Origin: an uncultured Latescibacterota bacterium
GTDB lineage: Bacteria > Latescibacterota > UBA2968 > UBA8231
Direction: 5' to 3'
NCBI GenBank assembly: GCA_951813615.1
Contig: OX638377.1
Location: 5,491,739-5,555,738, forward strand
DNA length: 64,000 nt
Translations under genes and position numbers: made by a program
Shown here: positions 1 through 64,000 of the stretch, in pieces
How the letters are laid out: every line of letters starts with the position of its first letter
How positions within the stretch are numbered: the stretch's first letter is position 1
Notes under the pieces: model-generated
The model's database searches: none
The model's input: the letters and a program-made list of their open reading frames with translations, nothing else
Told to the model about the DNA's origin: nothing

Positions 1-1490
1 TGCCCTTCGCGGCGTGGGGAATTTTTATCGCCTCCTTCTTTGCCGTGATGATCAGCAGCATGGTAATCGTCCGGCGTCAGTGGGTGGAACACGAGCGGCT
101 CGTTTTCCCCCTGACCCAAGTGCCGCTGGAGATGCTCCAGCCCCCCCAAACAGGGCACATCCTAGGATCTCTTTTCCGGCAACCGCTGTTGTGGGTGGGG
201 ATCGCGCTGCCTTGGATCGTCCTGAGTACACATGGGCTACACGCCTATTTCAACTACATCCCTAGGATCGAGACGAACACCTACTTCGAGCTATTCAGAG
301 ATACCACCCCGTTCCGCGTTCTCCTGAGTTTTTCCGTCATCGGGTTTACCTACCTAGTGAACCTAGAAATCGGATTTAGCCTCTGGTTCTTCCACCTGCT
401 GATGAAGCTACAATCGGGCCTGCTAAACATTATCGGCTACGACATCCCAGGGCGCGAAGAGGTCTTTGTCGGCGGAGGGGGAACGGTCGCGGTCGGCCAC
501 GAGGCGATGGGGGCTACCATTGCGCTGGTTTTGTTCGTCCTGTGGACCGGTCGTCGGCATCTAGCCTCGGTCTTCGGCAAAGCCTTCGGCACCGCCCCAC
601 ACGTGGACGACAGGGACGAAATCATGTCCTACCGGGCAGCGGTGATTACGCTACTGGTTGGACTGGTCGGCATGGGTCTGTGGCTCAACGCTAGCGGGAT
701 GCCGCTGTGGCTCACGCCTTTCTTCGTAGGCACTGCTTTTGCCGCGTTTTTTGCCCTGACCCGGATCATCGCCGAAGGCGGAGTCGGCTTTTCCCGAACT
801 CAACTCGTCCCGGCCGTGTTCACGGTTTACACCTTTGGGACTGGGCTCGTAGGGCCTACGGGACTGACTAGCTTGGGCTTCACCTACACCTGGAGTTCCG
901 AGATCCGCTCCCCGCTGATGGCGTCGGTAATGCACGCGCTGAAAATGATGGACAGCATTGGCGTTCGCCGGCCGCGGCCCCTCTTAGGGGCCATTGTGCT
1001 GGCGGCGCTGATCGGCACGATCTGTTCGGGCCTGATGACCGTGTGGCTCGCCTATACATACGGGGGAATCAATCTGCAGCGCTGGGCTTTCTTAGGATTG
1101 CCCCAGACCGTCTTCGGGTTCGTCGGAGACAAGCTCCAGAACCCCCTCGGCAGCGACATCACCCTGCCGCGGGTCGTCTTTGCGGGGTTGGGCGGCACCG
1201 TCATGGCTGGACTGATGTACGCCCGGCACCGGTTTATCAACTGGCCGCTTCACTACCTAGGTTTTCCCATCGCTACGTCGCTACCGATCAGCGTAGGTTG
1301 GTTCAGTATTATGATCGGGTGGCTGTTTAAGCTGTTTATCGTGCGCTATGGGGGAGTACGTCTGTATCGCACCATACGGCCCTTCTTCATCGGCCTGATC
1401 GCGGGACAGATTAGCTGCGGCGCGAGTTGGATGGCCATAGATTACTTGACAGGCATGGTGGGCAATTGGGTAAGCGTGGGGGTGCCCTGA
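1..1490 (+). CDS. DUF6785-like polytopic membrane protein, 5' truncated by window edge
   Basis: The reading frame is open from base 3 to the stop at 1490, so the true start lies outside the window; the GTG at 45 is only the first internal start-like codon. About 496 residues are visible, very hydrophobic, with roughly ten predicted membrane segments. Motifs such as VRRQWVEHERLVFPLTQVP and NLEIGFSLWFFHLL resemble the DUF6785/DUF6784 membrane proteins of Planctomycetes, Lentisphaerae and Poribacteria-like genomes, whose function is unknown. It heads an operon with a secreted mutarotase-like protein, a family 5 binding lipoprotein and an FG-GAP protein, so a role in transport across the inner membrane is a reasonable inference. 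The family call is from memory of conserved motifs; that it is an integral membrane protein is clear. Confidence 0.65.
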   Translation, partial: PFAAWGIFIASFFAVMISSMVIVRRQWVEHERLVFPLTQVPLEMLQPPQTGHILGSLFRQPLLWVGIALPWIVLSTHGLHAYFNYIPRIETNTYFELFRDTTPFRVLLSFSVIGFTYLVNLEIGFSLWFFHLLMKLQSGLLNIIGYDIPGREEVFVGGGGTVAVGHEAMGATIALVLFVLWTGRRHLASVFGKAFGTAPHVDDRDEIMSYRAAVITLLVGLVGMGLWLNASGMPLWLTPFFVGTAFAAFFALTRIIAEGGVGFSRTQLVPAVFTVYTFGTGLVGPTGLTSLGFTYTWSSEIRSPLMASVMHALKMMDSIGVRRPRPLLGAIVLAALIGTICSGLMTVWLAYTYGGINLQRWAFLGLPQTVFGFVGDKLQNPLGSDITLPRVVFAGLGGTVMAGLMYARHRFINWPLHYLGFPIATSLPISVGWFSIMIGWLFKLFIVRYGGVRLYRTIRPFFIGLIAGQISCGASWMAIDYLTGMVGNWVSVGVP

Positions 1491-1566
1491 TCTTTGCCGC
1501 TGGCCAGCGCAAGCAGACAACACCAAGGAAACCGTGAGGATATGGTACATCATCAAAGGAGGATGT

Positions 1567-2652
1567 ATGAGAAGATGGATAGCTGTAACTCTAGTAACAA
1601 CGGCCTTGCTCCCTAACCTGTGGACGCGGGAAGCAGGAGGCGCTGAACGGCCTGTGATTACTCTGCGCGGCGAGCAGGCGCATTTGTCCATCGATCTCGC
1701 CGGCGGCGGTATCGTCGATTTTCACCTGCTGTCCAACGGCATCAACCCGCTCAAGTGGGAGGGTGAAGGGGGCGAGCTGGAGCCGCGCAATCGCGGGCAC
1801 TTCCTGTGTCTGGACCGCGTGGGTCGTCCGTCGGCTGCGGAGCAGGCCAATGGCATGCCCTTTCACGGCGAGGCGGCGAGCAGGATGTGGGAACTCCTCG
1901 GCGAGCCGGAGCAACAAGGCGATGCCGTAGTGGCGGAAATGAGCACTCACCTGCCCTTGGCGGGGATGCACGTGCGGCGCGTCGTGAGACTATCAGGGGC
2001 CTACTTCAGTGTTCGCGAGGAGGTAACCAATACCAATGCGCTAGGGCGCATATACAACATAGTGCAGCATCCCACGATTGGGCCGCCTTTCCTCGACGAG
2101 AGCACACTGGTGGACGCCAATGCACGCCAGGGGTTCATGCTCAGCAGTCCCATGCCGAACCCGGAGGAACCATCCGTGTACTGGCCCCAAGCCCTCGCCG
2201 CGGGGATGCCCGTTGATATGCGCCAGCTCGTGGACGACCAAGAACCGGCCGTGGTCGTCTATGTAATCGACGATGAATACGGCTGGACCACCGCCACTGC
2301 GCCGGGTCACGGCCTGCTCCTAGGCTATCTCTGGAAGACCGCCGAGTACCCTTGGTTCAGAGCGTGGCGGCATATCCGCAATGGCCGTCCCTTCGCCCGG
2401 GGCCTCGAATTCGGTACTACGGGACCGGGGACCCCCTTCGGCTTCCTCGTGGAAAAAGGACGCATCTTCGGCCGCACCCTCTTTGATTACATCGATGCAG
2501 GCGAAACAATTAGTCGATCGTACATCACTTTCCTCGTCGAAGTGCCAAGCGACTTTGCCGGCGTTGAGCGGATTGACTACGACGGTACGCACGTAGAGCT
2601 AAAGGAGTGGGAGGGAACGCGACGCCTCTCGCTTGAGGTTGGAGGCCTGTAG
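1567..2652 (+). CDS. Secreted aldose 1-epimerase-like (galactose mutarotase fold) protein
   Basis: The protein has 361 residues. I chose ATG 1567 because AAAGGAGGA (1555-1563) precedes it directly and it gives a clean signal peptide (MRRWIAVTLVTTALLPNLW); an in-frame GTG at 1534 lacks both. The mature part is beta-rich, with features of mutarotase-like proteins that bind carbohydrate: an early FHG stretch (near residue 106), QHPTIGPPFLDE in the middle, and a late GLEFGTTGPG segment. Such proteins usually act on or bind sugars in the periplasm. It sits 77 bases after the membrane protein and 6 bases before the binding lipoprotein, clearly in one transcription unit. The substrate is not apparent and catalytic residues are not secure, so it may be a non-enzymatic sugar-binding relative. 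Confidence 0.5.
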   Translation: MRRWIAVTLVTTALLPNLWTREAGGAERPVITLRGEQAHLSIDLAGGGIVDFHLLSNGINPLKWEGEGGELEPRNRGHFLCLDRVGRPSAAEQANGMPFHGEAASRMWELLGEPEQQGDAVVAEMSTHLPLAGMHVRRVVRLSGAYFSVREEVTNTNALGRIYNIVQHPTIGPPFLDESTLVDANARQGFMLSSPMPNPEEPSVYWPQALAAGMPVDMRQLVDDQEPAVVVYVIDDEYGWTTATAPGHGLLLGYLWKTAEYPWFRAWRHIRNGRPFARGLEFGTTGPGTPFGFLVEKGRIFGRTLFDYIDAGETISRSYITFLVEVPSDFAGVERIDYDGTHVELKEWEGTRRLSLEVGGL

Positions 2653-2658
2653 CAAATT

Positions 2659-4443
2659 ATGGCTATCAGACCAAACTTCCTTTCCATCGCATCGAAATCG
2701 GCGATCCGGCTGTTTCTCACTTGCAGCATGGGATTGCTGGCCTGTGCGGAAGAGAGGCCGGGCAAGACAGGCCAAGAGGGAACCCGATCCATTCCTCGAG
2801 AACGCACCCTCATCACCCACTGCTCGGACATAAATACCTGCGGCGGACAGATCGTCGATTACAATACCTTCAATCCTTTTCTCCTCGGTTCGTCCTCCCG
2901 CACCGGTGCGCACTTCCTGTACGAGCCGCTGTATTTCTACAGCGCCTATGACGAGGACGACCAACTCATCCCGTGGATCGCCACCGGACACGAGTACAAC
3001 CACGATTTCACCCAAGTCACGGTCCATATCCGGCAGGGCGTAACGTGGAGCGACGGCACGCCGTGGACCGCCGCGGATTTGGCCTATACGGTCGCAGCCC
3101 TTAAAGAGAATGCCCCCGAACTGTTCCTATCTACCGACATGGAGACTTGGGTCGAGCGCGTGGAGGTAGAAGACGAGCTGACCGCGCGGTTCGTGCTCAA
3201 GCAGCCCAACCCGCGCTTTGTATTCAACTACCTGACAAACTGCTTCTTCAATGGGATAGTCGTTGTTCCCAAGCACATCTGGGAGGGCAAAGACCCTAAG
3301 ACCTTTGAGAATTGCTGCGGCGAGGGACTGCCGGTAGTCAGCGGTCCCTATCGCCTCGGCCTTTCGGTTCCGCAGCAGCGCATTCTCATTAGGAGAGATG
3401 ACTGGTGGGCGGCCGAGATCGGCTTCCATGCCCTGCCCGAAGTCGAGCAACTCATCTTTCTCCCCTATATGGACGAGGCCAAGCGCGTTCAGGCTCTAAT
3501 CAGCAACGACATCGACCTCTCCCTCGATCTGCGTCCTCCCAATATCAAAACGGCCCTCGATGAGAATGCCAATATCGTGTCTTGGACGGGTGAAGCGCCG
3601 CCCTACGGGTATGTCGATTGGTGGCCGGTCAACCTCGGGTTCAACAACCTAGAGGAACCCTTCCGCGATGCGCAGATTCGCCACGCCATCAATCACGCCA
3701 TCAACCGCGAGGAACTGGTGAAAGTAGGCTGGCAGGGAGCCGGGAAAGCGAATTTTCTTCCCTTTCCCGATTTCCCGGCACTGCGGCAGTACCTCGACGA
3801 GGTCGCGCCGCTGGTAGAAAAGTACCGCGTGGCCACGTACGACACGGCTCGGACGGCCGCCATAATGAGAGCCAAGGGATGGAGGCGGGATGAGGAAGGG
3901 TTCTGGGCACGGGACGGCACTCGCTTCAAGATCCCCATTGACATTGGCACCGTGCACCAAGATCTGGCACCGGTACTGGTGGCACAACTCAGGCGCGCTG
4001 GGTTCCATGCGAGTCATCGCATGACAGCCGATAGCATAACGCGCATGGCGCAGGGAACCGCAAGGGCCTTTATGATGGGAAGCGTCGGTTCAATTCGCGA
4101 TCCCTACTTCACCCTCAACTTTTTCCACAGCCGCTACGTCCAACCCACCGGGACCCACTCCGAGCGCTATTGGCGCTGGCGCAATGCCGAGTTCGATCAA
4201 CTAGTGGACCGCATGGGACGCACACCGCCGGATGATCCGCAACTGGTGGAACTGTTTCGCGCGGCCATGGACATCTGGTTGCGCGAGTTGCCCGCTATTC
4301 CTCTGGTCCAGTGGTACCACCGAATTCCCCACAATCAGACCTACTGGACCTACTGGCCCTCGGAAGAGAACCCTTATATCAATAGTGCCTACTGGCACAA
4401 GACGTGGCTACTGGTGCTCCTAGGGATCAAAGCGGCGAGATGA
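2659..4443 (+). CDS. ABC transporter substrate-binding lipoprotein, family 5 (peptide/nickel/oligosaccharide type)
   Basis: The protein has 594 residues. It has a type II signal peptide with lipobox LLAC (Cys about residue 29), then the family 5 binding-protein fold: an N-terminal strand around NTFNPFLLGSS, the segment TWSDGTPWTAADLAYTV typical of SBP_bac_5, a central FNNLEEPFRDAQIRHAINHA and a C-terminal ELPAIPLVQWY. These proteins capture oligopeptides, nickel complexes or oligosaccharides outside the inner membrane and deliver them to Dpp/Opp-type permeases. No such permease or ATPase is adjacent; the nearest membrane partner is the DUF6785-like protein at 1-1490. Its TGA stop (4441-4443) overlaps an ATG at 4440, the original start of the FG-GAP gene now displaced by an insertion sequence. 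The family is certain, the ligand is unknown. Confidence 0.9.
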   Translation: MAIRPNFLSIASKSAIRLFLTCSMGLLACAEERPGKTGQEGTRSIPRERTLITHCSDINTCGGQIVDYNTFNPFLLGSSSRTGAHFLYEPLYFYSAYDEDDQLIPWIATGHEYNHDFTQVTVHIRQGVTWSDGTPWTAADLAYTVAALKENAPELFLSTDMETWVERVEVEDELTARFVLKQPNPRFVFNYLTNCFFNGIVVVPKHIWEGKDPKTFENCCGEGLPVVSGPYRLGLSVPQQRILIRRDDWWAAEIGFHALPEVEQLIFLPYMDEAKRVQALISNDIDLSLDLRPPNIKTALDENANIVSWTGEAPPYGYVDWWPVNLGFNNLEEPFRDAQIRHAINHAINREELVKVGWQGAGKANFLPFPDFPALRQYLDEVAPLVEKYRVATYDTARTAAIMRAKGWRRDEEGFWARDGTRFKIPIDIGTVHQDLAPVLVAQLRRAGFHASHRMTADSITRMAQGTARAFMMGSVGSIRDPYFTLNFFHSRYVQPTGTHSERYWRWRNAEFDQLVDRMGRTPPDDPQLVELFRAAMDIWLRELPAIPLVQWYHRIPHNQTYWTYWPSEENPYINSAYWHKTWLLVLLGIKAAR

Positions 4444-4454
4444 CCAAAAAAGTT
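4440..4454 (+). other. Displaced original 5' end of the FG-GAP gene (first five codons)
   Basis: ATG 4440 overlaps the TGA of the binding-lipoprotein gene in an ATGA junction and reads Met-Thr-Lys-Lys-Val before the insertion sequence begins at 4455. Joining this stub to base 5519, after removing the element and one copy of its 8 bp target duplication, gives an uninterrupted frame MTKKVLLLTMLAGG into the FG-GAP gene. The junction is read directly from sequence; that this was the ancestral start is inference. Confidence 0.8.
4447..4454 (+). repeat. 8 bp target-site duplication, left copy
   Basis: AAAAAGTT lies immediately outside the left terminal repeat and is identical to the 8 bases after the right terminal repeat. 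An 8 bp duplication is the usual signature of IS1595-family transposition. The perfect match suggests a fairly recent insertion. Confidence 0.9.
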
Positions 4455-4479
4455 GGCTCATTATGGATTGCAGGGAGCT
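4455..4479 (+). repeat. IS1595-family left terminal inverted repeat
   Basis: It begins GGCTCATTATGGATT, identical for 15 bases to the reverse complement of the right end, then continues with three mismatches over the next ten bases. The transposase stop codon falls inside this repeat. Confidence 0.9.
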
Positions 4480-4883
4480 ATTCCCAGGATGCCTTTAATG
4501 AGGCTTTCCAGGAGCGCTTTGCCCCTTTTTCTCATGTTATGAACGAATTGAAAGAAGCCCAGATAGAGGGGGAGTTTTTCCTGCGAGATCCCTCGGTGGG
4601 GTCTCAACCAAGAACGTAACAAAGACCAGAGCCCTTCTATGGTATTGACATGCACTTCACAAAAGCCATCTTGATCGTCATCCCGTGCGAATTCCCCCTG
4701 GCTATGATGAACCACGGCATGGGCATAGCCCCAAGCTTCTAGCCGTCCGTAGATGTTGTACTCGTCGGTATAAATGAGCGTGTCCGGTATAACAGCCTTT
4801 TTAATCAGCGGCTCAATGGTTTTTTGCTGGACATTGTCCAGCATCTGAATGCACACCTCCCCCCCGCGTTGAATCAGGCCCAA
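4461..4883 (-). CDS. IS1595-family transposase, C-terminal part (frame 2)
   Basis: This is the downstream half of the transposase: the motif IYTDEYNIYGRLEAWGY carries a catalytic Asp, and HVNTIEGLWSLLR with PHRGIS carries the final catalytic position and the conserved RG-S segment of the ISXO2-like DDE domain. No good start exists here; TTG 4883 is only a start-like codon. The frame stays open upstream and reads NRLKGRRGRGTLAGEKPP, the family's conserved linker, up to the A8 run at 4959-4966. A -1 shift there joins it exactly to the first half. It is therefore translated either by frameshifting or not at all; see the slippery-site entry. Confidence 0.88.
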   Translation of the reverse strand: MGLIQRGGEVCIQMLDNVQQKTIEPLIKKAVIPDTLIYTDEYNIYGRLEAWGYAHAVVHHSQGEFARDDDQDGFCEVHVNTIEGLWSLLRSWLRPHRGISQEKLPLYLGFFQFVHNMRKRGKALLESLIKGILGIAPCNP

Positions 4884-4903
4884 GATCGGCGGTTTTTCTC
4901 CGG

Positions 4904-5407
4904 CTAAGGTGCCCCGTCCTCGACGGCCTTTGAGTCGGTTGCGTCGTCCTGTTCGTCCTTTTTTTTCACCGCCGTAGGATGCCCCTTATGACCGGCCACA
5001 ATATAGACTTCATCGCACTCGACTACCCCATCAAGACCAGCGGGCTCCTGCTGGGCGACGAGGCCTTGCCGCAGGTGCGTGGTCATGTGCTGCGCATCAT
5101 CTTTATTCAATCCCAGTTCCTGGGCAATTTGCCGGTTGGATAGATTTAAGCCCATGAAATACAGACACAGAATCCAAACCCGTAACGGTTGGTGGTGACC
5201 CGCTAACACGGTGCCGGTCAAATCATCAAAGTCCCGAGCACAGCCGTGGCATCGGTAGCGTTGGCGATCAGGCTGCGTGTCATCAAAGCCCCGCTTGATA
5301 AGCCGAGCCGAACCACAGTGCGGACAGAAAATACCATCAGACCAGCGCAAGGCGCGAACCGTTTCAAAGCATTTGGCATCATCGATGAGATTTTGGATAT
5401 TGACCAT
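4904..5407 (-). CDS. IS1595-family transposase, N-terminal part (frame 1)
   Basis: I chose ATG 5407 (MVNIQNLIDDAKCF), the usual family start; an in-frame start 48 bases upstream adds residues with no family resemblance. A zinc ribbon (CPHCGSARL then CHGCARDF) is followed by a helix-turn-helix-like segment (LSNRQIAQELGLNKDDAQHM) and the first catalytic Asp in CDEVYIVAGHKG. After AVKKK the frame leaves the family sequence and stops at 4904. The conserved continuation GRTGRRNRLKG lies in the -1 frame. As a free product it would be a DNA-binding fragment lacking most of the catalytic core. Confidence 0.88.
   Translation of the reverse strand: MVNIQNLIDDAKCFETVRALRWSDGIFCPHCGSARLIKRGFDDTQPDRQRYRCHGCARDFDDLTGTVLAGHHQPLRVWILCLYFMGLNLSNRQIAQELGLNKDDAQHMTTHLRQGLVAQQEPAGLDGVVECDEVYIVAGHKGHPTAVKKKDEQDDATDSKAVEDGAP
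4958..4966 (-). promoter_or_regulatory. A8G slippery run, candidate programmed -1 frameshift site
   Basis: On the minus strand eight A residues (4966-4959) are followed by G (4958). In the zero frame the codons are AAA AAA AAG, so A_AAA_AAG, the most shift-prone -1 heptamer known in bacteria, is correctly phased. A tandem -1 slip changes the reading from KKK-DEQDD to KKK-GRTGRRNRLKG, restoring full transposase homology. The alternative is a one-base slip in the homopolymer, real or from sequencing. Confidence 0.6.
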
Positions 5408-5485
5408 GGTGAAAAGCCTGATTGGAAGGCAAGGAAAAAGGGCGCACAGCACCAAGATAAGCCGGTGGGATTACCCCTTCAAGAC

Positions 5486-5510
5486 AACTCCCCGGAATCC
5501 ATAATGAGCC
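5486..5510 (-). repeat. IS1595-family right terminal inverted repeat
   Basis: On the minus strand it starts GGCTCATTATGGATT, matching the left end at 22 of 25 positions. On the plus strand it ends ATAATGAGCC and so places an ATG (5504-5506) two codons before the element boundary, in frame with the interrupted gene. Confidence 0.9.
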
Positions 5511-8479
5511 AAAAAGTTTTACTGCTGACAATGCTGGCGGGAGGGGCACACGGGCAAACGAGCGAGTGGCTGCAATTGCGCGGCGATCGCCACATGAGTG
5601 GTCGGGCCTCGGGAGTCGGCCAAATGCACGAGCTGCCGCAAGAGCGCTGGCGCTACGACATTGCCGCTTGGGAGGGCTATGTGGAAGTGGCCCAACACGC
5701 GGGCGACGCCTCGGTGTCCTTACCCTTTGCCGCTCCGGTAGCTCCTGGGTACATCGGCACCCAAAGACGGGTCTGGGGGATTGGGCCGCAGGTTTTCGAC
5801 CTTGGCGGCAGCGAGGTGGTCATGCCAGTGGACAATGTCTTCAAAGTGGCCCAGATCCTGCCCGAAGCAGAGGGCTTGCAGCGCTTTGAAATGGGAAATT
5901 CTTTCAGCGACGGCGGGGCCGAGCCCAAGCAAGGCTGGCTGCTCGCGTACGACAGCGGCGAGCCTCGGGTAGTGTGGGAAACCGAGTCCTTTACCAATAC
6001 TTGGGACCCCAATGTTCTCGTGGTTGACGTCGATGTCGATGGCCAGCTCGATATCGTCGTGGCCACCCACTACCGCATCCTCGTCTTCGACGGGGCCACC
6101 GGGGAGACCAAGATGCAGTTGCAGTACCACAGCTACCGCAACTACGGCTGGTTTGGGGCGGCCAACATCGACGACGATCCGTATCCCGAATTCGGCGTGG
6201 TGGCCGATTTCAGCATGCACGCCGAGATCATTGACAACGACGGGACAAAACTGACGCTGCGCTGGCTGCGCGACATTCAGCCCGATCCATCGCAATCGAC
6301 CAAGGTGGTGCGGCCCAAACCGCAGGCTCTAGTCGATGTGGACGGCGACGGGCGCTTCGAGTTGGTGTACAGCATTTACAACGACCAAGGCGACGGCCAG
6401 TGGCACGTGATCGGCGTCGATGCGCTCAGCGGCGAGACTATCTTTGATTTTCCCCAGCACCATTTGCACGGTATGGCCGATGTGGACGACGATGGGCGCT
6501 TGGAACTGTTCGTCTCGGCCACCAGCGGCGAAGCTCTGCCGACCTATGCGCCGCTGGCGGTTTGGTCCTTAGAGGAGGGAGCAGCAACCGTGCGTTGGAG
6601 CCACGAGCGGGGGCGCTTCAGTACGGTATTGCTAAATCAATTGCCCTTGACGGTGAGCACTGGGGCGGCCGACGGCTTGCGCACGGTTTCGACCGGCGAT
6701 GTGGACGGCGATGGGCGACGCGATTTCTTTGCCCTCGCGCCGGATGGGGCCGGCGAAGAGCTAATCGCTTTGGGCAGCGACGCCGCAGGACGCATTGAAA
6801 CGCGGTGGTCGGTGCTCGGTCCAGCCGGGATGGCTCTGGAGACAGCCGCGGTGGCGGACGATGGAGCGGCTTTGCTGTATCTAAAGGGGAGTGGACTTCC
6901 TAACCAAGCGCTGATGCTGGAGCGGGCCTCGGGAGAGCTGCACCAGTGGAGTCGCCAGGCATTTACCCCGGCTGGCACGCCAGTAGTGGCCGATTTGGAA
7001 GGAGATGGCCGGGTGGAAGTGGTCGTGCAGACCGCGACCCGGGAAGTGCTGTGTCTGCAAGCTCCAGGGGAGGGCGGGGGAGAACCCCGACTGCGGTGGC
7101 AGGTACCGGGCTACGGTCAGACCAACAACGCGCCCTACCACTGGGGACTAGTCGCCGCCGACGTGGATGGCGACGGCCGCCGGGAAGTGCTGGCAGCGCG
7201 CGAGGCGGCCAGCGGCAATGCCAGCTTGGTGGCGCTCGCGGCCGATGGCTCCGTCCGCTGGCAGACCGAGTTCGTCGGCTTTGACGGCAGTATGCCTATA
7301 TGGAACTTCAGCGGCCTGTCCTACTGGAGCGTCGGGTATTTCCGCAGCAACGAGTACCTGGATGTGTTCGCCAGTTTGCGGCGCGGCAAGTTGGGCAGCG
7401 AAGTCGGCTTTTTAATTGATGGGCGCAACGGCGAAATCGTCTGGGAATCCAAGGGCTTCATCCTGCCCGAGAACGGCAGCGGCCGCAGTCTGGGCGGGCA
7501 TCCCAGCGCCGTGGGAGATGTGGATGGCGATGGCCTAGAGGAAATCGTGGTGATGTGGCCCGACCGACTGCACATTGTCGATGGGGTCACGGGCACGGCG
7601 CAGGTGGTGCGTCAGGCTTATGGCGACGGACTCAATCCGCTGTTTGAGAGCGACTCCTTTGTCGGCTATGCGTTTCCGGCGGTGGTCGATTTGTTTGGCG
7701 ACAGCCGACCGGAACTCCTCTGGGGGCACTGCAGCTATTTGAGCGCCGTTCTAGACGGTGACGGCCAGCGCATCTGGCAGACCCCGTACCGCAACAACAC
7801 CGAAGTGCGATCGCTGATGGGGGTGGGCGACAGCGACGGCGACGGGACCGTGGAACTGCTGGCTTCGACTGCGGACGGGGTACGCCTATTTCAAGCGGCA
7901 GACGGCGCAATTTTGCTGGAGTTCGACGACGGGGTGCGGGCCCATACGGACGTGGTCTCCGGCGATGTGGACGGCGATGGGCGCGACGAGTTCCTGTTTG
8001 GCAGTGGCACCAAATTGATCTGCGTGGAACAGGAGGAAGGCACCCTGCGCCGGGCCTGGCCCCTCGAAGTTGAGGGTCGCAGCAGTGATATCGCCTTGGC
8101 CGATGCGGATAGGGACGGCTTTTTGGATGCGGTGGTGACGACCACGGACGGCTATGTAAAGGCGTATGTGGGAGAGGCCGCAGCTACTGCCGTACATGCT
8201 GTGGAAAGCACGCCGCAGAAAACGCAGCTATTGCCGCCTTATCCCAACCCTTTCAACAGCCGGGTGCACATCGACTTCAGCGTGGGTCAGGCCGGCAAGG
8301 TGCGGCTGGAGGTTTTCGGCCAGACTGGACAGCGGGTGAAAACGCTGGTAGCGGCGTGGCGCAAACCAGGGGCTTACCAGGTGCTCTGGGACGCGAGCGA
8401 ACTCGCCAGCGGAGTGTACCTCGTGCGCTTGCAAATGGGCGAGATTGTGCAGGAGCGCAAGGTGTCGTTGGTCAAGTGA
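5504..8479 (+). CDS. Secreted FG-GAP/VCBS-repeat protein with C-terminal FlgD-like sorting domain
   Basis: The protein has 991 residues from ATG 5504. The first two codons lie in the insertion sequence, giving MSQKVLLLTMLAGGAHGQ, a signal peptide almost identical to the inferred original MTKKVLLLT. About ten calcium-binding FG-GAP/VCBS motifs follow (DVDVDGQLDIV, DVDGDGRFELV, DVDDDGRLELF, DVDGDGRDEFL and similar), probably forming one or two beta-propellers. The C-terminus carries PPYPNPFNS, VRLEVFGQTGQRV and SGVYLVRLQ, the FlgD/type A sorting domain of T9SS-like secreted proteins. It is the last gene of the operon that starts before the window; loss of coupling to the lipoprotein gene may reduce expression. 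It probably binds carbohydrate or other surface ligands; no catalytic motif was seen. Confidence 0.88.
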   Translation: MSQKVLLLTMLAGGAHGQTSEWLQLRGDRHMSGRASGVGQMHELPQERWRYDIAAWEGYVEVAQHAGDASVSLPFAAPVAPGYIGTQRRVWGIGPQVFDLGGSEVVMPVDNVFKVAQILPEAEGLQRFEMGNSFSDGGAEPKQGWLLAYDSGEPRVVWETESFTNTWDPNVLVVDVDVDGQLDIVVATHYRILVFDGATGETKMQLQYHSYRNYGWFGAANIDDDPYPEFGVVADFSMHAEIIDNDGTKLTLRWLRDIQPDPSQSTKVVRPKPQALVDVDGDGRFELVYSIYNDQGDGQWHVIGVDALSGETIFDFPQHHLHGMADVDDDGRLELFVSATSGEALPTYAPLAVWSLEEGAATVRWSHERGRFSTVLLNQLPLTVSTGAADGLRTVSTGDVDGDGRRDFFALAPDGAGEELIALGSDAAGRIETRWSVLGPAGMALETAAVADDGAALLYLKGSGLPNQALMLERASGELHQWSRQAFTPAGTPVVADLEGDGRVEVVVQTATREVLCLQAPGEGGGEPRLRWQVPGYGQTNNAPYHWGLVAADVDGDGRREVLAAREAASGNASLVALAADGSVRWQTEFVGFDGSMPIWNFSGLSYWSVGYFRSNEYLDVFASLRRGKLGSEVGFLIDGRNGEIVWESKGFILPENGSGRSLGGHPSAVGDVDGDGLEEIVVMWPDRLHIVDGVTGTAQVVRQAYGDGLNPLFESDSFVGYAFPAVVDLFGDSRPELLWGHCSYLSAVLDGDGQRIWQTPYRNNTEVRSLMGVGDSDGDGTVELLASTADGVRLFQAADGAILLEFDDGVRAHTDVVSGDVDGDGRDEFLFGSGTKLICVEQEEGTLRRAWPLEVEGRSSDIALADADRDGFLDAVVTTTDGYVKAYVGEAAATAVHAVESTPQKTQLLPPYPNPFNSRVHIDFSVGQAGKVRLEVFGQTGQRVKTLVAAWRKPGAYQVLWDASELASGVYLVRLQMGEIVQERKVSLVK
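5511..5518 (+). repeat. 8 bp target-site duplication, right copy
   Basis: AAAAAGTT directly follows the right terminal repeat and matches 4447-4454 exactly. In the FG-GAP reading frame it supplies the codons for Lys and Val of MSQKV. Confidence 0.9.
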
Positions 8480-8507
8480 AGCAGAGGCTCCGAAGGCACC
8501 TCCGCAA

Positions 8508-9104
8508 TCACTTCAAACAGCCCTGCACAGCCGCCCGATAGCTCTCCAAACCCGGCGTCTTTAGGTCCTTCTCCTTGGCCAAGTCGTCCCACTTGCGCAA
8601 CTGCACGGCGCTTTCCCAATGGGGATTCTGTTCAAAGGCCACCTTTTCTTCCGCCGACATGAAGCCGCCCTGCAGCTCAAAGCTCCGCTTAGACGCCCGC
8701 GACAAGGTCTGGTAATAGGACCTATCCACCGTGCAGATATAGCGCTTGGCCGGCACATGCAGCCCGACCGGCTCGGTCACGGCGTCGATGAAAAAGGGCT
8801 CCAAATACTCGGCTCCCACTTTTTCGTGCAGGAAATCCTCGGTGAGGAAATCGGCCTCTTCGCTGTGCTCATCAACTAGGAAATGACCCAAGTCGTGCAG
8901 CAGGGCCGCGGCCACTTGCACCGAATCAGCTCCGGCCTGTTGGGCTTGGTGGGCGCATTGCAGGGCGTGTTCGAGTTGGGTCACGACCTCGTCGTAAAAG
9001 GACTGGCCCCGCCGCTCCATGTACGCGAATAAAGCATCGACTTTCTGGGTCGGCGTGCCTTGGGCCAATTCTCTGGCTAGGGAGGGATCTATGAGATTAT
9101 TCAT
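8508..9104 (-). CDS. PhnZ-like HD-domain di-iron oxygenase
   Basis: The protein has 198 residues. The HD-fold metal ligands are His46 (VTQLEHALQ), His70-Asp71 and His74 (LLHDLGH), His93, His116 and Asp173. Shifted by 12, these fall on the published iron ligands of PhnZ (His34, His58, Asp59, His104, Asp161; His80 is off by one), and Glu39, His74, Lys120 and Ser138 fall on its Glu27, His62, Lys108 and Ser126. PhnZ cleaves 2-amino-1-hydroxyethylphosphonate to glycine and phosphate, after hydroxylation by the PhyH-type enzyme PhnY. The PhnZ numbers are recalled, not looked up. No phosphonate transporter is adjacent, and the nearest PhyH gene is at 22996. A related substrate, as in other MIOX-like HD oxygenases, is possible. 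Confidence 0.75.
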   Translation of the reverse strand: MNNLIDPSLARELAQGTPTQKVDALFAYMERRGQSFYDEVVTQLEHALQCAHQAQQAGADSVQVAAALLHDLGHFLVDEHSEEADFLTEDFLHEKVGAEYLEPFFIDAVTEPVGLHVPAKRYICTVDRSYYQTLSRASKRSFELQGGFMSAEEKVAFEQNPHWESAVQLRKWDDLAKEKDLKTPGLESYRAAVQGCLK

Positions 9105-9198
9105 GGCTTTTCCTTAACATTGTTACCAAAACTACCTTTATTTTTTAGTGCGCTTAGCCGACATCAAGCAGTGCCCTGACAACTATCTGGAGGAATGT

Positions 9199-10152
9199 AT
9201 GGCCCGGTATCTTCTGAGTCTATCCCTAATCGTCGCGCTGCTAGACGCTGCCAGCGCCCAAAACCCGCCCGCCGATGGTCCTTTCGCCTTCGCCCTGATC
9301 GCGGATATGCCATATTCTCCGACCGACAGCGTCCGCTTTGGGCGGCTCGTCGAGGAAATCAATCGGGCCGAGGGCTTGGAATGGGTCGTTCACGTGGGCG
9401 ATATCAAGGGCGGCAGCAGCCCCTGTAGCGATGGCCTACTACAGAGCCGCTTCGAGTGGTTCCAGCAATTTGCACGCCCTTTCATCTTGGCTCCGGGCGA
9501 CAACGATTGGACCGATTGCCACCGGAGCGGATACCAGCCGCTGGACCGGCTGGCGCGCGTGCGAGCGCTCTTTTTTCCGCAGCCGGGTTGGACTCTGGGC
9601 CAGCACCCCATGCGCGTCGGCACCCAAGGGGGCACCTTCCCCGAGCACGTGCGCTGGACCCACGGGCGGACGAGCTTTGCGGTCTTGCACATCGTCGGCA
9701 GTCGCAATGCCACCGCCAAGTTTAAAGGCCGCACTCGGGCCAATGACAATGAAGTCAAACGTCGCACCGCCGCCGCCATTGCCTGGATGCGTGAAACATT
9801 CACCCAAGCTGCAGAACAGGACCACCGCGCCGTCTTCCTCATCATCCACGCCAATCCGCGCTTTGAGGAGCGCGAAAACGAGCCGGACGGACCGTACGCG
9901 GCTTTTTTGCAGGCCCTAGAGCAAGAAGTCATCCGCTTTGGCCGGCCAGTGGCCCTAGCCCACGGCGATTCCCACTATTTCCGCGTGGACAAGCCGCTGC
10001 GCCAAGCGTCCACGGGCCAGCGCTTGACGCGCTTCACGCGCATCGAGCCTTTCGGCACGCCCGACATCCACTATCTGCGGGTAATCGTCGATCCAGCCGA
10101 CAGCCATATCTTCCAGGTTCACGCCGAAATCGTCGAGGCCAATCTCGACTGA
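9199..10152 (+). CDS. Secreted calcineurin-like metallophosphoesterase
   Basis: The protein has 317 residues. I chose ATG 9199 for the GGAGGA at 9189-9194 and the signal peptide MARYLLSLSLIVALLDAASA; an upstream GTG at 9148 adds unlikely residues. Calcineurin-type motifs are present but altered: ALIADMPYS replaces the usual D-x-H, HVGDIKGG supplies the GD motif, APGDNDWTD replaces GNHD/E, then HANPR, and ALAHGDSHYF replaces GHxH. It is probably a periplasmic or secreted phosphatase or phosphodiesterase of an atypical subgroup. It is divergent from the PhnZ-like gene with 94 bases between them, so phosphate or phosphonate scavenging is a possible shared theme. Confidence 0.72.
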   Translation: MARYLLSLSLIVALLDAASAQNPPADGPFAFALIADMPYSPTDSVRFGRLVEEINRAEGLEWVVHVGDIKGGSSPCSDGLLQSRFEWFQQFARPFILAPGDNDWTDCHRSGYQPLDRLARVRALFFPQPGWTLGQHPMRVGTQGGTFPEHVRWTHGRTSFAVLHIVGSRNATAKFKGRTRANDNEVKRRTAAAIAWMRETFTQAAEQDHRAVFLIIHANPRFEERENEPDGPYAAFLQALEQEVIRFGRPVALAHGDSHYFRVDKPLRQASTGQRLTRFTRIEPFGTPDIHYLRVIVDPADSHIFQVHAEIVEANLD

Positions 10153-10154
10153 GC

Positions 10155-10322
10155 CTAGATCAAAGATGCTTCTCCGGTCTCACGAAGAAGATCTCGCAAA
10201 GGCCGGGATTCGCCATTTTCCTCATTAGCTTCTTCCATTAACAGGGCGTCAACGGCATCCTGTAGGTGGAAAGGAAGCGTCTCCCAATCGGTTTCCCGAG
10301 CGATTTTTTGAAGTTCTGTCAA
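10155..10322 (-). CDS. Small hypothetical protein downstream of the TauD-like gene
   Basis: A 55-residue frame starts at TTG 10322, directly in frame two codons after the TAA of the dioxygenase gene (10326-10328). It reads LTELQKIARETDWETL and ends RDLLRETGEASLI. The composition is protein-like, acidic and helical, similar in style to small antitoxin or addiction-type proteins, but I recognise no family. No ribosome-binding site is visible. It could be translated by reinitiation, be a short readthrough extension, or be the remnant of a gene that lost its start. Confidence 0.3.
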   Translation of the reverse strand: MTELQKIARETDWETLPFHLQDAVDALLMEEANEENGESRPLRDLLRETGEASLI

Positions 10323-10325
10323 TTT

Positions 10326-11534
10326 TTACGCGATGCCGATAATCTCCGGGGGCGTCCCATAGCCACCGGGGATGTGAGCGGCGAGCCACTCCGGAGGATC
10401 GCGTCGCGGCAGCGATAGGACCGGTTCGCCCTTGCAGCTCAAGCGGTACAGCAGCCGGGCGTCGTCGAGCGAGTTGATATTCGACTTGATCGGCGGCGAA
10501 TTGTGCAGGGTCATGTAGTTGTCCCACAGCGTCACATCGCCCGGCGCGTGCAGGTGATCGTAGCGGAACTGCGGCTGCAACACATGCGCTTCGAGCCGGT
10601 CGAGCAACGCGCGCGACGCTTCTGCCGACATTCCCTCCACCTCGACGGCCGGCCGCACTCGTGGCCGCGACGCCCATATCGGACTGTGCAGAGACTTGAT
10701 CCCAGAGCGCGGGTTGGTGCGCACCAGCGGGGCCAGCCAGCCTTGGTCGCCCTCGTTCAACCGCCGCCGTAGCTGAACTTGCTCCAGAGCCGCCTGCTCT
10801 GTCGGCGGCAGCGCCGCAAAGGCCGCGGCCGTGTCGGCAAAGGCCGTCTCGCCGTTCAACGGCAGACACTTGCGCAGCCGCATGAGTTCGCTATCCGAAC
10901 CTTCGTAGTACGGATGAGCCTTGTCGTCGTCGGGTGCCTGCACCCAATTCCCGCCCGGGGCGTCGCGCGCCACCGGCGACTTGTGGGCGAGGAACATCGA
11001 GACGTAGATCGGCAAAGGCTCGTACTCAATGTCCGTGTGCCACGAGCCGCCCCCAGTCACCCTAGCAGGTGCGGCACTGCGTTCCCCCCGAAAGTTGGAC
11101 ACCACCAGCACCGCAGGCGACTCGTGCGGCAGGCATTGCAGTTGGCCGGGGAAGGTGGCGTTGACCCCAGCGGCCGTGCGTCGCTCAAAGGGAATTAGCT
11201 CAAAGGGACCGTCGCTGTCGCCATCTTGCTGAGCTGGTTTGCCCCCGCGCATAAAGTTGTTGGGATGCGGCACCGGCGCGCCCCAGTGGTTGGCGAAGCG
11301 CTCGAAATGGGCTAGGGAAAAGGCTTCCAAGTCCTGCCCGGCAATGCTGACGATGCGAAACTGACTCAGGGCGTCCAGCAAAAAAGCGACCTGCTCGGGA
11401 TTGAGCGGGCGGCACAGATCTATACCGAAGAAGCGCCGCCCGGCACCGCTCGCAGCCAGCGGACCCTCGTTGCGGGCGTCCGCGCCGAATAACTCGCGCA
11501 GCCTTTCATCGAACGGTTCTGTCTTTTGGCCCAT
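10326..11534 (-). CDS. TauD/TfdA-family Fe(II)/2-oxoglutarate dioxygenase
   Basis: The protein has 402 residues, longer than TauD (about 283). The facial triad is visible: GGGSWHTDIEYEP supplies H-x-D and TLWDNYMTLHNSPP the distal His; RLLYRLSCKGEP carries the Arg that would bind 2-oxoglutarate. Such enzymes hydroxylate small acids, sulfonates or amino acids with oxygen. It lies immediately downstream of the two PQQ-ankyrin genes (its ATG is 6 bases from the second gene's stop), so the three are probably co-transcribed. The substrate cannot be deduced. Confidence 0.85.
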   Translation of the reverse strand: MGQKTEPFDERLRELFGADARNEGPLAASGAGRRFFGIDLCRPLNPEQVAFLLDALSQFRIVSIAGQDLEAFSLAHFERFANHWGAPVPHPNNFMRGGKPAQQDGDSDGPFELIPFERRTAAGVNATFPGQLQCLPHESPAVLVVSNFRGERSAAPARVTGGGSWHTDIEYEPLPIYVSMFLAHKSPVARDAPGGNWVQAPDDDKAHPYYEGSDSELMRLRKCLPLNGETAFADTAAAFAALPPTEQAALEQVQLRRRLNEGDQGWLAPLVRTNPRSGIKSLHSPIWASRPRVRPAVEVEGMSAEASRALLDRLEAHVLQPQFRYDHLHAPGDVTLWDNYMTLHNSPPIKSNINSLDDARLLYRLSCKGEPVLSLPRRDPPEWLAAHIPGGYGTPPEIIGIA

Positions 11535-11540
11535 GATGCT

Positions 11541-14500
11541 TTATCGCGCCCCCTCGCGGTTCCCCCGACGCCTCCGCGGAGGAGCGGTGCTGGAGTCTGC
11601 GTCCACCTGCCCTCCGGCGGCCTCCGTGTGCTCTCTGAGTAGCTCGTCGAGGGCCTCGGAGGTATCCAAGTAGTTAGACAATTCATAAGGCGTGATTCTA
11701 AAGCGCCGCGCCCTCACCAGCGGGTCCGCCCCCCGCACCAAGAGTAGACGGGCCATCTCTAGTTGGTCGGCCATGACGGTTTTGTGCAAGGGCGCACTAC
11801 CTCGGTCGTAACGGGTAAACCCACTAGCAATCCCGTCAATATCCACACCGCGATCCAGCAAAAACTCCGCCGCTTCCACCGCGCCACTATAGGCCGCATA
11901 ATTGAGCGCTTCCACCATAATTTGCTCGGCGGTGAGCACGGTGTCCGGATCCGGGTGATACAGATGGCCAACTCCCTCTTTCAACTGGCCACCGGAGTCG
12001 AAGAATTCCGCCATCAAATCGACGCGATTGACGCCAGCGGCAAAGCGCAAGTCCACGTCCGCTCCCTCGGCGACCAACATGCTCGCCAGTTCTAGATTTC
12101 TCTCCCTAAGTGCGTTCCATAACATCTGGCCCCGGTTGCGGTTCACATCCACTCCGTTGGTCACTAGGAGTCGGATCATTTCGGGCTTACTCTCGGCCCA
12201 TTCAAGCTGATCGCTTTCTATGAACATATCCAGCACGCTAAGCGAGTCGTACGTGGCGGCGTTCGGGTCGGAACCTGCTGAGATTAGAGCCGCGGCTAGT
12301 TCAACCGCGTTTTCGGGCAACGGCACTCGTTGCGGCTCACCAGCTAGATGGTGCAAAAGCGTGGCCCCGCGAAAGGACGGGTATTCGTAGTATTCGTCGA
12401 AATAGCCGCGCGCCGTTGCTAGCTCTGGGTATTTAGCGAGCAGCTTCTGTAGCGTCTCGCTGTCTCCGGCATCAATGGCTTCTACGGCCTCGTAAAAAGC
12501 TTTGTGGTCGGCGTCGCTGCGGTCGCGGCCTTGGGGCGGCAGTTCTTCTCCCTCGTGCGGAATGGCCAAGGCGACCAATTCGGGTGGGCGCCTGGAACTG
12601 CCCACTGGGACGACCACGTATTGGCGGCCACCAGCCGTATAGCTCATCGGCGCACCATAGGCATTGCTCGGCAATTCGACGCGACCGATCTCTTCGCCCG
12701 ACGCCAAATCGTACGCCCGCAGATACGCGTCGCGATCGACGAAGTAGTCCCTGCCCGCGTCGGCCAGACCGTGCGGGTCTTCGGAAGTAGCCAACAGGAG
12801 ATTCGGCGTGGCTAGGACAAAGGTGCGATTGTCCCAGCCCATATCTGGCAAGTCGAGGTCCTTGATGGCCGGGTGATCAACCGGCCCCTCGCCTACCGCA
12901 GTCCGCCACAGATGCTCGCCGCTATTCAGGTCAATCGCCGTGATGCTGCCGTACGGCGGCTTGACCAGCGGCAGGCCGCGAGGACCGCGGATGTGCCGGC
13001 CAGCGCGGGCAGAAAACGCCGAATACGCATCTAGGTCGCGCACCGGCCGCAGCTCTACATGGGTAATGGCCATGTGCGATGGCACGTAGAGCACGCCCGT
13101 GCGCGGATCGGCCGCGCCGCCCGCCCAGTCGACACCGCCCGCTTGGCCCGGAACCAATAAAACGCCCTTCTCCGTCGGCGGCGTGTAGAGCGGACCGTAG
13201 TCGTACCGGGCGAGAATAGCCTTGGCTTCCTCGCGCAACTCAGGCGTGAAGTCAATCAGGTCGTCTTCGCTGATGCCTTGGCGCTCAAAGGCCGCCGGCT
13301 TGGTCGGAAACGGCTGCGTCGGCGAAGTCTTCTCGCTGGGCACTTGCGATTGCGGAACTGGCTTTTCCTCGATCGGCCAGATCGGCTCGCCGGTCACGCG
13401 GTCAAAGACAAAGCAAAAGGCCTGTTTGGTAAGCTGAGCGACAACCTTGCGCGGTTGGCCATCGACGACCACGTCCAACAGCAGGGGCACGGCCGCCGGG
13501 TCATAGTCCCACAGACCGTGGTGGACCAATTGATAGTGCCACACCCGCTCGCCGGTCTCGGCCTTTAGACAAACGACTGATTCGCTGAACAGGTTGTCGC
13601 CAGGGCGCTCGCCGCCGTAGTAGTCGTGGCTGGCCGTGCTCACCGGCATGTAGAGGTAGCCCAACTCCTCGTCGGCTGTCATCGTCGCCCAGACGTTCGC
13701 CGCACCGTACTTTTTCCACGCATCGCTTTCCCACGTCTCGTTGCCGTATTCGCCCGCTAACGGAATCGTGTGGAATTCCCACACCTTCTCGCCGGTGCGC
13801 ACGTCAAAGGCCTGCACGTCGCCGGGAGGCATGTACTCGGACGGCGGCCTGAAGTTCGCATCCACGATCGCCGAGCCAACGGCGACCACGTCGCGGCAGA
13901 CTACCGGCGGGGCCGTGACTCCATAGCTCCTGCGCTCTTCTTCACTCAGCGGCCGACGCAGCAAAGCCCCCAAATCGACGCGCCCGTTCTCGCCAAAATT
14001 CGGGTCGGGTAGGCCGGTCTTGGCGTCGATGGAATACAAGTGGGAAGTCGACGTCGCCAGAAACACCCGCTCAATTTCGCCATCGGTCCAATAACTCACC
14101 CCGCGCGAATTGCCCAAGAACGTGGAACGGACCTTCCAAGACTCCGGGTCGAACGCCCACAACTCCTCGCCGGTTTGGCCGTCCACAGCCACGAGAATGT
14201 TGAAGGGCGAACCGTAGTAGAGCACGCCATTGACGGCCAGCGGTGTGCCGCGATTGTTGCCAAAGCGGGGACCGCCACGCCGCCGATCACCCCGACCTCG
14301 TCCCCGGTCCCGATCCCGATCCCGGCTTCGGTTAGCCCTCGCCATCTCGTAGATCTGCTGGTCGCGGGGCCGGTAGCGCCAGATCACGCGCAATTGATCG
14401 AAGTTGTCGCGGTTGATCTGGTCGGCGGGGGTGTAGCGGGTGCCGCCTTGGTCGGCCCCGTAGTACGGCCAATCGACCTCGTCGGCGAATGCCACTCCCG

Positions 14501-14552
14501 CGAGCGACAGCGACAACAAGACCGACAAGGCCCGATAAGCACGTCTATTCAC
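11541..14552 (-). CDS. PQQ-dependent dehydrogenase fused to C-terminal ankyrin repeats (paralogue 2)
   Basis: The protein has 1,003 residues. It starts at GTG 14552, which overlaps the TAG of the upstream paralogue by 8 bases, with a GAGGAG ribosome site inside that gene. Order: signal peptide (1-24); eight-bladed PQQ propeller of the membrane glucose/quinate dehydrogenase type (DWPYYGADQGGTRYTPADQI, EELWAFDPE, YGAPMSYTAGGRQYVVVPVG) to about residue 660; then four to six ankyrin units to about 970 (for example ELAAALISAGSDPNAATYDS and DRGSAPLHKTVMADQLEMARL). The N-terminal domain would oxidise a sugar or alcohol in the periplasm; no heme CxxCH is present, so electrons go to a separate carrier or quinone. 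It differs from paralogue 1 by an Arg/Asp/Gly-rich insert near residues 73-95 and an Arg-rich tail. Confidence 0.88.
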   Translation of the reverse strand: MNRRAYRALSVLLSLSLAGVAFADEVDWPYYGADQGGTRYTPADQINRDNFDQLRVIWRYRPRDQQIYEMARANRSRDRDRDRGRGRGDRRRGGPRFGNNRGTPLAVNGVLYYGSPFNILVAVDGQTGEELWAFDPESWKVRSTFLGNSRGVSYWTDGEIERVFLATSTSHLYSIDAKTGLPDPNFGENGRVDLGALLRRPLSEEERRSYGVTAPPVVCRDVVAVGSAIVDANFRPPSEYMPPGDVQAFDVRTGEKVWEFHTIPLAGEYGNETWESDAWKKYGAANVWATMTADEELGYLYMPVSTASHDYYGGERPGDNLFSESVVCLKAETGERVWHYQLVHHGLWDYDPAAVPLLLDVVVDGQPRKVVAQLTKQAFCFVFDRVTGEPIWPIEEKPVPQSQVPSEKTSPTQPFPTKPAAFERQGISEDDLIDFTPELREEAKAILARYDYGPLYTPPTEKGVLLVPGQAGGVDWAGGAADPRTGVLYVPSHMAITHVELRPVRDLDAYSAFSARAGRHIRGPRGLPLVKPPYGSITAIDLNSGEHLWRTAVGEGPVDHPAIKDLDLPDMGWDNRTFVLATPNLLLATSEDPHGLADAGRDYFVDRDAYLRAYDLASGEEIGRVELPSNAYGAPMSYTAGGRQYVVVPVGSSRRPPELVALAIPHEGEELPPQGRDRSDADHKAFYEAVEAIDAGDSETLQKLLAKYPELATARGYFDEYYEYPSFRGATLLHHLAGEPQRVPLPENAVELAAALISAGSDPNAATYDSLSVLDMFIESDQLEWAESKPEMIRLLVTNGVDVNRNRGQMLWNALRERNLELASMLVAEGADVDLRFAAGVNRVDLMAEFFDSGGQLKEGVGHLYHPDPDTVLTAEQIMVEALNYAAYSGAVEAAEFLLDRGVDIDGIASGFTRYDRGSAPLHKTVMADQLEMARLLLVRGADPLVRARRFRITPYELSNYLDTSEALDELLREHTEAAGGQVDADSSTAPPRRRRGNREGAR
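14262..14335 (-). repeat. Arg-Asp/Gly low-complexity insert in PQQ-ankyrin paralogue 2
   Basis: The DNA is an array of short GATCCC/CGGGAT-like units encoding NRSRDRDRDRGRGRGDRRR then GGP. Paralogue 1 has only GSNPEERSLYF at the same place in the first blade. It looks like expansion of a simple repeat in a surface loop after the duplication. Confidence 0.7.
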
Positions 14553-17493
14553 TGGAATGCTCCTCTTCCGTTCGAGTACCCGCCTTTTCTACGGCGGCCT
14601 CGTGGTGCTCCTTGAGCAGCTCGTCGAGGGCCTCAGAGGTTTCTAAGTAGTAGGTCCACCCGTACGGTGGCGTATCATAGGCCCGGTCTCCCACGAGCGA
14701 GTTCGCGCCCCGCGCCAAAAGCAATTGGGCCATCTCTAGCTGGTTGGCCATGACGGTCTTGTGCAGAGGCGTACTACCGTGGTCGTAACGGTGAAACTCA
14801 CCGGCAAAGCCGTCGATATCCGCACCGCGATCCAGCAAGAATTCCGCCGCTTCCAACGCGCCGCTGTAAGCCGCAAAGTTAAGCGCTTCCACCACGATCT
14901 GCTCGGCGGTGAGCACGGTGTCCGGATTCGGGTGATAGAGGTGGCTGGTCCCCTCTTTCAACTGGCCCTCCGAGTCAAAGAATTCCGCCATCAGATCGAC
15001 GCGGTTGACCCCGGCGGCAAAACGCAAATCCACGGGCGCACCCGCCGCGATCAACATGCGCGCCAAGTCCGAGTCTTCCTCGATAAGCGCGTCCCACAAC
15101 ACCCGACCTCGATTGCGCTCTAAGTCCGCGCCCTCGGCGGCCAAAAGCTGCACCATCTCGGCCTTGCTCCCAGCCCAATCAAGCTGGTCACTGCTTACCA
15201 CCAAGTCCAGCACAGCGACCGAATCATACGTGGTGGCGTTGGGGTCGGCACCGGCTGAGAGCAGGGCCGCGGCTAGTTCAACCGCGTTTTCGGGCAGCGG
15301 CGCTCGTTGCGGCTCGCCGACTACGTGGTGCAAGAGCGTCGCCCCGCGAAAATAAGGGTATTCGTAATACTTGTCGAAATAGCCCCGCGCCGTCGCTAGC
15401 TCGGGGTACTCCGCGAGCAGCTTTTGTAACGTCTCGCTGTCGCCAGCGTCGATGGCTTTTACCGCCTCGTAAAAGGCTTTGTGGTCGGCATCGTTGCGGT
15501 TGGGGTCTTGGGGCGGCAGTTCCTCGCCTTCGTGCGGAATGGCCAAGGCGACCAATTCGGGCGGGCGTCCCAATTCGCCTAGATAATAGTTGCCCAGCGA
15601 CACAACCACATATTGGCGACCACCAGCCGTATAGCTCATCGGCGCACCGTAGGCATTGCTGGGCAATTCGACGCGGCCAATTTCCTCACCCGACGCTAAC
15701 TCGTACGCCCGCAGGTACGCATCCCGATCGACGAAGTAATCCTCGCCGGCGTCGGCGAGGCCATGCGGGTCCTGCGAAGTGGCCAACAGGAGATTCGGCG
15801 TGGCCAAGACGAAGGTGCGGTTGTCCCAGCCCATATCCGGCAGGTCGAGGCCCTTGAGCGCCGGGTGATTAACCGGCCCCTTGCCCACCGTCGTCCGCCA
15901 TATATGCTCGCCGCTATTGAGGTCAATTGCCGTGATGCTGCCGTACGGGGGCTTGACCAGTGGTAGACCACGCGGGCCGACCACGTGCGTGTTGGCGGTG
16001 GCAGAAAACGCCGAGTGGGCCTCCGGGTCATCTACCGAATGCAATTGCACGGTGGTAATGGCCATGTGCGACGGCACGTACAGCACGCCCGTGCGCGGAT
16101 CGGCCGCGCCGCCCGCCCAGTCGGCACCGCCCCATTGACCTGGAACCGACAAAACGCCCTTCTCGGTCGGCGGCGTGTAGAGCGGACCGTAGTCGTACCG
16201 GGCGAGTATGGCCTTGGCTTCCTCGCGCAACTCAGGCGTGAAATCAATGAGATCATCTTCGCTGATGCCTTGGCGCTCGAAAGGGGCTGGCTTGGTTGGA
16301 AAGGGCTGCGTCGGCGAAGTCTTCTCGCTGGGCACTTGCGATTGCGGCACGGGCTTTTCCTCGATCGGCCAGATCGGCTCGCCGGTCACGCGGTCAAGGA
16401 CAAAGCAAAAGGCCTGCTTGGTAAGCTGGGCGACGATCTTGCGCTCTTGGCCATCGACGACCACGTCCAACAACAGAGGCGCAACCGGCGGGTCGTAGTC
16501 CCACAGGCCGTGGTGGACCAACTGATAATGCCACACCCGCTCGCCGGTCTCAGCTTTTAGACAGACGACCGACTCACTGAACAGGTTGTCGCCGGGGCGC
16601 TCACCGCCGTAGTAATCGTGGCTGGCCGTGCTCACCGGCAGATAGAGATAGCCCAACTCCTCGTCGGCCGTCATCGACGCCCACACATTGGCCGCGCCGT
16701 ACTTTTTCCACGCATCGCTCTCCCATGTCTCGTTGCCGAACTCGCCCTCTAACGGAATCGTGTGGAATTCCCACACCTTTTTGCCTGTGCGTACGTCGAA
16801 GGCCTGCACGTCGCCGGGAGGGGTGTACTCTGGTGGCGGCTGGAAGCGCCAGTCGCCCATGGCCGAGCCAACGGCGACCACGTCGCGGCAGACTACAGGG
16901 TGGGAGGTGACCCCGTAGTTCCAGCGCTGCCCTTCGTCCAGCGGCCGGCGCAGCGAGGCCCCCAAATCGACGCGCCCGCCCTCGCCAAAATTCGGGTCGG
17001 GCTCGCCGGTCTTGGCGTCGATGGAGTACAAAAAGGAGGTCGAAGTCGCCATAAATATCCGCTCGACCTCGCCATCGGTCCAATAGCTGACTCCGCGCAA
17101 GTTGCCCAAGAAGCGGTAACCCATCCGCCAAGCCTCTGGGTCGAAGGTCCACAGTTCCTCGCCGCTTTGGCCGTCGAGAGCCACGAGAACGTTAAAGGGC
17201 GAGCCATAGTAAATCACGCCATTGACGGCGAGAGGTGTACCGCGATTGTTGTCAAAGTAGAGGCTGCGCTCCTCCGGGTTGGAGCCAGCCGTCTCGTAGA
17301 TTTGCTGATCGGGGGGGCGGTAGCGCCAGACCACGCGCAACTGATCGAAATTGTCGCGATTGATCTGGTCCGCCAGGGTGTAGCGGGTGGCACCTTGGTC
17401 GGCTCCGTAGTGCGGCCAATCGACATCGCTGGCAAATGCTGCAAGCGCGAGCGCTAACAGCGCCAGCAAGGCCCCACAGGCTCGTCTGTTCAT
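14545..17493 (-). CDS. PQQ-dependent dehydrogenase fused to C-terminal ankyrin repeats (paralogue 1)
   Basis: The protein has 982 residues. ATG 17493 follows a strong GAGAGGAGAAGG ribosome site. The signal peptide MNRRACGALLALLALALAAF is followed by a PQQ beta-propeller (DWPHYGADQGATRYTLADQI; blade motifs such as EELWTFDPE, EKVWEFH-like segments and GAPMSYTAGGRQYVVVSLG) and then, from about residue 680, an ankyrin domain (NAVELAAALLSAGADPNATT, GSTPLHKTVMANQLEMAQL). Most of the protein matches the next gene nearly residue for residue, so they arose by tandem duplication. Periplasmic ankyrin repeats are unusual and suggest docking to a protein partner. No heme-binding motif was seen. It is the first gene of a three-gene unit with the TauD-like dioxygenase. 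Confidence 0.88.
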   Translation of the reverse strand: MNRRACGALLALLALALAAFASDVDWPHYGADQGATRYTLADQINRDNFDQLRVVWRYRPPDQQIYETAGSNPEERSLYFDNNRGTPLAVNGVIYYGSPFNVLVALDGQSGEELWTFDPEAWRMGYRFLGNLRGVSYWTDGEVERIFMATSTSFLYSIDAKTGEPDPNFGEGGRVDLGASLRRPLDEGQRWNYGVTSHPVVCRDVVAVGSAMGDWRFQPPPEYTPPGDVQAFDVRTGKKVWEFHTIPLEGEFGNETWESDAWKKYGAANVWASMTADEELGYLYLPVSTASHDYYGGERPGDNLFSESVVCLKAETGERVWHYQLVHHGLWDYDPPVAPLLLDVVVDGQERKIVAQLTKQAFCFVLDRVTGEPIWPIEEKPVPQSQVPSEKTSPTQPFPTKPAPFERQGISEDDLIDFTPELREEAKAILARYDYGPLYTPPTEKGVLSVPGQWGGADWAGGAADPRTGVLYVPSHMAITTVQLHSVDDPEAHSAFSATANTHVVGPRGLPLVKPPYGSITAIDLNSGEHIWRTTVGKGPVNHPALKGLDLPDMGWDNRTFVLATPNLLLATSQDPHGLADAGEDYFVDRDAYLRAYELASGEEIGRVELPSNAYGAPMSYTAGGRQYVVVSLGNYYLGELGRPPELVALAIPHEGEELPPQDPNRNDADHKAFYEAVKAIDAGDSETLQKLLAEYPELATARGYFDKYYEYPYFRGATLLHHVVGEPQRAPLPENAVELAAALLSAGADPNATTYDSVAVLDLVVSSDQLDWAGSKAEMVQLLAAEGADLERNRGRVLWDALIEEDSDLARMLIAAGAPVDLRFAAGVNRVDLMAEFFDSEGQLKEGTSHLYHPNPDTVLTAEQIVVEALNFAAYSGALEAAEFLLDRGADIDGFAGEFHRYDHGSTPLHKTVMANQLEMAQLLLARGANSLVGDRAYDTPPYGWTYYLETSEALDELLKEHHEAAVEKAGTRTEEEHSSE

Positions 17494-17529
17494 GCCTTCT
17501 CCTCTCTTCGTTTATTAGCAGGATCCTAA

Positions 17530-17769
17530 GCGAAGGAAGAGTTGGCGTTAAACCGTGTCAACGAAGGCATTGAGCAAGGAGGCCGAGAACGCGCCATTGA
17601 AGCTCTGCTCGACGTGTTGGAGATTCGCTTTGGGTTCGCCGCGTCGGATCCGTTGGCCGCTCACCTTGGGGCCATTAGCGATGTGCAGCGTCTCAAGCAG
17701 TTGTTTCGGGGGGGGGGCTAGGTGCCGAGCCTCGACGCCTTTAGGCATCTGTTAGACGCCGCCGAATAG
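17530..17769 (+). pseudogene. Decayed C-terminal fragment of an Rpn/DUF4351-type protein
   Basis: An open frame with no start reads EQGGRERAIEALLDVLEIRF then DVQRLKQLFR, typical of the tail of Rpn-family nuclease/transposase-like proteins with DUF4351. It meets a stop at 17719 just after a run of ten G residues (17708-17717). The same frame then continues VPSLDAFRHLLDAAE, the usual family ending, to a second stop at 17767. The missing N-terminal domain and the internal stop mark it as a relic. The rest of the gap (17494-17529 and 17770-17846) shows nothing I recognise. Confidence 0.5.
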
Positions 17770-17846
17770 CACGATTCGCTTCGGCGACGCGGACGCCGCT
17801 GCTGGGGTGACGGCTCTCGCAGCGGTGGGCATTGCAGCGGATCGGC

Positions 17847-20800
17847 TCAATCAAAGGCTGAAAACAATCCCGCCAACTCTTCCTCGTCTTCCTCGGCGGG
17901 GCTGGGGCTGTCGGGAGCGGAAATCGGCTTGAGGTCGAGTGCTTTTTCAACATCGGACCAAGCAGAGAAGAATACTCCTTTGTCTTCTTCGCTATTGTAA
18001 TAGCCCCCAACCAAGATACCCAGTATGTTCGTGTTCCCTGATGCATCTGGCTTCGTGTAGACAGGAGAACCACTATCACCTCCAATTAATAGATCACCAT
18101 TAGCGTGATACGTGAACCTAACATACCCTCGACCAAATGTTAAAAGTTTACCTCCCCCATTAACGATCTGACGTCCCTTATCAACACCTGTTTTTCCACC
18201 AGTAAGCCAAATAGTCTTGCCGTCTGTTGGCTCTTTCGAACCAGTGACTGTATAGGTAGTATCACCTTCACCTCGGATCTTGAGTGGTGCAACTCGTTCG
18301 AGAAATGTATCATCAGGATCAGCATCAAGACAATACTCCCTATCCTCAAACTCATCATACTCTTTATACGTCTCCTGACACCCAGACTTCATTAATTGCG
18401 GGTAGGCAACGAATGCAGCGTCAGCTATGAGGAGATCACGTTGAGCACCTTCGAGCATTTTCCTCTCAATGGTCGGCATACGAAAGACTTTACCGAGAAG
18501 GTGTCTAAATGTATAAGCGGCTGACCGTTGACCAACAAAAGTATTGTAACCGGCAGCAAAGTCTTCATACCTATTCGGTTTGTCCGGAGCAACAACGTGG
18601 GCAGAGACAACGAAGCCAGGAACACCGGAAGTGGTCTCAAGACCACCAAGGGTGATGGTTCCGGCTGACCCAAAACCAATATCTTTCTGATTAACAAGCT
18701 CATAATCTCCCCCCATAGGAATGTTACCTCTGCTTGGGACGAGAATCGGCTTTTCCTGCACAGGCGCAACTGTGACAGTAGCTGCTGGGGAGCAGTTGTT
18801 ATTTGTTACTTGCTCACCTTCTACAACCTCAAGACAGACGTAATAATGATACGTTGTGCTTCTTGTTACTGACGGCACTGTGTGTGTACTGGTAACGATA
18901 ATTGATACTTTCGATGCAACGGTTGGTGTTGTTGCGGTGTTTGGCTCTCTAACACCACCGGTTGCTGGCGAGCTCGTCGTCGAGGTATGCCTATAAACAC
19001 GAACTGTTGTTGCAGGTGCTTGTTGTGTACCAACATTGGTAACCGTTGCTCGCACAGTAATCGTGTTGTTTGATTGCGTTGCTGTTGCATTTGTTGTTGC
19101 AAGATCTGGTGCTTCTACTACCTGTTCCTGTTCCGGTATTCCTTCAGTGGTAACTGTTACCGAACCAGAACAGTTATTACTGGTGTCTGTTTCATTGGTA
19201 ACGGCTTCGGTGCAGAGATAGTAGTAGTGAATCCCCGGCGTCTGTGACGCTGTTGTACGTGCAAAGGTCAAGACTGACCGTCCCGGCGCAAGTGATGATG
19301 TTTTTGCAGTCGTTGAGTGCTGCACTCCTCCCTGTCGTGGATTGTTTGTTTCTGCATTGTGTCGATAGATATGAATTGCTGTTACAGGTGCAACTTCTTC
19401 CCCTTGGTTTGTGACTCGTGGATAAAATGTTATAGTCGCACCCGCTTGCACCGTTTTTGATGACTTTATGTCGTGCTTAATAATCAGATCTGGCCCTGAT
19501 CCTGTTGGTGTTGTCTCTTCTTCTTGCACGACCAAAACTGCAGGCGTTTGGGTACAGTTGTTTGTTGTATCTTCTTCGTTTTCAAGAGCGTTAACACAGG
19601 AGTAATAATAATAAGTACCCGGCTCCTGCGGTTTTGTTGTTGTTATCTGAACTGTTTTTGTTCCATTAGTCGGAACAACAGTGCCGACAACAGAGACGAT
19701 AGTGCCTCCCTGCTTTGGCGTTTGTGTTCTTTGGGTGTGTCGATAGACCTGAACTGTTCTGGTGCTTGTCGGTGCACTAATGTTCTGTATCGTTGTCTGC
19801 AACGTGAGCGGGTCTTCTTGGGTAATAGTTGTCTCTGTTACTTTGAGATCTGGCGCTGTCTCCGGCGTGATGGTGACGGTGCCCGGTGTCGCCGCAATCA
19901 TCACGTTGTCAATGGCAACGGTGGTGAAGTTGTTTTGTGCGATACCGAAGAATCGAAGCGTGAAGCTGTCGCTGATCTGATCGCCGGTAAGGGTAAAGGT
20001 CTCCAGATGCCACTTGCCGTCGGCGTGCTGACCGCTCCAGTTTTGCAGCCGTTGGTAGGAGCCGTTGTTGCCAATGTCAACGCCGAGGAACTCACTGTTG
20101 CTCATCCCCGGATCCAGCCAGCGGTAGAACGACAGGGTAACGGAGTCGTGCGCTGACAGGTCAACCGGCGTGTCAAGGGTCAGAAAACAAACCGAACAGC
20201 CTTCTGCTTTGGCAACAATGTTGCCCGGCCCTTCACCGGGAACACCGCTGTCGGTATCAAACGATGCCGCTTCCCACGTCGTAGTACGCCATGCCCCCAG
20301 TCCTTCTTGGAATGTCTCCAAAAACAGGTTGACCGGCTCTTCGGTCGCCGGGGTCTCCTGCGCCGGGGTCACGGTAAGCTCCCATGCGTTCAGCGTCCCT
20401 GCATCCCCCTGTTCATAGTCGCCGACGCGCAAATGCCAGGTACCCTTCGCCGCCTGTCCCTGTAGGGCATCCGTCGTCGCGATCGTGCCGGTGATATTGT
20501 CTGCAAGGTCCACACCACGGCGTATCCCGTTGTAGAGGGGAACCACGACCCCGCTCGGCGCGACGAGTTCAATTTTCAGGTCGCCTCGGGATGGATGGGT
20601 GATGTCCACCGCCACGGCAACAGAGCCGACCGTCACGTCATCAGGCACGGTAATGCTGCCCACCACCTTCGGGGCCTTGCTGTTATCGGGCAACGCAGCG
20701 TTGGGCGAGTCAGCAAAGGACATCGGCGGCCCAAAGCGCGTCACCGGAGCCACCTTCCTGAGCGCGGTCGTGGTTGGCCGCGCACGCACCTTCCCGGCTA

Positions 20801-22019
20801 ATAGGCGCATACCGGCCGACGGCTTCACGTGAATCGGCGTGGCCGGAAACCGCTGCTTCAGGGCTTCGTAGAGTTGCTTGCCGCCCTGTTGCGTCCAGTA
20901 CGCGCGGTCAATGCCCAAGTAGAGCCGGTCCTCGCCGTCTACAGGCCGAACCCCCGACAGCAGCACCGGCACCCCGGCGAGAATACGCACCACCGTGGCG
21001 TCTTTTTTCTCTGTGCCGAGGATCGAACCCCACACTATCTCCGTAACCGGATCGAGCGAATATCCACCCGGTTGGCCAATCCGCAGCGACGAGACCGCCG
21101 CATCCGCCGGATTGTCTACATAGGCGGCCAGCAGCGCCGCGTCATCCAGCTCAACCCGCCCATCGCAGTTGACATCGCCCAGCGTCATCAAGCCGTGGTG
21201 GGGAAGCGCAAGAGCCGGATCAACACTCAACATGGCCACTAGCAGACCATCGTCCATGTCCACTCGGTCATTATTGTCCACATCGCCAAGTATCCCCTCC
21301 AGCGACGCCACCACCTTCCCCCGCACATTCGGCTCCGCCGACACCTCAATAGCCACCGGCCCCTGACCCGCCGCGACGACAAAGTCCGAGTCCACATACG
21401 TAACCAGCCCGTCCCCCGACACCACCAACCCATACGTCGCAGACGATCCCTCTGCCAGCGGCACCGCCGCAACACGCGCTCCACCCAGCGGTACCCCCGC
21501 CTGCCCATCCACCAGCACCATCTTGCCCGTCCAATGCGCACCATCTACCGTCAAACGATAGAAATACACCCCCGAGGCCGCCGCCCGACCCGCCGCATCC
21601 GTGCCATCCCACCGCGCCCGATAGGACCCTGCGCTCTGCTCCTCATCCACCAGCGTCGCTACCCGCTGCCCCAAGATGTTGAACACCTCCAACCGCACCG
21701 GCGAAGACGCGGCCAGTTGATAGGGAATCAGCGTCGAAGGATTGAACGGATTGGGATAGTTTTGCCCCAGTCCAACTTCTGACGGCAGCACCCAACCCCC
21801 TCCCGCCGCCAACGGCAGCACAAACTGCCCGGCCTCATCCGTAGTGGCTTGTCCCACCGGCCCTCGGCGCAGATCGGCCACGTCAAACAGCACCACCTGC
21901 GCACCCACCACCGGCGATCCGTTTGACAGCCGCACCTGACCCTCAATCATCGGCGACGAAACCGGACTCGCGTCAACGGAAACCAACAGACCAACCAAGC
22001 AGACCATGAGAAACGACAT
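17847..22019 (-). CDS. Mosaic secreted S1-type serine protease with dockerin-like, P-domain and CARDB modules
   Basis: The protein has 1,390 residues. Order: signal peptide (1-17); carboxypeptidase-regulatory-like domain (24-75); a FlgD-like sorting domain placed near the N-terminus (LGQNYPNPFNPST, about 82-165); dockerin-type calcium repeats (GDVDNNDRVDMDD and GDVNCDGRVELDD, about 240-310); a convertase P-domain (about 440-555); a carbohydrate-binding-like beta sandwich (565-710); three CARDB repeats (APDL/GPDL starts, about 720-1070); then a chymotrypsin-like domain with GFVVSAHVV (His), a candidate Asp in DAAFVAYP, and GGDSGSPVY with Ser near 1316. DNA from about 17950 to 19870, encoding CARDB and protease, is visibly more AT-rich than the 5' half. 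An AAAAGGAGC ribosome site precedes ATG 22019. Probably an extracellular protease held in a larger complex. Confidence 0.8.
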   Translation of the reverse strand: MSFLMVCLVGLLVSVDASPVSSPMIEGQVRLSNGSPVVGAQVVLFDVADLRRGPVGQATTDEAGQFVLPLAAGGGWVLPSEVGLGQNYPNPFNPSTLIPYQLAASSPVRLEVFNILGQRVATLVDEEQSAGSYRARWDGTDAAGRAAASGVYFYRLTVDGAHWTGKMVLVDGQAGVPLGGARVAAVPLAEGSSATYGLVVSGDGLVTYVDSDFVVAAGQGPVAIEVSAEPNVRGKVVASLEGILGDVDNNDRVDMDDGLLVAMLSVDPALALPHHGLMTLGDVNCDGRVELDDAALLAAYVDNPADAAVSSLRIGQPGGYSLDPVTEIVWGSILGTEKKDATVVRILAGVPVLLSGVRPVDGEDRLYLGIDRAYWTQQGGKQLYEALKQRFPATPIHVKPSAGMRLLAGKVRARPTTTALRKVAPVTRFGPPMSFADSPNAALPDNSKAPKVVGSITVPDDVTVGSVAVAVDITHPSRGDLKIELVAPSGVVVPLYNGIRRGVDLADNITGTIATTDALQGQAAKGTWHLRVGDYEQGDAGTLNAWELTVTPAQETPATEEPVNLFLETFQEGLGAWRTTTWEAASFDTDSGVPGEGPGNIVAKAEGCSVCFLTLDTPVDLSAHDSVTLSFYRWLDPGMSNSEFLGVDIGNNGSYQRLQNWSGQHADGKWHLETFTLTGDQISDSFTLRFFGIAQNNFTTVAIDNVMIAATPGTVTITPETAPDLKVTETTITQEDPLTLQTTIQNISAPTSTRTVQVYRHTQRTQTPKQGGTIVSVVGTVVPTNGTKTVQITTTKPQEPGTYYYYSCVNALENEEDTTNNCTQTPAVLVVQEEETTPTGSGPDLIIKHDIKSSKTVQAGATITFYPRVTNQGEEVAPVTAIHIYRHNAETNNPRQGGVQHSTTAKTSSLAPGRSVLTFARTTASQTPGIHYYYLCTEAVTNETDTSNNCSGSVTVTTEGIPEQEQVVEAPDLATTNATATQSNNTITVRATVTNVGTQQAPATTVRVYRHTSTTSSPATGGVREPNTATTPTVASKVSIIVTSTHTVPSVTRSTTYHYYVCLEVVEGEQVTNNNCSPAATVTVAPVQEKPILVPSRGNIPMGGDYELVNQKDIGFGSAGTITLGGLETTSGVPGFVVSAHVVAPDKPNRYEDFAAGYNTFVGQRSAAYTFRHLLGKVFRMPTIERKMLEGAQRDLLIADAAFVAYPQLMKSGCQETYKEYDEFEDREYCLDADPDDTFLERVAPLKIRGEGDTTYTVTGSKEPTDGKTIWLTGGKTGVDKGRQIVNGGGKLLTFGRGYVRFTYHANGDLLIGGDSGSPVYTKPDASGNTNILGILVGGYYNSEEDKGVFFSAWSDVEKALDLKPISAPDSPSPAEEDEEELAGLFSAFD

Positions 22020-22199
22020 AAATCTTGGTGCTCCTTTTCCTCTTTAGACGAAGACGACGTACAAACGAATTCCGCATGGCGAAAAGACGCCAACTGCCTG
22101 TAAGTGTTTACACACACAAACAGTAGAGTATCTTTGTCAACAAGCAGGGTAAACAATTAAGACAACTGTTCTGATTAGCAACAACGCCCCTCGGCAAAT

Positions 22200-22943
22200 T
22201 CAGCGGTACTGATCCAAATTCCCCTTGTACTCCAAGCCCAACACTTCCCGGCCCCGCGCCGTATTGCAGGTGGCGTCGGCTTCGGGCGTGCCAACCACGT
22301 GCAATACGTCAAACTTGACCTCGTCCCGTTCCAAGGCCAGTCGGCAGGCTTCGGCCAAATCGTGGCGGCAGACGAATCCGTTGCGGATGTTTTGCAAAGG
22401 TTCCCGATATTTGCCGATCCCCAAGCGCGAATCCACGATGTAGTCGGGCCGCAAGACCACGATGGGCAGTCCGAAGGCTTCGTGGACCTGGCGACACATT
22501 TCCTCCTGCAGTCGCTTGCACACCGCGTACAAGCTGCCGTCGGGCCGCCGCACCTCTGAAGAGAAGAAAATTCCCTCGGGATGCACGGTTTGGCACGAGC
22601 CGATGTGCACTACTTTGCGGACGCCCTGCTCTTGGGCCGCTTGTAGGACATTCCACAAACCCTTGAGGTTGATGAGGAAGGGCTTGTCGTCGTTGAGATC
22701 GCCGACGAAGTAAACTGCGGTGTGAATGACGCAATCCGCGCCGCTGATGGCTCGCTCCACCGCGAGGGAATCGGCTATATCGCCGTGAATCACCTCGCCG
22801 CCATTCCAATCGCCGTCTGTGTCGCGATACGCCTCCCACGCTTGGGGGCCGTAGTCAAAGGCGCGGATATCGTGTTTGCCAGTCAGGTTTTGCAAGACGG
22901 CGCGGCCCAGCCAACCGGCGGCACCGAAGACTACTGTTTTCAT
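22200..22943 (-). CDS. NAD-dependent epimerase/dehydratase family protein (extended SDR)
   Basis: The protein has 247 residues from ATG 22943 (MKTVVFGAAGWLGRAV), preceded by AAAGGAAA; longer starts add non-homologous residues. The Rossmann glycine motif GAAGWLG is at residues 7-13, a D/E-rich stretch ends strand 2, and the catalytic Tyr-x-x-x-Lys is in SLYAVCKRL. It likely acts on a nucleotide sugar or a free sugar derivative in the cytoplasm. It sits 52 bases after the PhyH gene and appears to be last in a unit with the sulfatase and PhyH oxygenase. The substrate cannot be deduced. Confidence 0.85.
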   Translation of the reverse strand: MKTVVFGAAGWLGRAVLQNLTGKHDIRAFDYGPQAWEAYRDTDGDWNGGEVIHGDIADSLAVERAISGADCVIHTAVYFVGDLNDDKPFLINLKGLWNVLQAAQEQGVRKVVHIGSCQTVHPEGIFFSSEVRRPDGSLYAVCKRLQEEMCRQVHEAFGLPIVVLRPDYIVDSRLGIGKYREPLQNIRNGFVCRHDLAEACRLALERDEVKFDVLHVVGTPEADATCNTARGREVLGLEYKGNLDQYR

Positions 22944-22995
22944 GGGGGTTTCCTTTCTCGAAATGGCCGATGGCAGCACGACAGTCGCCTGCTAT

Positions 22996-23751
22996 TCACC
23001 GCTCCTCATAGCGGTCGGCTCGGCGGCGACCCAATAGCTTTGGGCACAGGAGGCGAAAATCCTCGGGCATGCGCTCGTACGTCTCTGGCCACAGAGGTTG
23101 GTGGCCGCCTTCAATCCAATTGTTAAACCAAGGTGGGTAATACGCGATATTCAGCCCTATCCGCACGTCCTCGCTCTGATTGGCCCTAGCTTGGTGAAAA
23201 AGCCCTCCGTGCCACAGCATCACGGAACCAGCGCGGCCTTCCACGGGCTTGATCAACGGGCTATCAGCACCCATATCGGGTGGCGGAGCAGGCCGCCGCG
23301 ACCGGTGGCTCATGGGCACGACGCCAGTGGCACCGTTGGTCTCAGTAAAATCCGTCAGCATCCAGATGCTGTTGATCATCCACGGCACGTCGGGCACTTG
23401 GGCAAACGAGCCTGCAGAATCCGCGTGTAAATGTTGAGTGGGAGCTCCGGGCCAAGTCGGCTTGGAGCACGCTTCGACGACGCGGCAGCGCGGCCCCAAA
23501 AAGTGCCGCGCAAGAGCCACGGTATCCGGGTGGAAGGCACAATTCCAAACCTCGTCGTCCTGATTGAGCATGCCGAACAAGGTCTGATAGTACTCGTCGC
23601 CCACGATGTAGTCCTCGCAGCGCGGGTCACTGTGTAGCGCCAGACAGCGGCGGCCCAACGCCAAGGCGGCCTCGCGGGGTATGCGGTCCTTTAGCACGCA
23701 GTACCCATACGCGTCTAGACGCTCGGCCGCGGCCTGCAATTCTTCGTTCAC
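22996..23751 (-). CDS. Phytanoyl-CoA dioxygenase (PhyH) family protein
   Basis: The protein has 251 residues. Iron ligands are in TQHLHADSAGS (H-x-D) and LWHGGLFHQARAN (distal His); RIGLNIAYYPPW carries the likely 2-oxoglutarate-binding Arg. PhyH-family oxygenases hydroxylate varied substrates and are greatly expanded in Poribacteria and Latescibacteria-type genomes. The phosphonate enzyme PhnY belongs to this superfamily, so this gene is a distant candidate partner of the PhnZ-like protein at 8508. Its neighbours are a sulfatase (51 bases upstream) and an epimerase. Confidence 0.88.
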   Translation of the reverse strand: MNEELQAAAERLDAYGYCVLKDRIPREAALALGRRCLALHSDPRCEDYIVGDEYYQTLFGMLNQDDEVWNCAFHPDTVALARHFLGPRCRVVEACSKPTWPGAPTQHLHADSAGSFAQVPDVPWMINSIWMLTDFTETNGATGVVPMSHRSRRPAPPPDMGADSPLIKPVEGRAGSVMLWHGGLFHQARANQSEDVRIGLNIAYYPPWFNNWIEGGHQPLWPETYERMPEDFRLLCPKLLGRRRADRYEER

Positions 23752-23802
23752 GTCTCTACCTCCACACCAGATTGGAATCGTCTCGTCATCCGTCCGCAGA
23801 TC

Positions 23803-25401
23803 TCACTCGACGACAAAGGTAGCACGGGTCTCTTGGCTCTCCTCGTACCCAATGCGGATCGCCTTGGCCCGTAGGGTGGTCGTCCCAACTTCCATGCACA
23901 ACGGCTCAGTGTAGAGGTGCCAGTGCGGATCGTCGTCCACGGCGTACGCCATAGAAGCCCCCTGCGTGGCGCAGTGGAGCTGCACCAGCAGCGGCCCCCG
24001 GAATGTACCGCCTTCCAGCGCCGGCTCAGTCCCAAGGCTGTCGGCGCAGATGGGCACGCACACCGGCGGGGCCGTCTGTGGCTGTTGGCCATCGGGATAC
24101 CACTGCCGCACCATTTCGCTTTCCGCCATGCGGCCCATGTCGCCCACTTCTTCCAGCCATTCATCCAAGGCTCCGCGCAGGCGATCCCGCTCCGGCAGGT
24201 ACTGGGGATTGGCCGCCAAATTGTCGATCTCGTGCGGGTCGGCTTCGGTGTCGTACAGCTCTTCGACCGACCGCGGGTAGCGGAACATGGCCGCTTGCGT
24301 CTCGTCCAACTCGTCGGCCAAGTGCAAGCGCCACATCTCCTGCACAATGGGGTGCCGATTGCGATAGGGGATCCACGCCAAGTAGGGAAGGTCTGGCCGA
24401 TAGTTGCGGATGTACTTAAAGCGGCGGTCGCGCACGGCCCGCACCATGTCGTACGCCTCGTCGTGCCGGTCGCGGCTCGCGTAGATGTACTCTCGCGGCG
24501 GTTGGGCTTGGCGGCCCAAAAACGCGCGGCCCTGCATGTGGGCGGGCACGTCAATCCCCGCGAGCGAGAGCATTGTAGGGCCTAGATCGACGGTGCTTAC
24601 CAAGTCCTCGCAGACCTGTCCCGCTTCCATGCCCGGGCCGCGGGCGATCAAGGGCACGTGAATGCCTGAGTCGTACGGCCAGCGCTTGCCGCGCGGCAGC
24701 GGGCCGTGATCGCTCCAGTGAAAGACGTACGTATTCCCGGACAAGCCGTCTTCGTCGAGTTGTTGCAGGAGTTGGGCAAGCTCTTGGTCGCTGTGTGCAA
24801 TATGCGTGTACATCCGCGCCATGGCTTGGCGCACTGCGGGGGTATCGGGGAAATAGGGCGGCAGCGGGATGGCATCCGGATCGAACTCTGGCTCCGGGCA
24901 CTTCTCGGGCCACATGCCGCTTTCGTGGGTGCGCGTGGGGTTGAAAACCGCGAAAAACGGCTGGTCTGGATCGGGACGGTCGCGCCAGTGGGCGTGCGGG
25001 CCGAGCGCGTCCCAAGCGGTCAGCGGGGGGGTGAACTGGTAGTCGGTCTTGGCGTTGTTGCTGCAGTAGTAACCAGCCGCTCGCAGATATTCCGTGAAGC
25101 ACTTTACGTAGTGCGGCACAACGGCCGAATACGGCGTGGGCATCTCCGGTGTGGCGCGATTGGCGTGCGTCGTGCGCATGTGGTGGGTGCCGATCGAGGT
25201 CGCGTACATGCCGGTGATGATAGCCGACCGGGCCGGGGCGCAGACGCCAGCCGTGGAGAAGCAGCGCGTCCAGCGGCATCCCTCGGCTGCGAGTTGATCC
25301 AACGTAGGCGTACGCGCCACTGGATCGCCGTAGCAGCCATACCGGGGGTTGGTATCCTCAAATGAAATCCACAGGAAATTGGGCTTGCGCTCCTTGGCCA
25401 T
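23803..25401 (-). CDS. Sulfatase (arylsulfatase/choline-sulfatase type, Cys-class)
   Basis: The protein has 532 residues from ATG 25401 (MAKERKPNFLWISFEDTNP); longer in-frame starts add residues upstream of the conserved first strand. The formylglycine signature CAPAR occurs in STAGVCAPARSAIITG, with the metal-binding Asp in FEDTNP and a second metal site in HWSDHGPLPRGKRW. It has no signal peptide, so it is probably cytoplasmic unless exported otherwise. It removes sulfate esters from sugars or aromatic compounds after activation by a separate formylglycine-generating enzyme not seen here. It begins the unit sulfatase-PhyH-epimerase. The C-terminal 80 residues (from about TAPPVCVPICAD) look like an added beta domain found in some family members. 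Confidence 0.92.
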   Translation of the reverse strand: MAKERKPNFLWISFEDTNPRYGCYGDPVARTPTLDQLAAEGCRWTRCFSTAGVCAPARSAIITGMYATSIGTHHMRTTHANRATPEMPTPYSAVVPHYVKCFTEYLRAAGYYCSNNAKTDYQFTPPLTAWDALGPHAHWRDRPDPDQPFFAVFNPTRTHESGMWPEKCPEPEFDPDAIPLPPYFPDTPAVRQAMARMYTHIAHSDQELAQLLQQLDEDGLSGNTYVFHWSDHGPLPRGKRWPYDSGIHVPLIARGPGMEAGQVCEDLVSTVDLGPTMLSLAGIDVPAHMQGRAFLGRQAQPPREYIYASRDRHDEAYDMVRAVRDRRFKYIRNYRPDLPYLAWIPYRNRHPIVQEMWRLHLADELDETQAAMFRYPRSVEELYDTEADPHEIDNLAANPQYLPERDRLRGALDEWLEEVGDMGRMAESEMVRQWYPDGQQPQTAPPVCVPICADSLGTEPALEGGTFRGPLLVQLHCATQGASMAYAVDDDPHWHLYTEPLCMEVGTTTLRAKAIRIGYEESQETRATFVVE

Positions 25402-25711
25402 AGCACTCCTTGCCTTGATTTTTGCTGACAACGTAGCGATTCGCACCTCCCGCGCCCACCGCGCGGAAAACTGTAGCGAGACGCAGCGAATTGTCAAGCG
25501 CGCGACGCACATGCCTCTCGGCCATTTGCGCGTTGGCACAGGGTTGTTTTCGGCCTACTCGTTGCGCATACTATGCGCTGCCATTTGTCAAAAACAGACG
25601 AGCTACCATGAATAAGAGCAGTCCGGCCACAGCCTTGTGGCCGCATGCCTATCGCCGTGTGCGCATCGGCGGTAAAATGTCGGCAGAGACAAAACCTTTA
25701 GGAGGTCAATA
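25402..25711. other. Divergent intergenic region: palindrome and 34-codon open frame before the MOSC gene
   Basis: This 310-base gap separates the sulfatase (minus) and MOSC (plus) genes. A perfect palindrome GCGCATACTATGCGC lies at 25564-25578 and overlaps a CATACT that could be a -10 element with TTGTTT 17 bases upstream. ATG 25608 opens a 34-codon frame (MNKSSPATALWPHAYRRVRI then GGKMSAETKPLGGQ) whose TAG (25710-25712) shares its G with the MOSC GTG start. Whether it is translated is unknown; its own ribosome site is weak. Confidence 0.35.
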
Positions 25712-26269
25712 GTGGCTGAGGTAAAACACCTACCCATGGAAAGGCTAACCGCCGGGCTAGACGACGTTCGTCAGTCGCCCAAAGCCACGGGCGTACTGGA
25801 ACTCATCGTACGGCGGCCGCAGACGGAGACGCGGGAAGTCTTGGACGCGGGGGAACTCGACCTAGCCGAAGGACTGGTGGGCGACAATTGGAAACAGCGC
25901 GGCAGTTCGCAAACCGCCGATGGATCGGCGCACCCAGACATGCAGCTCACCCTGACCAATGCCCGCTTGACGGCCCTAGTGGCCCAAGACAAGCGGCATT
26001 GGCCCCTAGCCGGAGATCAGCTATATATCGACTTCGACCTAAGCGTGGATAACGTGCCGCCCGGGACTCGTCTGTCCATAGGCGCGGCCGTGATCCAAAT
26101 CACCGAGCCGCCCCACACTGGCTGTAAAAAATACGCCGCGCGCTTTGGATTGGACGCCCTGAAATTCATCAGTTCTCCAGCGGGCAAACAGCTTCAACTG
26201 CGCGGCGTCAACGCCAAGGTCATTCGCCCGGGCGTGATACGGGTTGGAGACGTCGTGAAGAAGCTGTGA
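25712..26269 (+). CDS. MOSC-domain protein
   Basis: The protein has 185 residues from GTG 25712, preceded by AGGAGGT. The MOSC (molybdenum cofactor sulfurase C-terminal) signature is visible: an early DLAEGLVGDNWKQRGS, a middle PPGTRLSIGAAVIQITEPPH and the conserved Cys in PPHTGCKKYAARFG. Family members deliver or handle sulfur on the molybdenum cofactor or reduce N-hydroxylated compounds, but single-domain bacterial forms are poorly characterised. The upstream small frame overlaps its start by one base. Confidence 0.85.
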   Translation: MAEVKHLPMERLTAGLDDVRQSPKATGVLELIVRRPQTETREVLDAGELDLAEGLVGDNWKQRGSSQTADGSAHPDMQLTLTNARLTALVAQDKRHWPLAGDQLYIDFDLSVDNVPPGTRLSIGAAVIQITEPPHTGCKKYAARFGLDALKFISSPAGKQLQLRGVNAKVIRPGVIRVGDVVKKL

Positions 26270-26329
26270 ACATGCCCTAGCCCGGGCCGATTTGCTGGAC
26301 CGTCTTGCTGTTGGACTGGTCGCGTGGCC

Positions 26330-26803
26330 CTAAAACCCACCGCCCTGCGGACCGTCTCCTCCTCCTCGCGGCCCGCCACCGCCCCGCGACCCACCGCGCT
26401 GGCGCTGACCCTGCTGCAGATGCGCCTTTAGCGCTTCGATCTGCTCGGCGTCTAATGCCGTGGCGAGCGCGGCCATCATCTTCTCGCGCATCTTGCTTTG
26501 CTGCTCGCGCATTTTCTCGCGCAGAGCCCGAAAATCGGTCTCGCCGCCGCGGTCGCGGCTGAACATTTCCGCCATCATCTGCCGTTGCTCGACGTATAGC
26601 GGCCCAAGCACCTCCCGCAGCGCCAGTACCTGCTTGTCGGTCACTTTGAACTTCTCGTCAAAGGCCAGTAGGCCAAAAATCTGCTCCGGTGTAACGCCTC
26701 CGCCGCTCGTGCCGCCGCGCCTACCTCCTGGCTGGGCTTCAAGCGCCACGGCGCTCGACAAACAAATAGCGACAATCCATAAGGCCATCTTGCGAATGCG
26801 CAT
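26330..26803 (-). CDS. Secreted Spy/CpxP-like helical protein
   Basis: The protein has 157 residues from ATG 26803 (MRIRKMALWIVAICLSSAVA, a signal peptide); a GTG 33 bases upstream gives a poorer leader. The body is helical and charged: ALREVLGPLYVEQRQMMAEM then REKMREQQSKMREKMMAALA and LDAEQIEALKAHLQ, like Spy/CpxP-type periplasmic proteins that act as chaperones or metal-stress sensors. The tail is Gly/Arg-rich (GGSRGGGGPRGGGDG). It stands alone, convergent with the MOSC gene. Confidence 0.55.
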   Translation of the reverse strand: MRIRKMALWIVAICLSSAVALEAQPGGRRGGTSGGGVTPEQIFGLLAFDEKFKVTDKQVLALREVLGPLYVEQRQMMAEMFSRDRGGETDFRALREKMREQQSKMREKMMAALATALDAEQIEALKAHLQQGQRQRGGSRGGGGPRGGGDGPQGGGF

Positions 26804-26925
26804 CTCGATTCTCCTTGTAAAAGTTTTGCGGGACACTGCGGCTAATTAGACACCCCATCGCCGCGATTCATTCCCGCGCTTTGGCAGCAGTTGATTCGAC
26901 CGACGAGGCGGGACAACTCCTAGGG

Positions 26926-28342
26926 TCAGTACGTCCACTGTCGCGGCAGCGGCCGTTCGCGCTCTAGCAGTCGCTCTAGTAGCTGCTTGCGCACCGCTTG
27001 CAACCGGTCGGCGTATTCGCTCTCACCTGCCACATCTTCGTAGGCCAGTGGGTCGCGCTCCAAGTCGAAGAGTGACTCCGTCCCGCTCGCGTCCACCACG
27101 TAGCGCAACCCCTCCGTGCGCAGTGTTTTCCAGTTGGATTGCGGTTTGGTCGGCGTCATTTCCGTGATGGCGCAGCCGCGACCGTCGCCCTCCTCTCCGC
27201 ACAGATCGGCCAGCAGGGAGCTGCCTTGCAATGCGTCCGGCCGCTGAATTGCGGCGGCTTCCAGCAGCGTCGGCACCACGTCTAATGCCTCGACGACGCG
27301 GGAGCAATGTCCACCAGCGCTTGCGCCGCCGGGCCAGCGCATCAGCAGGGGGACGCGCGTGACCGCATCGTGCCCGGGGTAGCCCTTGCCGTAGCGCAGG
27401 TGTTCGCCGAGCCACTCGCCGTGGTCAGACGTGAAGACGACGATGGTATTGTCCGCAAGGCCGAGCCCGTCGAGCCGGTCGAGAATGCGACCGACGTGGT
27501 GATCGACCTCGGAGACCATGGCGTAATAGCCGTGGCGCGCAGAGCGCAATTCGTCGTCGGAAAAGTGCTGTGGGCCACGGCGGGCGTCGAGACCCGGAGG
27601 GAAGGGCGGCAACGTCAGCGCGGCTGGATCGTAGAGATCGAGGAATTCTTGGGGGGCCACCCACGGGATCGTGCGGCGAATAGAAACCAGCGACGCAGAG
27701 GAAAGGGCCATCCTTGTGGCGCGTCAAAAACTCCATGGTCTGCTCGGCGACAAACGCCGTGTGAGTCAGGTCGCCACGGCAGCGGCTGGCCAAGGCGCGC
27801 TTGACAAAGCGCTCTTCTGGATGCGCAATCCCGTCGCGGACGTTCATAATCCGCTTCCACTCAATTGAATTGGGGGCCTCGCCGAGGCTGACGTGGTCGA
27901 GTTGCTCAGGGGCCTGCGCCGCCACCCAAGCGCGGTACGCATCGTGGTAAGAACCCGGCTCGTCCGAGATTTCCAAATGGTCGAACCCATAGTCGGGATG
28001 AGGGTCGCGGTGGTCGCGGTTGGCGTGCGGCAAAAAGTGCAGCTTGCCAATCTGGCCGCTGCAATAACCGTAGTTGCGCAGCAAGCGCGGCAAGGTCGGC
28101 GCATCCTCGGGCACGGGCACGCCCATGTGCGAGAGCCTCAGCGTGGACGGATACTGCCCGGTGAGAAAGCTCACGCGGCTGGGCATGCAGACCGGATTCT
28201 GCACAAAACAGTGGTCGAAATTTACCCCGGTAGCCGCCAGCCGGTCCAAGTGCGGCGTGCGGATTTCGGCGTTGCCGTTGGCACCGAGGGCGTCCCACCG
28301 TTGCTGGTCGGTGTAGAGGATGAGGATATTCGGTCGCTGCAT
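26926..28342 (-). pseudogene. Sulfatase (Cys-class) interrupted by a frameshift
   Basis: The N-terminal frame (28342 to about 27660) starts MQRPNILILYTDQQRWDALG and carries CMPSR in NPVCMPSRVSFLTG. The C-terminal frame (27711-26926) carries FTSDHGEWLGEHLRYGKG and FDLERDPLAYED. The two join near 27660: frame 1 reads YSPHDP then GGPPRIP, while frame 2 supplies the expected WVAPQEFLDLYDP. One extra base in CCCGTGGG, close to a run of six C residues on the coding strand, explains the break. It would otherwise be a normal sulfatase of about 472 residues. Either a sequencing or assembly slip or a genuine recent inactivation. Confidence 0.85.
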
Positions 28343-28530
28343 GGTTAGCGTGGATTCCTTGGAGATGTTGTGCGGATGAAGCCAGAACGTCGGCTACGTC
28401 CTAGGCCGAGTCGGCTTCTTTCGCCGGCCCCGAAACAGAAGGCGCTGCGGAAAATCCGGGCCGATGATTGGACTCAGCGGAAACCAAAGCACTGCGTGGA
28501 CGACTTTGACTATTTTGTACAAAACGCTTT

Positions 28531-29157
28531 TCACGGCTTTTCTACCTCAGTGAAGAGTTGCTCGGTTACCGCGGCCATCAACTCGGGGCCGTCGCTCTGG
28601 CGGAAGAGAAACCGCACCTTGCCCTGTTGATCGATCAGGTAGGTATAGGTCGAGTGATCGACTAAGTAGGCGTCCTGCTCCTCGCCGAGGGAATAGTGGG
28701 CACCATACTGGCGCACCACTTGGTCGATTTCCTCTTTGTCGCCGCGCAGGCCAATCGCATCAATGGCGAAGTAGTCGAGGTATTCCGCCAGTTTATCCTG
28801 CGTATCGCGCTTGGGGTCCACGGAGACGAAAAGAGTCGTCAGTTCCTGCTCGCGCTCGTCTAAGAGCTGATAGACGCGGCCCATCTTCGACAGGGTCACC
28901 GGACAGATGTCGGGGCAATAGGTGTACCCGAAGAAGAGCATGGCGGCTTGGCCGCGCAAACTTTGCAACTCAAAGGACGCGCCGTGCTGATCTACGAGCG
29001 CAAAGTCGCCGCCAATGCCGCCGAAATCCCGCAATGAGGGGACCTCCACGGGAGCGGAGGTTTCGGCGACCGGGTCCTTTTGGTCCTCCGGCTGAGCGCT
29101 GCAGGCTGCAAGCAGCGCAAAAACCGCGCAAAAAATCAGCGCTTCAATCGCTTTCAT
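28531..29157 (-). CDS. SCO1/SenC-family copper chaperone lipoprotein
   Basis: The protein has 208 residues from ATG 29157 (MKAIEALIFCAVFALLAACS); an in-frame start at 29211 lies inside the upstream gene and is less likely. Lipobox LAAC, then a thioredoxin-like fold with the copper site CPDIC (FFGYTYCPDICPVTLSKMG) and the distal His in LVDHSTYTYLID. It delivers copper to the CuA centre of cytochrome c oxidase at the outer face of the membrane. Its start overlaps the PCuAC gene by 14 bases, indicating coupling of the two copper carriers. Confidence 0.93.
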   Translation of the reverse strand: MKAIEALIFCAVFALLAACSAQPEDQKDPVAETSAPVEVPSLRDFGGIGGDFALVDQHGASFELQSLRGQAAMLFFGYTYCPDICPVTLSKMGRVYQLLDEREQELTTLFVSVDPKRDTQDKLAEYLDYFAIDAIGLRGDKEEIDQVVRQYGAHYSLGEEQDAYLVDHSTYTYLIDQQGKVRFLFRQSDGPELMAAVTEQLFTEVEKP

Positions 29158-29581
29158 AAAGACCTTTCTTTTGCACCGGCACTTGGGTGCGCCTTTCCGT
29201 TCCATCGCCAAAGCGCAGCACCAGCTCCACCTCGTCGCCGTCTCGCAGCGGCTGACGCAACTCCATCAGCATCAAATGGGTTCCGCCCGGCTTCAGCGCA
29301 ACTTCCTCGCCCGCTGGAATCTGCAGCTTTGCTACTCGGCGCATCGTCATCCGGTCGTCTTTGTGTTCCATTACGTGTATCTCGGTTTGCTCGGCGGCTT
29401 CGGTTGCCACGGCGACCAATGCGACGGGTTCGCCCCCTCGGTTTTCAATAACCAAGTAACCAGCGGCCGGGCTGTGCGGAGGCGGCTCGCGGATCCAAGC
29501 GTCGCGCACGACGATGGGGTCGCCGGTATGCTCTTGTCCGCATCCGATGATGACGAGTAACAGCGCGGAGACGATTTTCAC
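29144..29581 (-). CDS. PCuAC-type periplasmic copper chaperone
   Basis: The protein has 145 residues from GTG 29581 (MKIVSALLLVIIGCG, lipobox IIGC), preceded by AAAAGGAAA; GTG 29602 is an alternative. The copper-binding pattern H-x(n)-M-x(n)-H-x-M is present: HVMEHKDDRMTMRRV and PGGTHLMLMELRQPL. Family members hand Cu(I) to cytochrome oxidase together with SCO proteins, matching the next gene, which it overlaps. Confidence 0.92.
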   Translation of the reverse strand: MKIVSALLLVIIGCGQEHTGDPIVVRDAWIREPPPHSPAAGYLVIENRGGEPVALVAVATEAAEQTEIHVMEHKDDRMTMRRVAKLQIPAGEEVALKPGGTHLMLMELRQPLRDGDEVELVLRFGDGTERRTQVPVQKKGLYESD

Positions 29582-29614
29582 CGGATGTTTCCTTTTGTAC
29601 ACGGCTATCGGCCC

Positions 29615-30427
29615 TCAGACCTTGAGGCCAATCACGCCGACCATGGGCGGCGATGAAATGCTCGCTTGCGGATCGCGGGCGTTTGCCTGCCACTCTTCCC
29701 AATGCGCGGTGCACTCTTCCTCGCGCAATGCGCCGCGCACCACAAGCTCGGGCAGATACACGCGCAAAAACTGCTCTATCCAGCGCCAGATGCGGTTGCC
29801 TGGGCGGGCAATACCGCCGATGGGGACGACCTCCACGGCCTCCAAACCGCACCGCGCCATTAGCTCCGGCAGCTTCCCACCGATATCCAACCTCCCTCCA
29901 AAACTCTCATGGACCGCCTGCAACACGCGCCGCAAGTGAGGGTACTCAATCCGAGCGACAAACGCCCCATAAGCACAGTAATCCACAACCACTAAGCGAC
30001 CGCCCGTTTTCAACACCTGCGCCACCCGCTCTATCACCCCTTGCGGCTCCTCTATGAAGCAGAGCAACCAGCGGGCAAACGCAGCGTCCATAGAAGCGGT
30101 CGGCAGGTCGAGGGTGCGGACATCCGCTACCGCTACCTCGACTTGCTGCAAGCCGGCTGACGCGGCGCGGTGCCGGAGAAAATCCGCGAACTTCGGCGAT
30201 CCATCAACCGCCAAGACGCGCCCCTCTGCCCCCACGCGCTCGGCCAGTTCTAAACTGATAAAGCCCGGTCCGCAACCTAGATCGAGAATCGCCTGCCCGA
30301 CATTGAAATCGGCACGCTCCCACAAGTCTGCGGTCTCGGGGTGCCACGTGTCGTGCTGCGCTTGCAGGCGGCGCAGTTCCTCCTCGTCGGTCCCCAACAA
30401 GTAATCGCGTTCGGCAGCAGTGCTCAC
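29615..30427 (-). CDS. SAM-dependent class I methyltransferase
   Basis: The protein has 270 residues from GTG 30427, 6 bases after the amidohydrolase stop. Motif I is ILDLGCGPGFISLELAERVG at about residues 49-68, followed by LAVDGS (motif II) and MDAAFARWLLCFIEEP (motif IV region). It resembles UbiE/ArsM-like small-molecule methyltransferases; the substrate is not clear. It is tightly spaced with the amidohydrolase before it and the copper chaperones after it. Confidence 0.85.
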   Translation of the reverse strand: MSTAAERDYLLGTDEEELRRLQAQHDTWHPETADLWERADFNVGQAILDLGCGPGFISLELAERVGAEGRVLAVDGSPKFADFLRHRAASAGLQQVEVAVADVRTLDLPTASMDAAFARWLLCFIEEPQGVIERVAQVLKTGGRLVVVDYCAYGAFVARIEYPHLRRVLQAVHESFGGRLDIGGKLPELMARCGLEAVEVVPIGGIARPGNRIWRWIEQFLRVYLPELVVRGALREEECTAHWEEWQANARDPQASISSPPMVGVIGLKV

Positions 30428-30433
30428 GGGTGC

Positions 30434-31654
30434 TTACTCCGGCGGCAGGACCAAGTACTCGCCCTCGCGGATCCCATAGCTGTCGCCGAGTTCGGAATAG
30501 TCAATCCCCGCCCGGCCATTCCAGTCCCAGACCACTTCGCCATCCTTGACCGTCAGCTCGCAAAACAGCCGCTGATGGCCACCCAACCGACCGTCGAACG
30601 AATCGGCGTAGCCAAAATCTCCCTCCATCAGCTTCAAGACTGCCACATCGGCCACAGCACCTACCGACAGGTGGCCCAACTCGGGGTGGCCAATCTCCCG
30701 CGCCGGGTTGATGGTTGAGGCGCGGATGACCTCGCCGAGCGGCATGCCCATCACCAGAAATTTTGACATGGTCGTCGCCATGTCGAGCATCCCCATGTTC
30801 ATGCAGAGAACGTGCAGGTCGGTCGAGATCGAGTCTGGATAGAAGCCTTGGGCGATGGCTGGGACCGCGTTGCGGAAACAGAAACTGCCGCCACCGTGCC
30901 CCACATCCAAGATGACGCCCCTCGCCCGCGCCTCGTGTAGGTAGGGCAGCACCTTGCCCTCCGCGTCAAACCACGGCGTCGGCCCGCGGAAGACGTGGGT
31001 GCTTATGTCGCCCGGGCGCAGTTTTTCGCCCAAGAGCTGGTAGTAGGGCCGTTCCTTTCTGAAGTAGCCGAAGTCAACCATCACCCGCGTCGCGGCCTTT
31101 TCGGCTGCCGCAAGCGTGCGATCGACCGAAATCCACTCGGGACCTTTGTAGTGCGCCGTCTTGATGCCGACGACCACGTCCTCGTTTTCTCGCGCCACGC
31201 CCGCCGTCTTGTCGGGATCCATGTCGTGCGGATTCTGCTCGTGGTCGATTGAGGTCATCCCGGTGCCGGCGATATTGACCAGCGCGAAGAGCCGCGTCTG
31301 GCAGCGGTCGATGACCCGATAGCGAAAGTCCTCAAAGTTGCGCCAGCCCGCGCTCCCGGTATCCACCAGCGTCGTCACGCCGGTGCGGAAGCTAAAGCCG
31401 TCGGGCAGGATGCTGTTGTCGCCGGCCCACGTGTCGCGGTGGCCAGCCGTGGCATAGGCGTGGATGTGGATGTCCACGAGTCCCGGCGTCACGTAGAGTC
31501 CGCTCACGTCGATGACCTGACCGGCACCCTCCGTCGGCAAGTCCGCATCTACGGCCGCGATTACCTTCCCCTGAATGCCGATGTCCTTGGGCGCGTCAAT
31601 GCCATTTTGGGGGTCGATCAGATGGCCGCCCTTGAGTACGAGATCAAATTGCAT
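30434..31654 (-). CDS. Amidohydrolase-family metal-dependent hydrolase (dihydroorotase/deacetylase-like)
   Basis: The protein has 406 residues. The amidohydrolase signature H-x-H is in TPGLVDIHIHAYA (near residue 61), followed by further metal His residues in the barrel (GIKTAHYKG, VILDVGHGGGSF) and Asp in FYPDSISTDLHV; the TINPARE and LSVGAVADVAVL segments near the end are typical. It hydrolyses a C-N bond in a cyclic amide or an N-acyl compound in the cytoplasm. It is closest in style to the dihydroorotase-like or N-acyl-D-amino-acid deacetylase groups. Confidence 0.85.
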   Translation of the reverse strand: MQFDLVLKGGHLIDPQNGIDAPKDIGIQGKVIAAVDADLPTEGAGQVIDVSGLYVTPGLVDIHIHAYATAGHRDTWAGDNSILPDGFSFRTGVTTLVDTGSAGWRNFEDFRYRVIDRCQTRLFALVNIAGTGMTSIDHEQNPHDMDPDKTAGVARENEDVVVGIKTAHYKGPEWISVDRTLAAAEKAATRVMVDFGYFRKERPYYQLLGEKLRPGDISTHVFRGPTPWFDAEGKVLPYLHEARARGVILDVGHGGGSFCFRNAVPAIAQGFYPDSISTDLHVLCMNMGMLDMATTMSKFLVMGMPLGEVIRASTINPAREIGHPELGHLSVGAVADVAVLKLMEGDFGYADSFDGRLGGHQRLFCELTVKDGEVVWDWNGRAGIDYSELGDSYGIREGEYLVLPPE

Positions 31655-31729
31655 AGTGAGACTTCTCCGAGAATTTGATGGAGGCTTAAAAATAAAGAAC
31701 GGTCCCGCTGTCTGCTACGCGCCGCAACT

Positions 31730-32770
31730 TCAGGCTGATACCTCCACGTGCGAGGGCAGCTTGCGCGTAAACCGCGCAAACAGGGCTTTGAGCGCCACGT
31801 CGCTGCGCGCCGCAAGGCTGGTCACGACCACGGTTGCCCACACACTGCGGCGCGAAATTTTGACCTGCTGCCCACTGGTAAAATCTGCGTGGGCGTGGAT
31901 GCGGCGCAACGTCAGCACGGCCATGCCCAACGCCCAAAGACAGAACCGGCGAATGCCGGTTTCGCGTCCGGGGATGAGCAACGTGAACGCCAGCGCATTG
32001 CCGAGGTGCATCTGGGCCACGCCGACCAATTGGCTCAGTGCCGTGCGAAACGCAGGATTTGTCTGGCCGGCCTCGAGTGAGCGCAGATCAAACCCGGCTT
32101 GCTGGAACACGTCGCGCGGCAGCCAACACGCGCCGCGCGCCCGGTCATCCCAGATGTCCTTGAGGATGTTGGTCATCTGCAAGCCTTGGCCGAACGACAC
32201 GGCGAGCTGCAACAACTTCTTGCGCTGGCGGTCGATTTCCGCCGAATAGTCGCAGAACAGTTCGGTGAGCATCTCGCCGACGACGCCGGCGACGTGGTAG
32301 CAATAGCGGTCGAGGTGGGGGAGGTCGTCTAGGCCTTTGAGGCCCGGGCTTTGCTGGAACTCGGCCATACCGCGCGACATGATCCGCACGCAGCGCACGA
32401 GTGCGGTGCGCTGCCGCTCGGAAAACCCTTGGGTGAGTCGCAGCACCCTTGGGGTGTTGGCCACGAGCTGATGCTCGGCGGGCAACATGTTGTCAGACAG
32501 GCGCGGCGCGAGCTGTGCGGCAAATGGGGCGGGCGGCTCCTCTCCGGCGACGACTCGGATGAATCGCTCGGAAAACTCGCGCTTTTCACTAGCCGAAAGG
32601 GTCGGCTCATCCTCGATAGTGTCGGCAATGCGGCACAGCAAATACGCGTTGCCGACGACATCGCGCAGGCCCGACGGAAGCTGCGGAATAGTGAGCGCGA
32701 ATGTGCGTGAGACATCTTGCAGAATCGCGTGCTGCCACGCTAGGTCAGCGGTATGTTCGTCAGTTGTCAT
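31730..32770 (-). CDS. Squalene/phytoene synthase family protein
   Basis: The protein has 346 residues. Both aspartate-rich motifs for Mg-diphosphate binding are present: LLCRIADTIEDEPTLS (near residue 50) and LQMTNILKDIWDDRARGACW (near 200), with YCYHVAGVVGEMLTELF between them. It joins two farnesyl or geranylgeranyl diphosphates head to head. The W-x-x-R-G-x-C-W-LP segment favours squalene synthase over phytoene synthase. No other hopanoid or carotenoid genes are near. Its start overlaps the end of the DUF4143 ATPase gene by 11 bases. Confidence 0.9.
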   Translation of the reverse strand: MTTDEHTADLAWQHAILQDVSRTFALTIPQLPSGLRDVVGNAYLLCRIADTIEDEPTLSASEKREFSERFIRVVAGEEPPAPFAAQLAPRLSDNMLPAEHQLVANTPRVLRLTQGFSERQRTALVRCVRIMSRGMAEFQQSPGLKGLDDLPHLDRYCYHVAGVVGEMLTELFCDYSAEIDRQRKKLLQLAVSFGQGLQMTNILKDIWDDRARGACWLPRDVFQQAGFDLRSLEAGQTNPAFRTALSQLVGVAQMHLGNALAFTLLIPGRETGIRRFCLWALGMAVLTLRRIHAHADFTSGQQVKISRRSVWATVVVTSLAARSDVALKALFARFTRKLPSHVEVSA

Positions 32771-34121
32771 GGGTAGTCAACCCTAAAGGGTCAGTGGAGT
32801 TCGACGTGTTTTCGTATAATGCTTCTACTATTTCAGCGAGCCTGTCAATCAGGTAAACCGGTATGTGGATCACCTTCAGACCTGTAGATGTCGTGAGTTT
32901 CCCCGGCATAGCGAGATTGACGAGAACGCCCAATTTGCTTCCATGCCGCGCAGCGTATTCCGCCAGACCCCCTGTATCCCGCGGTCTTGTAACAAGTGAT
33001 GCTTTGCATTCAATGGGTATGGTATCGCCCATTGTCATGCGATAAATAAAATCGACTTCGGAACTATTGACGCCTTTTTTCCAACCCGTCAAATTCTGTC
33101 CCAAGGCCACGAGTTCGGTCGCCAGCACGTTCTCTACAATACCCCCAATGGGCGTGCGCTGAGCAGCGTCGAGACTTGAGAGGATATCGATACGCGGCAG
33201 CGCAGTCAGTCGCAGATCATTGGCCAATCCCGGATCGTAAAGATAGCGTTTGGGCGCAAAGCCCTTCTGCTCTGGGCGCGTGCCCCGGGTATCGGACTTG
33301 TAGATGAGTTTCCACGACTCGAGTAATTCCAGAAAATCCGGTACCTTTCTGTAAAGAGCTGATGTCGTCCGCACCATCTGCGCGTATTTGCTTGGGCTGC
33401 CGAGATTTGATGCCACGCCGCGCAAACATTGATCGAATAAAGATGCTTCGGTTGCCGAAAAAATTCTAGCAAAGTCACTGCGATAGTCGAGATACAAATC
33501 CCGACGCAACTGCCGCCAGTTTAGCTGGTCAAAAAACGCTGATGCAACCGCCGGTAGCCCCCCCACGTCGAGATACGATTGCACGTATTTGAGAAGGCGT
33601 TCGTGTAAAAACGGTGGAGGGTCTTTGCAAGCGAGCAATTCTTCCTGTTTGCCACAGCGCAGAAATTCCCTAAAACTGAAGGGCTGCAGCAAGAATCGCG
33701 TGACTCTTCCAACTGGAAAGCGCGTTTCCGGCCCGAAGATTCGCGTCATGGAACTGCCCGTGAGAATAACCTGTGTGTGCTGCCATTTTTCTTTCATAAA
33801 CCGCACAAACCCACCCAGCGCAGAACTCTCTTGCGCCTCATCAATACACAGAATGCGTTGCCCGTCGCCTTTGAACTGGTGCGCGGTCACAAGATACGTT
33901 TCAAAATCTGCAAAATCCCGGCAAGAATTGAGTTCGTAAACCGCGCGGCTGTTTTCCTCCAAATTCAAGTAGAGGATTTCGCGGTCGAGTTTCGGTCTGA
34001 TGGATTCTATAAGCGTGGTCTTACCAACCTGCCGCGCACCTTCCAACAGGGCGACATTCGGATGCTCAACGCGATGGGTCAGGTGTGCAAGCAGACGTTT
34101 TTCCAAATCTCTTTGTATCAT
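32760..34121 (-). CDS. AAA-family ATPase with DUF4143 domain
   Basis: The protein has 453 residues. Walker A is GARQVGKTTLIES (about residues 28-40), Walker B is ILCIDEAQE (about 90-98), and the sensor region is QVILTGSSM. The C-terminal half is the DUF4143 nuclease-like domain (NVLATELVALGQNL, EVDFIYRMTMGDTIPIECKA with a PD-(D/E)xK-like D...E-x-K). These ATPases are very common, mobile and without a settled role. The gene is more AT-rich than its neighbours, suggesting transfer. Confidence 0.88.
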   Translation of the reverse strand: MIQRDLEKRLLAHLTHRVEHPNVALLEGARQVGKTTLIESIRPKLDREILYLNLEENSRAVYELNSCRDFADFETYLVTAHQFKGDGQRILCIDEAQESSALGGFVRFMKEKWQHTQVILTGSSMTRIFGPETRFPVGRVTRFLLQPFSFREFLRCGKQEELLACKDPPPFLHERLLKYVQSYLDVGGLPAVASAFFDQLNWRQLRRDLYLDYRSDFARIFSATEASLFDQCLRGVASNLGSPSKYAQMVRTTSALYRKVPDFLELLESWKLIYKSDTRGTRPEQKGFAPKRYLYDPGLANDLRLTALPRIDILSSLDAAQRTPIGGIVENVLATELVALGQNLTGWKKGVNSSEVDFIYRMTMGDTIPIECKASLVTRPRDTGGLAEYAARHGSKLGVLVNLAMPGKLTTSTGLKVIHIPVYLIDRLAEIVEALYENTSNSTDPLGLTTHDN

Positions 34122-34279
34122 GCTTAATCATTTTCTGAACGGGCGAATCTTTGCTCTTCAACAAAAATTAGCTAAAAATTGTCATATTTTCAACGAAAAT
34201 TAGCCAACTGCACTCCGCGACAACAAACATCCCCTTGTGTCGGTGTTCTCTTTGCACTATGTCTTTTGATCTGCACAAA

Positions 34280-34308
34280 GTAGGGGCGACTCTTAGAGTC
34301 GCCCCTAC
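34280..34308. repeat. REP-like perfect palindrome
   Basis: GTAGGGGCGACTC is followed by a 3-base loop (TTA) and its exact complement, a 13 bp stem. No T-tract follows on either strand, so it is not an obvious intrinsic terminator. It sits between the divergent ATPase and amidase genes. It resembles short palindromic repeats dispersed in other genomes; no second copy is apparent in this window. Confidence 0.6.
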
Positions 34309-34330
34309 TGCGTAAGGTCAGTTAAATACT

Positions 34331-34942
34331 ATGGAAATAGATCTCAATCACCGCTTCAAAGACGTCAACTACATCGAATCGCCCAACCAAGGCGGCCCCT
34401 TTGCCCCGGGGCTGCCGGACACCATCGTCATTCACTATACGGCCGGTGCCAACACCGAGTCGGCCATCCACACCCTCTGCGACGACCAGCGCGAAAACAA
34501 GGTCTCGGCCCATCTAGTAATTGCCCGCGACGGCGCAGTGACGCAGTTGTTGCCCTTCGACATCATCGGCTGGCACGCGGGCGTGAGCCAATGGGGGACT
34601 CGCTCGGGGTTCAACAAGTATGCACTCGGCATTGAGATCGATAACGCCGGCCAACTTTGCGAGCGGGACGGCCGCTACGAGTCGTGGTTTGGGCAGAGCT
34701 ATCCGCCCGAGGAAGTGATGCGCGGCGTCCATCGCAACCAATCGGAGGCCTCCTACTGGCACCGCTACACGGGCGAACAGCTAGCGGTTGTCGAGACGGT
34801 TTGCGCCGCGCTGCTCCAACGCTACGGCATCCAATACATCCTCGGCCACGAAGAAATCGCCCCCTCGCGCAAGGTCGATCCCGGCCCGGCCTTTCCTCTC
34901 GACTCCATGCGCTCCCGACTCTGCGGTCGCCCCCTCGCCTAA
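34331..34942 (+). CDS. N-acetylmuramoyl-L-alanine amidase (Amidase_2 / AmpD-like)
   Basis: The protein has 203 residues with no signal peptide. Zinc ligands are in TIVIHYTAG (near residue 35) and in YILGHEEIAPSRKVDPGPAF, with the amidase segment SAHLVIARDGAVTQL and WHAGVSQWG between them. It cleaves the bond between the lactyl group and L-Ala in peptidoglycan fragments. Without a leader it is probably a cytoplasmic recycling enzyme like AmpD, or is released by lysis. Confidence 0.9.
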   Translation: MEIDLNHRFKDVNYIESPNQGGPFAPGLPDTIVIHYTAGANTESAIHTLCDDQRENKVSAHLVIARDGAVTQLLPFDIIGWHAGVSQWGTRSGFNKYALGIEIDNAGQLCERDGRYESWFGQSYPPEEVMRGVHRNQSEASYWHRYTGEQLAVVETVCAALLQRYGIQYILGHEEIAPSRKVDPGPAFPLDSMRSRLCGRPLA

Positions 34943-35055
34943 GGGAAATCGACGGGCATCTTCGGCGATTGGGGTGCGCTGGTGGTTGCTTTTCTCTGTT
35001 AATCCTTTCGGTTATATTGGCCCTTTCCCTCTAACCCGTGGGAGGCGCGAAACCT

Positions 35056-36030
35056 TTGGCAGCACCCGCCATTGATGTCCGCGAATTGAGCAAGACCTAT
35101 GAGGTTCCCGTGCGCGAAGGTGGCTTGGCCGCGGCGCTCAAGAGCCTCGTACAGCGCCAGACGCGCCAGGTCGAGGCGGTCAAGCAGATGAGCTTTGCGG
35201 TCGCTCCCGGCGAAATCGTCGGCTTTTTAGGGCCTAACGGCGCGGGCAAGACCACCAGCCTCAAGATGCTTTCGGGCCTCCTGCACCCCTCCGGCGGGCA
35301 AGGGCGAGTCCTTGGTTTTGAGCCGTTCAAACGGCAGCGCGATTTCCTCCGCCAGATCACCTTGGTGATGGGCAATCGCAATCAACTCATCTGGGACATC
35401 CCCGTAATAGACTCCTTTGAGCGCAACCGGGCCATCTACCGCCTAGCGCGAAGCGAATACCAGCAAACGGTCGAAGAATTGACCGCGCTGCTCGACTTAA
35501 ACGCGCTGCTCGACAAGCCCGTGCGCAACCTCTCCTTGGGCGAGCGCATGAAGTGCGAAATTGCCGCCGCGCTTTTGCACAAACCGCAAGTCCTCTTTCT
35601 CGATGAGCCGACCATCGGCCTCGACGTGACCATGCAACGTCGAATCCGCGCGTTTTTAACCGAATACAATCAGCGCTACGGGGCCACCGTGCTCCTCACC
35701 AGTCACTATATGGCCGACGTCGAAGCGCTGTGTAAAAGGGTGGTGGTCATCCACCACGGACTGCTGCTTTTTGACGGCCAGCTCACCGAGCTGGTGCAGC
35801 GCTTCTCACCGCACAAGACGATCATCGTCGAACTGGAAAACGGGCACGGAGATCTCGGCAATTATGGAGAGATCGTCGCCAGTAGCGAGGGGCGCATATC
35901 GCTGCGAGTGCCCAAGACGGAAACGGCGCAGGTGACCGGACGAATCCTCAGCGAGCAGCCGGTTCTCGATCTGACGGTGGAGGATCCGCCGATTGAGGAC
36001 GTGATCGAAGAGGTCTTTGAACGGGCATGA
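35056..36030 (+). CDS. ABC-2 type exporter ATP-binding protein
   Basis: The protein has 324 residues from TTG 35056, chosen because GGAGG (35041-35045) stands 10 bases upstream; the longer GTG start at 35038 has no ribosome site. Walker A is GFLGPNGAGKTTSLKMLSGL, the signature is NLSLGERMKCEIAAALLH, Walker B is VLFLDEPTIGLD and the switch is LLTSHYMADVE. It belongs to the NatA/DrrA-like ABC-2 subgroup, as part of a three-gene exporter with two distinct permeases. Its stop overlaps the first permease start by 4 bases. Confidence 0.93.
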   Translation: MAAPAIDVRELSKTYEVPVREGGLAAALKSLVQRQTRQVEAVKQMSFAVAPGEIVGFLGPNGAGKTTSLKMLSGLLHPSGGQGRVLGFEPFKRQRDFLRQITLVMGNRNQLIWDIPVIDSFERNRAIYRLARSEYQQTVEELTALLDLNALLDKPVRNLSLGERMKCEIAAALLHKPQVLFLDEPTIGLDVTMQRRIRAFLTEYNQRYGATVLLTSHYMADVEALCKRVVVIHHGLLLFDGQLTELVQRFSPHKTIIVELENGHGDLGNYGEIVASSEGRISLRVPKTETAQVTGRILSEQPVLDLTVEDPPIEDVIEEVFERA

Positions 36031-36830
36031 AGGGCCTAGCGGACATCTACTCTACGCTCTTCCGCACCGATCTGGCCGTGCAGTTCCAGTACCGGGCGGC
36101 TATGGTGATCTGGCTGATCGGGCGCATCGTCGATACGCTGGTCTTTCTTTCGGTGTGGACCGCAGTGGCCCACTCCAAGGGGGGGCAGGTGGGGGACTTC
36201 TCCAGTGGGGATTTTGCCGCCTACTATATCGTCATGATGATGATGGGGCACCTGACCTTTACTTGGTTCATGTTCGAGTTTGAGTATCGGGTGCGGTCGG
36301 GGGCCTTCTCTCCGCTGCTGCTCCAGCCCCTGCACCCGATCCACCGCGACATCGCTCAGAATATCTCCTACAAGTTCCTGACCCTCGCGGTCATGCTGCC
36401 AACGCTGGGGCTGATGATCTGGATCTTCGATCCGGTCTTCGACCCGCCGACTTGGGCAATTTGGGCCGCGATACCGGTCGTCCTGCTGGCGTTCCTGATG
36501 CGCTTTTTCGTCGAGTGGGCATTGGCTTTGGTGGCCCTGTGGACCACGCGCACGGCCGCGGCCAACCAGCTCTACTTCGCGGCCTTGCTTTTCTTTTCAG
36601 GCCAAATGGCACCACTGTCTCTTTTGCCCGAGTGGCTCCAAACGCTGGCCGCGCTGTTGCCCTTCCGCTGGATGCTGGCCTTTCCCACCGAGCTCCTGCT
36701 TGGCCGACTCACGCCCACCGAGGTGCTCTGGGGCGCGGCGACGCAGGTGGCGTGGCTGGGGCTGAGTTGGGGAGCTATGGCCGCGGTCTGGTCGCGCGGC
36801 GTGCGCAGATACTCGGCGGTGGGATCGTGA
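36027..36830 (+). CDS. ABC-2 type permease, first subunit
   Basis: The protein has 267 residues and six predicted membrane helices. ATG 36027 overlaps the ATPase stop (ATGA). The motif region YRAAMVIWLIGRIVDTLVFL and the late AALLPFRWMLAFPTELLLGR match the ABC-2 permease group typified by YP_-type viologen/daunorubicin-like exporters (DUF990/ABC2_membrane_6). It pairs with the next permease as a heterodimer. Confidence 0.87.
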   Translation: MKGLADIYSTLFRTDLAVQFQYRAAMVIWLIGRIVDTLVFLSVWTAVAHSKGGQVGDFSSGDFAAYYIVMMMMGHLTFTWFMFEFEYRVRSGAFSPLLLQPLHPIHRDIAQNISYKFLTLAVMLPTLGLMIWIFDPVFDPPTWAIWAAIPVVLLAFLMRFFVEWALALVALWTTRTAAANQLYFAALLFFSGQMAPLSLLPEWLQTLAALLPFRWMLAFPTELLLGRLTPTEVLWGAATQVAWLGLSWGAMAAVWSRGVRRYSAVGS

Positions 36831-37612
36831 ACTATTTGCGCCTACTGTGGATCTTCCTGCGCATTGGCGCGATGAACGAGCTGGCGTACCGAGCCAATTT
36901 TTGGGTACAGCTCTTGCAGAGCTTGCTCAATCTAGGGGTCGCGCTGGCGGGTTTGGCGGTGATTTTCTCGCATACCGAGGAACTGGGCGGTTGGCAGCCG
37001 GCCGAACTGGTGGCGCTCTTGGGGGTGTTCTTCCTGATGAGCGGCCTGATTGGCGCGCTGATCCAGCCGTCGATGCAGCGCTTTATGGAAGATGTGCGCC
37101 TAGGCACACTGGACTTTACCCTCACCAAGCCGGAGGACTCACAAGTGCTAGTGAGCGTCGGCGAGGTGCGGATCTGGAAGTTCTTGGACGTAGTGCAGGG
37201 GATGGCCCTGATTGCGGTGGCCCTAGTCGAAATCGGGATGCGGACGGGCCTTGCCCACGCCGCGGGATTTGCCCTGACGCTTGCGGCTGGCGCGGCAATC
37301 GTCTACAGTTTTTGGCTAGTGCTAGCAACGACCGCGTTCTGGTTTATCCGCGCGGAGAACATCCTAGTGATCTTCCAAGCCGTTTACAGCGCGGGCAAGT
37401 ATCCGGTGGCCATCTATCCGCACTGGCTCAAGCTGGCGATGACCTTTCTGGTGCCCGTGGCCTTTGCAGTGACCGTGCCTTCGGAAGCCTTGGTGGGGCG
37501 GTTGTCGTCGGAAGTGCTGTGGGGGGCGTTGGCAATGGCGGCGGGGATGCTGGTAGGAGCGCGGGCGTTTTGGTTGTGGGGAGTGCGGCATTACTCTGGG
37601 GCGTCGGCCTAG
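36827..37612 (+). CDS. ABC-2 type permease, second subunit
   Basis: The protein has 261 residues from GTG 36827, which overlaps the stop of the first permease (GTGA); an upstream open frame within the previous gene is not coding. There are six membrane segments, with conserved stretches MNELAYRANFWVQLLQSLLN, LGTLDFTLTKPEDSQVLVS and GKYPVAIYPHWLKLAMTFLV. These are typical of the second permease of this ABC-2 subgroup. Substrate unknown; lipids, drugs or polysaccharide precursors are all possible. Confidence 0.87.
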   Translation: MNYLRLLWIFLRIGAMNELAYRANFWVQLLQSLLNLGVALAGLAVIFSHTEELGGWQPAELVALLGVFFLMSGLIGALIQPSMQRFMEDVRLGTLDFTLTKPEDSQVLVSVGEVRIWKFLDVVQGMALIAVALVEIGMRTGLAHAAGFALTLAAGAAIVYSFWLVLATTAFWFIRAENILVIFQAVYSAGKYPVAIYPHWLKLAMTFLVPVAFAVTVPSEALVGRLSSEVLWGALAMAAGMLVGARAFWLWGVRHYSGASA

Positions 37613-37648
37613 CGATGGTCCATCTTGCCACTTTACTAGCAAGGAGCA

Positions 37649-38671
37649 ATGAAAATGAGTGACGGACAAAGCAGCATGCACGTCGGGGTGCAGGGGATCG
37701 GGACCTCAAAGATGGAGCTGGAGTTTCTGGTGCGGCACGGGGTGACGCACATGGACGCCTCTGTTGAGGACAACGAGGTCGAGACTTTGGTGCGGCACAA
37801 GGAGGAGGCCGCCGCGTACGGGGTGAGTATGGAGGCGATCCACATCGGCGTGCCCAAAAGCGTCACGCTGGCGCAGGATCCACAGCGTGACCGGGACCTC
37901 GACGAGGTTTGCCGCTGGATCGAAAACGCGGGCAAGGCCGGGCTGCGAGCCTTGCTCTACAACTTCTGCATCCTGCCGCACCAGCGCACCGAGCCCACGC
38001 CGGGGCGCGGAGGCGTGACGTACAGCTCATTCGACCTAGCAAAATTCGACAACGAAACGCTGAGCGAAGCGGGCGAGGTCAGCCGCGAAGAGGCGTTTGA
38101 ACGGGCGGCTTATTGGCTCGAGCGCGTGATTCCGGTAGCCGAGGAAAACAAGGTGCAGATGGCCTGCCATCTCAACGACCCACCCGCTCCCATCCTGCGC
38201 GGCGTCGAGCGCTGGAACTGGCCGGTGATGGAGGGGCTCAAGCGCTTTTCCGAACTCGTCGATAGCCCGTATCACGGCTTCAATTTTTGCTGCGGCGTGG
38301 CGTCTGAGGGGTTGGAGAATCCGGCCGAGGAACTCTGCGACATCGTGCGCTATTTCGGCGAACGCAAGAAGCTCTTCAACATCCACTACCGCAACATCAA
38401 GGGCGGGCTGCACAACTTCCAAGAGGTCTGGCCCGACGAAGGCGACGTGGACATGCACGAGGTGGCGCGCACCTTGCGGGACGTAGGCTATGAGTACATG
38501 CTGATGCCCGACCACGCCCCGTCCCATCCCGACGACAAGGCTCCCGAGGGCGTATCGGGCCGGGTGCGCCAAGCTTGGGCCTTTCAGTTCGGGTATATCA
38601 TCGCCATGATCCAAGCGGTGAACAAAGAGCGGTCCGGCCTCAGCATTGGGGCCGCAACGCAAACGGCCTAG
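37649..38671 (+). CDS. Mannonate dehydratase (UxuA)-like TIM-barrel protein
   Basis: The protein has 340 residues. Features matching D-mannonate dehydratase are CHLNDPPAPILRGVERW, FNFCCGVASEGL, KLFNIHYRNIKGG and LMPDHAPSHPDD, which carry the His, Cys and Asp metal-site positions. UxuA converts D-mannonate to 2-keto-3-deoxygluconate in hexuronate breakdown. An RBS AAGGAG precedes ATG 37649. It may act on a related aldonic acid, since this clade is diverse in marine bacteria. It follows the ABC exporter genes by 36 bases. Confidence 0.8.
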   Translation: MKMSDGQSSMHVGVQGIGTSKMELEFLVRHGVTHMDASVEDNEVETLVRHKEEAAAYGVSMEAIHIGVPKSVTLAQDPQRDRDLDEVCRWIENAGKAGLRALLYNFCILPHQRTEPTPGRGGVTYSSFDLAKFDNETLSEAGEVSREEAFERAAYWLERVIPVAEENKVQMACHLNDPPAPILRGVERWNWPVMEGLKRFSELVDSPYHGFNFCCGVASEGLENPAEELCDIVRYFGERKKLFNIHYRNIKGGLHNFQEVWPDEGDVDMHEVARTLRDVGYEYMLMPDHAPSHPDDKAPEGVSGRVRQAWAFQFGYIIAMIQAVNKERSGLSIGAATQTA

Positions 38672-38688
38672 AAACGGAAAACTGCGGC

Positions 38689-39588
38689 ATGTCGATCCAT
38701 TGGCTGAGAGCAGTACTATTGCTGGTCCTGCTCAGCTCGTTTAGCGCAGCGCAGCCCCAAGCCGAACAGGCATCGAAGCAGGACCTGCAGGCGTTGAAGG
38801 GAGTCGTCTATATGGTGGGATTGGCCAGTGGAGCGGCCCTGCTGGTCTCGCTGGGGCTGCTCGTTGCGCGGTGGCGGATGGGGACGGTGCGGGCGCGGCG
38901 CTTTGTCTTGCGCGGCGACGAGGGCCAACCAATCGCTCAATTGGTGCAAGGGCCCGATGGTGGCGAGTTGGAGTTGCGGGATGCCGAAGGCGAAATCACC
39001 GCAGTGCTGGGCAGTGGACTCAAGTTGTGCGACCGCGCAGGACGGGTGCGGGCCGACTTGCGGCTGGAGGATGATAGGGCTCCGCTGCTGGAGCTCTACG
39101 ACGAGCGGGGCAAAGTGCGGGCCGGCCTTTCGCTGAGCGAGGACGGAGCCGGCAGTTTGGCCTTTTACGATGAGACCGGGCGGCCGCGCGCTGGCCTAGG
39201 CAGCGGTCACGCCGGCGCAATGCGACTGAGTTTTTTCGATGCCCAAGGACGATTGCGGCAGCAAAGCGGCATCGAAGACGAAGAAGAGCCTTCGTTCAAG
39301 CTCTACGACGCCCAAGGCGAGGTGCGCGGCTCCTTGAGCGTGCGGGCCGATGGCATGACCCTGCTCGAAATGCGCGACCAAGACGGCCACACGCGCACCA
39401 TCGTCGGCGTCTTGGAAGATGGAATCGCTTGGCTTGGGGTTCTCGATGATGAACAGCGTTTCCGCGCGGGGTTAGGCGTGCCGACCGGCGGCAGTCCACG
39501 GCTGGACTTTTACGATGAAGAAGGGGAGACGCGGGCCTCTTTGCACATCGACGATCAAGGCCGCTTTAAGACCGATCCGGACTCGTAG
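38689..39588 (+). CDS. Membrane-anchored beta-repeat protein of unknown function
   Basis: The protein has 299 residues from ATG 38689. It has a signal-like segment (MSIHWLRAVLLLVLLSSFSA) and one membrane helix (VVYMVGLASGAALLVSLGLL). Then come about nine tandem units of 24-25 residues with the pattern L-x-L-Y-D-x-x-G-x-x-R-A-x-L (for example LLELYDERGKVRAGLSLSED, LAFYDETGRPRAGL and LDFYDEEGETRASL), predicted to form a stacked beta solenoid. The repeats probably face the cytoplasm or periplasm as a scaffold. I recognise no named family. It follows the mannonate dehydratase-like gene by 17 bases. Confidence 0.7.
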   Translation: MSIHWLRAVLLLVLLSSFSAAQPQAEQASKQDLQALKGVVYMVGLASGAALLVSLGLLVARWRMGTVRARRFVLRGDEGQPIAQLVQGPDGGELELRDAEGEITAVLGSGLKLCDRAGRVRADLRLEDDRAPLLELYDERGKVRAGLSLSEDGAGSLAFYDETGRPRAGLGSGHAGAMRLSFFDAQGRLRQQSGIEDEEEPSFKLYDAQGEVRGSLSVRADGMTLLEMRDQDGHTRTIVGVLEDGIAWLGVLDDEQRFRAGLGVPTGGSPRLDFYDEEGETRASLHIDDQGRFKTDPDS

Positions 39589-39633
39589 GTCTGGGAGAAG
39601 GCGTGAATATAGCGGGTAAAAGCCCGATCGCTC

Positions 39634-40083
39634 TCAGGGACCACTAGTGCATAGCTCGTCGTACCGCGGCACCTGATCGATGAAGCCGCGATTGGCGACA
39701 TAGCAGTAGTGGACCAAGCCATTGGTGACCAAAAGGCAGCGGGCCTGAACCACGCGGTTGTACGCGGCGATCTGGTCGAAGGTCTGCTGGCTGATGGAAA
39801 CGTCCGGCTCTTTGCACTCGGCCATTAGCACGGCACGGCCCGCGCGGTCGTGGACGATGACATCGGCGCGAAACTGCTTGCCGTGGAGGTCAATGCCTTT
39901 CTCAATGGCGATCAACCCGCGCGGGTAACCCAAGTCCGAGATTAGGTATTGCACCAAGTGCTGCCGCACCCACTCCTCGGGCGTCAATCGCACGTACTTG
40001 CGGCGCAACGGGTCGAGTATCTCGCGCTTGCCTTCGATTTGGCGGACGTCAAACGCCGCGGCCGGTAGGTTGAGGTGCTGCAT
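39634..40083 (-). CDS. Stand-alone type I restriction HsdR N-terminal nuclease domain
   Basis: The protein has 149 residues. The PD-(D/E)xK core is visible as QFRADVIVHDRAG then VLMAECKEPDVSIS, with QTFDQIAAYNR following, matching HSDR_N-type domains. Full HsdR is over 900 residues with a helicase motor; none is here and no HsdM or HsdS is near. Such single-domain proteins are widespread in Bacteroidetes and relatives, with unknown role. It directly follows the sorbosone dehydrogenase-like gene with a 1-base gap, which implies co-transcription. Confidence 0.8.
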   Translation of the reverse strand: MQHLNLPAAAFDVRQIEGKREILDPLRRKYVRLTPEEWVRQHLVQYLISDLGYPRGLIAIEKGIDLHGKQFRADVIVHDRAGRAVLMAECKEPDVSISQQTFDQIAAYNRVVQARCLLVTNGLVHYCYVANRGFIDQVPRYDELCTSGP

Positions 40084-40084
40084 C

Positions 40085-42448
40085 CTATTTAAGCAACAGC
40101 ATCTTGTGGACCAAGGAGGCCGTGCCCTGCTGGAGACGCGCTAGATAAACGCCCGTGGCCACAGGTTTCCCGCTGGCGTCCATCCCGTCCCATTCAACTT
40201 GGTAAACGCCCGGTCCTGCGTCGCCGTCGGCGAGCGTCTTCACCTTCTGGCCTTGGATGTCGAAAACTTCCAACCGCACCCGGCCCGGCTCTTCGATGCG
40301 GTAGCGGATGGTTGTGGTGCTATTGAACGGATTGGGATAGTTCGGGTCTAGGGCAAATTCGCGCGGCGCACCGGTTTGGTCTTCCTCTTCCCGCACAGCC
40401 GTAATACTTCCGGAGTACGGAGCGGCGACCAAGCGGATCTCGTCGAGGTAGAAGGTTCCGCGCAGACTGCCGATTAAGCGCAGCGATTCGATAGGGCCAT
40501 CGAGGGCCAGTTCGTCCAAGGCGATCTCGACAGTCTGCCATTGGTCCAAGTCCAGATCAACTTGGTCAATAAGGCTCAGCGGGCGGGCGGTCTCGCCGTT
40601 GACGACAAGGCCAAAGGAGGTCCGGAACCCGCCGACGGCGGTGCCGGGATGCAGGGCCATGCGCAGCCCGACGTAGCCAACTGGGGCGACCGGCTCGCGG
40701 GGCAGGAATTCAATGGTAAAACCTCGAGCTTCCACCCGCATCGCCCGCTGACCGGCAAAGACGGTATCGGCATGGGTCGGGTCGAGTTGTGCGCTGTAGA
40801 GCGCACCCTGATCCCAAGCGAGCTCGTCGGCAAAGAGGACTTGATCCCCTTTGGGCAGCACGACGACAGAATGCACCAGTTTGGTCGCCTCGTCGCCTTG
40901 GGCGAGATGCACCACCAGCTTTTTGCGGCCATTGTGCTCACCGGCCGAGAGATCGGCTTCCAAGCGATACGTCTGGTCGTCGATCGCTTGCAGGGGCAAC
41001 GCCTCCGGACCACCCAATGCAGCTAAATCAGCCGTTAATTGGACTGATTCCGCGCTTGCAGCCTGCCGCCGGAGGCGAATCGTCGAACGCAGGGATAGCG
41101 TTGCGCCGGTGAGCAGGGTGTCGGGCGGGGGATTTTCCCACGTGCCCTGGAGGGGGCTGGCCTCAATGCGGAAAACCGCCTGCGTGAAGCGATCGCTCGT
41201 CAGATAGAGAGCGCCCTGTTCGTCGGTGGTCAGCCCGACCGGCGTCCCCCAGAAGGAATCGCTGTTGGGGTCGGGACGGAAGCCGGTGAGAAAGTCGGCG
41301 ACGCGGGCGTTGGACCCATCCGGCTCGGCAAAGAGCGCCATGACCTTGTAGCCGAGATCGTTGCCCAAGACACCCGCGCGGAAGGCGACAAACGCGGCGT
41401 GTTTATACTGGGGAGGGAACTGGTCGTGCTTGTAGAAATGCAGACCCATGGGTGCCAAGTGGGCGGGGACGAGAGCCGCCGGACGCTCCATGCTGGCAAC
41501 CAACAGCGAGTCAGCATCGGTCAGCGGGAAGATCGCCCGTTGGTACGCTCCAATGGAGAAATCGGTCCAAACCTGATAGGCGTACGCCAACGGCCAGCCA
41601 TAGAAGCCGCCGTCGCGGAGCGGGGTGATCCACTCCGGCGGCAAGTCCCGCCCCTCGCGGTCGTGTCCATTGCCTGCGCCCCACAACTCGCCGGTGACGG
41701 GATGCAGGTCGAGGCCGATGGCATTGCGCAGCCCAGAGGCAAAAATCCGCCGACCGGTGCCGTCGGTGTTCATCTGTATGACGGTAGAGCGCTCCGGGTC
41801 GTCTTCGCGGCACAGGTCGCAACCTGAGCCAATGTGGAAGTAGAGCTTGTCGTTGGACTCGTCGAAGACCAGCGTGTGCGTCACGTGCTCAGAGGATCGG
41901 CCCATGAAGCCGGGCACCTCGGCGAAGACGGTGCGCTCCTCGTAAAAGCCATCCGAATCCTGGTCTTCGAGGCGGTAGATCGCAAAGTCATCGGCGACGA
42001 AGAGCGCTCCTTGGTAGAAGGCGACGCTGTGGGGCCAGTGAAAATCATCAGCGGCCTTGTACACGGTATCGGCGCGGCCGTCGCCGTCTTTGTCGGGCAA
42101 GGCCAACACGGTGCTTTGGCGGCCAGAGGCCGGGCTCCATTGATTGCTTCCGCGAGTCTTCATATTCGCCACGTGCAAGACGCCTTGGTCGTCCCATGCC
42201 ATGAAGCGGGCTTTATCTACTTGGTCGGAAAAGAGTTTGACCTTAAAGCCGGGCGGGAGATTGAGCGTGCGGTTGGGGAGGCCCTCGACCGGCGTTGGTT
42301 CGAGGTGGAGATCAATCTTGGGCGTTACGCGGATCTGACCGGGAGGGTACTCGGCGTAGAGGGCCGAAGTTGCGAAAAGCATACAGAGCAGGTAGGAGAG
42401 CGTAGAAACCTTTATAGCGACGATGCGTATGACGGGCAGAACAGACAT
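40085..42448 (-). CDS. Secreted sorbosone/glucose dehydrogenase-like protein with FlgD-like C-terminal sorting domain
   Basis: The protein has 787 residues. The signal peptide ends near residue 33 (LSYLLCMLFATSALYAE). A six-bladed beta-propeller like soluble PQQ glucose/sorbosone dehydrogenases covers about 60-440 (FMAWDDQGVLHVANMKTRG, HVTHTLVFDESNDKLYFHIG, FASGLRNAIGLDLHPVTGEL). It is followed by a beta domain with a carbohydrate-binding-like segment (about 620-680) and the sorting domain (PNYPNPFNSTTT, VRLEVFDIQGQKV, TGVYLARLQ). It likely oxidises sugars at or outside the cell surface. A CDLC pair near residue 202 is not a heme CxxCH. Confidence 0.87.
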   Translation of the reverse strand: MSVLPVIRIVAIKVSTLSYLLCMLFATSALYAEYPPGQIRVTPKIDLHLEPTPVEGLPNRTLNLPPGFKVKLFSDQVDKARFMAWDDQGVLHVANMKTRGSNQWSPASGRQSTVLALPDKDGDGRADTVYKAADDFHWPHSVAFYQGALFVADDFAIYRLEDQDSDGFYEERTVFAEVPGFMGRSSEHVTHTLVFDESNDKLYFHIGSGCDLCREDDPERSTVIQMNTDGTGRRIFASGLRNAIGLDLHPVTGELWGAGNGHDREGRDLPPEWITPLRDGGFYGWPLAYAYQVWTDFSIGAYQRAIFPLTDADSLLVASMERPAALVPAHLAPMGLHFYKHDQFPPQYKHAAFVAFRAGVLGNDLGYKVMALFAEPDGSNARVADFLTGFRPDPNSDSFWGTPVGLTTDEQGALYLTSDRFTQAVFRIEASPLQGTWENPPPDTLLTGATLSLRSTIRLRRQAASAESVQLTADLAALGGPEALPLQAIDDQTYRLEADLSAGEHNGRKKLVVHLAQGDEATKLVHSVVVLPKGDQVLFADELAWDQGALYSAQLDPTHADTVFAGQRAMRVEARGFTIEFLPREPVAPVGYVGLRMALHPGTAVGGFRTSFGLVVNGETARPLSLIDQVDLDLDQWQTVEIALDELALDGPIESLRLIGSLRGTFYLDEIRLVAAPYSGSITAVREEEDQTGAPREFALDPNYPNPFNSTTTIRYRIEEPGRVRLEVFDIQGQKVKTLADGDAGPGVYQVEWDGMDASGKPVATGVYLARLQQGTASLVHKMLLLK

Positions 42449-42470
42449 GAGACATTCCGGTGTTTAAGGT

Positions 42471-43616
42471 CTAACGATTGCGACCGGCGTCTAAGAAAAT
42501 CGCCGAGGTGAGAAAGTGTTTGGGAGCCGGTGGTCCTGGTGCCGGGCGCACCCGGCTCTCGGCAATTATGCGCAGGCGCACAAAGCCCTGAGCCGCGGGC
42601 GGGATTTCCAGCGTCCATTCGCAGCGCCCAGCGGGCCGGGATGCTAGGCACTCCAGCACGGCAGGTGCGGCATTCGGCTGCCATTGGCCGATCAACTCGG
42701 CCTTTTCGACCGCTTCGGTCGCCTCAAAGGCAACGCGCAAAACACCAGCACCTCCCGTCCACGAGTCGCCGACGAAATGGTTATCGACCGAAAAGTCGAC
42801 GAGGTCCAGCCAGTGCCCTTGAGAGGCACAAGCACGCCCTTGGCGCAGGCCGGCAAATATCGCTTCTGGGGAGGGTTGCTGGCCCGCCTCCACGCCGACC
42901 CAAGTGTGATTGAAGACGCCTAGCGGATAATCGGGCTGACGCGATTGCTTGTGGACGTGGAAGTCGGAGTTCAACAACAGGGAAAATGGCCGCTGGCAGG
43001 CGTACACTTGGTCGACCAAGCCGCCGACGGCTCCCCCCGGATAGGCATACGGGTCCATCGCCGCGACTTTGGCGTGCGCTTGGTGTCCGTGCAAGGCTTC
43101 GATGCCAACGACGAGGCTCGCTGCTTCACCGCGCCCCAACGCGCTGTCAGCGGCTAGATAGCGGTTGATGCTCTCTGCGGACCACTGGCCGGCAGCGGGG
43201 TGGTTGAAGAAGAGGACGGGGCGCTCTTCTGTCGGCAGTGCACTCAGATGCGCTAATGCGGATTCTACGTCAACAGAGTCCGCTGCCCCCAACCGGTCGT
43301 GGGCAGCGGCAAAGGCATAGGCGTTTTCAGCCTCGCGCTCGCCTATCGGAAAGACGAGCCCTGCGTGGCCTCCCATCGGCGCGTTCCACTCTAACCCGAA
43401 GAAGATGGGGAACCCCGGCAGCATGCGGCGCGCTTGCTCAACCATGCGGTGTTGCTCAAAGAAGACGGGCTTTTGCGCGTGGTTGGTCAGCGCTATAAAA
43501 TCGAGTGCGTCGCCGGCCCCTTGCAAAAGCTCGGCGACCAAGGCGTGATCCTCGCAATGGTTGTGCATATCGCCGCGGAGCCACCTCAGCGGCCCGCGCG
43601 TTATTCTATCGGCCAT
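42471..43616 (-). CDS. CehA/McbA-family (PHP-like) metallohydrolase
   Basis: The protein has 381 residues from ATG 43616; a TTG two codons earlier is an alternative. The PHP-type metal motif is WLRGDMHNHCEDH, followed by FIALTNHAQKP, a middle NHPAAGQWS and LLNSDFHVHKQSR. CehA and McbA are carbaryl hydrolases; the wider family cleaves diverse esters and phosphoesters. A C-terminal beta domain of about 120 residues follows (FEATEAVEKAELIGQW). It precedes the sorbosone dehydrogenase-like gene by 22 bases on the same strand. Confidence 0.82.
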   Translation of the reverse strand: MADRITRGPLRWLRGDMHNHCEDHALVAELLQGAGDALDFIALTNHAQKPVFFEQHRMVEQARRMLPGFPIFFGLEWNAPMGGHAGLVFPIGEREAENAYAFAAAHDRLGAADSVDVESALAHLSALPTEERPVLFFNHPAAGQWSAESINRYLAADSALGRGEAASLVVGIEALHGHQAHAKVAAMDPYAYPGGAVGGLVDQVYACQRPFSLLLNSDFHVHKQSRQPDYPLGVFNHTWVGVEAGQQPSPEAIFAGLRQGRACASQGHWLDLVDFSVDNHFVGDSWTGGAGVLRVAFEATEAVEKAELIGQWQPNAAPAVLECLASRPAGRCEWTLEIPPAAQGFVRLRIIAESRVRPAPGPPAPKHFLTSAIFLDAGRNR

Positions 43617-43757
43617 GGGCAAAACGGACGGTTGCGTATATTCTCTCTATCGTCTGTCGGCTTGAGCTTGGGATACAAGCCTTATAGATTAAGCGAAAAC
43701 TTGGATTGCGTAAAAGAGTCGCTGGCAACCTTGGCGGCTGGCTCGAGGAGCAAACTT

Positions 43758-45782
43758 GTGCACAAATGGTCGATTCTAATCGCATTCGCGCTGACTATAG
43801 CACCGGCATCAGCGCAGATTTCGCTGTGGAAACTAGGGGGCCAAGGCTTGGCCTGGAGCCGGAGTGACAGCAGTGAAGTCTTTATCGACTTTGAGACTTT
43901 TCCCGGCTCAATAGCGCCGACCTACTTCGACGGCGAGGAAAACATCCTTTCCAAGCTCCCTTTCTGGTCGCCCTTTAAGTTTCCCACCGACTTGGGCTAC
44001 GAAGACGGCCTCATTCCGCGGGTTTGGCGCGCAGCCAACGGCTTCTATTGGTTCACGGCCGGAACCCTGACGACCGAGTGGGTCGATGGCGACAGTTCTT
44101 CCTATAGCCCGCCGGTAGCACGCGGCATCAATTCAGAGTGGTACACCTTTGACGTAGGGGTCCCCGTGCCCGCCGATGTGGTCGGATTCTATACTCCGCC
44201 GCACGGTTTTCGCGCCGACGGTACGCTGCTGCGCGACGATATTTTTAAGGCATTTGAAGTCTCAATCGCCGAAGAGTTCGACCCCGTCCTCAACCTAGAG
44301 AACAACGACAACGACTATCACCGCCTAGAGACCTTGATCGCCGATGTGCCGCTCAATTTCGACGCCAATATCCAACTCGACTTTCCCAAACAGTACGTGC
44401 GTTTCATCCGCCTACGACGCAACCCCTCCATCGACGACAAAGCCTTTGCCTCGGGCCAAGCCAATGTCCAGCAGGGAACCATCGGCGAGTTTGAACTCAA
44501 GGGCGAAGGGGTGCCCAAGCGGGTATTTTATCTCTCTAAAATCATCTCCCTCGGTCGCACAGTGAATTTCGGGCGTCTATTCTGGGACGCCACGCCCATG
44601 CGCATGGTCAATGGAATCCCTACTCCCGTTGACGACGCTCAAGCCCAACTTGCGATCTCCGTGCGCTCTGGCCGCGACGACGACCCCAACGTCTATCACG
44701 AGTTCACGGACACCGGTGCCGAGCGCACGGTTTCGCGCGTGCGCTTCGAGAAAGAACTCAAGCAACCAGACCAAACCACCCAAGGCCAGATCCAAGAAGG
44801 CAAGCCCGGTCTTAGAGCCTCCATCATTTACGACCAAGACAACTGGACCTTCTGGTCTTTTCCCATCGCCGAGTCTGGACAGCCTGCCCCGCTGGAACGC
44901 GGCAACCACATCCAAGTGAGACTCACCTTTGAGAGCAGTTCCTTCTTCGACTTCGTGCGGCTCGACTCGTTGTGGGTTGAGACGGCCCCGCCGTTGGCCT
45001 CGCAAGTCATAGGCGAAGTCGCCCGCTTTGACCAGCCGACGCCCGATGGTGGCCTGACCGAGGTTTACTTGGGTGAGATGACGGAGTTTACCTACGATGT
45101 GCGCACCCAGTTCGACGCGGCGAGCCAGCCGGGCTTTGATGCGGTCCGGATCCGCACGGGCAGCCGGCCCCAGTTCAAGCGGCTAGAGATGGGCCAGCCC
45201 CTCCAAGCACTAGAACCTGCCGAGGTGATAGAGGGAGCGGACGAACTAGTCGTGCACTTGCCGCAGTCGGTCACCCGCAGCCGCAACGAACCGGTGCGGC
45301 TAGTCTTCGGCACAGAAGTTTTCATCTTTGCCAACACGTTCGCCGGCGAGGTTTTAGACACGGGCGGGGAGAGTCTGCCGCAGCAGATTGAGGCCGGCAA
45401 CGCCACCGACGAGGTCAGCACGAACAGCCTGCGGGTCTTGGGTGGGGCGCAGGACGCCGGGACACCCATTGAAAACCTCGCTTTTTCGAGCGGGGTATTG
45501 ACCCCCAACGGAGACGGGGCCAATGATGTGCTGGCCATCAGCTACACCTTATTCCGCCTGCCCGGCCCGGTACCCGTGGCCCTCAACGTCTACGACTTGC
45601 GCGGCGTCCAGGTCCGCGGTCTCGATGTCGGAATGCAGGGGGCCGGACCGCAAATTGTGCAATGGGACGGCCGCGATGCGGACGGCGAGTTGTTGGTACC
45701 GGGTCTATATGTGATGGAAATCGCCCTCAAGGCGGAATTCAAAACCTTCCGCCACCAGCAGCCGCTAGGCTTGGCCTATTAG
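43758..45782 (+). CDS. Large secreted protein with gliding-motility/FlgD-type C-terminal sorting domain
   Basis: The protein has 674 residues from GTG 43758, selected because GAGGAG (43745-43750) lies 7 bases upstream and a signal peptide follows (MHKWSILIAFALTIAPASAQ); the frame is open further upstream over the divergent gene but that part is not coding. The body is beta-rich with no recognised catalytic motif. The end has SGVLTPNGDGANDVLAISY and VPVALNVYDLRGVQVRGL, the pattern of C-terminal CHU_C/FlgD-like sorting domains. Probably a surface adhesin or hydrolase accessory. Confidence 0.8.
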   Translation: MHKWSILIAFALTIAPASAQISLWKLGGQGLAWSRSDSSEVFIDFETFPGSIAPTYFDGEENILSKLPFWSPFKFPTDLGYEDGLIPRVWRAANGFYWFTAGTLTTEWVDGDSSSYSPPVARGINSEWYTFDVGVPVPADVVGFYTPPHGFRADGTLLRDDIFKAFEVSIAEEFDPVLNLENNDNDYHRLETLIADVPLNFDANIQLDFPKQYVRFIRLRRNPSIDDKAFASGQANVQQGTIGEFELKGEGVPKRVFYLSKIISLGRTVNFGRLFWDATPMRMVNGIPTPVDDAQAQLAISVRSGRDDDPNVYHEFTDTGAERTVSRVRFEKELKQPDQTTQGQIQEGKPGLRASIIYDQDNWTFWSFPIAESGQPAPLERGNHIQVRLTFESSSFFDFVRLDSLWVETAPPLASQVIGEVARFDQPTPDGGLTEVYLGEMTEFTYDVRTQFDAASQPGFDAVRIRTGSRPQFKRLEMGQPLQALEPAEVIEGADELVVHLPQSVTRSRNEPVRLVFGTEVFIFANTFAGEVLDTGGESLPQQIEAGNATDEVSTNSLRVLGGAQDAGTPIENLAFSSGVLTPNGDGANDVLAISYTLFRLPGPVPVALNVYDLRGVQVRGLDVGMQGAGPQIVQWDGRDADGELLVPGLYVMEIALKAEFKTFRHQQPLGLAY

Positions 45783-45817
45783 GCCCAGCCGCCCTTGGTC
45801 CAAAAAGCGCCTATTCA

Positions 45818-46408
45818 ATGCCTGCTAGAGATATAAGCCGCTTGCGCGAAGACATTGTATTTGAAGAGAACCTCCGGGGGCGCGCTTTCACCTTCCACTC
45901 CACTTGGGGTCTTTTTAACCCCAAACGCATTGACCCGGGTACGCGGCTGCTCATCGACCAGATCAAAGCCGGGCCTGCCGACTGCTGCCTCGACTTAGGG
46001 TGCGGATATGGCCCCATCGGCTTGGCTTTGGGCCATCTCTGCCCCGAGGGCGCGGTCCACCTGATCGACAAGGACTTCGTCGCTGTTGACTACGCGGCAC
46101 AAAACGCCGAACGCAACGGACTGACCAACTGTCGCGCCTATTTGAGCAACGCCTTCAGCCACGTGCCCGCCCACGTGCGCTTTGACACCATCGCCTCCAA
46201 TTTGCCTGCGAAGACGGGCAACGAACTCCTGACGATCATCATGCACGACGCCTGCACCCGCCTCAAGCCGGGCGGGCACCTGTGGGTCGTCACTATTGCC
46301 GGGCTAAAGGAGTACATCAAGCGCAATTTCAAGGAAGTCTTCGGCAATTACAAAAAGATCAAACAGCGAGGGACGTACCTACTATCTCTGGCCGTTAAAG
46401 AAGAGTAG
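45818..46408 (+). CDS. RsmC-like class I methyltransferase (COG2813 type)
   Basis: The protein has 196 residues from ATG 45818 (MPARDISRLREDIVFEENLR). Motif I is CCLDLGCGYGPIGLALGHL, the acidic strand is VHLIDKDFVAVDYA, and motif IV reads IASNLPAKTGNELL. RsmC, which methylates G1207 of 16S rRNA, has NPPF at that position; the NLPA form occurs in a shorter clade of unknown or tRNA/rRNA target. It has no RsmC N-terminal domain, and lies 35 bases after the secreted protein gene. Confidence 0.82.
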   Translation: MPARDISRLREDIVFEENLRGRAFTFHSTWGLFNPKRIDPGTRLLIDQIKAGPADCCLDLGCGYGPIGLALGHLCPEGAVHLIDKDFVAVDYAAQNAERNGLTNCRAYLSNAFSHVPAHVRFDTIASNLPAKTGNELLTIIMHDACTRLKPGGHLWVVTIAGLKEYIKRNFKEVFGNYKKIKQRGTYLLSLAVKEE

Positions 46409-46454
46409 GGCCTCACGCGGCGAGACTCTCGACGATTGGCTGTTTGGGGGAAGC

Positions 46455-47507
46455 CTATAGCAGTTCCTCATTCACCTGAACGCCAAATCCCGAGCCTTCG
46501 GGCAGTACTAAATCCCCCTCCTGTGGTTGTGGCTCGTCTAGCCACAGCTCGTCGCGCACGGCACCGCGCTTGCCCATGACCATTTCGGCCAAATTCTCGC
46601 CGCCGCCGGCCGCCAAAAGATGCAGCCCCCAAACCTCGCCGCCACGGTGAGGCACCAAGGGGACGCCGTGGGCTTGGGCCAGCTTGGCAATGCGCAGTAC
46701 CGCCGTCAAACCGCCACACCAAGTCACATCCGGTTGCCACAAGTCCAGTGCCCGCGCCTTGGCGATGTGCCTGAAATCCCGCGCGGTGAATTCGTGTTCG
46801 CCGCCAGCCAACAAAATGGGTTGGATCTGCGGGCGCAAGGCCGCCAAACCGTCTAGGTCGTCGGGGAGTAGCACGTCTTCAAACCAGTATATCTTGAATG
46901 GCGCGAGTTGCCGCGCTACGGACAAGGCAAAGTCGGGCGACCACGACATGTACGCGTCGATCATCAAGAGCGCATCTTTGCCCAGGGTCTGGCGCGCGCG
47001 CTCGGCCCACTCAAGTATGCGCGCCGCGTCTGCCGCTTGGCTTTCTCGCCGCGTCTGCGAAGACTTGTGGGCACTAAAACCCAAGTCGCGGTACCACGCA
47101 CTATCAGGGCCTGTGGCGTAAGCCCGCACCTTTTCCCGCCGCCGACCACCCAACAAGTCGCAAACGGACTTTTTTTCTGCCCGAGCCAAGACATCCCATA
47201 GCGCCAAGTCCACGCCGCTGATGGCCATGACGGCGATTCCGCTGCGGCCGTAGGGCAGGCTGGCTTTGTACTGGTCGTCCCAGAGCCGGGCGACCTCTTC
47301 AATGCTGTTGATGCTGCGCCCCACCAGCAACTCGCGTAGGTGGCGGTTGATCACCTCTACCGCCGCAATCCCACCGCCACCCGCGCCCCAGCCGCTGACG
47401 CCGACATCCGTATCGATGCGCACGACCATCTGCCAGAAGTGTCGGCGCCACGCCGCGGGCGCGACGCGATAGTGGGGATACATCGACCGCACTTCGGTTA
47501 TCTTCAT
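46455..47507 (-). CDS. Enolase-superfamily dehydratase (mandelate racemase/muconate lactonizing type)
   Basis: The protein has 350 residues. Metal ligands are the Asp in LMIDAYMSWSPD, Glu in YWFEDVLLPDD and Glu in LLAGGEHEFTARD, each on successive strands; PHRGGEVWGLHLLAAGG supplies the likely catalytic His. The N-terminal capping domain is complete. Family members dehydrate acid sugars or racemise carboxylates. Close to XRE regulator DNA with a shared promoter region, and near a sugar ABC importer, so it probably acts on an aldonic or uronic acid. Confidence 0.87.
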   Translation of the reverse strand: MKITEVRSMYPHYRVAPAAWRRHFWQMVVRIDTDVGVSGWGAGGGGIAAVEVINRHLRELLVGRSINSIEEVARLWDDQYKASLPYGRSGIAVMAISGVDLALWDVLARAEKKSVCDLLGGRRREKVRAYATGPDSAWYRDLGFSAHKSSQTRRESQAADAARILEWAERARQTLGKDALLMIDAYMSWSPDFALSVARQLAPFKIYWFEDVLLPDDLDGLAALRPQIQPILLAGGEHEFTARDFRHIAKARALDLWQPDVTWCGGLTAVLRIAKLAQAHGVPLVPHRGGEVWGLHLLAAGGGENLAEMVMGKRGAVRDELWLDEPQPQEGDLVLPEGSGFGVQVNEELL

Positions 47508-47542
47508 GCGTAAATCCTTGTAATTGGCCGCCTCAGAAGGAT

Positions 47543-47691
47543 GATATATCGCCTTTTTGTCGCCCGATACTTTGGCAATCAGCCTCTTCGTTGTAATATT
47601 ATATCAAAATCCTTGCGTTTTACAGCCCTATGGACGATATATCGCCCGATGCTTTGGCAATCAGCCTCTTCGTGCCGTATCATATCAAAAC
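47543..47691 (+). promoter_or_regulatory. Two tandem promoter-like direct repeats before the XRE regulator gene
   Basis: A 32 bp segment (TCGCCCGATACTTTGGCAAT and on) occurs at 47560-47591 and again at 47642-47673 with one difference, each followed at 8-9 bases by ATATCAAAA. Both copies are preceded by GATATATCGCC (47543-47553 and 47636-47646), whose GATATATC is palindromic. Each copy contains TTGGCA with a -10-like box: TAATAT at 47594-47599 (16 base spacer) and TATCAT at 47678-47683 (18 base spacer). The repeats may be tandem promoters, duplicated operators, or both, acting on the regulator and on the divergent dehydratase gene. Confidence 0.55.
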
Positions 47692-47714
47692 GGCCCCATT
47701 TATAGGAGCAACCC

Positions 47715-48500
47715 ATGTCCTCCTTAGGACGCAACCTGAAAGAGCTACGACAGAAACAATCGCTCAACCAGAAGGATCTCTCAGACCGCTCCGGCGTATC
47801 CCAAGCCACCATCTCCCGCATTGAGACCGGTCGAGTGCGCCAGCCAGGTGCGTCGGCCCTAAAAAATTTAGCGGATGCGCTCGGCGTCTCGACCGACTCC
47901 CTAATGGACGATAAGGGGGGCTTGGCCAGCGCGCACGATATTACTGCTCACTACTGTCAGCAAGGAGCCATCCGCGTCTTACAGGCCGGTTACGAAGCCG
48001 AAACGGTGTGCGACCTAGGCAAGATCCTGCGCATTCTCGGCGACGAGCTAGAGGCTATGGGAATCCAATTCGAGGCCATTGACCTGCAGATCATCGACGA
48101 ACAAAGAAACCGCTTGACTTGCTATCGAGCCTACTCCGCAGCGCGCGGTTACCGCTCCTTACAGAACGAGGTAACTCTCCAAGAATCGCTCGGTCACTTT
48201 GCCTCCCTGCGAAGGTTGGTTAGCCACTGGAACCGCCGCAAGATCTGGGAGCGCGAGGCCGACGAGGATTTTTGCCAGATGACCCAAGAAATTTTCTCGG
48301 ACTCCACCTATCACCCCGGACTGCTGATCGACGTGCCTTTTGCCCAGGGCATGCTAGGCCTAGGGCTGCCCAGAAGCGGATCTGGTCACCCCGAACAGCC
48401 GGCGACCATCTTGAGTGAGTTCGCCCGCTCTATCTCTTTGGTTGTCAAGCGACTGTTTGACCTCCAATCGTTGCGCGAAGAGCTAGACTCTACTCATTAG
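47715..48500 (+). CDS. XRE-family transcriptional regulator with C-terminal sensor-like domain
   Basis: The protein has 261 residues from ATG 47715, preceded by AGGAG at 47704-47708. A Cro/C1-type helix-turn-helix covers residues 5-60 (LRQKQSLNQKDLSDRSGVSQ then ATISRIETGRV). The remaining 190 residues look like a GAF-type ligand-binding domain (EAMGIQFEAIDLQIIDEQRN; LIDVPFAQGMLGLGL). It is divergent from the enolase-superfamily gene and convergent with the sulfatase at the end of the sugar importer operon, so it may control either. Ligand unknown. Confidence 0.85.
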   Translation: MSSLGRNLKELRQKQSLNQKDLSDRSGVSQATISRIETGRVRQPGASALKNLADALGVSTDSLMDDKGGLASAHDITAHYCQQGAIRVLQAGYEAETVCDLGKILRILGDELEAMGIQFEAIDLQIIDEQRNRLTCYRAYSAARGYRSLQNEVTLQESLGHFASLRRLVSHWNRRKIWEREADEDFCQMTQEIFSDSTYHPGLLIDVPFAQGMLGLGLPRSGSGHPEQPATILSEFARSISLVVKRLFDLQSLREELDSTH

Positions 48501-48541
48501 CCGCTACGGTCCCAACAGCAGAACTAAATCGCCGACTACGA

Positions 48542-49900
48542 CTAGGAGCCCGCTTCCTCGGGGCGGACCTTCCGCTGGCCAGAGCGGCGCGGCGGGGCCT
48601 CTTTGACCTGGGGACGAGCCTCTCCGGCTTCTTCCATGCGTCTCAAGAGCCGTTCCCGCATTACTTGGGCCACTTCTCGATGCGACTCGTGGCCGACTAG
48701 ATTGTTCAGTTCGTAGGGGTCTGCCTGTAGATCGTAGAGATACTGCTCCTCGTAGAGCTCGGCTCCTGCCACATCTCTGCCTTGCTCGCCTGGAGCATCC
48801 ACCCCGTATTTCCACCGATGGGTGCGAACGGCCCGCCCCACTTGGGCTTCGCTAATCTGCACGAAGACCTCTGCGGGCCAGTCGGCTACTCCACCGCGCA
48901 AAAGCGGCATGAGCGAGCGGCCCTGCATCTGCTCGGGGACCTCCACGCCGGCCGCATCCAAAAGCGTTGGCGGCAGGTCAATTAAGCTAACCAACTCTTG
49001 CAATTGGCCGCCGCGAAAACCGGGTCCGGTCAAGACCGTCGGCACGCGGATCGAGCTTTCGTGACAAGAGCGTTTGTACTCGTTGTTGCGCGTCTTGAAG
49101 TGACAGCCGTGATCCGACGTAAAGAGCACGACGGTATCGTCGGCCAACTCCAAGCTCTTGAGCGCGTCGTGCAGGCGGCCATAGGCTTCATCGAGCCGCT
49201 TGACCATCCCATAATAGCCGCCTAAGTGCTGGTGAGTCGAGCCGCCCAATGCCGCTAGATCGGGCGGGATCCAGCCGCTGGTATAGGCTTCCCGGTAGCC
49301 ATCGGGGGGCGGATAGTCGTCCAAGTGGTTCTGGTGATGGGGCTCAATGTAGGAGACGAACAGAAAAAAGGGGTGATCTTGATGTGCGTCCACGTAGCGG
49401 ATTGCGGCATCGGTGACCGCATCCACTCGATAACCGGGTAGGCGGACGGGTTGGTCGTCGTTATCGTAGAGGACCGTGCTATAGGCGTCGGAAGTAAACT
49501 CGAGCACATTCGACGCCAACCAGTACTGATAGCCAAAGCGGTCCGCTGCTGGCACCGGACCGGTGGTTCCGCGCTCGTGCAGATGCCATTTGCCGATATA
49601 TCCAGTATCGTAGCCGGCCGCGGCAAAGTAGTGGGCGAGGGTTTGGCTGTCTGCGGGCAAGGGAATGCCGTTGCGGTAACAGCCTGTGGTCGTGGCGTAG
49701 AGACCCGTTTGCAGACAAGAGCGCGCCGGGCCACAGACGGGTTGGCACGTAAAGGAATGAGCCGCGTGGGTGTACTCGCGTGCCAAGCGGTCGAGATTCG
49801 GCGTAAGGCCCATCGGATTGCCGTGTAGCCCCGTTGTGTCCCAGCGCTGTTGATCTGTAAAAAAGACGATGACGTTTGGTTTTTTACTGTCTCCGGCCAT
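48542..49900 (-). CDS. Sulfatase (Cys-class), linked to sugar ABC importer
   Basis: The protein has 452 residues. The N-terminal metal site is KPNVIVFFTDQQRWDTTG, the formylglycine signature CGPAR in FTCQPVCGPARSCLQTG, and the second metal site FTSDHGCHFKTRNNEYKRSC. It has no signal peptide. It is the last gene of an operon behind a sugar-binding lipoprotein and two permeases, so it probably desulfates an imported oligosaccharide in the cytoplasm. The C-terminal tail is short and basic. Confidence 0.93.
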   Translation of the reverse strand: MAGDSKKPNVIVFFTDQQRWDTTGLHGNPMGLTPNLDRLAREYTHAAHSFTCQPVCGPARSCLQTGLYATTTGCYRNGIPLPADSQTLAHYFAAAGYDTGYIGKWHLHERGTTGPVPAADRFGYQYWLASNVLEFTSDAYSTVLYDNDDQPVRLPGYRVDAVTDAAIRYVDAHQDHPFFLFVSYIEPHHQNHLDDYPPPDGYREAYTSGWIPPDLAALGGSTHQHLGGYYGMVKRLDEAYGRLHDALKSLELADDTVVLFTSDHGCHFKTRNNEYKRSCHESSIRVPTVLTGPGFRGGQLQELVSLIDLPPTLLDAAGVEVPEQMQGRSLMPLLRGGVADWPAEVFVQISEAQVGRAVRTHRWKYGVDAPGEQGRDVAGAELYEEQYLYDLQADPYELNNLVGHESHREVAQVMRERLLRRMEEAGEARPQVKEAPPRRSGQRKVRPEEAGS

Positions 49901-49923
49901 TTTGCACCCCTTCTCCTTTTCGC

Positions 49924-51246
49924 TTATGGCTCAAGCGTCTGATTCGCTGCGCGTTGCAACTCCTCTACCACCTGTTCGACATTCTCCCCTTCCATCGCCT
50001 CTATCATCGCCTCTCGAATCAATCGCCGCACCCGTTCATAGCCTGCCATCGTCGGCTCTGATTTTCCGTAGTCCAACATGACAAACGCCGCTCCATAGTG
50101 CGGGTTTTGCTCAAAATAGCTCTCCAACTCCTGCGCCGTACTCTTGCGCACCGGAAAGTAGTTGCTCGCCCGCACCCACCGCGCTTGTTGCTGTGGAGCT
50201 GTAAACCACTTGAGGAACAGCCACGCCGCTAGCTGTTTTTCGGGCGTGCCGGCGCAGATAGATACGCTGGCTCCGTACACGTCAACAACTGGCCGCGAGC
50301 CTGCCTGCGGCGGATGAGTTACTCCCCACTCGAAGTCCAGCCCTGAGTCCTCAATGCCACTTTTGTAAAAGGGCAGCCCAGAGGAAGAATCCTGCGAGAA
50401 GAGGATCTGACCGGTGACGAACTCGTTTACCTCGACGTCCCGTTCGGCCGCGACGTCTATTGCGCCTTCCCGTGCTAGCTCCTGCAGCAGTTCCAGTACC
50501 GCTTTAACTTCTGGCGAGTCCAGCGCATAGGCGCTGCCGGTCGAATCCACTAGGTCGCCGCCGCGACTGAAGACCATTGCGGCGAGGCGGCTGGCGTCCA
50601 CGTCGAGCAAAAAACCCAAGCTGCGCGCGGGGTTTTCGTTTTGGCTAAAGGGTTGCTCTTTAGCCAAGCGGCACATCGCGGCAAAATCGTCCCACGTCGC
50701 CGGTGGCCCGTCGTAGCCCAGCTCGCGCAACCAATCGACATTGTAGTAGAGTAACTCCATTGAGCGATTCGGCGGGAAGCCGATCTGCACTCCGCCGAGT
50801 TTGTCCTGCTCCAGAAACGCTTGGACGTAGTCGCTACGCTCTGCTGACGACAAGCCCCATTGGGGCGAATCCATATAGGGCGTTATGTCCACTATGCCGT
50901 CGGCTTGGTAGTAGGCGTGGGCTTGGTTTTGGTAGGCTACGACCAAGCTGGCGGCCAGCGAACCACTCTGGATACCCACATTCATCTTGTTGTAGATGTC
51001 CCCATAGCGCCCCATGTACTCGCCGCGAACCTCAATTCCATAGCGGTTAGTCTGGTTAAAGTCGGCAATCAATTCTTGCAGGGCATCTTCGCGCTGGCCG
51101 GTGTGTTGATACCAAAAGACGATTTTCTGTCCTTGTGGATCGAGGGCTTCGAGACTGGTCGGTTGCTCGTCAACGGCCTCTTGTTGGCCGCCACAAGCCC
51201 ATAGCAAGGCACACCAAACCAATGTCATCGCATATTTCAGTTTCAT
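49924..51246 (-). CDS. Sugar ABC transporter substrate-binding lipoprotein (family 1)
   Basis: The protein has 440 residues from ATG 51246 (MKLKYAMTLVWCALLWACGG, lipobox LWAC); longer frames extend into the permease gene. It has family 1 features: KIVFWYQHTGQREDALQELI near the start, YYNVDWLRELGYDGPPATWD in the middle and LAAWLFLKWFTAPQQQARWV near the end. It binds an oligosaccharide or glycerol-phosphate-type ligand outside the inner membrane. It lies 4 bases after the second permease. Confidence 0.92.
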   Translation of the reverse strand: MKLKYAMTLVWCALLWACGGQQEAVDEQPTSLEALDPQGQKIVFWYQHTGQREDALQELIADFNQTNRYGIEVRGEYMGRYGDIYNKMNVGIQSGSLAASLVVAYQNQAHAYYQADGIVDITPYMDSPQWGLSSAERSDYVQAFLEQDKLGGVQIGFPPNRSMELLYYNVDWLRELGYDGPPATWDDFAAMCRLAKEQPFSQNENPARSLGFLLDVDASRLAAMVFSRGGDLVDSTGSAYALDSPEVKAVLELLQELAREGAIDVAAERDVEVNEFVTGQILFSQDSSSGLPFYKSGIEDSGLDFEWGVTHPPQAGSRPVVDVYGASVSICAGTPEKQLAAWLFLKWFTAPQQQARWVRASNYFPVRKSTAQELESYFEQNPHYGAAFVMLDYGKSEPTMAGYERVRRLIREAMIEAMEGENVEQVVEELQRAANQTLEP

Positions 51247-51250
51247 CGCA

Positions 51251-52087
51251 TTATCCTTTGAGCCCAGATATGGAAATGCCTTCGGTGAATTCGCGCTGGA
51301 TGAGAAAATACGCCAAAAGCACGGGAGCGGTCGCAATGACGGCCCCGGCCATTTGCAGATGGATCTCAGTCCCGGCCTCACTGGCAAATTGCTGCAAACC
51401 CACTGCGATCGGACGCCAATCCGGCGTATTAGTCACGAGTAAGGGCCAAGCCAAGGCGTTCCAGGAACCAATAAACGTAAACATGCCGACCGTCAAAAGG
51501 GGGGCCCGGCACAGGGGGACTGCGATCTGAAACAGAAAGCGCACGTGGCCAGCGCCCTCAATCCGGGCCGCATCCCACAGCTCGTTGGGCAGGCCGCGCA
51601 TAAACTGGCGCAAGAGAAAGATGCTAAAAGCACTGGCCATAAAGGGAATGGTCAGGGCCGGCCAGCTATTGAGCCAAGCAAACGGCGTATTGCGGTGCAG
51701 CCACGTCACGACGAGGAAATTTGGCACGATGGTCACGGCTTCGGGGATCATCAGCGTCGCCAAGACGCCGGTAAACACCACATCTCGTCCGCGAAACTGC
51801 ATACGCGCCAGCGGATAGGCCGCCATCAGTGAGAAAAGCAGGGTCCCGCTGACTTGGAGGACGGCGATGATCAGCGAATTCTCAAAGTAGAGACCAAAAT
51901 CCGCCTCTTGCCACGCTTCGATATAATTGTCCCACTGTACGCGCTCGGGCAGCAAGACCCGCCGCAGCGACTCGCCGCGGCTCATGAAAGAAGCCAACAG
52001 CATCCACGCGAACGGAAAGCCCGCAGCCAGCCCCCCCAAGCCCAAGCCGCAGTAAACCAGCCTAGCTTGGCCGCCCCTAGTCGCCAT
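51251..52087 (-). CDS. Carbohydrate ABC transporter permease (MalG/UgpE-like)
   Basis: The protein has 278 residues and six membrane helices. The binding-protein-dependent transport motif is ELWDAARIEGAGHVRFLFQI (EAA loop with the conserved Gly). The N-terminus FAWMLLASFMSRGES is typical of MalG relatives. Its start overlaps the first permease by 11 bases. No ATPase is in the operon; a shared MsmX/UgpC-type ATPase encoded elsewhere is expected. Confidence 0.93.
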   Translation of the reverse strand: MATRGGQARLVYCGLGLGGLAAGFPFAWMLLASFMSRGESLRRVLLPERVQWDNYIEAWQEADFGLYFENSLIIAVLQVSGTLLFSLMAAYPLARMQFRGRDVVFTGVLATLMIPEAVTIVPNFLVVTWLHRNTPFAWLNSWPALTIPFMASAFSIFLLRQFMRGLPNELWDAARIEGAGHVRFLFQIAVPLCRAPLLTVGMFTFIGSWNALAWPLLVTNTPDWRPIAVGLQQFASEAGTEIHLQMAGAVIATAPVLLAYFLIQREFTEGISISGLKG

Positions 52088-53216
52088 AAAACACCCGCCT
52101 GCCGAGCGCCCGGTTTTGCAACAGCGTCAGCGCCAAAATCGCGACAAAGAGCACAAAAGCCATCGCCGAGGCATAACCCGCGTTGTGGTACTCAAAAACC
52201 TGGTCGAAAATGGCAATGCTGAGTACATCGACCGAGTCGCGGGCCCCCGGCGTCCGCAGGATATATACGTGGTTAAAGGCCTTGAAGGTCCCAATTACGG
52301 CCACCATCGACAAAAAGAACAGAGTGGGTGAGACTAGGGGCAGCGTAATGTGGCGGAAAACTTGCCACGCGCCAGCGCCATCCATCTCCGCGGCCTCGTA
52401 GTATTGCTTGGGGATCGCACTGAGGCCGGCCAGTAAAATCACCGTGTCGTAGCCGACGTAGACCCAAATGTTGTAGAGGATGATCGAGGTCAGGGCTAGG
52501 CTCGGGAAGACGCTGTCCACCCACGCGGGGTACGCAGCAAAACCGGCTCCTTCTAGCAACAGAGCGACGGCGGACTTGCTTTCGTAGAGCCAACGCTGAT
52601 TCTCCAGCCCCCAAACGCGCCAGAAGCGGTTGGCCAGCGAGGAAGGATGCGGGCTGAAGATGGTGCGGAAAACCACGGCTGAGGCGATAATCGGCGTGAC
52701 GTACGGTAAAAAAAACAGCGTGCGAAACGCGCCTCTAGCCCGGGTGATCTTGAAGAGCAAATACGCCAATCCAGTAGCTAGGCTCAACTGGAATGGAATC
52801 GTCCCCACCGCATAAAAAAACGTGACTTTGAAGCCGTTGTACAGCGCTGGGTCGCCCGTCTCGACTAGGCCAGCCAAGCCCTGAGTCACGCCCAGCCAAA
52901 GCCCCAATAGTGCGACTGCGCTCCAAGCGATGTAGACATAACGGGGACGCAGACCGCGCCCGGATAATGCGGCGCGCAGACGACAGGCCATCCAGACGAG
53001 GCCGACCCCGGCGACCAAGGGCAGCAGGTACTGCGCATCGCCCACGGCGCGGACATAGTGGTCGAGTCCAATCGCCGCTTCCTTCTTGATCCGCCACCTG
53101 TGCAAGCTGACGTACAGGGCATAGCCAATGGGGAAGAGTCCAAACGCGCCCAGCACGACAAGGGCCGGCGCGAGGAGGCCCCAAGCAAGCTGTTGTTCTC
53201 TGCTGCGGGTACTCAT
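52077..53216 (-). CDS. Carbohydrate ABC transporter permease (MalF/UgpA-like)
   Basis: The protein has 379 residues, longer than the usual 290-320 because of an extra hydrophobic stretch near residues 60-115 (YLLPLVAGVGLVWMACRLRA; YVYIAWSAVALLGLWLG). The EAA motif is YYEAAEMDGAGAWQVFRHIT. It is the first gene of the unit permease-permease-lipoprotein-sulfatase and would form a heterodimer with the next gene product. A region of about 95 bases separates it from the tRNA gene cluster. Confidence 0.93.
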   Translation of the reverse strand: MSTRSREQQLAWGLLAPALVVLGAFGLFPIGYALYVSLHRWRIKKEAAIGLDHYVRAVGDAQYLLPLVAGVGLVWMACRLRAALSGRGLRPRYVYIAWSAVALLGLWLGVTQGLAGLVETGDPALYNGFKVTFFYAVGTIPFQLSLATGLAYLLFKITRARGAFRTLFFLPYVTPIIASAVVFRTIFSPHPSSLANRFWRVWGLENQRWLYESKSAVALLLEGAGFAAYPAWVDSVFPSLALTSIILYNIWVYVGYDTVILLAGLSAIPKQYYEAAEMDGAGAWQVFRHITLPLVSPTLFFLSMVAVIGTFKAFNHVYILRTPGARDSVDVLSIAIFDQVFEYHNAGYASAMAFVLFVAILALTLLQNRALGRRVFYGD

Positions 53217-53281
53217 CGGCGTGAGATAATGCTGAGGAGAGAGGCTTAATGCGGGGAGAATTCGGCTAGGCCAAAGACGAA

Positions 53282-53309
53282 GGCTCCTGAAGCGTTCCCT
53301 TCAGGAGCC
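53282..53309 (-). terminator. Intrinsic terminator hairpin after the tRNA-Gln gene
   Basis: On the minus strand GGCTCCTGA pairs perfectly with TCAGGAGCC across a 10 base loop and is followed by TTCGTCTTT. It starts three bases after the CCA end of tRNA-Gln, so it likely ends the gyrA-tRNA transcript or the tRNA transcript. Confidence 0.75.
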
Positions 53310-53312
53310 GGT

Positions 53313-53388
53313 TGGCTGCCCTCCTAGGGCTCGAACCTAGAACCTCCTGATCCAGAGTCAGGCGCACTTCCAATTGTGCTAGAGGGCA
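53313..53388 (-). tRNA. tRNA-Gln (anticodon CTG)
   Basis: The acceptor stem TGCCCTC pairs with GAGGGCA, with the discriminator G and an encoded CCA at the 3' end. The anticodon stem CCTGA/TCAGG closes the loop CTCTGGA, so the anticodon is CTG; the T stem CTAGG/CCTAG holds TTCGAGC. All four arms fold. Confidence 0.93.
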
Positions 53389-53400
53389 ACGAACGCAAAT

Positions 53401-53494
<94 letters not shown>

Positions 53495-53561
53495 GCGACC
53501 AATACAAAACAAACTCTTGACGTGCTCCCACCGCTAAAAGATGGGATGTGACGGCATCAAA

Positions 53562-53648
53562 TGGCGGAGGGTGAGGGACTCGAACCCTCAAGGGCGTGAG
53601 CCCGGCGGTTTTCAAGACCGCTGCCTTACCAATTAGGTCTAACCCTCC
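53562..53648 (-). tRNA. tRNA-Ser (anticodon TGA)
   Basis: The acceptor stem GGAGGGT pairs with ACCCTCC and CCA is encoded. The anticodon stem GCGGT/ACCGC closes loop CTTGAAA with TGA, and a long variable arm follows (CGGGCTCACGCCCTTG). The three tRNAs follow gyrA on the same strand in the order Ser-Ser-Gln. Confidence 0.93.
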
Positions 53649-53692
53649 TTGTCCCAGTAAGGAGAAAAATATACATGGGGCCCTATCTTAGG

Positions 53693-56206
53693 TCAACCCA
53701 AGACCTTCTCGTCGGTCGCGCCGTTTTCCGGACTACCCTCGTCCTCATCCTCGTCCTCGGTGATGGGCAGGGGAGCCATGTCGATAACGCGGTCGCCCTC
53801 GTCCAAATTGATCAACCGAACTCCTTGGGTGTTGCGCCCAATGGTGGATATCCCCTGTACGGATATGCGGATCATAATGCCGTTCTGGGTTACCACCATG
53901 ACCTCTTCTTCGGCTTGTATTTCCCTACAGGCCACCACGGGGCCGTTGCGTGGAGAGGTCTTGATGTCGATGACGCCTTGGCCAGCGCGATGCTTGCTGG
54001 GGTATTCGGTTTGGCTAGTGCGCTTGCCATAGCCGTTTTCGCAGATGGTTAGCAAGGTGCTGCTTTCGCGCAATACAACCATGTCCACCACCTCGTCCCC
54101 TTGGCGCAAGTTAACGCCCTTAACGCCCGTAGAAACGCGGCCCATCGAGCGGACTTCACTTTCGCCAAAGCGCATGGCTTGGCCGTTGCGCGTCAGCAGG
54201 GCAATATCCTGTTGACCATCGGTGATGGCCGCCCCAATCAGGTCGTCATCGTCTTGGATCTTCAGGGCGATGATCCCGTCGCGGCGGATGTTCTGGTAGG
54301 CCGAGAGCTTGGTCTTCTTGACAATGCCGTTGCGCGTAGCCGTGAACAAGTACTGGTCGTCGGAGAACTCTCGGACTGGTACGATGGCGCATATTTGGTC
54401 GTCCTGTTCGAGCGGCAATAAGTTGGCTATCGATCGCCCCTGAGCCGTGCGGTCGCCTTCGGGTATGCGAAAGACCTTGAGCCAATAGCATTTGCCCTTG
54501 GCCGTCAAGAACATGATATAGGAATGGGTCGAAGCCACGAAGAGATGTTCGACAAAGTCCTCTTCCTTGGTCTTCATACCTGTCACCCCGCGCCCACCGC
54601 GATTCTGTACGCGATAAGCCCTAGGGGGTAGGCGCTTGATATAGCCAGTGCGCGAGATGGTGACGACCATGTCCTCTTCGGCAATCAAGTCTTCAATGTC
54701 GAATTCCTCGGCTGCATAGACGATCTCGGTGCGGCGCTCGTCGCCGAAGCGTTCGGCCATCTCATCAATCTCGTCCTTGATGATCTGCATCTGCCGCTCG
54801 CGGCTGGCGAGGATCCCCCTCTGGTCCTCAATCGTCGTCATCAGTTCTTTGTATTCGTCCTCAATCTTGTCGCGCTCCAAGCCCGTCAAGCGCTGCAACG
54901 GCATGCTTAGGATGGCTTGGACCTGCCGCTCGCTCAACTCGATCGGAGTGTCTGTGTCCGCAGGGTGGAGGACCGCCAGCCGCTTTTGGGCATCGGCTGG
55001 ATTCGACGAGTTGCGAATGGTCTCAATCACTAGGTCAATGTAGTCTAAGGCGACGCGCAAGCCCTCTAGGATGTGCGCCCGGGCTTCGGCCCGCTCCAAG
55101 TCGTATTGCGTGCGACGCAAGATCACCTCATGGCGGTGATCGATGTAGTGCTGCAGCATCTGCTTGATATTGAGCGTCTCGGGACGGCCATCGACAATGG
55201 CCAGCATCATCACCCCGTAGGTCGTCTGCAACATGCTGTGGCTGTAGAGCTGGTTGAGCACGACTTCGGCTTGGGCGTCCCGCTTGCACTCAAATACAAT
55301 GCGCAGGCCCTTGCGGCCCGACTCGTCGCGAATATTGGCAAGCCCGTCGATGGTTTTGTCGCGCACTAGGTCGGCTATTTTCTCTAATAGGCTGGCCTTG
55401 TTTACTAAGAAGGGGATCTCGGTGACGACGATGTTCTCGCGGCCGTTCTTGAGGGTCTCAATATCCGCCCGCGCCCTGACGTAGATCAGCCCCCTGCCCG
55501 TTGCGTAGGCCTGCTGTACCCCGCTCATGCCGTAGATGATTCCGCCGGTGGGAAAATCTGGGGCTTTGACGTGCTCAATCAGCTCGACAATGGAAATCTC
55601 AGGACGATCAATCAGCGCCTTGAGGCCACCGGCGACTTCCCGCAGGTTGTGCGGCGGAATCTTGGTCGCCATGCCGACGGCAATACCCATCGAGCCGTTG
55701 CAGATCAGGTTCGGGAACCTAGACGGCAACACCAAAGGCTCTTGCTGGGTCTCGTCGTAGTTGCTGGCAAATTCGACGGTGTTCTTGTCCAGATCCGCCA
55801 GCAGCTCCATTGCCGGCCAGCTCAGCCTCGCCTCTGTGTAGCGCATGGCCGCCGGAGGGTAGCCGTCAATGGAACCGAAATTGCCCTGGCCTTGGATCAG
55901 CGGATAGCGCAAGCGAAAATTCTGCGCCATATGCACGAGCGTCGGATAGACAATGTCTTCGCCGTGGGGGTGGTAGTTGCCAGAGGTATCGCCGGCAATT
56001 TTGGCGCATTTGCGGTAGCCGCGGTTGGGAAAAAGGCTTAGGTCGTTCATCGCTACCAAGATGCGGCGCTGAGACGGCTTGAGACCGTCGCGGACATCGG
56101 GTAGGGCACGCGACCGTATGAAGCTCATGGAATAGTCGAGGAAGGAGGTTTTGAGCTCTTCCTCAATCTTGACCCGTAGGACTCGGTTTTCTTGCTGTTC
56201 GAGCAT
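53693..56206 (-). CDS. gyrA: DNA gyrase subunit A
   Basis: The protein has 837 residues. The catalytic Tyr is in PPAAMRYTEARLS, the GyrA box QNRGGRG in the C-terminal domain confirms gyrase rather than topoisomerase IV, and an acidic tail (ITEDEDEDEGSPENG) ends the protein. With GyrB it introduces negative supercoils using ATP. In the quinolone region the sequence is NYHPHGEDIVYPT, so the positions matching E. coli Ser83 and Asp87 are Asp and Pro. It is the last gene of dnaN-recF-DUF721-gyrB-gyrA. Confidence 0.97.
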   Translation of the reverse strand: MLEQQENRVLRVKIEEELKTSFLDYSMSFIRSRALPDVRDGLKPSQRRILVAMNDLSLFPNRGYRKCAKIAGDTSGNYHPHGEDIVYPTLVHMAQNFRLRYPLIQGQGNFGSIDGYPPAAMRYTEARLSWPAMELLADLDKNTVEFASNYDETQQEPLVLPSRFPNLICNGSMGIAVGMATKIPPHNLREVAGGLKALIDRPEISIVELIEHVKAPDFPTGGIIYGMSGVQQAYATGRGLIYVRARADIETLKNGRENIVVTEIPFLVNKASLLEKIADLVRDKTIDGLANIRDESGRKGLRIVFECKRDAQAEVVLNQLYSHSMLQTTYGVMMLAIVDGRPETLNIKQMLQHYIDHRHEVILRRTQYDLERAEARAHILEGLRVALDYIDLVIETIRNSSNPADAQKRLAVLHPADTDTPIELSERQVQAILSMPLQRLTGLERDKIEDEYKELMTTIEDQRGILASRERQMQIIKDEIDEMAERFGDERRTEIVYAAEEFDIEDLIAEEDMVVTISRTGYIKRLPPRAYRVQNRGGRGVTGMKTKEEDFVEHLFVASTHSYIMFLTAKGKCYWLKVFRIPEGDRTAQGRSIANLLPLEQDDQICAIVPVREFSDDQYLFTATRNGIVKKTKLSAYQNIRRDGIIALKIQDDDDLIGAAITDGQQDIALLTRNGQAMRFGESEVRSMGRVSTGVKGVNLRQGDEVVDMVVLRESSTLLTICENGYGKRTSQTEYPSKHRAGQGVIDIKTSPRNGPVVACREIQAEEEVMVVTQNGIMIRISVQGISTIGRNTQGVRLINLDEGDRVIDMAPLPITEDEDEDEGSPENGATDEKVLG

Positions 56207-56234
56207 TAATTAAATCCTAGCTTTTTAGTTTAAC

Positions 56235-58606
<2,372 letters not shown>

Positions 58607-59626
58607 ACTCGCCTACTATGTCCAATAGCTCTCCTATCCGCCCCGAGTCCAACTCGGAAAAAGCATCATCTAAGAGCAGGACGGGCTGCCGGCCTGTTTG
58701 CTCCTCCATGTAACGGACCTCGGCTAGCTTCCACGATATGAGTACGGTTCTCAGCTGGCCCTCGGAAGCATAGACTTCAGCCGGTTCTTCGTTCAACGTG
58801 AATTTCAAATCATCGCGGTGTGGTCCACAGAGCGTAAAGCCCATCTGGAGCTCCTGTTCCCTGCGGCGACAGAGCACTTCGCGCAATTCGGTCCTAAGGG
58901 CCTCCAGATCCTGTTCCTTAGTACCCTGATAGACAACGCCTACCTCTTCGCCGGCCAAGGCGAAGCGACCGTAATAGCGGAGAAAAGGCGCTCTCAACTT
59001 ATTCAGCGCCTCCAAGCGATGCAGGCGAAGTTGGGCACCCAAATCCACCAACTGGGCATCCCACGGTTCCACTACCCGACTGTCGGCAAGCCCATGCCCC
59101 GACTTCTTTGCAGTGCGCAACAAGTGGTTCCGCTGTGCTAACACCCGGTAATAACGCTGCATACACCGCAAGTACGCCGCGCTAGACTGCGAGATAAGTA
59201 TGTCGAGCAGCCGCCTGCGCTGGGCTGGGAAGCGCAGGACCAGCGATACGTCTTCAGGGCAGAAGTGAACTGTGCGAAAGGTACCGAGCAACTCCGATAC
59301 CCGGGGCAAGGGACTGTCATCGACAAATGCCTTCTTGCCTTCCTTTTTGCTGTAAAAGACGCGTACTTGCTGGTCGTGGCGACCATCAGTACACAAGGCC
59401 CGGACATCAAAGAAGTCCTCGTCGTGCGGTACGACGTGTTGATCCTTGGCCCCGCGCACTGACTTGCCGATAGATAGGTAGGAAATCGCTTCTAGAATAT
59501 TGCTTTTACCGCGGCCGTTTGGACCAAAAATGAGCATGTGCTCTGCGGCGAAGCTCAAGCGAATCGCGGCAAAATTGCGGAAGGGTCTCAGTGTCAATTC
59601 ACGGATCCGCACTATTCCTGCTTACC

Positions 59627-60790
59627 TCATCCTGTTGGCCGCAAGGGCATTAGCAAGCAGAAGTAGTCCTCACCTTCCTTTTGTTCCATCGGCCGCAACA
59701 GGGCTGCTGTGACGTGGTCATTGAGCTCAAAACGGATCTCAGACGAGTCCATTCTGCGCAGGATATCCATCAGGTACTGGGCGTTGTAACCAACCTCTAT
59801 TTCTTCAGAGGCGTACTGGGCCGGCACAACCTCCCTCGCTTCGCCACCGATTTCGGGGCTAGCCGCCGATAGCTCCACCTGGCCACTGTTTAGCTTAAAA
59901 CGCACTTGGCGCGTATAGGAACTGGAGAGGATCGACACCCGGCGCACGGCCGGCAGAAGATCTTCGCTAGCTATTTTTAGTTCTTTTGTATTGTTTTGCG
60001 GAATGACTTGGGCATAGTTGACATAAGGCCCCTCAATCAGACGCGACAGCAAATGTGCATGTCCTATATCAAATAGGATCTGCGTCTCGCCTAGCGTGAC
60101 GTTGACCGGCCCTTTGTGGCTACCCAACAATTTGACGATCTGGTTCAACGCTTGGGGGGGGACGATGACCGCGGTCTCTTGGTCGCCCTGCACCTGTTCC
60201 TGCAGATCGATGGCTTTTCTGTAACAGGCCAAGCGCGACCCGTCGGTAGCCACCATTTCCATGCCCTGAGCATCGATGCGCCAGAGCACTCCGTTGAACA
60301 CGGGCCGCGTATCATCGCCGGAGACGGCAAAGACCGTCTTGTTGATCATACCCGCTAGAATATTGGGCTCGGCTTCAGCCTCCCCTAAACTCAGGCTTAC
60401 GCCGTCCAGGGCCGCCGGCATACTGGGAAACTCGTCAGCCTCTATTCCCGCTAGGCTATACGCTCCCTCGCTGCTCTCGGTGCCCCCGAGCCGTCCTGAG
60501 AGCTTGAGTCGCTCGTCCTCGGCCTCAATACTCATTTCCGACTCGGGCCATTCTCGGGTGATTTCAGCCAGCTTGCGGGCCGAAACAGTCGTCCTCCCTT
60601 TCTCTTCTACTACAGCAGGGACTTGAGTCCGGATGGACAAATCTAAATCCGTCGCAGATAGAGATAGGGTTTCTTCATCGGCGTCCAGCAGGATATTGGC
60701 CAACACCGGTAGGGAGGGCTTCGACGATACGGCTTCTAATACAGTATCAATGCCCTGCCACAACTCATTGCGATCTACTCTCAACTTCAT
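59627..60790 (-). CDS. dnaN: DNA polymerase III beta subunit (sliding clamp)
   Basis: The protein has 387 residues, about the usual clamp length, starting MKLRVDRNELWQGIDTVLEA. Three clamp domains follow; FAVSGDDTRPVFNGVLWRID and the C-terminal YFCLLMPLRP are characteristic. It tethers the polymerase to DNA and lies just downstream of the origin region, heading the dnaN-recF-DUF721-gyrB-gyrA series. Confidence 0.97.
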   Translation of the reverse strand: MKLRVDRNELWQGIDTVLEAVSSKPSLPVLANILLDADEETLSLSATDLDLSIRTQVPAVVEEKGRTTVSARKLAEITREWPESEMSIEAEDERLKLSGRLGGTESSEGAYSLAGIEADEFPSMPAALDGVSLSLGEAEAEPNILAGMINKTVFAVSGDDTRPVFNGVLWRIDAQGMEMVATDGSRLACYRKAIDLQEQVQGDQETAVIVPPQALNQIVKLLGSHKGPVNVTLGETQILFDIGHAHLLSRLIEGPYVNYAQVIPQNNTKELKIASEDLLPAVRRVSILSSSYTRQVRFKLNSGQVELSAASPEIGGEAREVVPAQYASEEIEVGYNAQYLMDILRRMDSSEIRFELNDHVTAALLRPMEQKEGEDYFCLLMPLRPTG

Positions 60791-60878
60791 ACAGATCTCG
60801 GTACCCTTCTGACTTCTGAAAATACTGTTCTTAAAACACTTAGACCAAAGTTAACTCCTGTGACCACGTACGTCAAGT

Positions 60879-60955
60879 TCTATATTATATAGTGTCCCAT
60901 ATTTAAAAAAAATAATAGGGAATATATGTGCAGGTATGTATAAAAATATAAAAAG
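60879..60955. other. AT-rich stretch, candidate DNA unwinding element
   Basis: About 77 bases made almost wholly of A and T (TATATTATATAG, ATTTAAAAAAAATAATAGGG, ATAAAAATATAAAAA), about 90 bases to the dnaN side of the first DnaA boxes. Nothing similar occurs elsewhere in the window. Confidence 0.55.
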
Positions 60956-61048
60956 GTGTGTAATACGAAGGCGGGAGGAATCCACATCCGCTGTTCCAAT
61001 AATACTACACTTTTTTGTGTTCTTTTATTTTTGAAGTTCTAGTTGTGC

Positions 61049-61242
61049 TGTGGATATGTGGATAACTCCCTTAATGGGCTTATCCTGATGCACTAAAACA
61101 TATTGTTAATAAGATACTTAAAAACATAAGGGACCATGTTGCGACGGACGTTAATATGTGGATACTGAAGTGGAAAGATTGAGTTTTGCACAGACAAAAG
61201 GCGAAAAATGCCCGTTTTCCTTTTTGCACAGATTTATCCACA
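61049..61242. promoter_or_regulatory. DnaA-box cluster
   Basis: Consensus boxes TGTGGATAA at 61057-61065 and TTATCCACA at 61234-61242, plus one-mismatch boxes TGTGGATAT at 61049-61057 and TGTGGATAC at 61157-61165. The first two overlap by one base. A weaker CGTGGATAG lies at 61260-61268. DnaA bound here could start replication and also regulate dnaN or dnaA. Confidence 0.82.
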
Positions 61243-61379
61243 TAAAATCAATGCCTAGGCGTGGATAGATGTTGATAGTTTTCCACTGCCAAATAGGCAC
61301 TATAATCGTGAAGAATACAGACGAAAAGGACTAAGAGCGGACTACGACGACTAAAGAGAGGGTTGAGAAAGGAGGGGTA

Positions 61380-62774
61380 CTAGCTGTTTTGTCGACGGAT
61401 GGTATTGGACAAATCTTCGACTAGTCTGGCGAAGGAAGGATCGTTTTTACACTTCTTCTCAACCGTACTCACGGCGTGGATGACCGTGCTGTGATCGCGG
61501 TTGCCGAAGCGCAGGCCGATGGCTGTGAAGTGACTGCCGATGAGACTCCTGATTAAGAACATAGCAATGTGCCGTGCTGTGACCACGTCTTGCTTGCGTC
61601 CTTTTCCAGTGAGTTGCTCCTGAGTCAGGTTAAAATGGTCGGCGACCTGCTGCTGGATCGCTTCAATGTTCAGTTCTAATGGGCTAGGGCCTAGATCATC
61701 TATAATGTGTTTGGCCGCCTCGATGTCGAGCTCTTTCTTTTGGATTGAGCAGTAGGCCATCAAGCTAATCAACGTACCTTCGAGTTCGCGGACATTCGAT
61801 CGGATGTGATTCCCCAACAGCACAGCCACATCATCGGGAATCCGTATGCCGTTGCGCTCGGCCTTCTTGTGGAGGATGGCGATTCGGGTTTCGAGCTCCG
61901 GCGGATTTATTGCGGTGGCCAAACCCCATATGAAGCGAGATTTCAGCCGTTCTTCTAGCCCTTCAAGATGGCTAGGAGAACTGTCACAGGTCATGACAAT
62001 CTGCTTCTCGGAATGGTACAGGGCATTAAAGGTGTGAAAGAATTCGTTTTGGGTCTGTTCGCCGTGGATCAGAAACTGGATGTCGTCGACCAGGAGGATA
62101 TCCGCGCTGCGGTAGAAATTCTTAAACTCATTCGTCTTATCGCGACCCTCTCGGATCGCTTGGACAAAATCGCCCATAAATTTTTCCGAGGTGACGTAAA
62201 CGACCTTCTCAGCGAGGTTGAGGCTATGCGCGTGATGCCCAATCGCTTGGAGCAGATGCGTTTTCCCCAGCCCCGCGCCGCCATAAATAACGAGAGGATT
62301 ATATCCCGCCTTGCCAGGGGCATTGGCTACAGCTAAGGCCGTTGCCAGGGCAATTTGATTGCTGTCGCCAATGATAAATTCTTCAAAGGTATAGCGCTTG
62401 CTGAGCGATACTTGATCAGCAGCGGATCCTACTTCTGCTTCTTCTAGTTCCTTTTCTGTGGATTCTTCTGCACGAGCAGGGGTGGGGAGTACTGGATTGA
62501 GGGCTGGCTGGGGTGCTTGGGCAACGGCAAAGGAGATTCTTGGCACCAGCGTCGTCTCTTCCATTACTACTGCTTGGATCATCTGCAAGTAGTGCTCCTC
62601 TACCCAAGCGGCAGAAAATGCACTGGGAACTTGGATGACCAACAAATCTTCGTCGAATTGGCTTACGGAAGTCTGTTTAAACCAATTACTAAAACTCTGG
62701 GGACGAACTTGACGCTCTATGTTGAGCAGACATTGGGCCCAGAGTTCTTGGGGATCCTGTATTTCCAGTGCCAT
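61380..62774 (-). CDS. dnaA: Chromosomal replication initiator protein DnaA
   Basis: The protein has 464 residues. Domain I is at residues 1-90, a Glu-rich linker follows, the AAA+ Walker A is VIYGGAGLGKTHLLQAIGHH, Walker B is DILLVDDIQFL, and domain IV has FGNRDHSTVIHAVSTVEKK for box recognition. It unwinds the origin. The start is ATG 62774 with a weak ribosome site. A possible promoter lies upstream on the minus strand (TTGACT 62840-62835, TAGGTT 62817-62812, 17-base spacer), a poor -10 match. Confidence 0.97.
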   Translation of the reverse strand: MALEIQDPQELWAQCLLNIERQVRPQSFSNWFKQTSVSQFDEDLLVIQVPSAFSAAWVEEHYLQMIQAVVMEETTLVPRISFAVAQAPQPALNPVLPTPARAEESTEKELEEAEVGSAADQVSLSKRYTFEEFIIGDSNQIALATALAVANAPGKAGYNPLVIYGGAGLGKTHLLQAIGHHAHSLNLAEKVVYVTSEKFMGDFVQAIREGRDKTNEFKNFYRSADILLVDDIQFLIHGEQTQNEFFHTFNALYHSEKQIVMTCDSSPSHLEGLEERLKSRFIWGLATAINPPELETRIAILHKKAERNGIRIPDDVAVLLGNHIRSNVRELEGTLISLMAYCSIQKKELDIEAAKHIIDDLGPSPLELNIEAIQQQVADHFNLTQEQLTGKGRKQDVVTARHIAMFLIRSLIGSHFTAIGLRFGNRDHSTVIHAVSTVEKKCKNDPSFARLVEDLSNTIRRQNS

Positions 62775-62894
62775 TTATTGAGCGAGTTCGCAATTTTTAA
62801 GGGGAGTTTTCAACCTATGAAGAAGGCATATGTCAGTCAAGAGTCTCCCCCTAATTTGCTGTTAAAATTCACTAGCGTTCAAAGGGGTAAAGTG

Positions 62895-62923
62895 TTGACA
62901 CTTATTGGAATAGCCACTAAATT
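62895..62923 (+). promoter_or_regulatory. Candidate sigma-70 promoter of rpmH-rnpA-yidD-yidC
   Basis: TTGACA (62895-62900) is a perfect -35, and TAAATT (62918-62923) follows after 17 bases, a 4 of 6 match to the -10 consensus. The start of rpmH is 50 bases downstream. Confidence 0.6.
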
Positions 62924-62972
62924 GAACCGTTTCTGCGCATATCGTGCAAAACCTAACGCGAGGTGAGGATTT

Positions 62973-63107
62973 TTGAAACGCACATTTCAACCCAGCAACC
63001 GGCGGCGGCGCAACAAGCATGGCTTTCGCAAGCGCATGAGCACTCCGGCCGGCCGCAATATTATCAATCGTCGTCGTCGGAAAGGCCGCAAGCAGCTAGC
63101 AGTCTAG
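62973..63107 (+). CDS. rpmH: Ribosomal protein bL34
   Basis: The 44-residue protein starts at TTG 62973 after [28 protein letters not shown], then [20 protein letters not shown] and QLAV. This is the standard L34 sequence, a part of the large ribosomal subunit. A TTG start is unusual for rpmH; no nearer ATG fits. It leads the classic rpmH-rnpA-yidD-yidC cluster. Confidence 0.95.
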
Positions 63108-63110
63108 CGT

Positions 63111-63371
63111 TTGATGGCTTGGGTTAGAGGCTGTTGCCTTTGGATCCGTTGTGATCGGGAAGATCGCGGTCAAATCTTTGTCGTCCGACGCAAACTGGGC
63201 AATGCCGTACAGCGCAATCGACTCAAGCGGCGCTTACGCAGCATTTGCCGCAGCCGCCCGTACTTTCCTCGCAGTCTAGTCGTTTTCTGCCAACCCTCAG
63301 CCGTCGAAACTCCCTTTGCCGACTTGGAAAGGGAACTGGATTCCCTGGTAGCAAGTCTCGTCCCACGATGA
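63111..63371 (+). CDS. rnpA: Ribonuclease P protein component, N-terminally short
   Basis: The 86-residue protein has the RNase P signature [20 protein letters not shown] near residue 30. It starts at TTG 63111 or ATG 63114. The usual family length is 110-125: the first 18-20 residues (the 'R-L-x-x-x-x-D-F' helix) are absent. They cannot be recovered by extending upstream because the rpmH stop codon is in the same frame 3 bases before. The RNA-binding core is intact; loss of the N-terminal helix is odd. Its TGA overlaps yidD. Confidence 0.88.
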
Positions 63372-63577
63372 AGCAAATCGTCATTTTCCTCGTCCGCGCC
63401 TACCGTCTGCTCCTGTCTCCATATCTTCCCCCATCCTGTCGTTATTTACCTACTTGTTCCCAATATGCCGAAGAAGCACTAGATAAGTACGGGGCACTCA
63501 AAGGTGGGATGATTGCGCTAAAGCGGATTAGTCGATGTCATCCCTGGGGAGGGAACGGATATGATCCGCTGCCTTAG
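63368..63577 (+). CDS. yidD: Membrane protein insertion efficiency factor YidD
   Basis: The 69-residue protein matches the YidD family: [40 protein letters not shown] and [17 protein letters not shown] 63368 overlaps the rnpA stop (ATGA). It helps YidC insert membrane proteins. Confidence 0.95.
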
Positions 63578-63616
63578 TTTCATAAAACGTTGTTTATAAA
63601 AGGGTAATAAAAACCT

Positions 63617-64000
63617 ATGGAAGATAAGCGGACCCTATTGGCCTTTCTCTTTATCGGCCTGATTTTCCTCTTGCTTCCCTATTATAATGAATGGTTTGGG
63701 CTAAATCCCAAGCCCCGGTCTCCGTCGCAGGAATCGGTGCCGCAAGAATCGGTGCCGCAAGAATCGGTGCCTGAAGTAGCCCCTGTTGCCGAAGAGCAAG
63801 CCGAGCCCGAGCGCATACGAGGTCCCGAGCCCGTGGAACAGCTCCGTTCGGAAGATCCAGCACCCGTTAGGTCTCAGGTCGTTGACAGGGCCGAATCGGC
63901 CGAAGATCCGTCCTTTATCCCAGAAGAAATTGTAGTACAAACGCCGCTTCAGAGCTTTGTCATCTCCACAAAGGGCGGTATTATTACGTCGTGTAAGCTG
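63617..64000 (+). CDS. yidC: Membrane protein insertase YidC, 3' truncated by window edge
   Basis: ATG 63617; 128 residues are visible. The first membrane helix is MEDKRTLLAFLFIGLIFLLL. A periplasmic linker follows with three exact QESVP units (bases 63728-63772), then the start of the periplasmic beta-domain (VQTPLQSFVISTKGGIITSC) that matches YidC. The rest lies beyond the window. It inserts proteins into the inner membrane, alone or with SecYEG. Confidence 0.92.
   Translation, partial: MEDKRTLLAFLFIGLIFLLLPYYNEWFGLNPKPRSPSQESVPQESVPQESVPEVAPVAEEQAEPERIRGPEPVEQLRSEDPAPVRSQVVDRAESAEDPSFIPEEIVVQTPLQSFVISTKGGIITSCKL
63728..63772 (+). repeat. Three tandem 15 bp units in the yidC linker
   Basis: CAGGAATCGGTGCCG and two near-identical copies encode QESVP three times in the low-complexity periplasmic linker. 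Length here is probably variable between strains. Confidence 0.75.

Follow-up and report, generated by a model that had tools for sequence, protein, structure and literature searches.

A conserved protein family with a predicted T9SS sorting domain nested near the N-terminus in Latescibacterota

Introduction

The T9SS signal is by definition C-terminal, and reviews describe it as a conserved C-terminal domain. The window analysed here (the whole stretch of 64,000 nucleotides) carries a gene whose product bears a FlgD-like sorting domain close to its N-terminus, followed by a series of other domains that ends in a protease-like domain. The locus raises the question of whether this arrangement is a one-off mosaic, as the sequence-only reading of the window had proposed, or a conserved variant, and of whether a sorting domain in such a position could still act in export. 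What is new here is, as judged by sequence comparison, a conserved family of proteins with a T9SS sorting domain apparently nested near the N-terminus; the literature searched, whose scope left most subscription journals outside, describes no internal or N-terminal CTD. A conserved nested family makes the need for a free C-terminus and for PorU cleavage directly testable, and secretome counts or annotation pipelines that assume a C-terminal position would miss or misread cargo carrying a nested tag.

Results

Domain architecture

Profile searches recovered most of the domains that the sequence-only reading had named (Table 1). The FlgD-like sorting domain near the N-terminus was matched by TIGR04183 (37.8 bits against a cut-off of 23, residues 88-168) and by FlgD_ig (37.7 bits, residues 101-157), and its full extent is slightly larger than either match; PF18962 scored 18.6 bits in this protein, below its cut-off of 27. 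The P-domain and the CARDB repeats were likewise borne out, with a third CARDB repeat recognised by self-similarity. Two further assignments stood in part. The dockerin-like repeats form a recognisable pair by sequence, although the window protein gave no PF00404 (dockerin type I) match at E values up to 1; several paralogues exceed the PF00404 cut-off. The terminal domain, a putative S1-type protease, retains the chymotrypsin-like H/D/S pattern (SAH..., D..., GGDSGSPVY) in five homologues, but a Pfam search of this domain matched no family. A PDB sequence search with the protease returned no significant match, and a single-sequence structure model reached a pLDDT of 32.

Table 1 Features of the gene and its 1390-residue product (window coordinates).
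Feature	Position	Strand	Basis
ORF, 1390 aa	17847..22019	-	ORF reading
Signal peptide-like start, residues 1-18	21966..22019	-	Read from sequence; hydrophobic start common to all paralogues
CarboxypepD_reg-like domain, first half, residues 24-77	21789..21950	-	Profile and excision tests
Nested T9SS type A sorting (FlgD-like) domain, predicted, residues 78-172	21504..21788	-	TIGR04183, fold matches
CarboxypepD_reg-like domain, second half, residues 195-232	21324..21437	-	Excision test with controls; AF2 strands
Dockerin-like calcium-loop pair, residues 243-306	21102..21293	-	Alignment; PF00404 over cut-off in paralogues
Putative protease pro-domain, residues 324-408	20796..21050	-	Alignment; role inferred
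P_proprotein domain, residues 465-549	20373..20627	-	PF01483, 71.8 bits
Jelly-roll-like segment, residues 560-715	19875..20342	-	Alignment; no Pfam match, inferred
CARDB-type repeats, residues 718-1083, AT-rich	18771..19868	-	PF07705, 37.8 bits, two stretches
Trypsin/chymotrypsin-like protease domain, residues 1085-1375, AT-rich	17895..18767	-	H/D/S motifs, five homologues
Compositional break, residues 718-751, best 721	19767..19868		Change-point on fourfold sites

A sorting domain within a split host domain

Profile and model evidence indicates that the sorting domain sits inside a split CarboxypepD_reg (PF13620) domain. On full-length proteins PF13620 was either unreported or scored about 19-29 bits, which we attribute to the splitting of the domain by the insert. 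With the sorting domain excised, the score of the window protein rose to 41.9 bits and those of three distant relatives to 36.4-42.0 bits (41.1 and 42.0 in two of them), and the matches at 41.9, 41.1 and 42.0 bits span profile positions 1/2 to 74/80 of 82. Controls in which the second half was reversed still gave 32.4 bits for the window protein and 31.9 and 38.9 bits for two relatives; part of the gain upon excision thus comes from the shorter context, and the second half itself adds a modest 3-10 bits.

An AF2 model of residues 19-236, computed from an alignment of the window and public-locus sequences only, placed the strands of the Ig unit between those of two half-sandwiches (mean pLDDT 78), with a pLDDT above 90 over most of the nested Ig unit and a pTM of 0.52 that makes the packing of the domains uncertain. 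Foldseek matched PorZ (5m11), PorU (6za2), FlgD (3osv) and the T9SS-bound CTD of RemA (8gl6_D). Other Ig-like proteins were also among the matches.

The N-terminal module as a shuffled 5' cassette

Counterparts of residues 1 to about 317 are encoded by many genes of the same genome (6.27 Mb, one contig) at roughly 50-60% identity, and the nearest paralogue shares 76% identity over residues 1-735. The module heads 18 genes whose C-termini differ, with cargo comprising LDLR-B-type and PD40-type propellers, WD40, ankyrin, GSDH and CARDB domains, LRR plus metalloprotease-like domains, and, in a second gene, the protease architecture described here. Among the 18, one lacks the nested domain, another is a short chimera, and in two more a frameshift or truncation falls at the module. 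The DNA of tandem pairs is near-identical up to about residue 265, beginning shortly ahead of the start codon, and unrelated thereafter, as in L011 8087/11287 (95.4% identity over 820 nt, starting 24 nt before the start codon), which indicates that the module behaves as a shuffled 5' cassette. Beyond about residue 265, this pair carries different cargo.

The module also recurs across the phylum in front of varied cargo. The proposal of a one-off mosaic does not survive this result: as far as sequence comparison can tell, the nested N-terminal sorting domain is a conserved variant, present on 18 genes here and across the phylum.

Position and conservation of nested and C-terminal copies

We scanned a public genome collection with the module and retained 80 loci, a sample picked by match score and not at random. 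The best of these, from a MAG labelled Gemmatimonadota (IRC4_bin_45; locus L081), carries the full module and the only N-terminal sorting domain among the 80; the remaining 79 come from other, mostly FCB, lineages, and their approximately 120 sorting domains all end within 25 residues of the stop codon, nearly all of them one residue before it. Within the window's own genome, a count covering the regions around matches of the window protein placed 51 of 66 sorting domains at the C-terminus (plus one frameshift artefact) and 15 at the N-terminus. All 15 N-terminal copies belong to the nested-module family, and none of 34 nested proteins carries an N-terminal and a C-terminal copy together.

The nested copies retain the hallmarks of the domain: PNPFN and GxY are present in 36 of 36 and K/R at alignment position 166 in 35 of 36. 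Structures from F. johnsoniae single out the near-terminal Lys of the CTD (PMC10994853), and position 166 is most plausibly its equivalent in the nested copies. At positions 171-172, DG occurs in every one of the 36 (own genome, relatives and the Gemmatimonadota-labelled MAG); C-terminal copies stop short of these positions, and K or R precedes the stop in 162 of 174. Nested copies from Kryptoniota and Ignavibacteriae have GVGG/GFGG in place of the DG exit.

Purifying selection acts on the nested copies: dN/dS is 0.06-0.28 for 12 of 13 pairs, the remaining pair offering too few synonymous changes, and it usually lies below the value for the linker that follows the nested domain. A tree bearing on the origin of the nested copies, built from 93 columns, which are too few, gave 6 changes versus 32 for shuffled labels; the nested copies may have a single origin. 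One paralogue (L010 6020-9133) lacks the nested domain through an in-frame deletion of about 300 nt relative to its tandem neighbour (97% identity) and has a C-terminal sorting domain instead; its counterpart in genome G001 carries the same deletion, with the C-terminus falling in an assembly gap. This compensation case is one natural experiment, a single gene to which no statistic attaches.

These data bear on the possibility that the nested domain is a fossil, derived from a short protein whose C-terminal sorting domain was of the ordinary kind and which lost its stop codon and became fused to downstream genes. The cassette through the DG exit does resemble a small secreted protein, and some members are truncated near that exit (L011 16403, L019 5262). 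Such an origin is nevertheless highly improbable in our judgement, given the purifying selection, the presence of conserved nested forms both across the phylum and in a small number of other FCB lineages, and the host-domain half that continues beyond the insert.

Distribution of the module and of T9SS components

Most genomes of the genus have full-length module matches, as does one genome of a sister genus (G023), and further families of the phylum hold more distant nested forms whose cargo is of FGE-sulfatase, LRR or metalloprotease type. Beyond the phylum, 52 genomes rich in sorting domains were scanned and yielded at least the following: two strong nested proteins, both from one KSB1 MAG, and weaker ones from one MAG each of Kryptoniota, Ignavibacteriae and 'Gemmatimonas'; at least two of the nested proteins outside the phylum are GH30-type enzymes.

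The window's genome encodes SprA (606 bits) and a PorU-like C25 peptidase (262.7 bits), with the best (233.5 bits) of seven PorV-family matches above cut-off lying about 1.2 kb from the latter. SprA was found in 63 of the phylum's 64 genomes. In 16 more distant genomes from outside the phylum, the profile of the module, which at that distance is essentially the sorting domain alone, matched 4 of the 5 genomes where SprA is strong and 0 of the remaining 11. A search for the motor with GldM_4th gave no match, and its control was likewise empty.

A different reading would make the nested Ig-like unit a spacer or adhesion domain with no sorting role, in proteins that are periplasmic or exported by another route. 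FlgD_ig is also found in flagellar hook caps (Foldseek match 3osv), and the DG exit is replaced in the Kryptoniota/Ignavibacteriae copies; moreover, known CTDs require their C-terminal residues, export in P. gingivalis being blocked when the last few are lost (PMC4804311), and all CTDs studied so far are C-terminal (PMC10202324), both of which count against export by a nested tag. We regard the spacer or adhesion role as unlikely even so, since the CTD motifs are kept, near-terminal K/R included, nested dN/dS is low, nested and C-terminal copies are mutually exclusive (with the L010 deletion as an example), the module profile co-occurs with SprA, and cargo types such as GH30 and proteases are usually secreted.

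Compositional break within the gene

The 3' half of the gene had been described as AT-rich, from about position 19870. We located the break by change-point analysis at residue 721, or about window position 19859, in close agreement: fourfold-site GC is 0.77 before it and 0.34 after it (2dlnL 159; range 718-751), while the remaining genes of the window mostly lie at 0.65-0.88. In composition, the 3' half of the gene is thus foreign to its genome, in keeping with half of the earlier proposal that a foreign segment was fused to a native module. The other half, in which the break marks the fusion point, is ruled out, because in four fused genes the change-points fall at residues 721 (window protein), 519, 705 and 614, well inside the protease block; in the window protein the module joins this block at about residue 318, some 400 residues before the break.

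A search of 386 genomes found the protease in 3, all of the same genus as the window genome. In a sister species (G006) it stands alone, without the module, as a protein with a signal peptide and the same putative pro-domain ahead of the CARDB repeats and the protease domain. Alignment places this pro-domain opposite residues 324-408 of the window protein. The stand-alone gene is AT-rich nearly throughout, pro-domain included, with fourfold-site GC of 0.22-0.53 in 75-residue bins.

The simplest account, towards which we lean slightly, is that a foreign AT-rich protease was acquired and the cassette attached to it, and that GC-rich sequence then extended in the 3' direction by conversion or amelioration from the 5' side. 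The AT-rich stand-alone copy with its own signal peptide, the GC-rich composition of fused copies up to residues 519-721, and the restriction of the protease to three genomes of one genus are all consistent with this account. Against it, no candidate donor was found among the 386 genomes, and the Thr/Asn-rich CARDB region may have an AT bias of independent origin.

Dockerin-like repeats and cohesins

The dockerin-like repeats had also suggested a cellulosome-like assembly. A cohesin search of the window's genome found none, although the positive control matched, and the idea fails for this reason. Cohesins were detected in 50 of the phylum's 64 genomes, but within the genus they rarely accompany the full module: its two clear cohesin carriers (G004 and G005) have no full-length module match, and its module-rich genomes have no cohesin apart from one weak match (G007). 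The dockerin-like pair is better read here as a calcium-stabilised linker.

Discussion

The architecture, conservation, selection and distribution of the nested family are established, as is the coding capacity for SprA, PorV-family proteins and a PorU-like peptidase. On this basis, and with modest confidence, we favour the view that the nested domain is an N-terminal tag for T9SS export or docking, which is probably left uncleaved and has spread as a 5' cassette. The cassette would comprise the ribosome-binding region, the signal peptide and a CarboxypepD_reg beta-sandwich with the sorting domain in one of its loops, often followed by the dockerin-like calcium pair, and duplication and recombination would have placed it before different cargo, here a CARDB/trypsin-like protease with a pro-domain. 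Once exported by Sec, the nested domain would most probably fold on its own into an Ig-like unit, which the SprA/PorV machinery would recognise as it does a C-terminal copy, so that the cargo would cross the outer membrane with its tag on the N-terminal side. Because both ends of the sorting domain are anchored in its host domain, PorU presumably could not usefully cut the tag, which would remain bound to a PorV-type carrier and leave the C-terminal cargo displayed on the surface.

A more far-reaching possibility, which we put forward tentatively and hold to be doubtful, is that these proteins form a distinct class of N-terminal T9SS cargo, with a dedicated PorV-family carrier, no cleavage and interchangeable surface cargo. 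If this is true, a free C-terminus is not required for T9SS recognition.

Comparison with known systems

In cellulosomes, dockerins are paired with cohesins; the present proteins share dockerin-like calcium repeats with these systems but differ in the lack of a cohesin and in their diverse, non-cellulolytic cargo. The CarboxypepD_reg (PF13620) beta-sandwich is the same domain that hosts the insertion, with the difference that a 95-residue sorting domain splits it.

Among the closest known systems is the T9SS type A CTD (TIGR04183/PF18962; RemA, PorU, PorZ), with which the nested domain shares its motifs, Ig-like fold matches and near-terminal basic residue, as well as a signal peptide-like start upstream and a genome encoding SprA/PorV and a PorU-like peptidase. 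Unlike that CTD, which ends in K/R and a stop codon, the nested domain directly follows the signal peptide, lies inside another domain, and exits via DG into as many as 2,800 residues of cargo. A precedent for a retained tag is provided by PorU and PorZ, whose CTDs stay uncleaved and bound to a PorV/PorQ barrel (PMC10202324); those CTDs are C-terminal, however, and non-cleavage in the present family is inferred. We do not class the domain as a T9SS CTD, because a C-terminal position is a defining feature of that class and this domain occupies residues 78-172 of 1390; judged by its sequence, it is probably a variant of the T9SS CTD that works like one.

Module paralogues and PorV-family proteins

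The tandem paralogues at L010 6020-9133 and 9141-11594, in a fetched region of the source genome, include one from which the nested sorting domain was precisely deleted, in frame, with a C-terminal copy present instead. At L013 6783-7790, in another such region, we observed a 335-aa chimera passing abruptly from the module into a PD40 repeat, as if produced by recombination with its tandem neighbour. The PorV family of T9SS carrier-type proteins was expanded in this genome (13 matches, 7 above the cut-off; G000:C1:5745893-5747593 and others), with one 639-aa frame holding two copies; its members could be specialised carriers.

Other window genes

Searching the source genome with the focal protein also matched two window proteins carrying the sorting domain in its ordinary position.

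Further sorting-domain proteins matching the focal protein
Feature	Window position	Strand
C-terminal sorting domain	5246-8479	+
C-terminal sorting domain	40085-42448	-

Reading the sequence alone suggests a tandem PQQ-dehydrogenase-like pair (11541-14552 and 14545-17493, both -), the second apparently continuing from its dehydrogenase part into ankyrin-like repeats. The ATPase-like gene at 32760-34121 (-) has a GC of 0.51, below neighbouring genes, and was possibly acquired.

Distribution across genomes

In the phylum-wide survey, cohesin domains were common (50 of 64 genomes), and most of the source genus was without them. Outside the phylum, MAGs of Kryptoniota and Ignavibacteriae encode GH30-type glycosidases (L228 720-2666, L227 1561-3606) with an N-terminal nested sorting domain, whose exit there reads GVGG/GFGG.
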